Below, piece by piece: positions 1-40,640 of a stretch of DNA of 40,640 nucleotides (position 1 is its first letter; the number at the start of each line of letters is the position of its first letter). The notes beneath the pieces are model-generated. The model made no database searches. It was not told the origin of the DNA and saw nothing but the letters and a program-made list of their open reading frames with translations. The translations under genes were made by a program, and so were the position numbers. The DNA lies in IMG/VR virus record IMGVR_UViG_3300025141_007622, positions 1 to 40,640 of that record; one strand, 5' to 3'. This DNA is from a virus.

Positions 1-2
1 GA

Positions 3-80
3 TTACAAAACTCTAGAATGTCAGCACCTAAAAAGATTAAAAAAAAGGTAAAGAAAAATGTCAAGAAAAGAAAACGATGA
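3..80 (+). CDS. C-terminal end of an upstream gene, or a tiny lysine-rich ORF (partial)
   Basis: The reading frame is open from the window edge to a TGA at 78-80. From an internal ATG at 18 it encodes a 20-residue peptide that is almost all Lys, Arg and Asn, with no convincing ribosome binding site. It may be the basic tail of a gene that begins before the window, for example a packaging gene, but nothing here identifies it. The competing reading is frame 1, which ends at a TAA at 49-51 just before the next gene. The frame used here overlaps the next start by 23 nt. I cannot choose firmly between the two. Confidence 0.35.
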   Translation, partial: LQNSRMSAPKKIKKKVKKNVKKRKR

Positions 81-279
81 TTTCGTAGCAACGAAAGCTG
101 AAAAGACTTTTGATGATGATGGTAATATTCAAGTTGCAGAAGTAGATAAAAAAACTACTTTACAAGAAGCTTTAGGAAAAAATAAAGGCGTTGTTGTTAA
201 AACTAATAATAAAAAACCTTTTAAAATTAAAAAAATTTTATTAGATAATTCAGCAAAAGTTATTAAATTAAATAAATAA
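58..279 (+). CDS. Hypothetical protein, 73 aa, lysine-rich
   Basis: This small protein has an acidic/mixed N-terminal half and a basic C-terminal third (KKPFKIKKILL, ending in NSAKVIKLNK). I do not recognise a family. The ATG at 58 follows a purine-rich stretch (AGGTAAAGAAAA) that can serve as a ribosome binding site. It is the first of a run of small rightward genes upstream of the portal gene, a position where marine short-tailed phages often carry small, poorly conserved genes near the packaging genes. No membrane segment or cysteine motif is visible. Function unknown. Confidence 0.6.
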   Translation: MSRKENDDFVATKAEKTFDDDGNIQVAEVDKKTTLQEALGKNKGVVVKTNNKKPFKIKKILLDNSAKVIKLNK

Positions 280-283
280 GTAA

Positions 284-412
284 ATGGCTCGAATAAAGTT
301 TTTAAACTTTACTCCTCGAGATAAACCTCCAAAACGTCCTAGACGACATAAAAAACGACTTAACAAACACGAGAAAAGGTCGTATAAGAAATATAATAGG
401 CAAGGTAAATGA
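284..412 (+). CDS. Very basic 42-aa mini-protein
   Basis: The ORF starts with ATG at 284, five bases after the preceding stop, and ends at a TGA at 410-412, just before the next ATG at 414. The protein begins MARIKFLNFTPRD and continues with Pro-Lys-Arg-rich sequence (KPPKRPRRHKKR) and a basic tail. Roughly half of its residues are Lys, Arg or His, so binding to nucleic acid or to the packaging machinery is plausible but unproven. From memory, similar short basic proteins occur in uncultured marine phages close to packaging and portal genes. The tight spacing on both sides supports it as a real gene. Confidence 0.65.
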   Translation: MARIKFLNFTPRDKPPKRPRRHKKRLNKHEKRSYKKYNRQGK

Positions 413-413
413 T

Positions 414-1133
414 ATGGCAACTATTAACGACTTATTATATAATTATCAAGAAACAAATGAATTTGTATGTTCAGATGGACGAATGTCAGTAAATGGTATT
501 TGTCAACCTGCACAACAAGCTGATAGTGTAGATACTTCTAATCTTACAGAAACAATTATTGAAAGTTCTAAAAGAGATGGCGATGGTAAAGATTGGGAAG
601 AGAAAAAAGATAAAGTAAATCCTTGGGATGAAACTACTAAAGCAGGAGAAGATAAAGGAAAATTTGAATGGAACTTTGATAAAGAAACTAAAATTGATGG
701 ATATAAAAATACAATAAATAATAATATAAATGCATATAATGGGTGGGTCGAAGAAAATTTAGGAATACCCGCAGGTGTTCAAAATGCTGCAAGAATAGGA
801 GGAAGTGCGGTAGCTCTTGCAGGAGGTACTGGTGTATTAGGAGTTGTAGCACCGTGGGCAATTCCATTTTTGGCAGGTGCAGCTATTAATAAAGCTGAAA
901 AAGAAAGAATAGAAAATATAACTGATAAAGATGAACAAGGCGATATTCATACAATAGATATGATGACTTATAATGCTCCAAAACCAGGAGATGGAATTAA
1001 TATTCATGCTGATGGCGATGGTAGTGATAATAATAATACTAATCAAGATAAAGGAACAACTGATGCTAATGATGGATTTGATCAATCAAGTAGTGGAGGA
1101 TATCAACAAAGTCACGGAAGTCATCACTTTTAA
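414..1133 (+). CDS. Hypothetical protein with central Gly/Ala-rich hydrophobic segment, 239 aa
   Basis: No family is recognised. The N-terminal half is polar and acidic and holds two cysteines near residues 19 and 30. Residues about 125-160 form a Gly/Ala-rich hydrophobic stretch (GGSAVALAGGTGVLGVV followed by APWAIPFLAGAAI) that could insert in a membrane or form a glycine-zipper helix pair. The C-terminus is low-complexity: Asp/Asn/Gly-rich, then Gln/Ser/His-rich, ending SHGSHHF. It is followed by three small membrane/coiled-coil proteins, so a membrane-linked or internal-virion role is possible. The start has a modest AGGTAA motif upstream. Confidence 0.7.
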   Translation: MATINDLLYNYQETNEFVCSDGRMSVNGICQPAQQADSVDTSNLTETIIESSKRDGDGKDWEEKKDKVNPWDETTKAGEDKGKFEWNFDKETKIDGYKNTINNNINAYNGWVEENLGIPAGVQNAARIGGSAVALAGGTGVLGVVAPWAIPFLAGAAINKAEKERIENITDKDEQGDIHTIDMMTYNAPKPGDGINIHADGDGSDNNNTNQDKGTTDANDGFDQSSSGGYQQSHGSHHF

Positions 1134-1177
1134 TTTCATAATTTTTGTTATATAACTTTTACAAAAAAAGGTAATTT

Positions 1178-1411
1178 ATGGCAAAAAAATCATCTGATTC
1201 AATAGTAAATACTTCTTTAGGTATTAGACTTTCTTCTCATGAAAAGTTATGTGCTGAAAGAATGAAACAATTAATTAAAGCCATAGATGAATTAAATAAA
1301 AAAGTATCTAAACTTTCAGATGATGTATCACGAGGTAAAGGAGCTGTTGCAGTATTAGTTGGTATAGGAACTATTATAGCAGCTTGTATTGGCTTTTTTA
1401 ATTTTAGGTAA
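1178..1411 (+). CDS. Small coiled-coil protein with C-terminal membrane anchor (XhlA-like layout)
   Basis: The 77-residue protein has a helical, heptad-like region at about residues 25-52 (MKQLIKAIDELNKKVSKLSD), then one hydrophobic segment at about residues 56-76 (AVAVLVGIGTIIAACIGFF). A coiled coil followed by a C-terminal membrane helix is the layout of XhlA-type phage accessory lysis proteins, but I see no diagnostic motif. It sits far from the recognisable amidase and holin at 29.6-30.4 kb. It is followed at once by two proteins of opposite layout (N-terminal membrane helix, then coiled coil), suggesting that the three work together. The RBS is AAAAAAGGTAA. Confidence 0.65.
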   Translation: MAKKSSDSIVNTSLGIRLSSHEKLCAERMKQLIKAIDELNKKVSKLSDDVSRGKGAVAVLVGIGTIIAACIGFFNFR

Positions 1412-1414
1412 AAA

Positions 1415-1666
1415 ATGTTAGAAAAATTAATGACTATGCTAGTTGGAATTTTATTAGCTCTAGCAGGTTGGAGTTTATCTAGAACTTTTGAACTTTCAAC
1501 TATCCAGGCAGTACATGAAGATAAAGTACATAAACTTGAAAGAGTAGTTGAAAAGTTAGAAGATAAAATGGATAAGATGATGGACTCTGATGAAGAGATT
1601 ATGGAGCAACACGAAAAATTATTTAAAAAATTAGAATCAGGAAACACAGGATATAATTATAATTAA
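1415..1666 (+). CDS. Small membrane-anchored coiled-coil protein, 83 aa
   Basis: An N-terminal hydrophobic helix (about residues 4-22, LMTMLVGILLALAGWSL) is followed by a long charged helix with heptad spacing (about residues 36-75, containing KVHKLERVVEKLEDKMDKMM). This looks like a type II membrane anchor with an outward coiled coil, loosely like a spanin or a membrane tether. No family is recognised. It starts three bases after the preceding stop, and its own TAA overlaps the next ATG (TAATG at 1664-1668), so the three genes are probably translated together. Confidence 0.65.
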   Translation: MLEKLMTMLVGILLALAGWSLSRTFELSTIQAVHEDKVHKLERVVEKLEDKMDKMMDSDEEIMEQHEKLFKKLESGNTGYNYN

Positions 1667-2085
1667 TGGCACTTAAAATTTCAGAAGAAGCAGCAGTCCA
1701 AATGCCAATGAAAACGGTAGCTTCATTAATTGCACTTGTTGCAATTGGAACATGGGCTTATTTCGGAGTTATCGAAACTCAAAACAGACTTCAAACACAA
1801 GTAGAGTTAATGTCAAAAGATTTAATAGAAAATACAGCATTTAGAATAGGTTGGCCACGAGGAACTTTAGGATCCCTTCCAGCAGATTCAGAACAATTTA
1901 TGTTAATTGAAGAACTTTATAAACAAGTGGAAAAATTACAGATACAACAAGAGTCAGGAATGCATAATAAAGTTAACATAGAATTTTTAACTAAACAATT
2001 AGAGAAAGCTTTAGAAGATATTGAAGAACTAAAGGACTCGAACAGAGAAATACATTATAAAAACGGAAATGGAGGTACACAGTGA
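1666..2085 (+). CDS. Membrane-anchored coiled-coil protein, 139 aa
   Basis: One membrane helix lies at about residues 17-38 (TVASLIALVAIGTWAYFGVI). It is followed by a helix with Gln/Leu heptads, a short Gly/Pro-containing section (GWPRGTLGSLP) and a second coiled coil to the C-terminus (LTKQLEKALEDIEELKD). The N-terminus is short and polar, so the bulk would face the periplasm if the helix inserts as a signal anchor. I recall proteins of this shape from uncultured marine phages, without a known function. Its stop overlaps the next gene's GTG start. Confidence 0.7.
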   Translation: MALKISEEAAVQMPMKTVASLIALVAIGTWAYFGVIETQNRLQTQVELMSKDLIENTAFRIGWPRGTLGSLPADSEQFMLIEELYKQVEKLQIQQESGMHNKVNIEFLTKQLEKALEDIEELKDSNREIHYKNGNGGTQ

Positions 2086-2321
2086 CAGAATTAGTAGTAG
2101 CATTGTTGATGATAGTCAACGGAGAAATTAAGGAACATAGAATTCAAATTGATCCTAGAACAGGTAAGCCTTCAATGGCAATGTGTTTGAAGGGTAAAAG
2201 ACATGCTGCAAGAGGTGAAAAATACGGTAGTAATATTACTCATCAATGCATAAAATCGATGGCTGAGACTGAGTTAAATATTGATGGATCCAAGTCTATT
2301 AAAAAATTAATCCTTGAATAA
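2082..2321 (+). CDS. Small protein with hydrophobic N-terminus, 79 aa (GTG start)
   Basis: The start codon is GTG at 2082, four bases inside the end of the preceding gene (GTGA overlap). A strong ribosome binding site, GGAGGT, lies a few bases upstream and fixes this start. The N-terminus (TELVVALLMIVNGEIKEH) is hydrophobic and short. The remainder is polar with three cysteines, basic residues and the segment HRIQIDPRTGKPSM. It completes the group of small membrane-linked proteins. The hydrophobic start could be a buried strand rather than a signal. Function unknown. Confidence 0.65.
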   Translation: MTELVVALLMIVNGEIKEHRIQIDPRTGKPSMAMCLKGKRHAARGEKYGSNITHQCIKSMAETELNIDGSKSIKKLILE

Positions 2322-2324
2322 TCA

Positions 2325-2438
2325 ATGCAAAAAGCTAATAAAAAACGCAACCCTGTTGCGAAGCAATTAAGACATTTTAAACAAAAGATAGTTCATAATA
2401 AAAAGACCTATAATAGAAAAAAATTAGCCAAAATTTAA
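2325..2438 (+). CDS. Basic mini-protein with NPVAK motif, 37 aa
   Basis: ATG at 2325 opens three bases after the previous stop, and the TAA is at 2436-2438. The product is highly basic and contains KKRNPVAKQLRHFKQK, then HNKKTYNRKK. Short basic phage proteins with an NPVA(K/R) core and a conserved Tyr-x-Arg-Lys end are widespread in tailed phages (annotated as a DUF in some databases), so this looks like a real gene. Its role is unknown; nucleic-acid binding is only suggested by charge. Confidence 0.65.
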   Translation: MQKANKKRNPVAKQLRHFKQKIVHNKKTYNRKKLAKI

Positions 2439-2512
2439 AGCTTTCAATATCAATATTTTTGTTTTATATCTACTAATAGGAAAGTATGGTATGAACCAGG
2501 AGGTATACTAAT

Positions 2513-2665
2513 ATGAAAAAACAAGGATACAATGCTAGAAAAGACGAACAGCTAGGAATGACTAGAGGAAAAGAGTCAGGTAAAAAAATGTCTATGGCTG
2601 GTAGAAGAAAAGTAGCGAAAGCTACAAGAAAACCTAAAGGCACTTACGGTTTTAAAAAAAAATAG
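2513..2665 (+). CDS. Basic mini-protein, 50 aa, strong ribosome binding site
   Basis: ATG at 2513 is preceded by an ideal AGGAGGT with suitable spacing, so translation is likely efficient. The protein begins MKKQGYNARKDEQLGM and continues with RGKESGKKMSMAGRRK and a basic C-terminus ending GFKKK. The pattern (R/G)KE(S)…R(R)…A recurs in short proteins of marine phages. High expression and strong positive charge would suit a nucleoid- or capsid-interior DNA-binding protein, but that is inference. The 74 bases before it (2439-2512) are AT-rich, contain no gene and may hold a promoter. No clear -35/-10 pair stands out. Confidence 0.65.
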   Translation: MKKQGYNARKDEQLGMTRGKESGKKMSMAGRRKVAKATRKPKGTYGFKKK

Positions 2666-2684
2666 TAACTAATCAATAGAGGAG

Positions 2685-2726
2685 GCTTTAGTTATATATG
2701 AATCAATTTCGCTTTACTACTAAAGC
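2685..2726 (+). promoter_or_regulatory. Two mutually exclusive hairpins around a leader ORF
   Basis: GCTTTAGT at 2685-2692 is the exact reverse complement of ACTAAAGC at 2719-2726. GCTTTA at 2711-2716 is the exact reverse complement of TAAAGC at 2721-2726, with a CTAC loop. The two stems compete for the same 3' arm. The 16-codon ORF at 2698 starts in the loop of the long stem, and the GGAGG at 2681-2685 abuts its 5' arm. This is the geometry of an attenuator or translational switch. In AT-rich DNA, chance pairing is possible. Confidence 0.35.
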
Positions 2727-2748
2727 TCACTCTATTAAAAAATTATAA
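2698..2748 (+). CDS. 16-codon leader-like ORF
   Basis: ATG at 2698 follows GGAGG at 2681-2685, with a rather long 12-base spacer. The ORF encodes MNQFRFTTKAHSIKKL and stops at 2746-2748, overlapping the ATG of the next mini-gene (TAATG). The short length, good ribosome binding site and stop/start overlap suggest a leader peptide whose translation controls the next gene, rather than a functional protein. The alternative is a non-coding gap with chance signals. Confidence 0.4.
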   Translation: MNQFRFTTKAHSIKKL

Positions 2749-2864
2749 TGCCTTTTAGATCAGAAAAACAAAGAAAATGGATGCATATTAATAAACCCAA
2801 GATGGCCAAAAAATGGTCAAAAAGATATGGAAGTAAAATAATTAAAAAGAAGAAGAAAAAATAA
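2748..2864 (+). CDS. Conserved phage mini-protein (MPF-x-S-x-x-QR-x-WM type), 38 aa
   Basis: ATG at 2748 overlaps the stop of the leader ORF, and the TAA at 2862-2864 overlaps the portal ATG at 2864. The product begins MPFRSEKQRKWMHINKPKMAK and ends in a run of eight residues rich in lysine. Mini-proteins with the pattern MPF.S..QR.WM....P.MA..W are common in phages and in some bacteria. Their function is not established. The arrangement makes translation coupled to both neighbours. Confidence 0.75.
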   Translation: MPFRSEKQRKWMHINKPKMAKKWSKRYGSKIIKKKKKK

Positions 2865-5179
2865 TGGAAGTTGAACTAGATAAAAAAAAATTACAATTCA
2901 CTAATGATAAAGGTGAAAAAGTTAGAGTTGATATAGATCAAGATCAAACTGAAAAAGATGAAGAAGTCTTTGAAAGAAATCATTATACAAATTTAGCAGA
3001 AGAATTAGATGAAAGAGAAGTTGCAAAAATAGGAAAAGATTTAGTAAGAGCTTATGAAGATGATAAGAGTTCTAGAAAAAATTGGGAAGATCAATATTCT
3101 AAAGGACTACGAATGTTAGGAATAGTAGTAGAAGATAGACAAGATCCTTTTCCTGGAGCTTCAGGTGTTCATCATCCTTTACTTGCAGAAGCAGCAACAC
3201 AGTTTCAAGCTAGAGCTATTGCTGAAATGTTTCCAGCAGGTGGTCCTGTTAAAACACAAATTATTGGAAAGACTACAGATAAAAAATTAGAACAAGCACA
3301 AAGAGTTCAAGACTTTATGAACTTTCAAGTAACTCAAGAAATCCCTGATTATTTTAATGAACTAGATCAAATGTTATTTTATTTATCTCTTGCAGGAAGT
3401 GCTTTTAAAAAAATATATTTTGATAATACATTAGATAGAATTTGCTCTAAATTTGTACCAGCAGAAGATTTTGTAATCTCTATGGAAAATACAGATTTAG
3501 AAACAGCAGATAGATATACTCAAATAATGAAATTAACAAGAACTGAAATAAGAAAACATCAAATTTCAGGTTATTACAAAGATGTTCCATTAAGTAAAGC
3601 TGAAAGTAATGCGGGAGCTAATAGTGGAGATTTAGTTGAACAAACTTTACAAAGATTAGAAGGTATGACACCAAGTATGGCTGATAAAATACATACTCTT
3701 TTAGAAGTCCATGCAAATTTAGATGTAGGTGAAGATAGAGATGGATTAGCTCTACCTTATATTGTTACTATTGATTATGAATCACAAAGAGTATTATCTA
3801 TTAGAAGAAATTGGAAAGAAGAAGATTCATTAAGAAGAAAAAGAACTTATTTTATTCATTATAAATATCTTCCTGGCTTGGGCTTTTACGGCTTCGGTCT
3901 TATACAAATGATAGGTGGACTTCAACATGCAAGCACTGGTGCTTTAAGAGCACTATTAGATTCAGCTGCTTTTGCAAATCTCAATGGAGGTTTTAGAGCT
4001 AAAGGAGCAAGAATTGAAGGAGGAGATATTACTGTCTCTCCAGGTGAATGGGTTGAAGTTGAAGCATATGGTGATGATTTGCGTAAATCTTTTATCCCTC
4101 TTCCCTTTAAGGAACCATCACCAACATTACTCCAATTACTTGGAGTTTTAACTGAGTCAGGGAGACGTTTTGCTTCTATTGCAGATGCAATGATTGGAGA
4201 TTCAGCTGGATCAGGTCCAGTTGGAACTACTATTGCTTTAATAGAACAAGGGTCTAAAGTATTTAGTGCTATTCATAAAAGAATACATCAAGCTCAAGGT
4301 AGAGAATTTAAATTAATTTATGAATTAAATGGAGAATATTTAGACGATGAATATTCTTTTGAAGTAATAGGTGAAAATAAAAAAATTAGAAGAAAAGATT
4401 TTAGTGCTTCAATTAGTGTTGTTCCTGTATCTGATCCTAATATATTTTCTCAAGCTCAAAGAATAGCTTTAGCTCAAACTGGTTTACAATTAGCAAGAGA
4501 AACTCCTGATGTAGTAGATGTAAAAGAAGCAACAAGAAGATTTTTACAAGCTTTAAGTATTCCTGATTATATGGATTTAATAATAGAAGATGAAGATACT
4601 CCTAGACGTGATCCAGTATCAGAGAATATGGCTATACTTAATACTATGCCTATTCAAGTATTTGAAGATCAAGATCATCAAGCTCATATGCAAGTTCATT
4701 CTCAATTTATGAATGATCCTAGATTTGGTGGAAATCCTGAAGCTAAAGAGAGATTATATCCAGCCATGTTAGCTCATATGGGTCAACATATGGCATATTT
4801 ATATCAACAACAAATGCAAGCATCAGTTCCTGAAGGTAATCCTGTTTCATCTGGAGATTTTAATAGAGAATTAGATAATGAACCTTCTAAAGAAATAAGT
4901 ATTGAAGAAGAAAATAGAATAGCAGTAAATGCTGCACAAGCTGCACAACAATTAGCTGGTAGTATGCCTCCTTCTCCTGAAGAACAAAAACAACAAATGG
5001 AAGATAAAGAAAAACAAGCTAACATTCAATTAAAAGCTGAAGAACTTCAAATTAGAAAAGCAAGATTTATGCAAGGTGTAAAACAAAGTGAAAAACAAGA
5101 TGCTAGAAAAGATGCTGAGACTAAATCTAAAATAGTAGAGACAGCTTCTAAAATTGCAAGAAAAGATAAAAGAAGGTAA
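2864..5179 (+). CDS. Portal protein, P22-type
   Basis: The product is the dodecameric portal at the capsid vertex through which DNA is packaged and ejected, and to which the tail connector attaches. The 771-residue length fits the large P22-like portal class. The hallmark segment DPFPGASGVHHPLL at residues 94-107 and the following AATQFQARAIAEMFP are typical of marine podovirus-like portals. The middle (residues about 330-480) carries the GFYGFGLIQMIGG and GALRALLDSAAFAN segments expected in the stem/wing core. The C-terminal about 130 residues are Gln/Lys-rich and helical (barrel-like), ending with a strongly basic tail. It starts by overlapping the preceding mini-gene and ends one base into the next start. 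No defects are seen. Confidence 0.93.
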   Translation: MEVELDKKKLQFTNDKGEKVRVDIDQDQTEKDEEVFERNHYTNLAEELDEREVAKIGKDLVRAYEDDKSSRKNWEDQYSKGLRMLGIVVEDRQDPFPGASGVHHPLLAEAATQFQARAIAEMFPAGGPVKTQIIGKTTDKKLEQAQRVQDFMNFQVTQEIPDYFNELDQMLFYLSLAGSAFKKIYFDNTLDRICSKFVPAEDFVISMENTDLETADRYTQIMKLTRTEIRKHQISGYYKDVPLSKAESNAGANSGDLVEQTLQRLEGMTPSMADKIHTLLEVHANLDVGEDRDGLALPYIVTIDYESQRVLSIRRNWKEEDSLRRKRTYFIHYKYLPGLGFYGFGLIQMIGGLQHASTGALRALLDSAAFANLNGGFRAKGARIEGGDITVSPGEWVEVEAYGDDLRKSFIPLPFKEPSPTLLQLLGVLTESGRRFASIADAMIGDSAGSGPVGTTIALIEQGSKVFSAIHKRIHQAQGREFKLIYELNGEYLDDEYSFEVIGENKKIRRKDFSASISVVPVSDPNIFSQAQRIALAQTGLQLARETPDVVDVKEATRRFLQALSIPDYMDLIIEDEDTPRRDPVSENMAILNTMPIQVFEDQDHQAHMQVHSQFMNDPRFGGNPEAKERLYPAMLAHMGQHMAYLYQQQMQASVPEGNPVSSGDFNRELDNEPSKEISIEEENRIAVNAAQAAQQLAGSMPPSPEEQKQQMEDKEKQANIQLKAEELQIRKARFMQGVKQSEKQDARKDAETKSKIVETASKIARKDKRR

Positions 5180-5382
5180 TGGGAGCCAAAGCAGATTCAA
5201 TAAGACAAGCTAAAAAATTTTTAGAAAATAAAAAAATTTCTATTAAAAAAGTTAAACCACATTTGTTTGCTATTGCTGCGAATGGATTAAAAAAAAATTT
5301 TGCATCAACATTAGATTATTTTATGAAAGGAAGTAATGGAACGCCTACTACAAGCGATCAAGAAAAAAATAAAAACTCATAA
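5179..5382 (+). CDS. Hypothetical basic protein, 67 aa
   Basis: It starts at the last base of the portal stop codon (TAATG), so it is translated as part of the head operon. The protein is basic and probably helical (IRQAKKFLENKKISIKKVK), with a short hydrophobic stretch LFAIAANGL. The last 47 bases overlap the next gene in another frame, and the C-terminal residues encoded there are polar and low-complexity. No family is recognised. Such small genes between portal and scaffold are common in marine phages. Confidence 0.6.
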   Translation: MGAKADSIRQAKKFLENKKISIKKVKPHLFAIAANGLKKNFASTLDYFMKGSNGTPTTSDQEKNKNS

Positions 5383-5536
5383 AGAAGAATTAAGTAATAA
5401 TTTATTATCTAAAGGTGTAGATAATTTTCCTGAATTTAAACGTGTCTATGGATATGGACAAGGTTTAGATAAATCACTTGAAATAATTAATGAATTAATT
5501 GAAAAATATAAAACAGGAGAAATAGAAGATGATTAA
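5336..5536 (+). CDS. Small helical protein, 66 aa
   Basis: ATG at 5336 has a good upstream GGAAG ribosome binding site and lies inside the end of the preceding gene (47-base overlap, +1 frame). The protein is helical and well formed: MERLLQAIKKKIKTHKEEL, then FPEFKRVYGYGQGLDKSLEIINELIEKY. The FPEFKRVYGYGQG section looks conserved in style. It is probably a small structural or assembly helper in the head operon, with no firm family. It ends eight bases into the GroES-like gene. Confidence 0.7.
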   Translation: MERLLQAIKKKIKTHKEELSNNLLSKGVDNFPEFKRVYGYGQGLDKSLEIINELIEKYKTGEIEDD

Positions 5537-5897
5537 TAATGATACATGGGCAACAGATAATAGTATACCTACACCTACCAAAGTACCAGAACCAGTAGGT
5601 TATAGAATATTAATAAGACCTAGAGGAATTATAGAAAAAACAAAAGGTGGCATTATATTGACTGATTCAAGTAAAGATAGTCAAGCTTATTTAAATAGTG
5701 TAGGACAAATAATTGCAATGGGCGAAGAATGTTATAGTGATAGAAAAAAACCGTGGTGTAAAGTAGGTGATTGGGTTATTTTTGGTAGATATGCAGGTGC
5801 AAGAATTTCTGTACAAAAGGTTAAAATGCTGTTATTAAATGATGATGAGATTATTGCAACTCTGGAAAGTCCAGATATAATAACTCAACAATTATAA
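5529..5897 (+). CDS. GroES-like co-chaperonin
   Basis: The product is predicted to act as the Cpn10 lid on host GroEL during folding of phage proteins, most likely the capsid protein encoded just downstream, as T4 gp31 does. The protein aligns with GroES. After a 20-residue N-terminal extension comes the strand GYRILIRP, then the mobile-loop region EKTKGGIILTDS (residues 36-47), VGQIIAMGEE, the KVGDWVIFGRYAG segment (78-90), and LLLNDDEIIATL (101-112), equivalent to the C-terminal strand. At 122 residues it is slightly longer than bacterial GroES, mainly because of the N-terminal extension, a short insert near residues 68-77 and a tail. No GroEL gene is present, so the host partner must be used. 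Confidence 0.87.
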   Translation: MINNDTWATDNSIPTPTKVPEPVGYRILIRPRGIIEKTKGGIILTDSSKDSQAYLNSVGQIIAMGEECYSDRKKPWCKVGDWVIFGRYAGARISVQKVKMLLLNDDEIIATLESPDIITQQL

Positions 5898-5901
5898 CAA
5901 A

Positions 5902-5919
5902 CATTAACATATGTTAATG
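5902..5919. promoter_or_regulatory. 18-bp perfect palindrome before the scaffold gene
   Basis: CATTAACATATGTTAATG reads the same on both strands. It lies in the only real gap (5898-5936) between the GroES-like and scaffold genes, 18 bases before the ATG and upstream of the TAGGAGA ribosome binding site. It could be a dimeric repressor or activator operator, or an RNA hairpin with a 7-bp stem and ATAT loop that blocks readthrough or protects mRNA. There is no downstream T-tract, so an intrinsic terminator is unlikely. Confidence 0.45.
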
Positions 5920-5936
5920 ACAACATAGGAGATACT

Positions 5937-6929
5937 ATGCCCGAGAATGAAAAAGAAAAGAAAGATTTAGAAGTTAAACTTGATGAAGTTGTAGAAGGAC
6001 AAGAGGTAGATGTACCTTTAAATCCATTAGAAAAATTACAACAAGAACAAGAAAAATCTTCTGATGAAAGTAAAGAAGAAGAAAATGTAAAAGAAAAAGA
6101 TCAAGGACACGATATATCTTACGAAAATGAGGTAAAATATGATGTAGAAACTAAACCTACAGAAAAAATACCTTCATATTCTGATGAGATGCCTTATTCT
6201 GTTAAAGTTCGTAAAAGAATTCAGAAAGAAGTAGCAAAAAGAGCAGAAGCTGAACAAAGAATAGTTGATTTAGAACAAAAAATAAATTCTATGGAAAAAA
6301 GAACTTATGATATGGCTAATAAATCACTTTCTAATCAAGCTACTGCAGTGTCAAATGAATTAAAATCAGCAATTGAAGAAGGAAATACAGAAAAACAAGT
6401 AAAATTGTATGAAAATCTTGCTGAAATTAGAAGTCAAATGACAAAAACTGAAGATTATGCTGCTAGAGTACCTAAAGTTAAGGAGAAAAAAGATAAAGCT
6501 CCACCTTTGGCTTCTGAATGGGTAAAAGAAAATTCGCAATGGTTTAATAAGCCTGGTTTTAGAAAAGAAACTGCAATGGCTTATGGAATTGATGCTGAAT
6601 TAACTGAAGAAGGTTGGGATGTGCATGATCCTGGTTATTATGATGAAATGAACAAAAGACTAAAAGCAAGTGGTCTTGGTTATTTTACTAAATCAGAAGA
6701 AAACACTTCCAAAAGTAATCAAAATGTAGTACAAAAAACTAACAGAGTGCAATCTCCGGTTGCTGGAGTTTCTCGTAAAAAAGGAACAAGTAGTAATAGA
6801 GTTAAGCTCACAAGTGATGATCTTACCACTGCTAAAAACTTTGGTATTAACATTAATGATGAAGCAGCACTAAAACGATTTGCTAAAGAAGTAAAAGACT
6901 TTAGTGATTCAAATACAGGAACAACGTAA
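5937..6929 (+). CDS. Probable capsid scaffolding protein
   Basis: The assignment rests on position (after the portal, before the capsid genes) and composition. The 330-residue protein is strongly charged and Glu/Lys-rich. Its N-terminal 90 residues are acidic and probably disordered. A long coiled-coil region (about residues 90-185) contains KRIQKEVAKRAEAEQRI. A short globular section follows (WVKENSQWFNKPGFRKETAMAYG begins near residue 197, described here in part), then a basic, probably helical C-terminus (residues about 270-330) of the kind that binds coat protein. It has a good ribosome binding site (TAGGAGA). No protease domain is visible. Confidence 0.75.
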   Translation: MPENEKEKKDLEVKLDEVVEGQEVDVPLNPLEKLQQEQEKSSDESKEEENVKEKDQGHDISYENEVKYDVETKPTEKIPSYSDEMPYSVKVRKRIQKEVAKRAEAEQRIVDLEQKINSMEKRTYDMANKSLSNQATAVSNELKSAIEEGNTEKQVKLYENLAEIRSQMTKTEDYAARVPKVKEKKDKAPPLASEWVKENSQWFNKPGFRKETAMAYGIDAELTEEGWDVHDPGYYDEMNKRLKASGLGYFTKSEENTSKSNQNVVQKTNRVQSPVAGVSRKKGTSSNRVKLTSDDLTTAKNFGININDEAALKRFAKEVKDFSDSNTGTT

Positions 6930-6940
6930 AGGAGCCTGAC

Positions 6941-7396
6941 ATGAATAAAACAAATAAAATAAACAATGAAACTAGAGTAGAAAAATCTACAACAGTTTCA
7001 AAATGGCGACCTAGTAACTTATTAGAAGCGCCTGATCCACGACCTGGCATGAAACAAAGATGGATTGCCACTATGGTCTTGGGACAGGAAACGCCGACAA
7101 ATGTAGCTAAACGATTGAGAGAAGGTTGGCAACCAAGAGACATTAAAACTGTCAAAGATGGTCAACACTTCCCAACGATAGAACATGGTAAATTTGCGGG
7201 ATGTATAGGTATAGAAGGAATGGTACTCTGTGAAATGCCAGAAGAAATGGTAAATCAACGTAATGAATATTACGCAAAAATGACTGAAAATTTAATGAGT
7301 TCAGTTCAACAAGATATGAATAGAGTAGAATCACCCGGACAACCCATACAAAGGTCTTATAAAAGTTCTGTTACTAGAGGCGGCATGAAAGAGTAA
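6941..7396 (+). CDS. Conserved head-module protein, 151 aa
   Basis: It starts 11 bases after the scaffold stop with GGAGCC upstream. The compact protein has motifs SKWRPSNLLEAPDPRPGM (about residues 20-37), RWIATMVLGQETPTNVAKRL and a C-terminal helical part (VNQRNEYYAKMTENLM). I recall relatives between scaffold and capsid genes in other marine podovirus-like phages, but their function is not known. From position it could be a minor head or assembly protein. Codon use here is noticeably less AT-biased than in most of the window (for example GCGCCTGATCCACGACC), as in the neighbouring abundant structural genes. Confidence 0.7.
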   Translation: MNKTNKINNETRVEKSTTVSKWRPSNLLEAPDPRPGMKQRWIATMVLGQETPTNVAKRLREGWQPRDIKTVKDGQHFPTIEHGKFAGCIGIEGMVLCEMPEEMVNQRNEYYAKMTENLMSSVQQDMNRVESPGQPIQRSYKSSVTRGGMKE

Positions 7397-7422
7397 CAAA
7401 CTAACTATGGAGACAAATAACT

Positions 7423-7989
7423 ATGGCAAACGTAGATGCACCTAACGGTTTCACACCGTTAAGACATTTAACAGGCGGTGTTATAAGAAGTAATGAATAT
7501 CCTATTGCAAATGCTTATGCGGCTAATCTTGCAAGTGGTGATATTGTTGCACTTCATACCGATGGTACAATCATCAGAGGAACAGCGGGCGGAGTAGTGC
7601 TCGGAGTTTTTCATGGTGTTGAGTACATCGATAATGACACAGGCGATGTTAAATTTAAGAAAGTTTGGAACAATGCAACAACTGCTAAATCGAATGAACC
7701 GATTAAAGCATATGTTTACGATGATCCAAATATAACATACAAGGTTCAATGTAATGGAACTTTTGCAAACGCAAATGTTGGCGAATTAGCAAATATTACT
7801 ATTGGAACTTATAACTCAACATACGGACATTCAACTGACGAATTGGATATCTCAACTCTTGCAGCAACTGCAAAATCATTGAGAGTTCTTCGGTTAATTG
7901 ATTATCCTAACAACGCAGTTGGCGCTGATGCTGATGTAGAAGTGGTAATTAACCTATCTCTATACGGTACTCGTACGGCTGGTATTTAA
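7423..7989 (+). CDS. Probable capsid decoration/head structural protein, 188 aa
   Basis: The gene lies directly upstream of the major capsid gene, the usual place for head decoration proteins. The 188-residue product is beta-rich with many Gly, Thr, Val and Asn residues and no cofactor motifs. It begins MANVDAPNGFTPLRHLTGG, followed by strands such as GDIVALHTDGTIIRGT and GGVVLGVFHGVEY, and ends with a strand/loop rich in Tyr/Gly (LSLYGTRTAGI). Codon use is relatively GC-richer, which fits an abundant virion protein. The exact fold is not certain. The ribosome binding site GGAGAC is suitably spaced. Confidence 0.7.
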   Translation: MANVDAPNGFTPLRHLTGGVIRSNEYPIANAYAANLASGDIVALHTDGTIIRGTAGGVVLGVFHGVEYIDNDTGDVKFKKVWNNATTAKSNEPIKAYVYDDPNITYKVQCNGTFANANVGELANITIGTYNSTYGHSTDELDISTLAATAKSLRVLRLIDYPNNAVGADADVEVVINLSLYGTRTAGI

Positions 7990-8008
7990 CCTATAGGAGT
8001 ATAATACA

Positions 8009-8917
8009 ATGGCTTTAAATAGAGCACTATTTACCAAACAGCTCAATCTAGGTTTAAATACCGTGTTTGGTATGGAATATGATAGATATCCTGAACAATG
8101 GAGAGCTTTATATTCTACTGAGCAATCAATGAAAGCATTCGAAGAAGATGTACAAATGATCGGATTCGGTGCTGCACCAACCAAAGCTGAAGGTGCCATG
8201 ATCAATTATGATTCTGGCAGAGAAGGCTTTGTTTCTAGGTATGTGCATGAAACTGTCGCTTTAGCATTCGCAATAACTGAGGAAGCTGAAGAAGATGGCT
8301 TGTACGGTTCTCTAGGCGCTAAATACGCAAGAGCACTAGCAAGATCAATGCAACAAACTAAAGAAGTAAAAGGCGCAAATGTTTTCAATAACGCAACTGG
8401 CACATCAGTTGGTGGAGACGGAGTATCATTATTAAATGGTTCTCATCCACTAGGTGGTGGCGGTACTGCTTCTAATACATTAGCTACTGCTGCAGATTTA
8501 TCTGAAACGTCTTTAGAGACAATTTTAGTTCAAATCTCAACAGCTGTTGATGACAGAAGTATACCTGTTGCTTTATCTGGAAGAAAACTTGCGGTTCCAC
8601 CTCAATTGGTGTTTATTGCAGAAAGAATCCTTAAGTCTAATTTAAGACCGGGAACTGCTGACAATGACATCAACGCACTTAGAAATATGGGTATGATCCC
8701 TGAAGGTGTTGTAGTAAATCAAAGATTTACTGACCCTGATCAATACTTCATATTAACTGATTGTCCAGATGGAATGAAACACTTTGTAAGAGCACCAATC
8801 AAAAAAGCTGTAGAAGGCGATTTTGAAACTGGTAACTTGAGATACAAAGTTAGAGAAAGATATTCTTTCGGTTTCACTGACTGGAGAGGTGTATACGGTT
8901 CCGAAGGAGCTGCATAA
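8009..8917 (+). CDS. Major capsid protein (HK97-fold type, gpT-like)
   Basis: This is the best candidate for the shell protein. It is 302 residues long, placed after the scaffold and decoration genes, with the least AT-biased codon use in the area and a good ribosome binding site (TAGGAG). The N-terminal part (ALFTKQLNLGLNTVFGMEYDRY) and the middle (VHETVALAFAITEEAEEDGLYG, described in part) resemble capsid proteins of marine podovirus-like phages that relate to the Mu gpT head-protein group. The central region has an E-loop-like Gly-rich section (SHPLGGGGTA) and the C-terminus has YSFGFTDWRGVYGSEG. It has no N-terminal delta domain of HK97 size, which agrees with a separate scaffold gene. 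The fold is inferred, not shown. Confidence 0.85.
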   Translation: MALNRALFTKQLNLGLNTVFGMEYDRYPEQWRALYSTEQSMKAFEEDVQMIGFGAAPTKAEGAMINYDSGREGFVSRYVHETVALAFAITEEAEEDGLYGSLGAKYARALARSMQQTKEVKGANVFNNATGTSVGGDGVSLLNGSHPLGGGGTASNTLATAADLSETSLETILVQISTAVDDRSIPVALSGRKLAVPPQLVFIAERILKSNLRPGTADNDINALRNMGMIPEGVVVNQRFTDPDQYFILTDCPDGMKHFVRAPIKKAVEGDFETGNLRYKVRERYSFGFTDWRGVYGSEGAA

Positions 8918-8928
8918 TAACTAATCAT

Positions 8929-8984
8929 TACTAGGCGCTTCGGCGCCTAGTAACCCAAACGACTGCGCAAGCAGACTATTTTTT
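8929..8984 (+). terminator. Hairpin pair with UUCG and GCAA loops after the capsid gene
   Basis: TACTAGGCGC (8929-8938) and GCGCCTAGTA (8943-8952) form a perfect 10-bp stem closed by C(UUCG)G, one of the most stable tetraloops. No T-tract follows directly. A second small hairpin (CTGC 8963-8966, loop GCAA, GCAG 8971-8974) is followed after four bases by T6 at 8979-8984. The pair may terminate or attenuate transcription, or stabilise the 3' end of the capsid mRNA. The next gene's ribosome binding site follows immediately. Confidence 0.65.
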
Positions 8985-9000
8985 AAAGGAGGATAGACTT

Positions 9001-9477
9001 ATGGGAAAAACAACATTTTCGGGTCCGGTATTAGCTGGTAGTATTAATGAAACTACTGGTAGCACTTTAGGCTCGAATGTAAAAAACACTGGCTATGTAA
9101 CAATGGCACAAGGTAAAGATGTTACAATTACTGGAGCAACAGCAAATACAAATGTTGCTGTAATTCCAGCTAATTCACAAATTTTATTTGTGCATGTAGA
9201 TGTTACTGAAGTATCAAATGATACAAATGCTGCAACTTTTTCAGTAGGAACAACTTCGAATGCTACTGCATTCACTGCTGCTGCAAACTGTAAAGCTTTA
9301 GGAAGAACATCACAATCTTCTGCAGCTTTAGGTTTAATGGCAAACGTTGGAGCTTCTGATATTAAAGTAGTAGGTGTATTTACTGGTACAGATGGCGATG
9401 GTAATACAGGAGCTATAACAACTTCTGTTACTTACGTTCAAGATAATCATCTGCAAAGAGTATTTACAATAGCTTAA
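9001..9477 (+). CDS. Structural protein, probable decoration/spike, 158 aa
   Basis: The protein is beta-rich and Thr/Ala/Gly/Val-rich, with no charged helices (TTFSGPVLAGSINETTGS, then VTMAQGKDVTITGA, AVIPANSQILFVHVDV, and SVTYVQDNHLQRVFTIA at the end). It lies between two strong hairpins, so it forms its own expression unit just after the capsid gene with an excellent ribosome binding site (AAGGAGGA). That suggests an abundant virion component such as a capsid decoration protein. I do not know a firm family name. Confidence 0.7.
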   Translation: MGKTTFSGPVLAGSINETTGSTLGSNVKNTGYVTMAQGKDVTITGATANTNVAVIPANSQILFVHVDVTEVSNDTNAATFSVGTTSNATAFTAAANCKALGRTSQSSAALGLMANVGASDIKVVGVFTGTDGDGNTGAITTSVTYVQDNHLQRVFTIA

Positions 9478-9486
9478 TAATAATTT

Positions 9487-9509
9487 AGGGGGCCTTCGGG
9501 CCTCCTTTT
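9487..9509 (+). terminator. Intrinsic terminator with UUCG loop
   Basis: GGGGGCC (9488-9494) pairs with GGCCTCC (9499-9505), including one G-U pair, around a UUCG loop, with an extra A-T pair outside. It is followed directly by TTTTATT. This is a classical rho-independent terminator, and it separates the capsid transcripts from the connector genes. Confidence 0.85.
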
Positions 9510-9520
9510 ATTGGAGAATT

Positions 9521-10021
9521 ATGGAATTAAATTTAGATTTTTTATATGAACCAGCTAAAGCTTTAAAAAATTTTGCTAAAAAAAATGATGAATTAATTAA
9601 AGTTAAAGATAAAGAAGTAACTGAATTAAAAGATGATGATAAAGAAACTGATATAGCAACAAAAGCAATATTAGAAACAGGTGGTGATGCTAAAGTATAT
9701 GAAGAAAGTCATCAAAAAGATGAAGGAATTATTACTACAAAAGATAAACAAAAAGAACTAGAAAAAGATACCGAAGAATCATTAGAAGAAAAATTAGAAA
9801 ATATAGAAAAAGTAATAGACACATTTAGTGGAGGATCAACTGTGATAGATAGTGGTCAATCTGTAGGACAAGCTCAAAGTATTAATTTAAATCAACAACC
9901 ATTAGATTTAGGAAATCTTCAAGCTAAAGCTTATCAAGCAGAATACTTACAACCAAGCACTGTTCATGATGACAGAATTGCTCTATTATATGATAACTTA
10001 AAAAAATATAATTTAATATAG
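9521..10021 (+). CDS. Hypothetical acidic protein, 166 aa
   Basis: No family is recognised. Residues about 15-95 are extremely rich in Lys, Glu and Asp (for example KVKDKEVTELKDDDKE and KDTEESLEEKLENIEK) and probably form charged helices. The last 60 residues are polar and Gln-rich (GQSVGQAQSINLNQQPLDLG), then end in YDNLKKYNLI. The charge pattern resembles a small scaffold- or chaperone-like protein. It is the first gene after the terminator at 9487-9509, with GGAGAA upstream, so a promoter for the connector genes should be close by, though none is obvious. Confidence 0.65.
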   Translation: MELNLDFLYEPAKALKNFAKKNDELIKVKDKEVTELKDDDKETDIATKAILETGGDAKVYEESHQKDEGIITTKDKQKELEKDTEESLEEKLENIEKVIDTFSGGSTVIDSGQSVGQAQSINLNQQPLDLGNLQAKAYQAEYLQPSTVHDDRIALLYDNLKKYNLI

Positions 10022-10029
10022 GAGAAAAA

Positions 10030-10332
10030 ATGGCAGGATCGGATATATTTGCAAATTCAGCAAGTGGAGCTACTATTAATAATACTACAGCCACTTTATT
10101 TGCTGGTCCCATTAGACTTAAAGGTTTTATAATTGAACCTAATGTTACTACTGGAACTCTTACTTTTATAGATGGTGGAACTGATGTATTTGAAGTAACT
10201 ACAGGAAATGTAAGTGCGGGTGCTTCAACTGTTCAATTAAATCTTCCAGCAGAAGGTATAAAATTTGGAACAAGTTTACAAGCTAAAGCTTCAGTTAATG
10301 GTGCTATATCAGTAACAGTATTTTATGCATAA
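10030..10332 (+). CDS. Small beta-rich structural protein, 100 aa
   Basis: The 100-residue protein is composed of short strands with Thr, Gly, Val and Ala (NNTTATLFAGPIRLKGFII, TLTFIDGGTDVFEVTTG, STVQLNLPAEGIKFGTSL, GAISVTVFYA). It is very likely a virion component such as a decoration, trimerising or head-closure part. It is preceded by TAGGAGAA and followed ten bases later by the adaptor gene. The two T/A-rich proteins around it (9001 and 12923) have similar composition, so a family of small decoration proteins is possible. Confidence 0.65.
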   Translation: MAGSDIFANSASGATINNTTATLFAGPIRLKGFIIEPNVTTGTLTFIDGGTDVFEVTTGNVSAGASTVQLNLPAEGIKFGTSLQAKASVNGAISVTVFYA

Positions 10333-10341
10333 TGGAGGAAT

Positions 10342-11031
10342 ATGGCATTATCAGGAAGTTCAACTTTTACTTTAACAGTAAATGATGTAATACAAGAAGC
10401 CTATGATAGATTAGGAGGAGATCCTATTTTAGGCTATGATGTACGATCAGCTAGACGTAGTTTAAATATTATGTTTAGTGATTGGGCTAATCGTGGTTAT
10501 AATCAATGGACTGTAGAATATAAAACTCAAGCTGTAACTCAAGGTACTACTGATTACACTTTAGATAGTGATACTGTCGATATTATAAATGCTAATATTA
10601 AAATAGCAGATGGATCTGAATATGCAATGACACGTTTAGGTCTTAATGACTATGCTGTTATTTCAAATAAAACAACTCAATCTAGACCTACACAATATTA
10701 TTTACAAAGATTAATTTCTCCTATTCTTAAAATTTATCCAGCACCTGATCAATCTTATACTATTACATATTATAGAATGAGAAGAATTGAAGATATAACT
10801 GCTTCAACAGTAAGTGGAGTAGAACAAAATATTGATGTACCTTTTAGAGCTTTTGAATGTATGTGTGCAGGATTAGCTTATTATCTTTCTAAAAAAAGAC
10901 CTGGTATACCTGCTGCAACTCAAGAAATTTTAAGAGTAGATTATGAACAAGCTTTTGAAAGATTAATAGCTGGTGATGATACTCCTTCTACAAGAATTTT
11001 ACCTGCTACAGCTAATAGGTTTTATAATTAA
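10342..11031 (+). CDS. Head-to-tail adaptor (P22 gp4-like)
   Basis: It is predicted to bind under the portal ring and close the packaged head, the job of P22 gp4. The 229-residue product starts with helices (VNDVIQEAYDRLGGDPI, then DVRSARRSLNIMFSDWANRG) and continues with a beta section YNQWTVEYKTQAVTQGTTDY. After a middle section ILKIYPAPDQSYTITYYRMR, it ends in helices with FECMCAGLAYYLSKKRPG. This order (helical ARRSLN…W…G, then W/Y-rich strands, then a C-terminal AGLAYYLSKK) is characteristic of the adaptor family in podovirus-like phages. Its TAA overlaps the ATG of the next gene. Confidence 0.82.
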   Translation: MALSGSSTFTLTVNDVIQEAYDRLGGDPILGYDVRSARRSLNIMFSDWANRGYNQWTVEYKTQAVTQGTTDYTLDSDTVDIINANIKIADGSEYAMTRLGLNDYAVISNKTTQSRPTQYYLQRLISPILKIYPAPDQSYTITYYRMRRIEDITASTVSGVEQNIDVPFRAFECMCAGLAYYLSKKRPGIPAATQEILRVDYEQAFERLIAGDDTPSTRILPATANRFYN

Positions 11032-11483
11032 TGGCAAAAATACCAGCTACTACTAGACCACATAGAGCACCTTCAAATAAATTTGCAGGTGGAAGATATG
11101 CTTATGCTATTTCTGATAGATCAGGATTAAGATTTCCTTATCAAGAAATGGTATTTGAATGGACAGGTATGTTAGTTCATACTTCAGAGTGGGAACCTAA
11201 ACAACCTCAATTAGATTTAACTTATTTTACTGATGCTCAAAGTTTAGAAAATGCAAGACTTCAAGCTAATGTTTCTTCTACTAAAGCAGCAAGAACTGGA
11301 GGAGGAGTTGCTGGATCATCTACTGGTGGAGTTCCTAATCAAGTAACTGCTTTACCTGGTTTTGAAAATACATCAGGTTCACCTTTATATGTAGGAGTAG
11401 CTACATTACCAGAAACTTGGTATACTACTGACACAAATTTGTTACAAACTGCGCTTGGAACTGTTACAGTTGTAATATTATGA
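11031..11483 (+). CDS. Conserved connector-region protein, 150 aa
   Basis: The 150-residue product has a distinctive N-terminal half: KFAGGRYAYAISDRSGLRFP (about residues 18-37), then EMVFEWTGMLVHTSEWEP. The rest is Gly/Thr/Ser-rich. The pattern G.YA..ISDRSG.R.P..EMV.EW.G..V...E.EPK.PQ recurs in many phages next to neck genes, so I take it as a conserved virion or connector component. Its biochemical role is not known. It starts at the stop of the adaptor gene and ends four bases into the glycosyltransferase gene (ATGA). Confidence 0.75.
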   Translation: MAKIPATTRPHRAPSNKFAGGRYAYAISDRSGLRFPYQEMVFEWTGMLVHTSEWEPKQPQLDLTYFTDAQSLENARLQANVSSTKAARTGGGVAGSSTGGVPNQVTALPGFENTSGSPLYVGVATLPETWYTTDTNLLQTALGTVTVVIL

Positions 11484-12292
11484 TTGATAAAAAAATTGGT
11501 GTTATGGTCGCAACACCTTGTTATGGTGGCCTTTTATCTGAAGGATTTTTACATGGAATATTAAGTTTAACTCAATTTGCAGCTAAAAATAAATTTAAAG
11601 TTCATTTAAATACAATGGGAAATGAAAGTTTAGTTACTAGAGCTAGAAATACATTAGTAAGTCAATTTTTAGATTTCTGTGAAAAAGATCCAGAAACTTT
11701 TACTCATTTAATGTTTATTGATGCTGATATAGGATTTAATGGAGAAGCTGTAACTAGATTATTAGAATCAGATTATGATATAGCTTGTGGAATATATCCT
11801 AGAAAATCTATTGATTGGAAAAGTATTCCAGGTTTTGTAAAAGAGGACCCTACTAATTTAGAACAAAAAGCATATGGTTATAATTTAAATTTTGCTAATC
11901 CTCGAAATATAAAAGTAGAAAAGGGATTTACTGAAGTTTTAGATGCTGCAACTGGCTTTATGTGTATAAAAAAGGAAGTTTTTGATAAAATGAAAGAAGC
12001 TTATCCTAATCTTCAATATACAAGTGATCAAATTATAAATAATAATAGATATGCCAGTAAAAATTGTTATGCATTTTTTGACTGTATTATTGATGAAAAA
12101 AGTAATAGATATTTAAGTGAAGATTATGCTTTTTGTAGATTATGGCAAAAAATAGGCGGTAAGATATATGCTGATCTTCAAAGTCCTTTAACGCACTATG
12201 GAACTTATCCATTTGCAGGACATGTATGGACTAAATTTAAAGTTGATGAGGTAATTAAAAATGGCAATGACATACAGCAGTCTCCAAAATGA
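11480..12292 (+). CDS. GT-A-type glycosyltransferase-like protein
   Basis: It is predicted to transfer a sugar from a nucleotide-sugar donor. The N-terminal strand and loop (IGVMVATPCYGGLLSEGF, residues 6-23), the LVTRARN segment (51-57) and the DxD-type metal site in FIDADIGF (D81 and D83) match the GT-A fold. Later segments CGIYPRK, AATGFMCIKKEVF and EDYAFCRLWQKIGGKIYAD agree with the acceptor half of family-2-like enzymes. Similar genes sit among tail genes of marine phages, so it may modify virion proteins or the host surface. It overlaps the second adaptor gene by 32 bases. The acceptor and sugar are unknown. Confidence 0.8.
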   Translation: MIDKKIGVMVATPCYGGLLSEGFLHGILSLTQFAAKNKFKVHLNTMGNESLVTRARNTLVSQFLDFCEKDPETFTHLMFIDADIGFNGEAVTRLLESDYDIACGIYPRKSIDWKSIPGFVKEDPTNLEQKAYGYNLNFANPRNIKVEKGFTEVLDAATGFMCIKKEVFDKMKEAYPNLQYTSDQIINNNRYASKNCYAFFDCIIDEKSNRYLSEDYAFCRLWQKIGGKIYADLQSPLTHYGTYPFAGHVWTKFKVDEVIKNGNDIQQSPK

Positions 12293-12920
12293 TATTAAAG
12301 TTTGGGCTGAAAATACAGGAACAGATTTTACTGCTCAAATAGAAACTTTTATTGATAATTCTTTTGAATCTTTATCTAGAGATATTGATCCTATAGGTTT
12401 TAATGAAAATGTAACTACTACTACAATAGCAGGAGATAGAATGGTAAATCTTCCTACAGCTATTGAACCTATGTTATTTAATTATTTATCTATAACAGTA
12501 GGTTCAAATGTTAGTTATTTAGAAATGAAAACTTTAGCTTATTGTCAAGAATATTGGCCGGATATATCTATTCAAGGTCAACCTAAATATTTTGCTAATT
12601 TTGATGATGATCGAGTTTATTTAGCTCCTACTCCAGATCAGGCATATACAGTTAAATTAGGATATCAAGGTAAAATTAATCCTTTATCTAATACTAATAC
12701 GACAAATTGGTATACTGAAAATATTCCTAGTACATTATTTTATAGTTGTTTAGCTGAAGCAAATCTCTTTACAAAGAACATGGAAGACTATACTATATAC
12801 AAAAATTTGTATAAAGAACAAGTAGCTACCATTAACAATGAAGCTCGTAGAAGAAGAAGAACAGACTACAAGTTTCCTGGTAGCCCACTAGGTACAAATA
12901 CATTAACTGGAGGACAATAA
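12261..12920 (+). CDS. Second head-tail connector/adaptor-like protein, 219 aa
   Basis: The start at 12261 lies inside the end of the glycosyltransferase gene, with TGAGG upstream. The protein begins with a helical region (YSSLQNDIKVWAENTG, then FTAQIETFIDNSFESLSRDI), followed by WxP/Ile-rich strands (MVNLPTAIEPMLFNYLSI) and APTPDQAYTVKLGYQGKINP (residues 126-145). It ends with LFYSCLAEANLFTKNMEDY and a basic tail with RRRRR. The layout is close to adaptor proteins of SU10-like phages and parallels the protein at 10342 (helical head, APxPDQxYTxxxxY strand, C-terminal helices). Two related adaptors in one neck module are therefore likely. Confidence 0.75.
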   Translation: MAMTYSSLQNDIKVWAENTGTDFTAQIETFIDNSFESLSRDIDPIGFNENVTTTTIAGDRMVNLPTAIEPMLFNYLSITVGSNVSYLEMKTLAYCQEYWPDISIQGQPKYFANFDDDRVYLAPTPDQAYTVKLGYQGKINPLSNTNTTNWYTENIPSTLFYSCLAEANLFTKNMEDYTIYKNLYKEQVATINNEARRRRRTDYKFPGSPLGTNTLTGGQ

Positions 12921-12922
12921 AT

Positions 12923-13348
12923 ATGGCAATAACACAAGCAATTTGCACTGTATTCAAGCAAGACTTAATGTCGCCTGGTGGAAACCTTGCAGCACAAACT
13001 TTAAAATGTGCTTTGTATGATAACACTGCATCTTTAGCAGCAAACACAACTGCATATGCTACAGCGAATGAAATTTCATCATCTGGAACTAATTATACTA
13101 CAGGTGGAAATGCATTAACTAATGTAGCAATTACTGTTGATGGAACTACTGCAATTTTTGATGCAGATAATGTTACATTTGCAAATGCAACTATTTCTGC
13201 TCAAGCTGCACTTTTATACAATGCAAATAACAGTAATTCTGCAATTGCAGTTTTAGATTTTGGAGGAGTTAAAACTTCTACAAATGGAACTTTTGAATTA
13301 CAGTTTCCTACTGCTAACTCATCTGCTGGCCTAATTAGAATAGCATAA
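12923..13348 (+). CDS. Tail/virion structural protein, 141 aa
   Basis: The 141-residue product is Ala/Thr/Asn-rich and beta-type, without catalytic motifs. It begins MAITQAICTVFKQDLMSPGG, then QTLKCALYDNTASLAANTTAY, and ends with strands of the form GTFELQFPTANSSAGLIRIA. Relatives are common in the tail region of marine phages, and the shape suggests a small fibre-associated or decoration protein. The last bases form the left arm of a hairpin that covers the start of the next gene, so its translation likely controls the expression of that gene. Confidence 0.75.
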   Translation: MAITQAICTVFKQDLMSPGGNLAAQTLKCALYDNTASLAANTTAYATANEISSSGTNYTTGGNALTNVAITVDGTTAIFDADNVTFANATISAQAALLYNANNSNSAIAVLDFGGVKTSTNGTFELQFPTANSSAGLIRIA

Positions 13349-13364
13349 GGAGAAACTCCTTATG
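13344..13364 (+). promoter_or_regulatory. Hairpin hiding the ribosome binding site and start codon of the next gene
   Basis: CATAAGGAG (13344-13352) and CTCCTTATG (13356-13364) are perfect reverse complements around an AAA loop, a 9-bp stem. The left arm contains the stop TAA (13346-13348) of the upstream gene and the AGGAG site (13348-13352). The right arm contains the start ATG (13362-13364) of the tail-repeat gene. A ribosome finishing the upstream gene would open the stem, so this looks like strict translational coupling. Confidence 0.7.
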
Positions 13365-14249
13365 GCAAGCACATGGAATAGTGGCCAATGGAACCTAGGT
13401 AGTTGGAATAATTCAGCTTCAGGATCTGCAATTGAAGGTCTATTAGCAAACACTGCTTTAAGTTCTATTACAGTAGATGCAGAAATTAGACAAGGTTGGG
13501 GTCGAGGTGGATGGAATACTGCTGCTTGGAATCAAGCTCCTGATCTTTATCAAAGTATTACTGGTCAATCAATAACAGCTGAAATAGATTTAGGTTTAGG
13601 TTGGGGTAGAGGAACATGGAGTGAAGATGCATGGAATACTCCAGGCGGTTATATCCTTACAGGAAATGGTAGTTTATTTTCAATTACAGGACAACTTGCT
13701 AATGCAAATATAAGTTCAATTACAGTTACAGGAAATGCAGATAATATTTCTATAACTGGACAATTATCAAATGCAAATTTAGGATCAAGTACAGTTACTG
13801 CAAATGCTAATACAGGTATTATTACTGGATTATTAGCAAATACATTTATAGGAACTTATTCTATTGCTGCCGGTGGAGCTGTAACAATTGTTGTACCAGA
13901 ATTTGATTTAGAAGCAAATATAGGTCCATTTACTACTGGAACTGCTAATTATTTAGATGTAACAGGTTCAGGAATGACTACTTATTTAAGTAGTATTACC
14001 ACTGCTTCTGAAAATATTATTCCTATCACTGGAATTAATGCTAATGCAAATACAGGTTCTATCACTATTTCTAGTTCTCATATTTTAAGTATAACTGGTG
14101 AAAGTGTAACTATTTCTTTAGCTACCATTATACCTGATTCTAATAATTTCTTGGAAATGACTGGAATACAAGCTAATGTTACTCCTGTGGATTTAAGATT
14201 TTGGGATGATATTACTGATTCAAATACGTTTACATGGACAAATATTTAG
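13362..14249 (+). CDS. Repeat-rich tail protein with GWG-x-G-x-W repeats
   Basis: The 295-residue protein has two repeat types. Near the N-terminus are Trp/Gly repeats: WNSGQWNLGSWNN (5-17), GWGRGGWNTAAWNQAP (45-60), GLGWGRGTWSEDAWNTP (78-94). Residues about 105-170 hold units of the form SITGQLANANISS followed by ITGQLSNANLGSS and ITGLLANTFIG. Composition is Gly/Thr/Asn/Ser-rich, as in fibres. The same Trp/Gly motif appears in the nozzle-like protein at 21097 (residues 193-209), which suggests related surface elements or a shared binding partner. Translation is probably controlled by the hairpin over its start. Confidence 0.75.
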   Translation: MASTWNSGQWNLGSWNNSASGSAIEGLLANTALSSITVDAEIRQGWGRGGWNTAAWNQAPDLYQSITGQSITAEIDLGLGWGRGTWSEDAWNTPGGYILTGNGSLFSITGQLANANISSITVTGNADNISITGQLSNANLGSSTVTANANTGIITGLLANTFIGTYSIAAGGAVTIVVPEFDLEANIGPFTTGTANYLDVTGSGMTTYLSSITTASENIIPITGINANANTGSITISSSHILSITGESVTISLATIIPDSNNFLEMTGIQANVTPVDLRFWDDITDSNTFTWTNI

Positions 14250-14289
14250 TGTACATTTTAATACAAATATATATTATTTACAAAAATAA

Positions 14290-14306
14290 ATTTATAAGGT
14301 ATAAAT
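14290..14306 (+). promoter_or_regulatory. AU hairpin with the ribosome binding site core in its loop
   Basis: ATTTATA (14290-14296) and TATAAAT (14300-14306) form a 7-bp A-U stem, with AGG, the only Shine-Dalgarno-like bases, in the loop. It lies four bases before the ATG of the tail-fibre gene, in the 61-base AT-rich gap 14250-14310. The gap has no gene and might also hold a promoter. The stem is weak and may be chance. Confidence 0.3.
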
Positions 14307-14310
14307 AATT

Positions 14311-15522
14311 ATGTCATCAACTTATACATCTAGATTAAAACTAGAACGTCAAGGATCTGGAGAAAACTCAGGTAATTGGGGTAATCTTGTTAATTATGTT
14401 TTCAATAGAGTTGACTGTTCAGTAAAAGGTTATCAAGCAGCTAACGTTGCTGGAAATGCAAATGTTACTTTAACTTCAGCTAATTCAACAACTAATACAG
14501 ATGATTCTTCTACAGATGATCAAGTACATAATGCTGTATTAGAATTTACTGGTGCTTTAACAGCTAATATTCATGTTTTTACAGATGCTGTAGAAACTAA
14601 ATATACAGTATTTAATAATACATCAGGTTCGTATTCTTTAACATTTGCAAATACTGGTCATGCAGCAAATGGTGTAGCTCTTAAACAAGGTGCTAAAACT
14701 TTAGTATATTCAACTGGGTCTAAAATTAATGATATAATGGGTGATCTAGGAGACATTACTTCAGATTCAATTACTCCTGGTTCAGTTAATTTTGCAGATA
14801 ATGCAGGAATTAATGATGCAGCAGGAAATGAACAAATGATTTTTTCTCAAACAGCTTCTGCAGTTAATTATTTAGATATTACTAATGCAGCTGCTAATAA
14901 TGCTCCTTCAATTACTGCTGGAGGCAGTGATTCTAATGTAAGTCTTAATTTAGTTCCAAAAGGATCAGGTGTTTTACAAGGTGATGGTTCTGCAGTCAAA
15001 ATTGCAGGAAAAGAAACTATGTGGATACCAGCTCCAGCGATGTATGCTCCAACAACTAATCCAGCGGATGCTGCATTAGTAGAAACAACAGCAACAAGAC
15101 CAGATTTAAAAGTATTTGATTTTGATGCTAGTACAGCCCAATACACTCAATTTTCTGTGGCTATGCCCAAATCATGGAATTTAGGAACAGTAACATATCA
15201 AGTTTTTTGGTCTCCAAGCACAACTAATACAGGTAATTGTATATTTGGATTACAAGGAGTTTCTTGTGCTGATGGTGATACTATTGATGTTGCTTATGGA
15301 ACAGCAGTAGAAGTTACAGATGCAGGAATTGGAACAGTAGAAGATCAACAAGTAACAGCTGAAAGTGGTGCAATAACAATTGCTGGTTCACCTGCGGATG
15401 ATGAACAAACTTATTTTCAATTATATAGAGATGCAGCAGATGGTAGCGATACTTTTACTGGAGAGGCAAGAGTTCTAGGTATTAAAATATTCTATACTAC
15501 TGATGCAGCAAATGACGCATAA
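14311..15522 (+). CDS. Tail fibre protein
   Basis: The 403-residue product has the N-terminal pattern typical of marine phage fibres: SSTYTSRLKLERQGSGENSG (2-21), then NWGNLVNYVFNRVD. The rest is Thr/Asn/Ala-rich, with strands separated by turns (YTVFNNTSGSYSLTFANTG, then SLNLVPKGSGVLQGDGSAV, a segment that resembles fibre repeats). The C-terminal about 120 residues (VFWSPSTTNTGNCIFGLQG and onward) look like a compact beta domain, possibly for receptor binding or trimer closure. It precedes a glycine-rich adhesin-like protein and a small Trp-rich protein, together forming the receptor-recognition set. Confidence 0.8.
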   Translation: MSSTYTSRLKLERQGSGENSGNWGNLVNYVFNRVDCSVKGYQAANVAGNANVTLTSANSTTNTDDSSTDDQVHNAVLEFTGALTANIHVFTDAVETKYTVFNNTSGSYSLTFANTGHAANGVALKQGAKTLVYSTGSKINDIMGDLGDITSDSITPGSVNFADNAGINDAAGNEQMIFSQTASAVNYLDITNAAANNAPSITAGGSDSNVSLNLVPKGSGVLQGDGSAVKIAGKETMWIPAPAMYAPTTNPADAALVETTATRPDLKVFDFDASTAQYTQFSVAMPKSWNLGTVTYQVFWSPSTTNTGNCIFGLQGVSCADGDTIDVAYGTAVEVTDAGIGTVEDQQVTAESGAITIAGSPADDEQTYFQLYRDAADGSDTFTGEARVLGIKIFYTTDAANDA

Positions 15523-15534
15523 GGAGAATAGAAC

Positions 15535-16404
15535 ATGGCAAATTTTGGTTATCAAATATTAGGTTTCGGATCCGGCGGCTCAGCCAAAACAATGGAGTTT
15601 GATTATTTAGTTATCGCTGGCGGTGGCGGCGGCGGTGTAGATGATGGCGGCGGCGGAGGAGCTGGCGGTTTTAGAACAAGTTTTCCCGGAGGAACAAAAG
15701 TAGAAGTAGCAAGTGGATCCACAGTTACAGTCGGAGGCGGCGGTATTGGTGGTACTCATTCTGGAACTCCAGAAGGAGCAGATGGAGGAGACGGCAAGAC
15801 TGGTGTTGGAGGAGGAATTTCTTCAAGCGGTGGTGGAGGCGGTGGACCTCCTGGTCAAAATGGATCTCCTGGTGGTTCCGGAGGCGGCGGTGCTTTAAAT
15901 GGTAATGGCGGATCTGGAAATAAAGGTGGCTATCCTACTCCCGAAGGTAACGATGGTGGAGGTGGATCATCTTATAATAATTCTGGCGCTGGCGGCGGAG
16001 GAAAAGGTGCTGTTGGACAAGATAGACAAGGAACTGGAAGCGGCGGAAACGGCGGATCTGGAAGCTCAAATTCCATAACAGGCTCATCAGTAACTTATGC
16101 TGGAGGCGGCGGTGGAGGATCTAATGTTTCTCATACTGCAAGCGGCGGATCTGGCGGCGGTGGCACTGGTGGCAATAGATCAAATGGTACTAACCAAGCT
16201 GGTGACGATGGTAAAGGTGGCGGCGGAGGCGGTGGCCCTGGAGGATCACCTGTAAGAAATGGATCAGCTGGCGGAAATGGTGTTGTAGTTTTAAGAGATC
16301 CAAGTGGTGAAACCTTAACAGTATCACCTGGTTCTAATACTACAGGAACTGATGGTGGCGCAACTTACGCAATATTTAATGAAACTGGCACAATAGAGTT
16401 TTAA
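15535..16404 (+). CDS. Glycine-rich adhesin-like tail protein
   Basis: The 289-residue protein is dominated by glycine. Runs of four to seven Gly alternate with Ser/Asn/Thr turns, in the style of polyglycine-sandwich adhesins (T4-like gp38-type) and the Gly-rich domain of other phage tail proteins. The N-terminus MANFGYQILGFGSGGSAK, the strand MEFDYLVIAGGGGGG (20-34) and AGGFRTSFPGG (43-53) match such domains. A collagen-like GPPGQNGSPGG lies at residues 104-114. Codon choice shifts to GGC/GGT/GGA in tandem, raising GC locally compared with its neighbours. It probably sits at a fibre tip and contacts the host receptor. Replication slippage could alter its length. Confidence 0.8.
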   Translation: MANFGYQILGFGSGGSAKTMEFDYLVIAGGGGGGVDDGGGGGAGGFRTSFPGGTKVEVASGSTVTVGGGGIGGTHSGTPEGADGGDGKTGVGGGISSSGGGGGGPPGQNGSPGGSGGGGALNGNGGSGNKGGYPTPEGNDGGGGSSYNNSGAGGGGKGAVGQDRQGTGSGGNGGSGSSNSITGSSVTYAGGGGGGSNVSHTASGGSGGGGTGGNRSNGTNQAGDDGKGGGGGGGPGGSPVRNGSAGGNGVVVLRDPSGETLTVSPGSNTTGTDGGATYAIFNETGTIEF

Positions 16405-16406
16405 TT

Positions 16407-16850
16407 ATGTCTAAAAAAGCTGCAAGAATAGAAAAAGAACAAGATCCATTTAATGTTGGTCAAATAAGATGGGTGTGTGTTAATGTAATAGTTATTGAAG
16501 ATTCAATAGATGATGTTCATAATTATTGCAACAATATATTAAAATTAGGTGGCACTTGGAAAGATGGAACTAATGGTGGAGGAAAAGGATCTGTTTGGTT
16601 GGAATCTAAAAATAAATTTATTGCACCACAACCTTATGCTTCATGGTCTTTAAATAATTCAACTGATATATGGGAAGCTCCAATTACAAAACCAGCAAAT
16701 CCTACATTTTCACATACTGAAGGTGAGGAAGTAGATACTTATTTAATGACTTGGAATGAAACTGATCAAAGATGGGAAGGTTTAAATAGAGAAAATAATA
16801 ATAATTATTATTGGAACCCTACTGATTCTAGCTGGAATTTAATTACATAA
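16407..16850 (+). CDS. Trp/Asn-rich tail-associated protein, 147 aa
   Basis: The 147-residue product contains the motif NKFIAPQPYASWSLNNSTDIW (68-88, quoted here as two overlapping halves: NKFIAPQPYASW and SWSLNNSTDIW), then EAPITKPANPTFSH and a Trp/Tyr/Asn-rich end (TDQRWEGLNRENNNNYYWNP). The pattern F.APQPY.SW.L….W.AP….P….W.E….W is common in small proteins next to marine phage fibres. It is thought to be a tail or fibre-assembly component, with no activity known. Its stop codon is inside the following hairpin. Confidence 0.7.
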   Translation: MSKKAARIEKEQDPFNVGQIRWVCVNVIVIEDSIDDVHNYCNNILKLGGTWKDGTNGGGKGSVWLESKNKFIAPQPYASWSLNNSTDIWEAPITKPANPTFSHTEGEEVDTYLMTWNETDQRWEGLNRENNNNYYWNPTDSSWNLIT

Positions 16851-16875
16851 TTGATATAGATCAATTCTTTTTATT
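16849..16875 (+). terminator. Hairpin with T-rich tail at the edge of the oxygenase island
   Basis: AATTGAT (16849-16855) pairs with ATCAATT (16860-16866) around an ATAG loop, followed by CTTTTTATTT. It is a terminator-like signal at the end of the tail-fibre genes. The stem is AU-rich with only two G-C pairs at most, so the efficiency may be low. Downstream at 16880-16891 is TTTACTTTATAT, which also occurs at 35505-35516 in the early promoter region. Confidence 0.55.
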
Positions 16876-16913
16876 TCTGTTTACTTTATATTTAAACAAA
16901 ATAAAAATTAACT

Positions 16914-17525
16914 GTGTTGTATTATAAAGATTTATATTGGTATTTTAACAAAGCTTTATCACCTAAAATTTGTGATAAAATAATTAAATTTGGTAAAAAA
17001 AATAAATTAAAAGAAGGAAGAATTGGATCTTTTCCTGATAAAAAATTTAAAGTATTAACTAAAAATCAAAGAAAAATATTAAAAGATAAAAGAGATTCAA
17101 AAGTTAGTTTTATAGATGAAAAATGGCTTTATGATTTACTTTTTCCTTATGTTCATACTGCTAATAAATTAGCTTCATGGAATTTTAAAGTTGATTGGTC
17201 GGAACCTATTCAATTTACAGAATATAAAGATAATCAATTTTATGATTGGCATAGTGATTCTGGATCTGAAAACCAATCTAATAATAAAATAAGAAAACTA
17301 TCACTTGTAGCTTCACTTGCTGATCCTAAAAAATATAAAGGAGGAGAATTTGAATTTCAATTTAGAAATTTAGATGATCCAACTCTTATTACTAAAGCTC
17401 CTCAACTAAAACCTAGAGGTAGTATTGTTGTATTTCCTTCTTATTTATATCATAGAGTAAAACCAATTTTAAAAGGAACAAGATATTCAATAGTTATGTG
17501 GGTTAGTGGATATCCTTATCAATAG
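16914..17525 (+). CDS. 2OG-Fe(II) dioxygenase 1 (PKHD/PiuC-like)
   Basis: It is predicted to use 2-oxoglutarate, O2 and Fe(II) to hydroxylate a substrate. The 203-residue protein keeps the double-stranded beta-helix signature: H113 and D115 in YDWHSDSGS, YKGGEFEF (141-148), the distal H180 in SYLYHRVKP, and R190 in GTRYSIVMW that binds the 2OG carboxylate. The order matches PKHD-type hydroxylases of the YbiX/PiuC group. The start is GTG at 16914 without a clear ribosome binding site, and a TTG follows at once, so the exact start is uncertain. It is first of six such genes. The substrate is unknown. Confidence 0.87.
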   Translation: MLYYKDLYWYFNKALSPKICDKIIKFGKKNKLKEGRIGSFPDKKFKVLTKNQRKILKDKRDSKVSFIDEKWLYDLLFPYVHTANKLASWNFKVDWSEPIQFTEYKDNQFYDWHSDSGSENQSNNKIRKLSLVASLADPKKYKGGEFEFQFRNLDDPTLITKAPQLKPRGSIVVFPSYLYHRVKPILKGTRYSIVMWVSGYPYQ

Positions 17526-17526
17526 T

Positions 17527-18033
17527 ATGTTTACAAATTGGAATCATAATAGATATATTCATATTAAAAATTTTGTAAAAGAAAAAGAATTTTTTAAAAT
17601 TAAAAAAGATTTAATAAATAATTTTAAATATTATCCACATCCTGATAAATTAAAATCAGGAAGACAAACTACTAATAATTTATATGAAGTATTTTGTCAT
17701 AAAAAACATTGGCAAAATTATTTTAGTAAATTAGCAGAGATTATGACTGATCTAGGTAAAGAAAGATTATCTAAATGTTGGTCCTTAAAAATAAATAAAC
17801 ATGAAAAACATTTTTTACATAGACATCCAGAAAATAATTATACAAGTGTATTTTATTTAAGTAATGAAAATTATGAATTAGGAACACGTTTAATAGATAA
17901 TAATAATGAAATAATAATACCGGGATATGAAAACTCTATGTTAATTTTCGAAGGAAAAATACTTCATGACGCAGTTTTTCCTAAATACAAATTAAAAAAA
18001 CCAAGATATACTTTAATAACCGATTATGAATAA
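17527..18033 (+). CDS. 2OG-Fe(II) oxygenase-like protein 2 (HxH type)
   Basis: I place the start at the ATG at 17527, one base after the preceding stop, rather than at an in-frame GTG 21 bases upstream. The 168-residue protein contains FLHRHPENNYTSVFYLS (H98 and H100), then SMLIFEGKILHDAVFP with H147, and PRYTLITDYE with R160. This fits the family of putative 2OG-Fe(II) oxygenases in which the first motif reads H-x-H-P….SG/SVFYL, here with T-S in place of S-G. The N-terminal half is basic and helical. Activity is inferred from the retained residues. The substrate is unknown. Confidence 0.75.
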   Translation: MFTNWNHNRYIHIKNFVKEKEFFKIKKDLINNFKYYPHPDKLKSGRQTTNNLYEVFCHKKHWQNYFSKLAEIMTDLGKERLSKCWSLKINKHEKHFLHRHPENNYTSVFYLSNENYELGTRLIDNNNEIIIPGYENSMLIFEGKILHDAVFPKYKLKKPRYTLITDYE

Positions 18034-18676
18034 ATTTAAAAAAAATAAATATACTATTGTAAGAAAAGGAATTGATCCTAAACTTGCAGATTTTTTAACT
18101 GAATATTTATTTTTAAAAAAAGAAGTTTCTAATACTTTATTTAAATTAAATTGTTTACCACCACATCTTAAAGGACTGTATGGAACTTTTAATGATCCGC
18201 AGGTACCTAATTCTTATGCTATGTATAGTGATATAGCTAATGAAGTTTTATTAAAAAGAATTAAACCTATTATGGAAAAAAATACAGGTTTAAAACTTGT
18301 AGAAACTTATTCTTATGCAAGAATTTATCAAAAAGGAAATATACTTAAAAGACATAAAGATAGAGCTTCTTGTGAAATATCCACCACACTTAATTTAGGA
18401 GGAGATCCGTGGCCTGTTTATTTAGACCCAACAGGTGAACATAATAAAAAAGGAATTAAAGTAAATCTTAACCCAGGAGATATGTTAATATATTCCGGTT
18501 GTGATATTGAACATTGGAGAGAACCTTTTAAAGGAAAGCATTGTGTTCAAGTTTTCCTACATTATAATATAAAGAATAAAAAGAGTATGAAATATGATGG
18601 AAGAATTCATTTAGGATTACCTTCTATTCAAAATGTTTCAATTTTTGATAAGAAAAATGATTTTTTTATAATATGA
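18026..18676 (+). CDS. 2OG-Fe(II) dioxygenase-like protein 3
   Basis: The 216-residue protein overlaps the previous gene by eight bases. The metal site is visible as KRHKDRASC (H110 and D112) and GDMLIYSGCDIEHWREPFKG (residues 151-170), which carries the distal H163. The typical Arg for 2OG binding is not obvious: QVFLHYN follows in the place where it is expected, as in related phage proteins. The segment YARIYQKGNILKRHKDRAS, followed by LNLGGDPWPVYLD, is common to oxygenase-like genes of cyanophages and other marine phages. The C-terminal 40 residues are an extra tail. Substrate unknown. Confidence 0.82.
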   Translation: MNKFKKNKYTIVRKGIDPKLADFLTEYLFLKKEVSNTLFKLNCLPPHLKGLYGTFNDPQVPNSYAMYSDIANEVLLKRIKPIMEKNTGLKLVETYSYARIYQKGNILKRHKDRASCEISTTLNLGGDPWPVYLDPTGEHNKKGIKVNLNPGDMLIYSGCDIEHWREPFKGKHCVQVFLHYNIKNKKSMKYDGRIHLGLPSIQNVSIFDKKNDFFII

Positions 18677-19263
18677 AAGAATATAGACAAAATAAAAAAA
18701 ATAATTTTATTGCTGGGTGGTATATTAAGAAAAAAATATGTGATGATTTAATTAAATATTATGAAAAATCTAAAGATAAACGTGACGGATCTTGTCATTA
18801 TCAAGGTGTTACAGGAGTATATAAAGCAATTAAAGATTCAAGTGATTTAGCACTTTCTCCTGCTTTAAACGACACCATACCTGTTAATTACCTGAATGCT
18901 GTAAGTAAAGTAGTAGATGAATATAAATCAAAATATTGTTACAGTGATTATATGCAAAGCAACTGGAAAATTGTAGAGAATTATAATGTACAAAAATATG
19001 AACCTAAAGGTGGTTTTAAAAGATATCATTTTGAAAGAAGTGGTACCACAGATAAAGCTGCTTTTAGACATTTAGTTTTTATGACATATTTAAATGATGT
19101 TAAAGACAAAGGAGAAACTGAATTTTTTTATCAAAAATTAAAAGTTAAACCAGAAAAAGGTTTAACTTTAATATGGCCAGCTGATTGGACTTTTACACAT
19201 AGGGGAATTCCATCATCAACCGAAGTTAAATATATTGCAACAGGGTGGTATAGTTATGTCTAA
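18673..19263 (+). CDS. 2OG-Fe(II) dioxygenase 4 (prolyl-4-hydroxylase-like)
   Basis: The 196-residue protein starts in an ATGA overlap with the preceding gene. It contains YEPKGGFKRYHFERSG with H119 and E121 as first metal ligands (HxE rather than the commoner HxD), then FMTYLNDVKDKGETEFFYQ, and KGLTLIWPADWTFTHRGIPS with H176. K186 in EVKYIATGW takes the 2OG-binding place. The arrangement is that of the prolyl-4-hydroxylase-like group. The target may be a protein, but free substrates are possible. It is distantly similar to the proteins at 19256 and 20293, which share HxE and FTHxHRG-like motifs. Confidence 0.85.
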   Translation: MKEYRQNKKNNFIAGWYIKKKICDDLIKYYEKSKDKRDGSCHYQGVTGVYKAIKDSSDLALSPALNDTIPVNYLNAVSKVVDEYKSKYCYSDYMQSNWKIVENYNVQKYEPKGGFKRYHFERSGTTDKAAFRHLVFMTYLNDVKDKGETEFFYQKLKVKPEKGLTLIWPADWTFTHRGIPSSTEVKYIATGWYSYV

Positions 19264-19774
19264 AAATTTTATATTAGAAAAAAATAATTTTTTATCTAAA
19301 GAAGAATGCGATATATTAATTAAGGATTTGAAAGATAAAGTTAAACCAGCAGAAGAAAAAGAACAAGGTTATGATTTTTTTGATTTAGAAGGAACTCCTA
19401 TTTTTAATCAAATACAACAAAGATTATTTCCTATATGGAATGAGTATATGACTGCATTTCCAGAAGTTAATTTAACTACAAATAAATGGTCATTAACTCA
19501 TATGAGATTTAAAAAATTTAAACCAGGTAAGTATTTTATAAAATTTCATTCAGAACATAGTTATAGACATTCAACAAGGCTTTTAAATATACAGATGTAT
19601 TTAAGTAATCATAATTGTGGCACAGAATTTTATAATGGTACAGTGGTTAAATCAGAAAAAGGTAAAGTAGCTATTTTTCCATCTTATTTTACACACACCC
19701 ATAGAGGACAGAAATGTCCAGATAATAAAACAAGATATTTAATAACAGGTTATACTAATTTTTTAAATTTATAA
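19256..19774 (+). CDS. 2OG-Fe(II) dioxygenase 5 (paralogue A)
   Basis: I choose the ATG at 19256, which overlaps the preceding stop by eight bases, rather than a TTG 21 bases upstream. The 172-residue protein has H98 and E100 in KFHSEHSYRHSTR, CGTEFYNG (121-128), H149 in YFTHTHRGQ, and R160 in NKTRYLITGY. The gene at 20293 encodes a clear paralogue with the same residues at the same positions (98, 100, 149, 160). They differ most in the N-terminal 75 residues. The tandem copies are separated by the unrelated oxygenase gene at 19776, so a duplication followed by insertion, or reordering, has happened. Substrate unknown. Confidence 0.86.
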   Translation: MSKNFILEKNNFLSKEECDILIKDLKDKVKPAEEKEQGYDFFDLEGTPIFNQIQQRLFPIWNEYMTAFPEVNLTTNKWSLTHMRFKKFKPGKYFIKFHSEHSYRHSTRLLNIQMYLSNHNCGTEFYNGTVVKSEKGKVAIFPSYFTHTHRGQKCPDNKTRYLITGYTNFLNL

Positions 19775-19775
19775 T

Positions 19776-20291
19776 ATGAATGCAATAGTAGTAGATAATT
19801 TTTTTAATAATTATAATAATATTAAAGATTACTTTAAAAAGATTCCTTTATATGATTTAGAGGCTTATAACAAAAAATTTAAACAAAAGCAAACGTGGCC
19901 TGGTCAAAGAAGTCCAGATATACTTAAATACAATCCTTGTTTATATAATCTAATTTTAAAGGAATTTTTTGATAAATTTAACATAGGTGTAAATCATATT
20001 TTAATGGATGCTTTTATTCACTTACGTTTAGAAAAAGATGAGATACATGATTGGATTCATCAAGATAGTGCAAGAGGACATACTCATACTTTAATAGTTT
20101 ACTTATCAGAAACAAATCTAAATTCAGGAACTATATTGTATAACGATGAACACCAACCAACAACGACTGTTAATTTTGTACAAAATAGAGCTTTTTTATT
20201 TAAATCAGAATTATGGCATAGTTCTTTAAATAATCATGGTAATAATATAGAAGATGGAAGATTAACATTAAATTGTTTTTTAAAACTGTAA
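19776..20291 (+). CDS. 2OG-Fe(II) oxygenase-like protein 6 (DUF6445-like)
   Basis: The 171-residue product carries TWPGQRSPD (40-48), DWIHQDSARG with H95 and D97, the strand HTLIVYLSETNLNSGTILY, and AFLFKSELWHSSLN with H148, ending in GRLTLNCFLKL with R162. The WPG-R motif, HxD site and GxxxY strand match the DUF6445-type oxygenase-like proteins seen in cyanophages. It lies between two paralogues of another oxygenase subgroup. The gaps on either side are one base, so the island is a single translation unit. Substrate unknown. Confidence 0.82.
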   Translation: MNAIVVDNFFNNYNNIKDYFKKIPLYDLEAYNKKFKQKQTWPGQRSPDILKYNPCLYNLILKEFFDKFNIGVNHILMDAFIHLRLEKDEIHDWIHQDSARGHTHTLIVYLSETNLNSGTILYNDEHQPTTTVNFVQNRAFLFKSELWHSSLNNHGNNIEDGRLTLNCFLKL

Positions 20292-20292
20292 T

Positions 20293-20820
20293 ATGAAAAA
20301 AAACTTTATCGCTGTAAAAAAAGAATTTATAACAAAAGCTCAATGTAAATCATTAATAAAATCTTTAGATAAAAATTTAATTAAAGATGATAATGAAGAT
20401 TCTAATTATTTTTTTAAAGATATTAAAGATAAAAAAATACAGAAATTAATAGTTAAAAAAGGCCTAGAAATGATACAAAAATATTGTTCTTATTATCCAG
20501 AATTGAATATGACAAAAGATAAGTGGGCAATGACTTCTTTAAGGTTTAAAAAATTTGAACCAGGATCTTCTTTTAATAGATGGCATTCAGAACATTGTGG
20601 TAAATATTCAACAAGAATAATGGTATTTCAACTATACTTATCGGATCATAATTGTGGGACAGAATTTTTTAGTGGAGAACTGGTTCAGTCTACAGCAGGA
20701 AGAGCTATACTTTTTCCAGCTTATTTTACTCATACACATCGAGGTCAAGTATGTCCTCAAAATAAAACTAGATATATAATTACTGGATATTATAATTTTA
20801 TTTCGTTAGTTCCGAAATAA
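20293..20820 (+). CDS. 2OG-Fe(II) dioxygenase 7th-slot partner (paralogue B of the gene at 19256)
   Basis: This is the sixth and last gene of the island. The 175-residue protein has H98 and E100 in RWHSEHCGKYSTR, CGTEFFSG (121-128), H149 in YFTHTHRGQ and R160 in NKTRYIITGY, exactly co-linear with the protein at 19256; by eye roughly half of the residues in the core are the same. Its N-terminal 75 residues diverge. Its 3' end overlaps the leftward gene at 20798 by 23 bases. Both copies keep the complete metal and 2OG site, which argues that both are under selection, perhaps with different substrates. Confidence 0.86.
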   Translation: MKKNFIAVKKEFITKAQCKSLIKSLDKNLIKDDNEDSNYFFKDIKDKKIQKLIVKKGLEMIQKYCSYYPELNMTKDKWAMTSLRFKKFEPGSSFNRWHSEHCGKYSTRIMVFQLYLSDHNCGTEFFSGELVQSTAGRAILFPAYFTHTHRGQVCPQNKTRYIITGYYNFISLVPK

Positions 20821-21016
20821 TAGATTTATACTTTAATACTTTTTGTCTAAATTTCTCATTGATTTCTAACAGAGTTTCAATATGAAGTTCTAATTTAGCA
20901 TTATTGTCTTTAAGATTTTTATTATACATAACTTCAGATGTCTTCACATCTTCTGCCATGCCTAGCTTTTCTTCTAAATCTTTAATTATGTCGTCTTTTA
21001 CATCTCGTGTTGCCAT
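20798..21016 (-). CDS. Small leftward coiled-coil protein, 72 aa
   Basis: This is the only leftward gene in the structural half. The protein is helical and charged with heptad spacing (DDIIKDLEEKLGMAED, then NAKLELHIETLLEINEKF). It is not a shadow of a rightward gene, since nothing else codes in 20821-21096. No clear ribosome binding site precedes the ATG, so the start could be the second Met (residue 20). It converges with the last oxygenase gene (23-base 3' overlap). It might be a small regulator or anti-host protein. A chance ORF cannot be excluded. Confidence 0.55.
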   Translation of the reverse strand: MATRDVKDDIIKDLEEKLGMAEDVKTSEVMYNKNLKDNNAKLELHIETLLEINEKFRQKVLKYKSIISELTK

Positions 21017-21044
21017 ATATGAAATATATTAATAATCAAACATA

Positions 21045-21065
21045 ATACTACAAAAATAGTAGTAT
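21045..21065. promoter_or_regulatory. 7-bp hairpin in the divergent gap 21017-21096
   Basis: ATACTAC (21045-21051) and GTAGTAT (21059-21065) are perfect complements around AAAAATA, followed on the plus strand by ATATTTTTATCATTTTT. The gap lies between the leftward small gene and the tail nozzle gene, so it should hold two promoters. The hairpin could be a weak rightward terminator or attenuator, or an operator. The T-rich DNA makes a terminator reading easy to obtain by chance. Confidence 0.4.
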
Positions 21066-21096
21066 ATTTTTATCATTTTTATTATATAATTAAATT

Positions 21097-22941
21097 ATGC
21101 CATTAACAAAGTTAAATTTTCAACCTGGATTAGATACAGAAAACACAGAAACTGGTGCTGAAGGTAGATGGATTGACGGAGATAAAATCCGATTTCGTAA
21201 AGGACTTCCTCAAAAAATAGGAGGCTGGAATAAATTTAGTCAAGATTATTATGTAGGAGTAGGAAGAGCTTTAGAACAGTGGTTTGCTTTAACTGGAGCT
21301 AGATATGAAGCTCTAGGAACTGATCGAAAAGTATATGTATATCAAGCTGGGGATAATCAAGATATTACTCCTATAAGAGAAACTGCTAATTTAGTAAATG
21401 CTTTTACTACAACTAATACAAGTGCTAATGTTACTATTTCAGATACTTCACATGGAGCGACAGTAGGAGATTTTGTAACTTTAAGTAGTACAAGTACATC
21501 AGTTGGAGGAATTCCAGCTGCAACTTTAGATGCTGAATATGAAATATTATCTGTTACTAATGTTGATGCTTATGTAATTCAAAGTAACGCAACAGCTACT
21601 TCAACAATAGGACCAACAGGAAATTGTACTGCTACTTATCAATTAAATGTAGGACCAAGTGAACAAATATTTGGATATGGTTGGGGAGCAGGAACTTGGA
21701 GTGCAAGTACATGGGGAACTCCTAGAAGTACCTCTAATGTAACTTTAGATATGAGATTGTGGTCTATAAATAATTGGGGAGAAGATTTAATTATTACTCA
21801 AAAAGATGGTAGAACTTATGAATGGGATTTATCAGGAGGAATGACAGGTAATAGAGCTACAGTAGTTGCTAATGCTCCGACTAAATCAACTTTATCAATG
21901 ATATCTACAGAAACTAGACACGTAGTTTGTATGGGTACAGAAACAACTATTGGTGATACATCAACTCAAGATAAAATGTTTATTCGTTGGTCTGATCAAG
22001 AAGCATATAATTATTGGACTCCTAATGTAACTAATTCAGCAGGTTCACAAAGAATAGCAGGAGGAAGTGAAATTAGATGTGCACGTCCTGCTAAAGGAAC
22101 TATTCTAGTATGGACAGATACTACTATGCAATCAATGTCATTTATTGGTCCTCCTTTTATATTTGGTTTTAGACAATTAGGTAATGATTGTGGAGCTGTA
22201 GGTCTTAATTCTGCAATAGTAATAGATGATATAGCTTATTGGATGTCCGATGGACAATTCTTTAGATATGCAGGTGCTGTTCAAGAAATACCTTGTCCAG
22301 TATTAAATCATGTATTTGATGATATAAATAAAGTTCAATATCCTCAAGTTTATGCTGCACAAAACTCTAATTTCTCTGAAGTAATTTGGTATTATCCTTC
22401 TAGTTCTTCATCTCAATGTGATAGATATGTAATGTATAATTATTTAGAAAACTCTTGGTGTTTTGGTACTATGAATAGAAGTACATATCAAGATAATGGA
22501 GTTGAATTAAACCCTTTAGCTAGTGAATATTCAAATACTTCTACAGCTAATACTTATATTCAAATTAATGGTTTAACAGCAGGTAGAAGTTTAATTTATA
22601 GAATGGAAAATGGAGTAGATGCTGATGGATCAGCATTAGCAGCATATATTCAATCTGGAGATGGTGATTTAGCAGATGGTGAACAATTTATGTTTATAAA
22701 TAAAATTATACCAGATTTTCAAAATCAAACAGGAAATGCTCTAATTACTTTAACTACTAGGGATTATCCTTATGGTAATACTACTGTTGGTGAAACTGTC
22801 GCAGTAAGCAACACAACAGGGTTTATTAATACTCGAATCCGTGGTAGACAATCTAATATAAAAATAGAAAATACAGCAATTGGAGACAATTGGAGATTTG
22901 GAACTTTAAGAGTTAATTTAAGAGCTGATGGAAAACGATAA
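21097..22941 (+). CDS. Tail nozzle-like protein (P22 gp10-like)
   Basis: The 614-residue protein is predicted to form the lower part of the short tail, through which DNA leaves. It starts with LTKLNFQPGLDTENTETGAE (3-22) and GRWIDGDKIRFRKGLPQKIGGW, a hallmark opening of nozzle proteins in podovirus-like phages. Propeller-like repeats follow (LWSINNWGEDLIITQKDGRT, then MFIRWSDQEAYNYWTPNVTN). Residues about 105-180 are a Thr/Ser-rich insert, and residues 193-209 carry GYGWGAGTWSASTWGTP, also found in the tail protein at 13362. The C-terminal 80 residues are beta-rich. The gene follows the leftward gene and hairpin, so it likely has its own promoter. Confidence 0.82.
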   Translation: MPLTKLNFQPGLDTENTETGAEGRWIDGDKIRFRKGLPQKIGGWNKFSQDYYVGVGRALEQWFALTGARYEALGTDRKVYVYQAGDNQDITPIRETANLVNAFTTTNTSANVTISDTSHGATVGDFVTLSSTSTSVGGIPAATLDAEYEILSVTNVDAYVIQSNATATSTIGPTGNCTATYQLNVGPSEQIFGYGWGAGTWSASTWGTPRSTSNVTLDMRLWSINNWGEDLIITQKDGRTYEWDLSGGMTGNRATVVANAPTKSTLSMISTETRHVVCMGTETTIGDTSTQDKMFIRWSDQEAYNYWTPNVTNSAGSQRIAGGSEIRCARPAKGTILVWTDTTMQSMSFIGPPFIFGFRQLGNDCGAVGLNSAIVIDDIAYWMSDGQFFRYAGAVQEIPCPVLNHVFDDINKVQYPQVYAAQNSNFSEVIWYYPSSSSSQCDRYVMYNYLENSWCFGTMNRSTYQDNGVELNPLASEYSNTSTANTYIQINGLTAGRSLIYRMENGVDADGSALAAYIQSGDGDLADGEQFMFINKIIPDFQNQTGNALITLTTRDYPYGNTTVGETVAVSNTTGFINTRIRGRQSNIKIENTAIGDNWRFGTLRVNLRADGKR

Positions 22942-23383
22942 ATATAAAATACGAAAAGCACAGATTTCTGATGCTGTTCGAATAAGAGAACTATTAAAAA
23001 CATGGTTAATAGAGGCTCCTTTTAACTTTGGAAATACTAATAATAAAAAAGCATTAGAAAATATAGTATTTTACATTAAGAATAGTTTTGTTATAGTAGT
23101 AGAATATGAAAATATTATTGTAGGAACATTAGCTGCAACAGTAGATGAAACGTGGTATAGTGATAAAAAGTTTATGAGAACTTTATGGTTACATGTAAGT
23201 CCACAACATCGAAGATTTAGCATTTTTCGTTCTTTAATGATAGTATTTAAGGAGTATGCATTAGCTAATAAAGTTACAGCTATATGTGAAATATTCCAAG
23301 GTAAAGATGTTGAAAGAAAAAACAATGCCTTTATTAAATTAGGATTTAAAGTTATAGGAGGAACTTTTATAGTCAATGGGTAG
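22928..23383 (+). CDS. GNAT-family acetyltransferase
   Basis: It is predicted to transfer an acyl group from acyl-CoA to an amine. The 151-residue length suits GNAT. The N-terminal YKIRKAQISDAVRIRELL (5-22) matches motif C/D of the fold, IIVGTLAATVDE gives the central strand, WLHVSPQHRRFSIFRSLM (87-104) corresponds to the CoA-binding motif A (V-x-P-x-x-R/H-x-x-x-x-x-x-L, with a degenerate Q/R-x-x-G/A signature), and RKNNAFIKLGFKVIGGTFI (129-147) is the C-terminal motif B. It overlaps the nozzle gene by 14 bases and the next gene by eight. GNAT genes at this spot are known in podovirus-like phages. The substrate is unknown. Confidence 0.8.
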   Translation: MENDKYKIRKAQISDAVRIRELLKTWLIEAPFNFGNTNNKKALENIVFYIKNSFVIVVEYENIIVGTLAATVDETWYSDKKFMRTLWLHVSPQHRRFSIFRSLMIVFKEYALANKVTAICEIFQGKDVERKNNAFIKLGFKVIGGTFIVNG

Positions 23384-24407
23384 TATATTCAAACCAAGCA
23401 CAACAGTAGTACAGGCACCTAGCACGTCATCGACTAGCTATGATATACCTGAATACTTTAAAGAAATTCAAGAACGAACTTTAAGAACAGCAGAAAATGT
23501 TTTTAGTCAACCTTATACTGCATATAAAGGTGATAGAATAGCTGGCCTTGATCCTCAAGAAATTGCAGCAGAAAATATATATTCTCAACAAATAATTCCT
23601 CAAGCTGGTCAATTAGCTGGTATTGCAAATCAAACTTATGATAGAGCAACAGCTCAAGCTTATGCTAATCCTTATGAGAATCAAGTTATTTCAGGAGCTT
23701 TAGGAGATTTACAAGAAGCTTATGGTCAATCTCAAACAGCTATGGATGCTCAAGCTATAGGTTCAGGAGCTTTTGGAGGATCGAGACAAGGTATTCAAAA
23801 TGTTTTAGGACAAGAAAGATATTTAGATTCAGTAGCTGATACATCAGCTAGATTAAGACAAGCAGGTTTTGAATCAGGTGCAAGTAGATTTGCTCAAGAT
23901 AGAGCTGCACAAATGCAAGGAGCAACTACTCAGATAGGAGCTTTACAATCAGGTGCTCAAGGTCTTCAAGCTTTTGGTGCACAAGCACGTGGAATAGAAC
24001 AAGCTAAATTAGCAGAAGGATATCGTGACTTTATAGAAGCAAGAGAATATCCTGCTGGACAAATAAGACAAATGGTTGGAGCTTTATCAGGTGCTCCTAT
24101 AAGAAGTTATGGAGAAGAAAGATCAGGATCAGTAGGTACACCAGTAGGTGGTCCGAGTATCTTTGGTCAAGTAGCTGGTGCAGGATTAGCTGCATATCAA
24201 ATGTCTGATATAAGATTAAAAAGAGATATTAAATTAGTAGGAAAATCTCCTAAAGGAATTAAAATATATAACTTTAAATATTTAGGTGATGATAAAACAT
24301 ATCAAGGTGTAATGGCTCATCAAGTACCACAAGCTTCTACTGCAAATCAATTTGGATACTTAATGGTAGATTACTCTAAACTTGATGTAGAATTTAAGGA
24401 GGTTTAA
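23376..24407 (+). CDS. Internal virion-type protein with C-terminal S74-like segment
   Basis: The 343-residue protein has a long Ala/Gln/Gly-rich helical body (residues 25-245) with alternating polar face (GSGAFGGSRQGIQNVLGQER and similar), as in ejection proteins. From residue 277 follows SDIRLKRDIKLVGKSPKGI, then IYNFKYLGDDKTYQGVMAHQ. This resembles the start of peptidase S74 intramolecular chaperones, with S277 and K282 at the spacing of the catalytic Ser/Lys pair. Only 67 residues follow S277, much shorter than a full S74 domain. The combination is seen in marine podovirus-like phages. Whether cleavage takes place is unknown. Confidence 0.72.
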   Translation: MGSIFKPSTTVVQAPSTSSTSYDIPEYFKEIQERTLRTAENVFSQPYTAYKGDRIAGLDPQEIAAENIYSQQIIPQAGQLAGIANQTYDRATAQAYANPYENQVISGALGDLQEAYGQSQTAMDAQAIGSGAFGGSRQGIQNVLGQERYLDSVADTSARLRQAGFESGASRFAQDRAAQMQGATTQIGALQSGAQGLQAFGAQARGIEQAKLAEGYRDFIEAREYPAGQIRQMVGALSGAPIRSYGEERSGSVGTPVGGPSIFGQVAGAGLAAYQMSDIRLKRDIKLVGKSPKGIKIYNFKYLGDDKTYQGVMAHQVPQASTANQFGYLMVDYSKLDVEFKEV

Positions 24408-25762
24408 TGGCTCAAGTAGAAGAAAAGAATAAAAAAGTTTCTGATTCTGATGAAGAAGAATTACCTTTAAATGATCCTTTTGCAAAAGATGAAGATGATG
24501 ACGTAATGAATAAAATTATTAAAAAAGTAGAAGATGATAATGAAGATGAAATAAATATTGATGAATTAAACGATCCTTTTCTACCTATAGATGATAAAGA
24601 TGAAATAGTAGTAGATGATAAAATAGAAATTGATGGTGGAAATGCTTTAAATAATAAAATTATTTTACCAAAGAAAAAACCCGATCAAGAGAAAAAAAGT
24701 GGTTTATCCAAGTTTACAGAAGCTGTCGGATCAGCTTTTGAAAATATTGCTACAGAATTACCTAATAAAATTAAAGAAGTATGGTCTGATAAAGATAAAA
24801 GAAGAAATGTGTTAAGAGGTTTAGAAATTATAAATGCTTCATCTGGTATTACACCACTTTCTCAAGCTAAATCACCTTTAGGTAAAATTTCTCAAGGACT
24901 TCTTAAAGCTGAAAAACAATTTACTGCTGAAGATATAGCGAAATATAAAGCTATGAATCCAATAAGAAGATATGAATCCATTGGTGAAAAAGCTATTTAT
25001 GAAGATTTCAAAGGTTGGAAAGAAAGAATAAGAGATAGTAAAAAAGCATTTGCAGTTGCTGATAAATATAATTTAGCTAAAAATATTGCTTTAAATGAAA
25101 AAGAACTTCCAACTGGTATTCTTAATAAAACATTTGCAAACTTAAAAGCATTTTTATCAGAAGTTCCAGGTGGAGAAGAAATATATGATCAATTAGCTGC
25201 AACATTCGCAGATGAAGATTATATTAAACAACATGGAAATAAAATGGGATTAGATGAACAAGTTATATTTAATGATTTATTTCAAGCTGCAACTTATGCA
25301 CAAGTTGTTAAAGAAGTTAAAGAATTATATCCAGTATCTAATAAGGATATTGAAACTTTATTAAAAGCGAAAGGTGATATAGGTTCTAAACCTGAAGCTT
25401 TAAGAAGATTAATAGCTGCACAAATGGCAGCCAGAGAAATAAGTTTAGGAAGTGAAAAGTTTGCATATGAATTCTTTAGATTAGAGGATCCTCAATTTGA
25501 AAGTAAATCTATTACTGCAGCAGAAGAAATGATCGCTAATAAATTAAGAAAAGAAAATATAGTAACTGATGAAACTTTAAAAACATTATTTGGAAGTACA
25601 AAAGATGTAACTAATGCTGGTTATATTTCAGCTTATTATTATCAAACAATGAAAGTTAAAGAATCAGAATTACCAGATGATCCTTATACAATTTTTGTAA
25701 CTGCTGAAAAGAAAAAAGAGGAAATTAAAAAAAAGAAGATTAAAAAATACCAAGAAGAATAA
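24407..25762 (+). CDS. Probable internal/ejection protein, 451 aa
   Basis: It begins at the stop of the preceding gene (TAATG) after GGAGG. The first 80 residues are highly acidic (SDSDEEELPLNDPFAKDEDD, then repeated D/E clusters with 'NDPF'), followed by a basic linker (KKKPDQEKKSG). The remainder is helical and Lys/Glu/Ala-rich, without membrane segments. Position among tail and ejection genes, and size, suit an internal virion protein that travels into the host with DNA. The NDPF/LNDPFLP repeats at residues 23-27 and 56-60 are short linear motifs that may bind a partner. No catalytic motif was found. Confidence 0.65.
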   Translation: MAQVEEKNKKVSDSDEEELPLNDPFAKDEDDDVMNKIIKKVEDDNEDEINIDELNDPFLPIDDKDEIVVDDKIEIDGGNALNNKIILPKKKPDQEKKSGLSKFTEAVGSAFENIATELPNKIKEVWSDKDKRRNVLRGLEIINASSGITPLSQAKSPLGKISQGLLKAEKQFTAEDIAKYKAMNPIRRYESIGEKAIYEDFKGWKERIRDSKKAFAVADKYNLAKNIALNEKELPTGILNKTFANLKAFLSEVPGGEEIYDQLAATFADEDYIKQHGNKMGLDEQVIFNDLFQAATYAQVVKEVKELYPVSNKDIETLLKAKGDIGSKPEALRRLIAAQMAAREISLGSEKFAYEFFRLEDPQFESKSITAAEEMIANKLRKENIVTDETLKTLFGSTKDVTNAGYISAYYYQTMKVKESELPDDPYTIFVTAEKKKEEIKKKKIKKYQEE

Positions 25763-25774
25763 AAGTAAAATGAT

Positions 25775-28700
25775 ATGGTTGAAAACGAAAAAATTATTAA
25801 AGAAAATATTAAACTTCCCGATAATATCGTATCGGAAACTGACGAAGTAAAAATAGAAGAACCTGATAAAGAAATTATAAAAGAAGAAATAAAAATAGAA
25901 GAACCTGAAAATATAAAAGTTGCTGAAGTTAAATTTACTGAAGACCAGCTACAAGATATTAATGAACTACTTGAAGCAGACGTATCTCTTGAAGATGCTA
26001 AAAAAATAGTAACAGGAACATATGAAGAAGGAGATACTAAAACAATTAATTATGAAGGTAAATCAGAATACGAAGGTGATAAAGAATTTTTTGCTAAAGA
26101 TGGAATAGATTTAGATTTAATTATAAAAACTAAACCTGAAGCTCTTAAAAAATCAGAAGCAGTGCTTGTTGATTCTGTGGGAATGCAAGTAGCAGATAAT
26201 TATATATCAGCTAAAATGTTATATGAAGTTAATGGATATATAGCTGATAAAGATAGTGAAATAAAAGGCGATATAAGATTTAAGTTAGGATTCGGTTTAG
26301 ATTCACCACAGTTTAAAGAAAACAATATTAAAAATTTACTTATTAAAAGAATAAGTGATTCAGGTAAATATGATAAAGAAACTCTTGCTAAATATTTAGA
26401 TAAAATAGAAGTTAAAACTGTTCCATTAAATTTTAAAGGTCAAGAAAAAGAAGGATTAGTTTATAGAATACCTAAAGAACTAGGTGGAACTAATATGTTC
26501 GCAGCGGTTGATTCTCCTAATATAGGTATGGCAGACGTTTCTGATGCTGTAGCTGATAGTGGTCCTATCGTTGCTTCGATAATAGGGGGTACTTTTGGAA
26601 GTACCTTGGGTCCAGTCGGTACAGTTGCAGGTTCTGCTATAAGTGCTGGTTTATCTGAATTTGCAAGACTAATGTATGGTTACCACAAGTTAGGTTTACA
26701 AAACGATTTATATACTTCTGATGAATTTTTTGATGTTGCTTTTAATGCAGCTATAAAATACGCTGCGATTGATGCTGCTGCAACTGGAGTATTTTTAGCA
26801 GGCGCTAAATTAATTCTTCCTACTATTTTAGGTAAATCTCAATTAAGCACTAGCACTATTAAAGAATTTATAGAAACGAAAGGTAAAACTAATACAGGAT
26901 TATTTAAAGAAGTAAATAAAGTTAAAGCACTGATAAAAAAAGAATTTAACTTTACCGATGCAGAAGTAGATAATTATTTTGCAGTATCAGTTGGAAAAGC
27001 TATGTTAAACTCTGATCAATTAATTAAAAAAAGTAGTGCTGCGCAACGAGCTTTATTATCTGATGAAGTTTCAAGATTAGAAAATATGGCTGAATTTAAA
27101 GCTCTTGAAAATAAAATTATTTTAGCAACTACTAAAGTGTCAGAAGTAGGAAATAAAGCTGCAGATGATATTATTAAAAATATACAAAACCAAGTAGTAG
27201 GTCAAGCTGAATATGGAATAAAACAAGCTGAATTGGCTTTACTTACTAATACAAAACAAGTTGCTCAATTAAAATCCAAATTTATTGATGATTTAACAGT
27301 AAATTATTTAGATGAATTTGGAGTTACAATGAATACTGTTTATAAAAATATTCAAGCTCGTCTAGATATTTTAGATGATAATATTGGAAAAACTCTTTCA
27401 AAAAATAATGATTTATTTGCATTTAATTTAAGTAAAATTATTAGAAAAATGAGTACAGAATCAAAAAGTTTGAAATTTTCAAAAGGTCTATTTCCTTCAA
27501 AATTATTAAAAATTCCTAAAAATGCAAATAAAGTTCTAAAAACAAAAATTATAAATCAGAATCTACTATATCAGCTTGGAAAAGAATTAGAGGAAAGTGG
27601 TATTAAAGTAACTGGTAAAAAAATGGACGTAATATCCAAAGGTTTTAAAGAATTATCAAAGCAAAATGTAAAAATAAAAGATATGGTTCTGATAAATAAA
27701 ACTGTTAAGGAGCTTATTGAAAGAAATGCTGACAAACCATTATATAAAGGTCAACTTATACAATTAAGAAAAGCTATTGATGATAATATATATGAAGCAA
27801 TAAGCACCGGAACAAATAAAAAACTTGCTGCTGAATGGGTAGAACGTAAGAACTTATTAGAATTTAAGAAAACTTCATTTTGGGATAACTTTACTAATGA
27901 ATTTGGTCATAGTGGTACTACAGTAGGAATGTCTAATTTAAAACAGAGTTCTGATATGTTATTTAATAGCATTATTAATACTACAAGCAAATCTATTGCT
28001 AATGCTATGAAATTAGGCGATTTAATTAAAAGAGGAATTGTTCCTAATTCAACAAAATTAAATATTGAGAGTACATTATATACAAATTATTTCAATAAAG
28101 TAATTCCAGATGAAGCTACAGGAAAAGCTCTAATGTCTCATGCTGAATTTTTTAGTAAATTTGGTAAAAACTATGAAGCTATATTAGGAAAGGAAAAATA
28201 TAAAGCACTCTATAATACTAAACAAGTATTTAAGGCTTTAGATAAGGTAACAGCTGAAGCTGCTAATATTAATGCAGTTGTTCATAAATTTTTAGGGATA
28301 CCTAATTGGAGTTCTTTAAGTAACGCAGGTCCTGGTGAAATAGTAGAGGCTATTCTTTCTAAAGAATTTACTAAAACACAAAATCTTACAAAATTATTAC
28401 AAGCATTACCTGCGTCAACAGTAAAACAAATTCGTGAAATTTATTTAACTAGAATGATGAAAGAAGTAACAGACGGAACTTTTACTCCTAATTGGATAAA
28501 TAAAGGTGTTCAAAAAATTCTTCCGGGAGGTGTTTCATCAACAACAACTATTAATGCTTTTAAGATGAATGCTTTTTTAAATAGTAATAGATCAGCTCTT
28601 ATACAATTATATGATCCTTCTTTTTATACCACAATGAGAGCAATGGCAGATGTTTTAGAAATGTTACAAGTTCCTAAAAATCTTGCTAAAGCTACTAATA

Positions 28701-29332
28701 TGAGTGTTAAAGATGCTACAGAAAATGCAGCTTTATTTATTGATATGATTTACGGACCACTAAATCATAAAAGATTAGTTCTTAATAGATTTGCAAGATT
28801 ATTAGATAAAACTAAAATGAATAGTGATAATATATTTTTATTTACAGACTATGCAATGTTTACAGAAGCTGCAAAGAAAAACTTTTTAGCTGGTAATTAT
28901 CCAGCTTTTATTGACAAACTTCCTACAAAAAAAAGAGGAGTTTTTATAGATAAAGTAGTAAATCTACTTAATAGAGTACCAACTTTAGGTTTGTATGATT
29001 TAGGTCAAGGAGCAGGTTTAAGAAAAACTTTTAATTTAATTCCTAAAAAGTATGGATTAGATATACGACCCACTTTAAAAAATCCATTAGTTCAAAAAGA
29101 ATATTTAGAAGATAAATATTCAGAAATGAAAGGTGATGATAGAATGCAAGAGAATGCTGACATGTTTTTTCCAGTAGATGTTACAGCAAAGTATGCTGTT
29201 AAATCTCTTATGGCGGTCTTTAACGGATTAAGGAAAAGTAAGGAATGGGTTGGAGAAAGAATTAGTGAAGCTGATAAAGAAGAAGATAGAGATATTAAAA
29301 AAGAAAAATTTAAAGAAGAACTTGCTCAATAA
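25775..29332 (+). CDS. Large internal (DNA-ejection) protein
   Basis: At 1185 residues this is the largest protein here. It is predicted to be packed in the capsid or inner tail and to help DNA cross the envelope. The N-terminal 90 residues are acidic with repeated IKIEEP/VKIEEP units. Residues about 263-300 are Gly-rich and hydrophobic (GPIVASIIGGTFGSTLGPVG onward), and 329-355 also (AAIDAAATGVFLAGAKLILP), and could form membrane-inserting helices. The rest is largely helical with Lys/Leu/Asn. No lytic transglycosylase or peptidase motif is evident. It ends with a charged tail and abuts the nuclease gene (TAATG). Confidence 0.7.
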   Translation: MVENEKIIKENIKLPDNIVSETDEVKIEEPDKEIIKEEIKIEEPENIKVAEVKFTEDQLQDINELLEADVSLEDAKKIVTGTYEEGDTKTINYEGKSEYEGDKEFFAKDGIDLDLIIKTKPEALKKSEAVLVDSVGMQVADNYISAKMLYEVNGYIADKDSEIKGDIRFKLGFGLDSPQFKENNIKNLLIKRISDSGKYDKETLAKYLDKIEVKTVPLNFKGQEKEGLVYRIPKELGGTNMFAAVDSPNIGMADVSDAVADSGPIVASIIGGTFGSTLGPVGTVAGSAISAGLSEFARLMYGYHKLGLQNDLYTSDEFFDVAFNAAIKYAAIDAAATGVFLAGAKLILPTILGKSQLSTSTIKEFIETKGKTNTGLFKEVNKVKALIKKEFNFTDAEVDNYFAVSVGKAMLNSDQLIKKSSAAQRALLSDEVSRLENMAEFKALENKIILATTKVSEVGNKAADDIIKNIQNQVVGQAEYGIKQAELALLTNTKQVAQLKSKFIDDLTVNYLDEFGVTMNTVYKNIQARLDILDDNIGKTLSKNNDLFAFNLSKIIRKMSTESKSLKFSKGLFPSKLLKIPKNANKVLKTKIINQNLLYQLGKELEESGIKVTGKKMDVISKGFKELSKQNVKIKDMVLINKTVKELIERNADKPLYKGQLIQLRKAIDDNIYEAISTGTNKKLAAEWVERKNLLEFKKTSFWDNFTNEFGHSGTTVGMSNLKQSSDMLFNSIINTTSKSIANAMKLGDLIKRGIVPNSTKLNIESTLYTNYFNKVIPDEATGKALMSHAEFFSKFGKNYEAILGKEKYKALYNTKQVFKALDKVTAEAANINAVVHKFLGIPNWSSLSNAGPGEIVEAILSKEFTKTQNLTKLLQALPASTVKQIREIYLTRMMKEVTDGTFTPNWINKGVQKILPGGVSSTTTINAFKMNAFLNSNRSALIQLYDPSFYTTMRAMADVLEMLQVPKNLAKATNMSVKDATENAALFIDMIYGPLNHKRLVLNRFARLLDKTKMNSDNIFLFTDYAMFTEAAKKNFLAGNYPAFIDKLPTKKRGVFIDKVVNLLNRVPTLGLYDLGQGAGLRKTFNLIPKKYGLDIRPTLKNPLVQKEYLEDKYSEMKGDDRMQENADMFFPVDVTAKYAVKSLMAVFNGLRKSKEWVGERISEADKEEDRDIKKEKFKEELAQ

Positions 29333-29628
29333 TGCTGGCTAAAAATAAAGGTTGTCTTTGTGAAAATTTAGCAACAGTGTGGTTACAAGAACAAGGTTAT
29401 TATGTGTTTAAAGGAAGTCAAACACATTGTGCTATTGATTTAATTGCCGTGGATCCTAAAACATTAGAACATAAATTTTTTGATGTAAAAATGTTAGGTA
29501 AAAGAAAAGATGGAAGTATTATAGCTCGTTCACCTAGAATTAAAGACAAACGTATACATATTTTATCGGTAGACTTAATTAATAAAAAATGTAGAATAGT
29601 CCCAAAAAGGAAAGCAACATGGAGTTAA
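29332..29628 (+). CDS. Small PD-(D/E)XK nuclease-like protein
   Basis: The 98-residue protein has the core of a restriction-endonuclease-like fold: E11 in CENLATVWLQEQGYYVF, D36 in HCAIDLIAVDP, and D51-x-K53 in HKFFDVKMLG. This is the ID…(D/E)xK pattern of compact Holliday-junction resolvase or VRR-like nucleases. It may resolve branched DNA before packaging or degrade host DNA. Its place directly before the lysis genes and after the ejection protein is notable. It overlaps the amidase gene by ten bases. The exact activity is inferred. Confidence 0.75.
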   Translation: MLAKNKGCLCENLATVWLQEQGYYVFKGSQTHCAIDLIAVDPKTLEHKFFDVKMLGKRKDGSIIARSPRIKDKRIHILSVDLINKKCRIVPKRKATWS

Positions 29629-30062
29629 GAAAAAAAACAGAAATGATCGTAGTACATTGTGCTGCAACTAAACCATCTATGGATATTGGTTATAAAGAAA
29701 TTCGTAAATGGCACGTAGAAGATAATGGTTGGGATGATGTAGGTTATCATTACATTATAAAACGTGATGGTACTGTAGAAGTAGCTAGAGCTGAAGCTTT
29801 TCAAGGAGCACATGCTCCTGCTGTTAATTCTAAAAGTATAGCTATTTGTTTAGTAGGTGGTATGGCAGAAGATGGTGATGCTGAAAATAATTTTACTTTA
29901 GAACAATTTTTATCATTAAAAGATTTAATTAAAAAAATTAAAATGACTAATCCTAATATTGTAGAAGTAGTAGGACATTGTGATGTTCAAGATAATAAAC
30001 CAAATTGTCCTGGATTTAATTTAAAAGAATGGTTAATTAAGGAAGATATAAATGTGGATTAG
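29619..30062 (+). CDS. N-acetylmuramoyl-L-alanine amidase (T7 lysozyme-like endolysin)
   Basis: It cuts the bond between MurNAc and L-Ala in peptidoglycan at lysis. The 147-residue size matches T7 lysozyme. Zn ligands appear as H13 (MIVVHCAATKP), H120 (VVGHCDVQ) and C130 (KPNCPGF). Y43-H44-Y45 in VGYHYIIKRDG and K127 are near the catalytic Tyr and Lys places. AFQGAHAPAVNSKSIAICLVG follows the family pattern. There is no signal peptide, so it needs the holin that follows. The start has GGAAAG upstream and overlaps the nuclease gene, and its end overlaps the holin start by 11 bases. Confidence 0.92.
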   Translation: MELRKKTEMIVVHCAATKPSMDIGYKEIRKWHVEDNGWDDVGYHYIIKRDGTVEVARAEAFQGAHAPAVNSKSIAICLVGGMAEDGDAENNFTLEQFLSLKDLIKKIKMTNPNIVEVVGHCDVQDNKPNCPGFNLKEWLIKEDINVD

Positions 30063-30444
30063 TATAGCATCAAAACTTGTACCGGGAATCATTAAAACTG
30101 GAATGAGTATAGCAACAAATAGAAGAAAAACAAGAGAACTTGAATCAGTTGCCGAAATGAAACATGCTGAACGTATGGCTTCAGGTGAATTAGAATATAA
30201 AAAAGCAGTAATAACTAATAATCAACAGGGATGGAAAGACGAGTTCGTGTTGATCCTGGTGTCAGCCCCAGTGATGTTATTAATTTGGTCTATCTTTTCA
30301 GATGATCCTGACATTATGATGAAAGTTGAAAAGTTTTTTGAACAATTTAATAATATGCCATTTTGGTATCAAGCTTTATTTATTGGTGTAGTATCCGCTA
30401 TATACGGATTAAAAGGTGCCGATATAATGAAAAAACCAAAATGA
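30052..30444 (+). CDS. Holin (3-TM family type)
   Basis: It is predicted to permeabilise the inner membrane for the amidase. The 130-residue protein has an N-terminal amphipathic part, a charged helix (RRKTRELESVAEMKHAERM), then WKDEFVLILVSAPVMLLIWS (residues 61-80) as a membrane helix and MPFWYQALFIGVVSAIYGLKG (101-120, quoted in part) as a second. The WKDE….APV…W….PxWY….AIYGLKG pattern is typical of the holin family found beside amidase genes in marine and other phages. It overlaps both neighbours. Confidence 0.85.
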   Translation: MWISIASKLVPGIIKTGMSIATNRRKTRELESVAEMKHAERMASGELEYKKAVITNNQQGWKDEFVLILVSAPVMLLIWSIFSDDPDIMMKVEKFFEQFNNMPFWYQALFIGVVSAIYGLKGADIMKKPK

Positions 30445-30533
30445 TAAAAAAATTATTTGAAAAACTTATAGATAAGATTTTTGGAAGACGTTGTAAGTGT
30501 GGAAATAAATCACAAAGTTGTTCTAGTAAATAA
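30441..30533 (+). CDS. Small Cys-containing protein after the holin, 30 aa
   Basis: ATG at 30441 overlaps the holin stop (ATGA), and the TAA is at 30531-30533. The peptide is a short amphipathic basic helix (MIKKLFEKLIDKIFGRR) followed by CKCGNKSQSC, with Cys at residues 18, 20 and 27. Similar tiny proteins follow holin genes in uncultured marine phages. A membrane-surface helix and a small metal- or thiol-binding end are suggested by sequence. A role in lysis timing is possible, by position only. Confidence 0.6.
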   Translation: MIKKLFEKLIDKIFGRRCKCGNKSQSCSSK

Positions 30534-30554
30534 TTAGTTATTATAAATTACCTT

Positions 30555-32108
30555 ATGAGGTGGTTTATAATATTTTTATTAATAACAACATCAGCTAATG
30601 CCTGTAATTGGAAAGATGATATTCCTTGTCTTACTATTAATGCTAATTCTTTAGATTATAAAATTAAACCTACTTCTATTATTTCTCAAAAAGAAATAAA
30701 AACTTTCAATTTAAATACTTTAACTAAAGTATTAAATTTTGTAAATGGATCTAATGCAGTACAATCTGGACCTATAGGTCAACACTCATCATTATTTTTA
30801 AGAGGAACAAATAGTAATCATACTTTAGTTTTACTTAATGGTATTCCTATTAATGATTTTTCTACACCTACAGGTGCTTTTGATTTTGGTCAAGACTTTA
30901 TGTATAATGTTTCTTTTATTCAAGTTTATAAAGGAGCATCAGCTAGTAAGTTTGGAATTGATGCAATAGGTGGAGCTATTAATATAATTACAATAACCGA
31001 TTATGAAACTAAAATATCTACTACAAATAAAAGTATTAATGGAAATTACTATACAAATATAAATGATTGGGATATAAATATTCAAGGAGGACACTTTAAA
31101 GAAAAAGAATCCTCCGCCTTAAAACACGGATCAGATAAAGATAGTGTTAATAATAAATCTATAGGAATTAATTTAAGTAAATGGTATGATAATATTAATT
31201 TTAAAACAACCTTTTTTTCAAGAAATACTTTTACAAATATTGATGGTCATTCCTTAGATATTCAAAATGGATTTAGTGATAATACTTTTTTCGCTTTACA
31301 AACAGGAGTAGAACAACAATTAAAAAATGGTAATAATTATCTCTATTTACATACTCATGAATATGATAGAAAATATGAAAGTGACGAATATAAATCAGAA
31401 AATTATTTCATAAAACTAGGTCATCAAAATAATATATATGGATTTGGTTTAGATTATAAATATGATCAATCTCATACTCAAGATGACGATAATGTAAGTT
31501 TATTTACTAATTATACTAACGGACTTATATCTTTAGGAGCAAGAAAAGATTCAGATTTTAATAGTTATAATATTGGATTATTTAAAAATTTTAATGATTT
31601 AAATGTACGAGCTAATCATTCTACTGGATATAAAAAAAGAACTACATGGACTTTAGAAGAAGATAGTAAAACTAATGAATTAATTTTTGATTATAATAAT
31701 ATTACTCTTGCTTTATTTGAATCAGATACTGGTATTCAAAATCAAGATGGTATAGAGTTATCTTATAATATTAATAATTTTGAAATATTTGCTTCTAAAT
31801 TAAATAGTAAAAAAAATGAAGTAGTACAATTAAGGAGACCTAAATTTTCAGGAGGATTTAATTATATTTATGATTTTAATGACTTTAATTTAATTACCAG
31901 TTATAATTATATAGGAGAAAGTAAAGATATTCATAACTCTAATTGGTCTATTATAGATATGAAAGAACTTCATTTATTTAATCTAGGAATAGAAAAAAAT
32001 GGATTTACTTTAAATATTAATAATTTATTAAATGAAAACTATGAAATGCCTCATGGCTTTACAGGTAAAGAGAGACAAGTTACAATAGGCTTTACTAAAA
32101 AATATTAG
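30555..32108 (+). CDS. BtuB-like TonB-dependent outer-membrane receptor
   Basis: It is predicted to be an outer-membrane beta-barrel with a plug that imports cobalamin or a similar ligand. Residues 1-16 are a signal peptide (MRWFIIFLLITTSANA). The segment CLTINANSLD (25-34) sits where E. coli BtuB has the TonB box and following residues. The plug has SSLFLRGTNSNHTLVLLNG (78-96) and DAIGGAINIIT (136-146), close to the BtuB pattern. The C-terminus INNLLNENYEMPHGFTGKER, then VTIGFTKKY, ends with an aromatic residue as barrels do. At 517 residues it is shorter than BtuB (about 600), probably with fewer or shorter strands and loops. There is no good ribosome binding site, so low expression is likely. 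It stops one base before the radical SAM gene. Confidence 0.87.
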   Translation: MRWFIIFLLITTSANACNWKDDIPCLTINANSLDYKIKPTSIISQKEIKTFNLNTLTKVLNFVNGSNAVQSGPIGQHSSLFLRGTNSNHTLVLLNGIPINDFSTPTGAFDFGQDFMYNVSFIQVYKGASASKFGIDAIGGAINIITITDYETKISTTNKSINGNYYTNINDWDINIQGGHFKEKESSALKHGSDKDSVNNKSIGINLSKWYDNINFKTTFFSRNTFTNIDGHSLDIQNGFSDNTFFALQTGVEQQLKNGNNYLYLHTHEYDRKYESDEYKSENYFIKLGHQNNIYGFGLDYKYDQSHTQDDDNVSLFTNYTNGLISLGARKDSDFNSYNIGLFKNFNDLNVRANHSTGYKKRTTWTLEEDSKTNELIFDYNNITLALFESDTGIQNQDGIELSYNINNFEIFASKLNSKKNEVVQLRRPKFSGGFNYIYDFNDFNLITSYNYIGESKDIHNSNWSIIDMKELHLFNLGIEKNGFTLNINNLLNENYEMPHGFTGKERQVTIGFTKKY

Positions 32109-32109
32109 C

Positions 32110-34008
32110 ATGAAAAATATATATTTGTTTGAATTAAGCGATGTTTTCGCTAACCAAGTTTATCTTCCATATTGTAGTGGTGTAGTATGGTCTTATGTTA
32201 AAAATAATCCTTATATTAAAGATAATTATAAACTTAAAGATTGGTTTTATGCTCGGGATGATGCTAAAAATATTATTGATAAAATAGAAAATCCGGATAT
32301 ATTATTATTTAGTTGTTTCATGTGGAATTGGAATTTAAATTGTGAAATAGCTAAAACTATAAAACAAAATTATCCTTCTTGTAAAATAATGTTTGGAGGA
32401 CAACATCAACCACTTGCTGATAGAGCAAAAGGTTTTTTTAATGAACATCCGTATGTAGATGTTTTAATACATAGTGAAGGTGAAGAAACAGTAAAAGAAT
32501 TATTATATGAAAAACCTTATGAAGAAATAAAAGGTATCACTTATAATGTAAATAATAAAGAAGTAAGAAATCCTCCACGTGTAAGATTAGAAGGTATACA
32601 TGATAATCCTAGTCCTTTTCTTGATGGTAGTTTTGATTGGGTAGTAGAAAAAAATAAAAAAGATAAAAATTATAATTTTCACGCAACAGTAGAATCAGCT
32701 AGAGGTTGTCCTTTTAGTTGTGCTTTTTGTGAAATTGGAGATAAATATTATCAAAAATTAAAAACAAGTTACGAAAAAACTAAAAGAGAAATAGATTGGA
32801 TAGCAAAAAATAAAATAGAATATGTTACAGATGCTAATTCTAATTTTGGTATCTTATTTGACGAAGATATGAATTTAGCAGAGTATGTAGTTAAAGTAAA
32901 AGAGAAAACAGGATATCCACATGCTTTTAGAGTTACTTGGGCTAAAGGACAAGCTGATAAAGTTTTACAAATAGCTAAATTATTTGAAAAGCATGATATT
33001 CAAAAAGGTATGACTATTGCTTTACAATCTTTTAATCCTGATGTTTTAAAAGCTGTAAGAAGAAAAAATGTACATAGCGGTAAATTAAAAGAATTTATAG
33101 ATATGTATGAGAAAGAAGGAATAGGAAGTTATGTAGAATTAATATGGGGATTACCTGAAGAAACTATTGATTCTTTTATAGATGGTGTAACTTATATAAT
33201 GGAAGAAGGTTATCATACTTATTTAGATGTACACTTAATGATGTTATTACCTAATGCACCTATAAATGAACCGGGATATAAAGATCAATTTGGAATTAAA
33301 TCAGTAAATGCTCAACCTAGATTTTCGCATAGATCAAATCCAGAAAAGTTAGTAGATGATTTAGTTTCTTTTGTTATAGCAACTAGAAAATGTAATCATA
33401 AAGATTGGATCAAGGGTCATCAATTTAGGTGGCTAGTTATCTTTGGTCATTATTTAGGTCCATTACAATTTATAGCTAGAGCAATGAAAAAAATATATAA
33501 TATTAATTATAAAGATTTTTATACTGATCTGTTATCTTTTTGTGAAAAAAAGTCTAACACTTATATAGGAAAAGAATATTTAACTATAAAAAAAAATTTA
33601 AATAAAATATTAAAGAATAAAAGACATTGGGGAGATGTTATTCCGGGAGTAGGAAATATTAATTGGGAAGTAGATGAAGCAACATGTATTCGATTAGTTA
33701 AAAATAAAGAAATATTTTATAATCAAATTTCTAAATATTTAAAAGATAAATATGATGTAGATGATTTTGTTTTAAGAGATATAATTAATTATCAAAAATC
33801 TCGTTTACATCATCCTTTTAAGAAATATCCTATTCATCAATATTTTAATTTTAATATACATGATGTTATAGAAAATAATAAATCATTTAAAGAAGAAAAA
33901 AATATAAAAACTTTTGTAGGTAAAAATTATGATAATCTTTATGAATGGGCTAAAAATACTTTATGGTTTGGTAGAAGAATAGCTAGATATAAGACTAAAG
34001 TTCTTTAA
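32110..34008 (+). CDS. B12-binding-type radical SAM protein
   Basis: It is predicted to cleave S-adenosylmethionine with a [4Fe-4S] cluster, with a cobalamin-binding domain in front, as in methylases and related enzymes. Residues about 60-145 resemble the B12-binding fold (DILLFSCFMWNWNLNCEIAK, then KIMFGGQHQP and YVDVLIHSEGEETVKELL), without the DxHxxG motif, as in many such proteins. The cluster motif CPFSCAFC is C200, C204 and C207 (CX3CX2C). ALQSFNPDVLKAVRRKN and VELIWGLPEETIDSF are typical radical SAM core segments. A C-terminal extension of about 200 residues is of unknown role. It follows the receptor gene after one base and overlaps the leftward helicase gene by 14 bases tail to tail. 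Confidence 0.87.
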   Translation: MKNIYLFELSDVFANQVYLPYCSGVVWSYVKNNPYIKDNYKLKDWFYARDDAKNIIDKIENPDILLFSCFMWNWNLNCEIAKTIKQNYPSCKIMFGGQHQPLADRAKGFFNEHPYVDVLIHSEGEETVKELLYEKPYEEIKGITYNVNNKEVRNPPRVRLEGIHDNPSPFLDGSFDWVVEKNKKDKNYNFHATVESARGCPFSCAFCEIGDKYYQKLKTSYEKTKREIDWIAKNKIEYVTDANSNFGILFDEDMNLAEYVVKVKEKTGYPHAFRVTWAKGQADKVLQIAKLFEKHDIQKGMTIALQSFNPDVLKAVRRKNVHSGKLKEFIDMYEKEGIGSYVELIWGLPEETIDSFIDGVTYIMEEGYHTYLDVHLMMLLPNAPINEPGYKDQFGIKSVNAQPRFSHRSNPEKLVDDLVSFVIATRKCNHKDWIKGHQFRWLVIFGHYLGPLQFIARAMKKIYNINYKDFYTDLLSFCEKKSNTYIGKEYLTIKKNLNKILKNKRHWGDVIPGVGNINWEVDEATCIRLVKNKEIFYNQISKYLKDKYDVDDFVLRDIINYQKSRLHHPFKKYPIHQYFNFNIHDVIENNKSFKEEKNIKTFVGKNYDNLYEWAKNTLWFGRRIARYKTKVL

Positions 34009-35476
34009 ATAATTCTTTCCAATTATCACCAGTTATTTGATCAGCGAGTTTCTTTTTAGTATTTAAAGTTTTCATTATCTTTTCATCTAAAGTATTAGGA
34101 CATACAAAATCTATATATAATACTTTATCCTTTTGTCCAATTCTATGTGCTCTATCTTCAGATTGAAGTCTAACTTCCATATCATAAGTATTATTAAAAT
34201 AGATTACAGTTTTAGCATTAGTTAATGTAAGTCCATATCCACCAGTTCTAGGTTGTCCTACAAAAAATCTTAATTCTCCTGATTGAAATCTTTCCACAAT
34301 ACCTTGTCTATCTTCTGCTTTAGTATCTCCAAAGAAAGCTGCAACTTTACTTGCTCCAAATTTTTTAGCTAATGTATCTCTAATTAATTTAATACTATTT
34401 CTATAAGTTGCCCATATAATTATGTTACCTTGAGTTTCTTCTATTACATTTAATAGTTCTTGAATCCTTGGATTCTCACCTTCTATATTTTCTTCAGTTT
34501 TATTATCATATTTAATAAAACCACATAATATCTGCTGTAATCTCAATATTCGTGTGATAATAAGAGGCGCAGTCACTAATTTCTCACGTTCTAGTTCTAG
34601 TATAGCACGTTTTTTAAGAATGACGTACATGCGCTTTTGAGCTGGTGTCATGTCGATATGTCTTATTTGGCGTAATTTAGGAGGTAAATCTAAACATTCT
34701 TCTTTAGTTACTCTAAAAGAATATTCATCTAATATTTTTTGAAGTTCATCTAATCTTTGATAACCTACTACTTCATCAAAACTATGACTAGATGTTCTTC
34801 TTCTTTGAATTACGCAGAAAGTATTTCTATAAGCATAGAAACTAGATTGAAGTATAAACTCATCTAGAAAATGCATTTGAGACCATAAGTCTAATGGACC
34901 TTGGGTCACTGGAGTTCCTGTTAATATTCTTCGATAAGTTGCTAATTTACCTAACTTCATACATGCTTTAGTTCTTCTAGCAGTTCTATTTTTTATATTA
35001 GTGCTTTCATCTATACAAAAAAAAGATTTAGTTGTATTTAATAATCGCTGTAAATAGTTTTTACCTTTCTCTGTAGATAGAGCTTCTATATTAATAATAA
35101 AAAATTTTAATTTATGAGAAGGTTTTAAAAATTCAGTTAATCTTTCAATATTAGTTTTAGTTTCTGTTGGATTCCATATACATATATCTGTAAAGCTAAC
35201 CACATCTTCTGGCATATGACTTCTAAATTCTGAAGCATGCCAATTACGATATACACCTTTAGGGGCAGCAATAATAGCAGTATCAATACTACCTCTACGA
35301 TAAAGATAAGCAATGTTATCAATAATAACTTTAGATTTTCCTGTACCTTGTTCCATAAATAAAGCATAATATTTTTTTTCTTTACTTTTATCAAATGCAT
35401 CATATTGGTGTTGATAAGGTTTAGTTTTAAAATTATATTTTAAAAATTTTTTTTCATCTATAAATTTTACTTGCAT
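33995..35476 (-). CDS. SNF2-type SF2 helicase/ATPase
   Basis: The 493-residue protein is predicted to translocate on or remodel DNA with ATP. Motif I is QGTGKS (43-48), motif II is CIDESTNIKN with D156-E157 in a DExx variant, motif III is ILTGTP (184-189), and the second RecA domain ends with QSEDRAHRIGQKDKVLYIDF, the SNF2 motif VI arginines. Phage enzymes of this class are thought to act in replication or recombination. It is one of two leftward genes and is divergent from the early genes at 35565. Its 3' end overlaps the radical SAM gene by 14 bases, with no terminator visible between them. Confidence 0.92.
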   Translation of the reverse strand: MQVKFIDEKKFLKYNFKTKPYQHQYDAFDKSKEKKYYALFMEQGTGKSKVIIDNIAYLYRRGSIDTAIIAAPKGVYRNWHASEFRSHMPEDVVSFTDICIWNPTETKTNIERLTEFLKPSHKLKFFIINIEALSTEKGKNYLQRLLNTTKSFFCIDESTNIKNRTARRTKACMKLGKLATYRRILTGTPVTQGPLDLWSQMHFLDEFILQSSFYAYRNTFCVIQRRRTSSHSFDEVVGYQRLDELQKILDEYSFRVTKEECLDLPPKLRQIRHIDMTPAQKRMYVILKKRAILELEREKLVTAPLIITRILRLQQILCGFIKYDNKTEENIEGENPRIQELLNVIEETQGNIIIWATYRNSIKLIRDTLAKKFGASKVAAFFGDTKAEDRQGIVERFQSGELRFFVGQPRTGGYGLTLTNAKTVIYFNNTYDMEVRLQSEDRAHRIGQKDKVLYIDFVCPNTLDEKIMKTLNTKKKLADQITGDNWKELFKEL

Positions 35477-35564
35477 ATAAATCTTTCTGTTTTCTAATTA
35501 TAATTTTACTTTATATAGTTTTTAATATATAAGTAAATAATAAAAATGAGAAAGGAGAAACTTT
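35477..35564. promoter_or_regulatory. Divergent promoter region of the helicase and early genes
   Basis: The 88-base gap between the leftward helicase and the rightward early genes must hold start signals for both. TATAAT occurs at 35499-35504 on the plus strand, but no matching -35 box lies at the usual distance, so the assignment is weak. TTTACTTTATAT at 35505-35516 also occurs at 16880-16891 before the oxygenase island. A strong ribosome binding site AAAGGAGAA for the gene at 35565 lies at the right end. Confidence 0.5.
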
Positions 35565-35894
35565 ATGGCTAAAGTTTACATAGTACAAGAAAATCCAAAT
35601 GTAAATGTTATTGGTGCTGGTCGTTTTGGAGATTTAATTCCATTACTACCACCAGGTCGACAAATTACTCTTTCATCATCACCAGTTGTAAAATTACTAA
35701 AAAATAAATTAAAAGATTTTAGTGATGACGATTACTTACTTGCAATGGGTGATCCAGTTGCTATTGGAATTGCTTCAATGGTAGCCTCGGATATTAATAA
35801 TGGAAAAGTAAATATGTTAAAATGGGATAGAGAAAATCAATGTTACTATAATGTTTATATTGATCTTTATCAGAAAGGAGAAAGTAATGAGTAA
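35565..35894 (+). CDS. Hypothetical early protein, 109 aa
   Basis: It is the first rightward gene of the replication side, with an excellent ribosome binding site. The protein begins MAKVYIVQENPNVNVIGAGR, followed by FGDLIPLLPPGRQITLSSSP, then a helical DxD-rich part (KDFSDDDYLLAMGDPVAIGI) and a Tyr/Asn-rich end. The composition is that of a small alpha/beta protein. I recall similar proteins beside replication genes in marine podovirus-like phages, but no function is known. It overlaps the next gene by eight bases. Confidence 0.72.
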   Translation: MAKVYIVQENPNVNVIGAGRFGDLIPLLPPGRQITLSSSPVVKLLKNKLKDFSDDDYLLAMGDPVAIGIASMVASDINNGKVNMLKWDRENQCYYNVYIDLYQKGESNE

Positions 35895-36471
35895 AGAAAA
35901 GTGGATATTCGATTCAGTCGAAAAACACAAGAAGAAAGAAAGTTTACCAAAAGGTGGATTAGAAATAGTTACAGCTATTGGAAATAAACTTATAAAAAAG
36001 AAGAAAAATCTTATGAAGGAAGAAGAAAGACTTAAAGAGTTAAAAGCTGAAATTCGTGAGATTGAAGAAAAAGAATTACCTGATGCTATGGCGTCATGTA
36101 ATAATATGACTAGATTTGATTTAGCCGATGGCAGTCAAGTTTCAGTTAAAGATGATTTATTTTGTTCTATACCAGAAGATAAAAGAGCAGGTGCTCTTAA
36201 ATGGTTAGAAGAAAATGGACACAGTGAACTAATTAAACATGATGTTAAAGTTAGTTTCGCAAAAGGCGAGTATGATGAAGCTGATAAACTAATTAAGGTA
36301 TTAAATAAAAATTTTAAAAATATACCTTATGACGAAAAATCTTCAGTTCATGCTGGCACATTAAAAGCTTTTGCTAAAGAAAGATATAGTCTTGGTGAAA
36401 CATTACCAGAAGAATATTTTTCTGTATACGAAGCCAGTATAGCAAAAGTTAAACTCGGAAAGGAGAAATAA
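35887..36471 (+). CDS. Conserved early protein with coiled-coil N-terminus, 194 aa
   Basis: I place the start at the ATG at 35887 because AGAAAGGAGAAAG lies just upstream. An in-frame ATG 36 bases earlier lies inside the previous gene and lacks a site. The protein has a Lys/Glu-rich coiled coil (about residues 28-65, with MKEEERLKELKAEIREIEEK), then LADGSQVSVKDDLFCSIPED and RAGALKWLEENGHSELIK. I recall relatives among replication genes of marine phages without a proven role. Association with the ssDNA-binding-like protein that follows is suggested by the one-base gap. Confidence 0.75.
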   Translation: MSKEKWIFDSVEKHKKKESLPKGGLEIVTAIGNKLIKKKKNLMKEEERLKELKAEIREIEEKELPDAMASCNNMTRFDLADGSQVSVKDDLFCSIPEDKRAGALKWLEENGHSELIKHDVKVSFAKGEYDEADKLIKVLNKNFKNIPYDEKSSVHAGTLKAFAKERYSLGETLPEEYFSVYEASIAKVKLGKEK

Positions 36472-36472
36472 C

Positions 36473-37255
36473 ATGGCGGATAAACAAGTAGAAGTCAAAT
36501 CAAAAAATGAACTCGCAACAGGCGATATTTCAGCTGATTTGATTATTAAATCAGCTGGTCGTGGTTTAGAAAATGTCACTAATGATGATATTACTATTCC
36601 TAGATTAGCGATAGTACAAGCCGGCTCACCTCAAAGAAAAAAGAAAGATGAAAAATATATTGAGGGTGCTGAAGAAGGTAATATCTTTAATACAGTTACT
36701 AATCAATTATATAGTGATTCGATTACAGTTATACCTTGTGGATATAGAAAGTCCTATGTAGAATGGGTACCTAGAGAAAAAGGTGGAGGTCTTGTAGCAG
36801 TACATGATATGAAACCTGATGGAACTAAAACTGATCCAAAAACTAGAAAGTCAATGTTAGGTGAAAATCAAATAGTTGATACAGCTGAACATTTCGTTTT
36901 AGTTAAAAAAGATAAATCGTTTGAACCTGCGGTTTTAACGATGACATCTAGTAATCTTTCAGTTTCAAGAAAGTGGAATACACTTCTTAAAATGAAAAAG
37001 ATGAATGTAAAAGGACAGATGGTTGAACCACCTTCTTTTCTTTTTATGTTTAATTTATCAACTGTGAATGCTGAAAATGATTTAGGTAGTTGGTATAAAT
37101 ATAAAATAGAAGAAATAGGTACAGTATCAAGTAAAGATATATTTAAACAGGCAGAAAGTCTTTCAGATTCAATATCTGAAGGTAAAGTAAAAGCTTCAGA
37201 CCCTGTTGATACTGATACATCTTCAGAAGAAAAAGATACTAAAACACCATTTTAG
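36473..37255 (+). CDS. Probable ssDNA-binding or replication accessory protein, 260 aa
   Basis: The 260-residue protein has a folded part with VTNDDITIPRLAIVQAGSP (35-53) and HFVLVKKDKSFEPAVLTMTS (139-158). Its C-terminal tail is acidic (about residues 235-260) and ends in KTPF, like the acidic tip of bacterial and phage SSBs (usually D-D-x-P-F) that recruits partners. Its place directly before the primase supports a ssDNA-binding role, but the body does not show a clear OB-fold motif to my eye. Low-identity homologues are annotated as SSB-like in related phages, from memory. The assignment is by inference. Confidence 0.65.
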   Translation: MADKQVEVKSKNELATGDISADLIIKSAGRGLENVTNDDITIPRLAIVQAGSPQRKKKDEKYIEGAEEGNIFNTVTNQLYSDSITVIPCGYRKSYVEWVPREKGGGLVAVHDMKPDGTKTDPKTRKSMLGENQIVDTAEHFVLVKKDKSFEPAVLTMTSSNLSVSRKWNTLLKMKKMNVKGQMVEPPSFLFMFNLSTVNAENDLGSWYKYKIEEIGTVSSKDIFKQAESLSDSISEGKVKASDPVDTDTSSEEKDTKTPF

Positions 37256-37257
37256 TT

Positions 37258-38763
37258 ATGCTTTATGAAGATTTTTTCAAGGTCTTTCCAGGCCTAACCA
37301 GAGCTTATGGCCAATTTTTCATAACAGAAAGAAAAGGTCCTAAACTTGATGGCTATGGAAAGACCATAAGGGAAAATTATGTCGCTGAACTATGGAAACA
37401 ACACCTAGATGGTAAAACTGGTCTAGGTGTTATTCCAATTAATAAAGATAATAAATGTAAATGGGGTTGTCTAGATGTAGATGATTATTCTGTTGATATA
37501 GAAAAAATTAGTAAACAGTTTGTAAAAAAGAATTTAATAGTATGTAGATCAAAATCAGGAGGAGCGCATATTTTTATTTTTACTAAAAATTTTGTATCTG
37601 CTTCTTCAATGATTAATAAATTAAAAGAAATTGTAAAAGCATTTGGCTTTGTTAAATATGATTTAAGACCACAGCAAACTAAATTAATTGATGATAATGA
37701 TTGTGGCAGTTGGTTAAATATGCCATACTTTGGTGGAGAATCCACTGATAGATATGCTCTTTATGATGGACAAGTATTAACACCTGAACACTTTATTAAA
37801 TGGATAGAAAAATTTTCATTAGATTCACTTGAATCTCTGGATCTAACTTTTATTAAAAAACTTAATAAATCCAACGAAATTTTACCAGGCGGTCCACCTT
37901 GCCTCCAAGATTTACTTTCTAAAGGAGCATTAGGAGAAGGTAGTAGAAATAATGGTCTTTTTAATATTGGAGTTTATTTAAGGAAAAGATTTCCAGAAGA
38001 TTGGCAAGATAAATTAGAAGAATATAACGATGAATATATTGATCCTCCACTTAAACCTAGAGAATTTACAACAGTATTACAAAGTTTAGATAAAAAAACT
38101 TATAATTATAAATGTAAAGATTCACCAATTAATTCAGTTTGTAATAAAACTAAATGTATTACATGTGAATATGGTATTAATGATGATGGTACAATGCCTA
38201 CTTTAAATAGTATTACTAAAATATTAACTAATCCACCACAATATTTTTTAACTTTAAGTGAGAAAAAAATTGGTCCATTATCTAGTAAACAAATTTATAA
38301 TTTTTTAGATTTTAAACAAGTGGTATTTGAGAATTTAGATATGCTTCTTCCTAAAATAAATGATAAATTATGGACTGAAACAGTTAATGATTTAATGTCT
38401 AGAGTTATTGCTGTTGAAGCACCTAAAGATAGTAGTAATGAAGGTAGATTATTTGATTTATTAGAAAGATTTTGTACTGGTTCCACTTCTTCTACAGAAA
38501 TAGAAGATTTATTAAGAGGAAAATCTATTATTCAAGATAAAATAACAGAATTTAGAATTAATGATTTTATGGAATTTTTAGATAGACATAGATTTAAAGA
38601 ATTTAAATTACATGAAATTACTGCCTATTTAAAAAATTTAGGTGCTACTCATAGCGGAAAAAAGATAAAAGGAAAATTTACGAATACTTGGTCTATTCCA
38701 AGTTTTCAAGTACAAACTGAAGAATTTAAACAACCAAATATAAATAAGGAGGCATATGAATAA
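37258..38763 (+). CDS. AEP-superfamily primase (TOTE/PriCT-like)
   Basis: It is predicted to make primers for phage DNA replication. The 501-residue protein has an archaeo-eukaryotic primase core: GLGVIPIN (55-62), the metal pair D73 and D75 in WGCLDVDDYS, and VCRSKSGGAHIFIF with S98 and H104 (the sxH motif), followed by LRPQQTKLIDDND. After about residue 210 comes a PriCT-like helical section (GGPPCLQDLLSKGALGEGSR, then NNGLFNIGVYLRKRFP). A Cys cluster is visible at C286, C295, C300 and C303, likely Zn or Fe-S. No helicase motif is present. It overlaps the next gene by eight bases. Confidence 0.85.
   Translation: MLYEDFFKVFPGLTRAYGQFFITERKGPKLDGYGKTIRENYVAELWKQHLDGKTGLGVIPINKDNKCKWGCLDVDDYSVDIEKISKQFVKKNLIVCRSKSGGAHIFIFTKNFVSASSMINKLKEIVKAFGFVKYDLRPQQTKLIDDNDCGSWLNMPYFGGESTDRYALYDGQVLTPEHFIKWIEKFSLDSLESLDLTFIKKLNKSNEILPGGPPCLQDLLSKGALGEGSRNNGLFNIGVYLRKRFPEDWQDKLEEYNDEYIDPPLKPREFTTVLQSLDKKTYNYKCKDSPINSVCNKTKCITCEYGINDDGTMPTLNSITKILTNPPQYFLTLSEKKIGPLSSKQIYNFLDFKQVVFENLDMLLPKINDKLWTETVNDLMSRVIAVEAPKDSSNEGRLFDLLERFCTGSTSSTEIEDLLRGKSIIQDKITEFRINDFMEFLDRHRFKEFKLHEITAYLKNLGATHSGKKIKGKFTNTWSIPSFQVQTEEFKQPNINKEAYE
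37400..37431 (+). repeat. Inverted repeat inside the primase gene
   Basis: AACACCTAGA (37400-37409) and TCTAGGTGTT (37422-37431) are perfect reverse complements around a 12-base loop. It lies about 140 bases inside the primase ORF, encoding HLDGKTGLGV. A 10-bp stem is unusual for such coding DNA. It might be an RNA regulatory hairpin, a protein-binding site, or chance. Confidence 0.4.
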
Positions 38764-38944
38764 AATAGCAGCAATAAACGTGTTGCTAAAACACGCACAA
38801 AAATATAGTGATAAAAATTACAAAGCCGATATACAAGCATTAACTGCAGCTTGTTTGGTTATGGAAACTTATCTTAATGAAAATAAAAAAGACACGAAAG
38901 TAGAAATTAAAGGTCTTGAATTTAAATTAACAAAAGGAGCATAA
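38756..38944 (+). CDS. Small helical protein between primase and exonuclease, 62 aa
   Basis: ATG at 38756 has the strong site AAGGAGG a few bases upstream and overlaps the primase end by eight bases. Its stop overlaps the exonuclease start by one base (TAATG). The protein is probably two helices (NKIAAINVLLKHAQKYSD, then KADIQALTAACLVMETYL) followed by EIKGLEFKLTKGA. No family was recognised. The strong translation signals and tight coupling suggest a real accessory of the replication operon. Confidence 0.68.
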   Translation: MNKIAAINVLLKHAQKYSDKNYKADIQALTAACLVMETYLNENKKDTKVEIKGLEFKLTKGA

Positions 38945-39756
38945 TGTATATATTTTTTGATACTGAAACTAATGGATTATGGAGACGAGATTTACCTTCT
39001 ACTCATAAAGATCAACCTAGACTTGTGAGTATAGCTTTTCAAGTATGTGATGATAAAGAAAAAATTATAGCTCAATATTCAAGTCGAATAGAGCCAAAAT
39101 CAAGAGATGTACCTGATTTTATTATTCCTAAAGAAGTTGAAGATATTCATGGAATATCTACTCAAGAAGCACAAGATACTGGAATAGCTTTACAATATCC
39201 TTTAGCTATGATGACTTACTTTATAAGTAAGTGTCATACAATGGTTGCTCATAATTTAGCTTTTGATTTACAAATATTAGAACGAGAATTAACACTTTTA
39301 AATTTTATTTATAAACAGCCTGAAAAATTACATTGTACTATGATGATGGCTAAAGATCAATTAAAATTAAAAGCTGATTATAATGATTATAAATTTCCTA
39401 AATTAGAAGAATGTTTTAAACATTTTTTTCATAGAGGAGTTCATAATTATCACGATGCTTTATTAGATGTTCAATTATGTAGAGAATTATATTTTCACAT
39501 GAAAAGAATAGGTATTGAAGAAGTTACTCATCAAGCTATTCCTAAAGAATTATTAAATAGAATAGAAGGAGATAAATATCAAAACTTAATTAATTTTTTA
39601 AATAATATTAATAAAAATAAATTAAATGAGTGGGAAAATAGTTTTTGTCAATCAGTAATTGAAAAAACCAATAAAAATGGTGATAAACATATTTTATTAT
39701 CAGATAAACAACGAGCTACTTTAAGAAAAATATATACAAAACATAATGGAAAGTAA
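38944..39756 (+). CDS. DnaQ-like 3'-5' exonuclease (DEDDh)
   Basis: It is predicted to remove nucleotides from DNA ends using two metal ions, as a proofreading or processing nuclease. Exo I is FFDTETNGLW with D6 and E8. Exo II is VAHNLAFDLQIL with D108. Exo III is NYHDALLDVQL with H170 and D175, giving the DEDDh set. The first 190 residues make up the nuclease, and the last 80 are helical and basic with no second motif. As a separate protein it could serve a phage polymerase lying beyond the window. It overlaps the helicase gene start by 11 bases. Confidence 0.88.
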   Translation: MYIFFDTETNGLWRRDLPSTHKDQPRLVSIAFQVCDDKEKIIAQYSSRIEPKSRDVPDFIIPKEVEDIHGISTQEAQDTGIALQYPLAMMTYFISKCHTMVAHNLAFDLQILERELTLLNFIYKQPEKLHCTMMMAKDQLKLKADYNDYKFPKLEECFKHFFHRGVHNYHDALLDVQLCRELYFHMKRIGIEEVTHQAIPKELLNRIEGDKYQNLINFLNNINKNKLNEWENSFCQSVIEKTNKNGDKHILLSDKQRATLRKIYTKHNGK

Positions 39757-40640
39757 AACAATTAAAATATTTGGTAGTCCTGGTACAGGAAAAACTACAA
39801 CCCTTTTAAAACTTTTAGAAGAAAAAATTGCAGAAGGATATAAACCTGAAAAAATTGGATTTTTTTCTTTTACTCGTAGAGCTATTAGAGAAGCAAGAAG
39901 TAGGGTTATTAAAAAATTTAATCTTTCAGAAGATGATTTAGAATATTTTAGAACTATTCATAGTTTATGTTATCGAACTTTAAATATAAATAGTGGTCAA
40001 GTTTTTAAAGGAGAACGTGTAAAAGAATTTAGTGAAATTGCTAGAATAGAAATGTCAGGTGTATCTGAAGAAGATACATCAGGATTAACTGTAGGAAATA
40101 AAAGAGGTGATTTACTTTTATTCTGTGATGAAGTTTCAAGATCAAGTGAACGAGATTTAAAAGAAGTATGGAAAGAATTAGAATGTGAACATACTTGGGA
40201 AGAACAAGAATACTTTTCTAAAGCATTAATTAATTTTAAGAAATCTAAAAATCTTTTAGATTTTACAGATATGCTAGATATTTTTATAAAAGAAGAAACT
40301 ATTCCACAATTAGATATTATTTTTGTAGATGAAGCTCAAGATTTAACAACTAAACAATGGAAAGTAATAGAAAAAATAAATGAATATTGTAAATTTAGAT
40401 ATATAGCAGGCGATGATGATCAAGCTATCTATCGTTGGGCAGGAGCTGATGTTAAAAGATTTTTAAATATTAAAGGTAATATTGAAGTATTACCTATAAG
40501 TTATAGATTACCAAAAACTATTCATAAATTAGCTTGTGATATTTCTCATAAAATTTCTTTAAGACAAGTAAAAAATTGGACTTCAAGAAAGGATCAAGGA
40601 TCAATAACTGATATTTATTCTATTGAAGATGTAGATATGT
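39746..40640 (+). CDS. UvrD/Rep-type SF1 helicase (runs off the window)
   Basis: The ORF begins at an ATG at 39746, 11 bases inside the exonuclease gene, and is open to the window end (298 codons). It is cut by the window edge, not by a mutation. Motif I is FGSPGTGKTTTLLKL (G10-T17), and motif Ia follows as GFFSFTRRAIREA. Motif II is IIFVDEAQDLT, motif III is AGDDDQAIYRWAGAD, and motif IV is PISYRLPKTIHKLA. This is the UvrD-like order, with a shortened 1B insertion between motifs Ia and II compared with UvrD. It probably unwinds DNA during replication or recombination, together with the primase. Confidence 0.9.
   Translation, partial: MESKTIKIFGSPGTGKTTTLLKLLEEKIAEGYKPEKIGFFSFTRRAIREARSRVIKKFNLSEDDLEYFRTIHSLCYRTLNINSGQVFKGERVKEFSEIARIEMSGVSEEDTSGLTVGNKRGDLLLFCDEVSRSSERDLKEVWKELECEHTWEEQEYFSKALINFKKSKNLLDFTDMLDIFIKEETIPQLDIIFVDEAQDLTTKQWKVIEKINEYCKFRYIAGDDDQAIYRWAGADVKRFLNIKGNIEVLPISYRLPKTIHKLACDISHKISLRQVKNWTSRKDQGSITDIYSIEDVDM

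Follow-up and report, generated by a model that had tools for sequence, protein, structure and literature searches.

The window, by which we mean the whole 40,640-nucleotide stretch of viral DNA analysed here, carries seven consecutive, intact and tightly packed genes of the 2OG-Fe(II) oxygenase type in the gap between its tail-fibre genes and its nozzle gene (Table 1, G1 to G7). The source is a marine virus whose hosts are probably SAR11 bacteria. It is a podovirus of the HTVC023P type: its portal, GroES, capsid and nozzle genes have homologues in these phages, and their order matches that of CRP-902 and HTVC023P. Identity with HTVC023P, HTVC027P and CRP-902 is 42-49% for the portal and 35-40% for the nozzle. 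No complete PolA was identified within the window. Near-identical copies of the island occur in three further IMG/VR records (L002 and L003, and for part of it L090), so we exclude that it is an assembly chimera.

Table 1. Features of the oxygenase island and its flanks, in window coordinates.
Feature	Coordinates	Strand	Annotation
Window	1..40,640		IMGVR_UViG_3300025141_007622, positions 1 to 40,640; 2OG island at 16914-20820
Tail-fibre-like gene	14311..15522	+	Left boundary of the site; matches the tail fiber family phrog_12796 (E 1e-5)
Glycine-rich tail protein	15535..16404	+	phrog_2295, E 3e-32; candidate substrate or context
W164	16407..16850	+	Tryptophan-motif protein ending the tail-fibre gene group; candidate substrate
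G1	16914..17525	+	2OG-Fe(II) oxygenase, PKHD/PiuC-like; H113, D115, H180, R190
G2	17506..18033	+	2OG oxygenase, HxH type; H105, H107, H154, R167
G3	18026..18676	+	Putative 2OG hydroxylase, 'ferrochelatase' in other annotations; H110, D112, H163
G4	18673..19263	+	Prolyl-4-hydroxylase (P4H)-like 2OG oxygenase; H119, E121, H176, K186
G5	19235..19774	+	P4H-like HxE oxygenase, G7 paralog; H105, E107, H156, R167
G6	19776..20291	+	DUF6445-type 2OG oxygenase; H95, D97, H148, R162
G7	20293..20820	+	P4H-like HxE oxygenase, G5 paralog; H98, E100, H149, R160
Small reverse ORF	20798..21016	-	Right island edge; function unassigned
Nozzle/tail stabilisation-type gene	21097..22941	+	phrog_3287, E 1.6e-81; right boundary, survey anchor

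An earlier note on this DNA had described six such genes at 16914-20820. We recovered the same coordinates, with the frames intact, the genes tightly packed and the catalytic motifs in place; the count is seven, G5 and G7 having been taken for one gene because G5, when started at its eighth codon, an ATG, shares the numbering of G7 (H98/E100/H149/R160). The sites it gave for G2 (H98/H100/H147/R160) are the right ones but were numbered from an internal ATG, a possible start; we number from the GTG.

Six of the proteins were assigned through profile matches. G1 and G4 both match PF13640 (2OG-FeII_Oxy_3; E 4.5e-15 and 3.9e-9) and phrog_61, and in the PDB they match the PKHD hydroxylase 3dkq (E 2e-7) and the P4H 5c5t (E 1.4e-4), respectively. 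G5 and G7 match phrog_61 (E 6.6e-24 and 9e-22), with Oxy_3 scores slightly under the cut-off, and G6 matches PF20043 (DUF6445) at 35.3 bits against a cut-off of 24. G2 falls in phrog_81/274 (phrog_81, E 2.6e-8), its match to PF13759 (E 7e-4) being below the cut-off. G5 and G7 are paralogs with 47% identity across 172 aa. The claim that at least four subgroups are present, rather than a simple amplification, holds for the subgroups, with some duplication, since G4, G5 and G7 are mutually related (BLASTP E 5e-9 to 5e-60). The genes G1 to G5 are under purifying selection (dN/dS 0.14-0.27). The seven enzymes are predicted to turn over 2OG with Fe(II).

The metal-binding triad, HxD/E(H)...H, is present in all seven proteins and is strongly conserved in alignments of each family (52-133 sequences each). 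In every family, the first and last histidines are kept in no fewer than 58 of 59 sequences. The acidic residue varies hardly or not at all (G2 being HxH) except in the G4 family, where the position holds E in 81, D in 10 and G in 2 of 93 sequences. The triad is complete in 133/133 sequences of the G1 family (H/D/H) and 123/123 of the G3 family (H/D/H), while H105, H154 and R167 of G2 are found in 64/64. In the G6 family, H95 and H148 occur in 52/52 and D97 in 51/52. About 10 residues after the last histidine, an R or K is nearly invariant in the families of G1, G2, G4, G5 and G7. The R162 of G6, at the usual 2OG-carboxylate position, is kept in only 37/52, and G3 has no basic residue there, with invariant R99, R113 and R165 instead.

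G3 belongs to phrog_2954, published under the name 'ferrochelatase' (E 3e-50). The search of G3 against Pfam returned no match, nor did those of six published 'ferrochelatases', and a PDB sequence search with the G3 profile gave nothing relevant; its relatives came from fold comparison alone. The earlier note had proposed structure prediction as a check, and G3, the one oxygenase of the island covered by it, gave a double-stranded beta helix (AlphaFold, pLDDT 89.9). The top Foldseek matches of this model in the PDB are PHD/P4H enzymes (E 7e-9). G3 thus shares its predicted fold with the Pseudomonas putida prolyl-4-hydroxylase and the HIF-type PHDs, but with 10-18% identity and without a basic residue where such enzymes usually bind 2OG. 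More generally, the solved structures nearest G1, G3 and G4 are prolyl/PKHD-type hydroxylases, including the EF-Tu-bound P4H of P. putida. Judging from a modelled fold nearest the prolyl hydroxylases, an invariant HxD...H and no ferrochelatase match, the PHROG 2954 'ferrochelatase' is a 2OG hydroxylase. This would correct the published annotation of these proteins in pelagiphages and cyanophages, on which arguments on haem or iron metabolism and on seasonal auxiliary genes were built (PMC9599517, PMC11561400). The label 'DNA endonuclease V' of PHROG 274 fares no better. Pfam finds no such domain in three phage proteins so named, one of which has a weak 2OG match, and all three align with G2/G6 with a 2OG-like HxD/H...R pattern. 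A genome scan with G3 for an origin in bacterial hosts returned only 15 loci, most on contigs with the phage arrangement, and these are therefore mostly infected cells or bins.

To place the island among its relatives, we surveyed related contigs anchored on the nozzle gene, in 37 of which the site is visible. The gap between tail-fibre genes and nozzle holds at least one 2OG gene in 35 of these and at least three in 29. In total, 149 2OG genes lie inside the gap, against 3 of the 287 genes elsewhere on the same contigs. The earlier note had seen the genes as cargo between tail fibre and nozzle, and a dedicated 2OG site in this gap is the strongest result of the survey. The islands are not universal, because CRP-902, in which the site is present without 2OG genes, and DSL-LC04 have none or one. 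The gene order G1-G2-G3-G4-G5 is found again in about 20 further contigs, which removes the concern that the set would never be found together elsewhere; in some of them the whole block is inverted. Between L014/L015/L019 and L020, the G1-G5 block has 89% DNA identity and yet is inverted, with flanks at only about 71-79%. Inverted islands are transcribed in the direction opposite to the fibre genes. At this site, sister islands additionally contain genes for tryptophan halogenases, carbamoyltransferases and a sulfotransferase.

The divergence of the island is decoupled from that of the backbone. The backbone genes to the left and right of it co-vary with one another (rho 0.83-0.87; w12923-nozzle 0.85, fibre1-nozzle 0.83), whereas G3 is nearly independent of the nozzle (0.12) and of w12923 (0.10), and within the island G1 and G3 co-vary at 0.82. 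Among the flanking genes tested, W164 alone co-varies with the island: its correlation with G3 is 0.50 in the same comparison as w12923, nozzle and fibre1, and 0.57 across 43 contigs, remaining at 0.57 once the nozzle is removed. G3 frequently adjoins the nozzle, yet co-varies with W164. The co-variation of W164 with the nozzle is 0.26 in 43 contigs and about 0.48 in 17. Since the island tracks only W164 (about 0.5) and itself (0.8) and not the backbone, we regard it as an exchangeable cassette. Related viruses appear to swap sets of hydroxylases as a block at one spot. Joint exchange and adjacency can also have a single recombination segment as their cause.

W164 belongs to the tail-fibre gene groups of several phage families. 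Its 27 relatives share invariant W80, W89, P92, P96, W116 and W123; the predicted structure is all-beta (pLDDT 92.4), and the model matched no fold in the PDB. Its homologs include gp63 of HTVC023P, SSM1_050 and PRSM4_050. Many phages have W164 but lack 2OG genes, so it is not obligately tied to them. In eight sampled regions containing it (HTVC025P, CRP-207, Greip, zth2-2, Melnitz-3, phiPsal1, Bellamy and ctn9Y15), no 2OG gene was found nearby, so W164 can do without the enzymes. The neighbouring glycine-rich protein (39% Gly, in runs) has only 4% Pro and no proline-rich Gly-X-Y repeats, which gives no support to a collagen/prolyl-hydroxylase pair.

Islands of this kind are already known in cultured pelagiphages and cyanophages. 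The earlier note considered six genes in a row unusual, a view that these phages do not support: the Pelagibacter myophage Mosig has six, HTVC008M five and the cyanophage S-SM1 four or more, in each case next to tail-fibre or neck genes. The two Pelagibacter myophages differ from the window in gene order and phage family, and the run of HTVC008M, which also has W164, is opposite in direction to its tail genes. In S-SM1, P-RSM4, S-SSM5 and S-CAM8, a W164 homolog lies immediately beside several 2OG genes, and in the last three a G3-type gene is next to W164, together with a carbamoyltransferase; these clusters differ in their T4-like genomes and lower sequence similarity. Nor do we find support for calling the system undescribed, as had been proposed: Wittmers et al. 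2022 (PMC9599517) report eight distinct co-located 2OG genes in HTVC023P-type pelagiphages, the same phage type and gene families as here, with a 'ferrochelatase' adjoining a 2OG gene. In HTVC023P, gp65-gp71 occupies the equivalent site ahead of the nozzle gene. That paper describes its 2OG genes as near one another rather than adjacent, as the seven are here, and accepts the ferrochelatase label where we find a probable 2OG enzyme; a fixed site, inversion, backbone-independent exchange and other tailoring enzymes do not figure in the passages retrieved from it.

Taken together, these results suggest, short of proof, that the virus adds chemical decorations to its own tail tip or to the surface of its host. 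Our tentative preference goes to an exchangeable Fe/2OG hydroxylase cassette that tailors tail-tip proteins, at a fixed site in HTVC023P-like podoviruses. During virion assembly, the island enzymes would hydroxylate side chains of proteins encoded by adjacent genes (W164, the glycine-rich protein or the fibre); where sister islands encode a carbamoyltransferase, sulfotransferase or tryptophan halogenase, these might elaborate hydroxyl or indole groups further. The chemistry of the tail tip would then vary with the set of enzymes, giving a fast-changing receptor-binding surface. That stacked hydroxylases work on one polymer, as the earlier note suggested, is a candidate explanation. We know of no hydroxylated virion residue, and sequence similarity between 2OG enzymes is a poor predictor of substrate. 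It is rather unlikely that the pattern extends to a modular system in which hydroxylases, tryptophan halogenases and carbamoyl-/sulfotransferases diversify a conserved tryptophan-motif tail-tip protein across marine podo- and myoviruses; if it does, such tailoring would do post-translationally what genetic diversification does for receptor-binding proteins. Few accessory genes are as common in marine phages as those for 2OG oxygenases, and an exchangeable, dedicated site tied to one tail-module protein makes their role directly testable in cultured phages.

The enzymes may instead modify the host (lipopolysaccharide, lipids, surface or ribosomal proteins), for example to block superinfection, with the location by the tail genes merely convenient for late expression; we give this a minor share of the probability. 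Carbamoyl- and sulfotransferases, which tailor glycans in other systems, share the site, bacterial 2OG enzymes hydroxylate ribosomal proteins and EF-Tu (4iw3 is among the Foldseek matches of G3), and inverted islands imply a transcription unit apart from the tail genes, their orientation against the fibre genes fitting a separate function equally well. Modification of the host does not predict the persistent placement at the fibre end in podo- and myoviruses, nor the co-variation with W164. Somewhat less probable still is a recombination hotspot that gathers metabolic cargo devoid of joint function. The strongly variable content, unrelated enzymes included, and the tolerance of inversion fit such a hotspot, but 149 of the genes at the site are of one superfamily, the G1-G5 order is kept in about 20 contigs, dN/dS is low and G1 and G3 co-vary strongly. 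We find it improbable that these are auxiliary metabolic genes drawing down 2-oxoglutarate or serving iron or haem metabolism, a role put forward earlier for such genes in cyanophages and pelagiphages (Sullivan 2010, PMC3037559; PMC12753301; Wittmers 2022, PMC9599517): the haem link rests on the 'ferrochelatase' partner, itself a predicted 2OG enzyme, and one enzyme would suffice to consume 2OG, leaving diversity and site unaccounted for. Modification or repair of DNA or nucleotides, an older proposal for cyanophage 2OG genes (PMC3037559, PMC9146016) echoed by the endonuclease V label of some relatives in PHROGs, is very improbable given the tail-module location, away from replication genes, and the 2OG-like character of the proteins so named.

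At the edges of the island in the window, the search for inverted repeats of the phage-invertase kind gave nothing above chance AT-rich matches, and counts of promoters and terminators did not differ from those in shuffles. A weak hairpin near 16848-16870, noticed by eye only, was left out of these counts. The small reverse ORF has counterparts of comparable size (70-82 aa) at the same position in many relatives.

The window belongs to an HTVC023P/CRP-902-like podovirus (record size 40,640 bases); its portal is 42–49% identical to those of HTVC023P/CRP-902-type phages, and GroES, the capsid, the tail genes and a nozzle-type gene follow in the same order. Between W164, a small tryptophan-motif protein, and the nozzle gene lies an island of consecutive 2OG-Fe(II) oxygenase-type genes with their metal sites (G1 to G7). 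The earlier note recognised this run but counted six genes where there are seven, because the residue numbers of G5 and G7 (paralogues, 47% identical) coincide when G5 is read from an internal ATG. On its right-hand side the island is bordered by a 72-amino-acid ORF in reverse orientation, for which there are only weak family matches, below the cut-off; many relatives have a reverse ORF of 70–82 amino acids in the same place.

Positions of the oxygenase island and its neighbours
Feature	Position	Strand	Description
W164	16407-16850		small tryptophan-motif protein; left of island, with glycine-rich tail protein
Island, seven consecutive ORFs	16914-20820	+	all 2OG-Fe(II) oxygenase-type
Edge ORF	20798-21016	reverse	right island edge
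Nozzle gene	21097-22941		right of island
GNAT-type acetyltransferase gene	22928-23383		directly 3' of nozzle gene

The site is fixed. With the nozzle gene, not the 2OG genes, as the anchor of a survey, we fetched the best 80 relatives and surveyed 79 loci (L141–L219), all close (nozzle identity 77% and above) and partly non-independent (L141 hardly differs from the window, and one layout is common to L184 and L185). Where the fibre/W164 boundary was visible, the gap from there to the nozzle gene held at least one 2OG gene in 35 of 37 contigs and at least three in 29, with a maximum of eight; these 37 contigs have 149 2OG genes in the gap versus 3 among 287 genes elsewhere. The order G1-G2-G3-G4-G5 recurs in about 20 further contigs, and L005 has eight 2OG genes in a row. 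In a contig binned as Flavobacteriaceae (L298:1-7766), a nearly unbroken series of about eleven 2OG-type genes comes after W164, a longer run than the window's.

Among cultured phages, HTVC023P and 023Pt_psg01 have 2OG genes at the same site, as does HTVC027P, but reversed; those of HTVC033P lie in the tail-fibre region, and the myoviruses Mosig, HTVC008M, S-SM1 and P-RSM4 have comparable runs. Passages of PMC9599517 already report 2OG gene clustering in HTVC023P-type phages, and passages of PMC9602691 give 24 2OG-type genes for S-SCSM1. The likely host is SAR11, since two Pelagibacteraceae (SAR11) single-cell contigs (L290 and L291; AG-404-L13, AG-422-I02) hold the fibre-W164-2OG-nozzle arrangement.

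The island is an exchangeable cassette. The G1–G5 block (2.83 kb; dN/dS 0.14–0.27) has 89–90% DNA identity between L014/L015/L019 and L020; it is oppositely oriented in the two with respect to its flanks, for which the match is about 71–79%. Whole islands are inverted between the same flanks in L014, L015, L018, L019, L022, L066 and L155, and also in L171, L172, L175, L181, L184, L185 and L201. In pairwise identities, the left genes (w12923, fibre1, w13362) co-vary strongly with the nozzle gene (0.83–0.87) and the island genes with one another (0.79–0.82), whereas G1 and G3 hardly co-vary with the nozzle gene (0.07–0.22). Among the flanking genes tested, W164 alone clearly tracks the island (0.43–0.50; 15–17 contigs). 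Across 43 contigs W164 co-varies with G3 at 0.57 (permutation p 0.0005), a value unchanged with the nozzle removed, while that for nozzle and G3 given W164 is -0.04; distance alone does not explain this, because the gene adjoining the nozzle is often G3. Shared recombination segments possibly account for the W164 signal. Passages searched in the open-access literature nowhere describe such a dedicated exchangeable site.

W164 has a confidently predicted all-beta fold with no match among solved structures. Members of its family occur widely among marine podo- and myoviruses, in their tail-fibre gene groups; that W164 is present in phages without 2OG genes argues against an obligate pair.

G3 is assigned to PHROG 2954, named ferrochelatase and taken as such in passages of PMC9599517 and PMC11561400. 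A Pfam scan of G3 gave no match, but its AlphaFold model (mean pLDDT 89.9; 40-sequence alignment) has 726 structure matches at E up to 0.001, prolyl hydroxylases being the best (6t8m, E 7e-9; 4iw3, E 9e-9). All 123 family sequences share H110, D112 and H163. R-x-Y...HxDR...EHWR...Q-x-F-x-H is kept in an alignment of G3, seven published 'ferrochelatases' and one S-CAM8 protein, with one R-to-N change in EHWR; Pfam found no ferrochelatase domain in the six published proteins scanned. Beyond its last His, G3 lacks the basic residue that normally binds 2OG; invariant R99, R113 or R165 may stand in for it. The passages searched in open-access papers held no correction of the name. 'DNA endonuclease V' likewise looks wrong for PHROG 274, judging by sequence, because this family also matches G2 and G6. 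Three phage proteins named DNA endonuclease V or denV (L286:6344-6829, L270:12231-12740, L275:4698-5177) have no such Pfam domain and show a 2OG-like HxD/H...R pattern.

We re-examined 58 island-region frames unrecognised by the first profiles. As 20–21 are further 2OG_Oxy_5/phrog_81 proteins, the neighbouring 'unknowns' include several more 2OG genes; the others include six tryptophan halogenases, four carbamoyltransferases, two JmjC_2 proteins and one match each to a sulfotransferase, an APS-kinase and a methyltransferase. We tentatively favour a role in which the island enzymes would tailor tail-tip proteins, the substrate being the conjectural part, because the fibre-side position persists in unrelated phages, the island co-varies with W164, and halogenase, carbamoyl- and sulfotransferase genes accompany it. 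On the same three grounds we rank four alternatives lower: a modification of the host surface, which is rather unlikely; a hotspot for cargo genes, which is unlikely; metabolic roles, which are improbable; and DNA modification, which is highly so. The GNAT-type acetyltransferase is possibly another modifying enzyme in the tail module.
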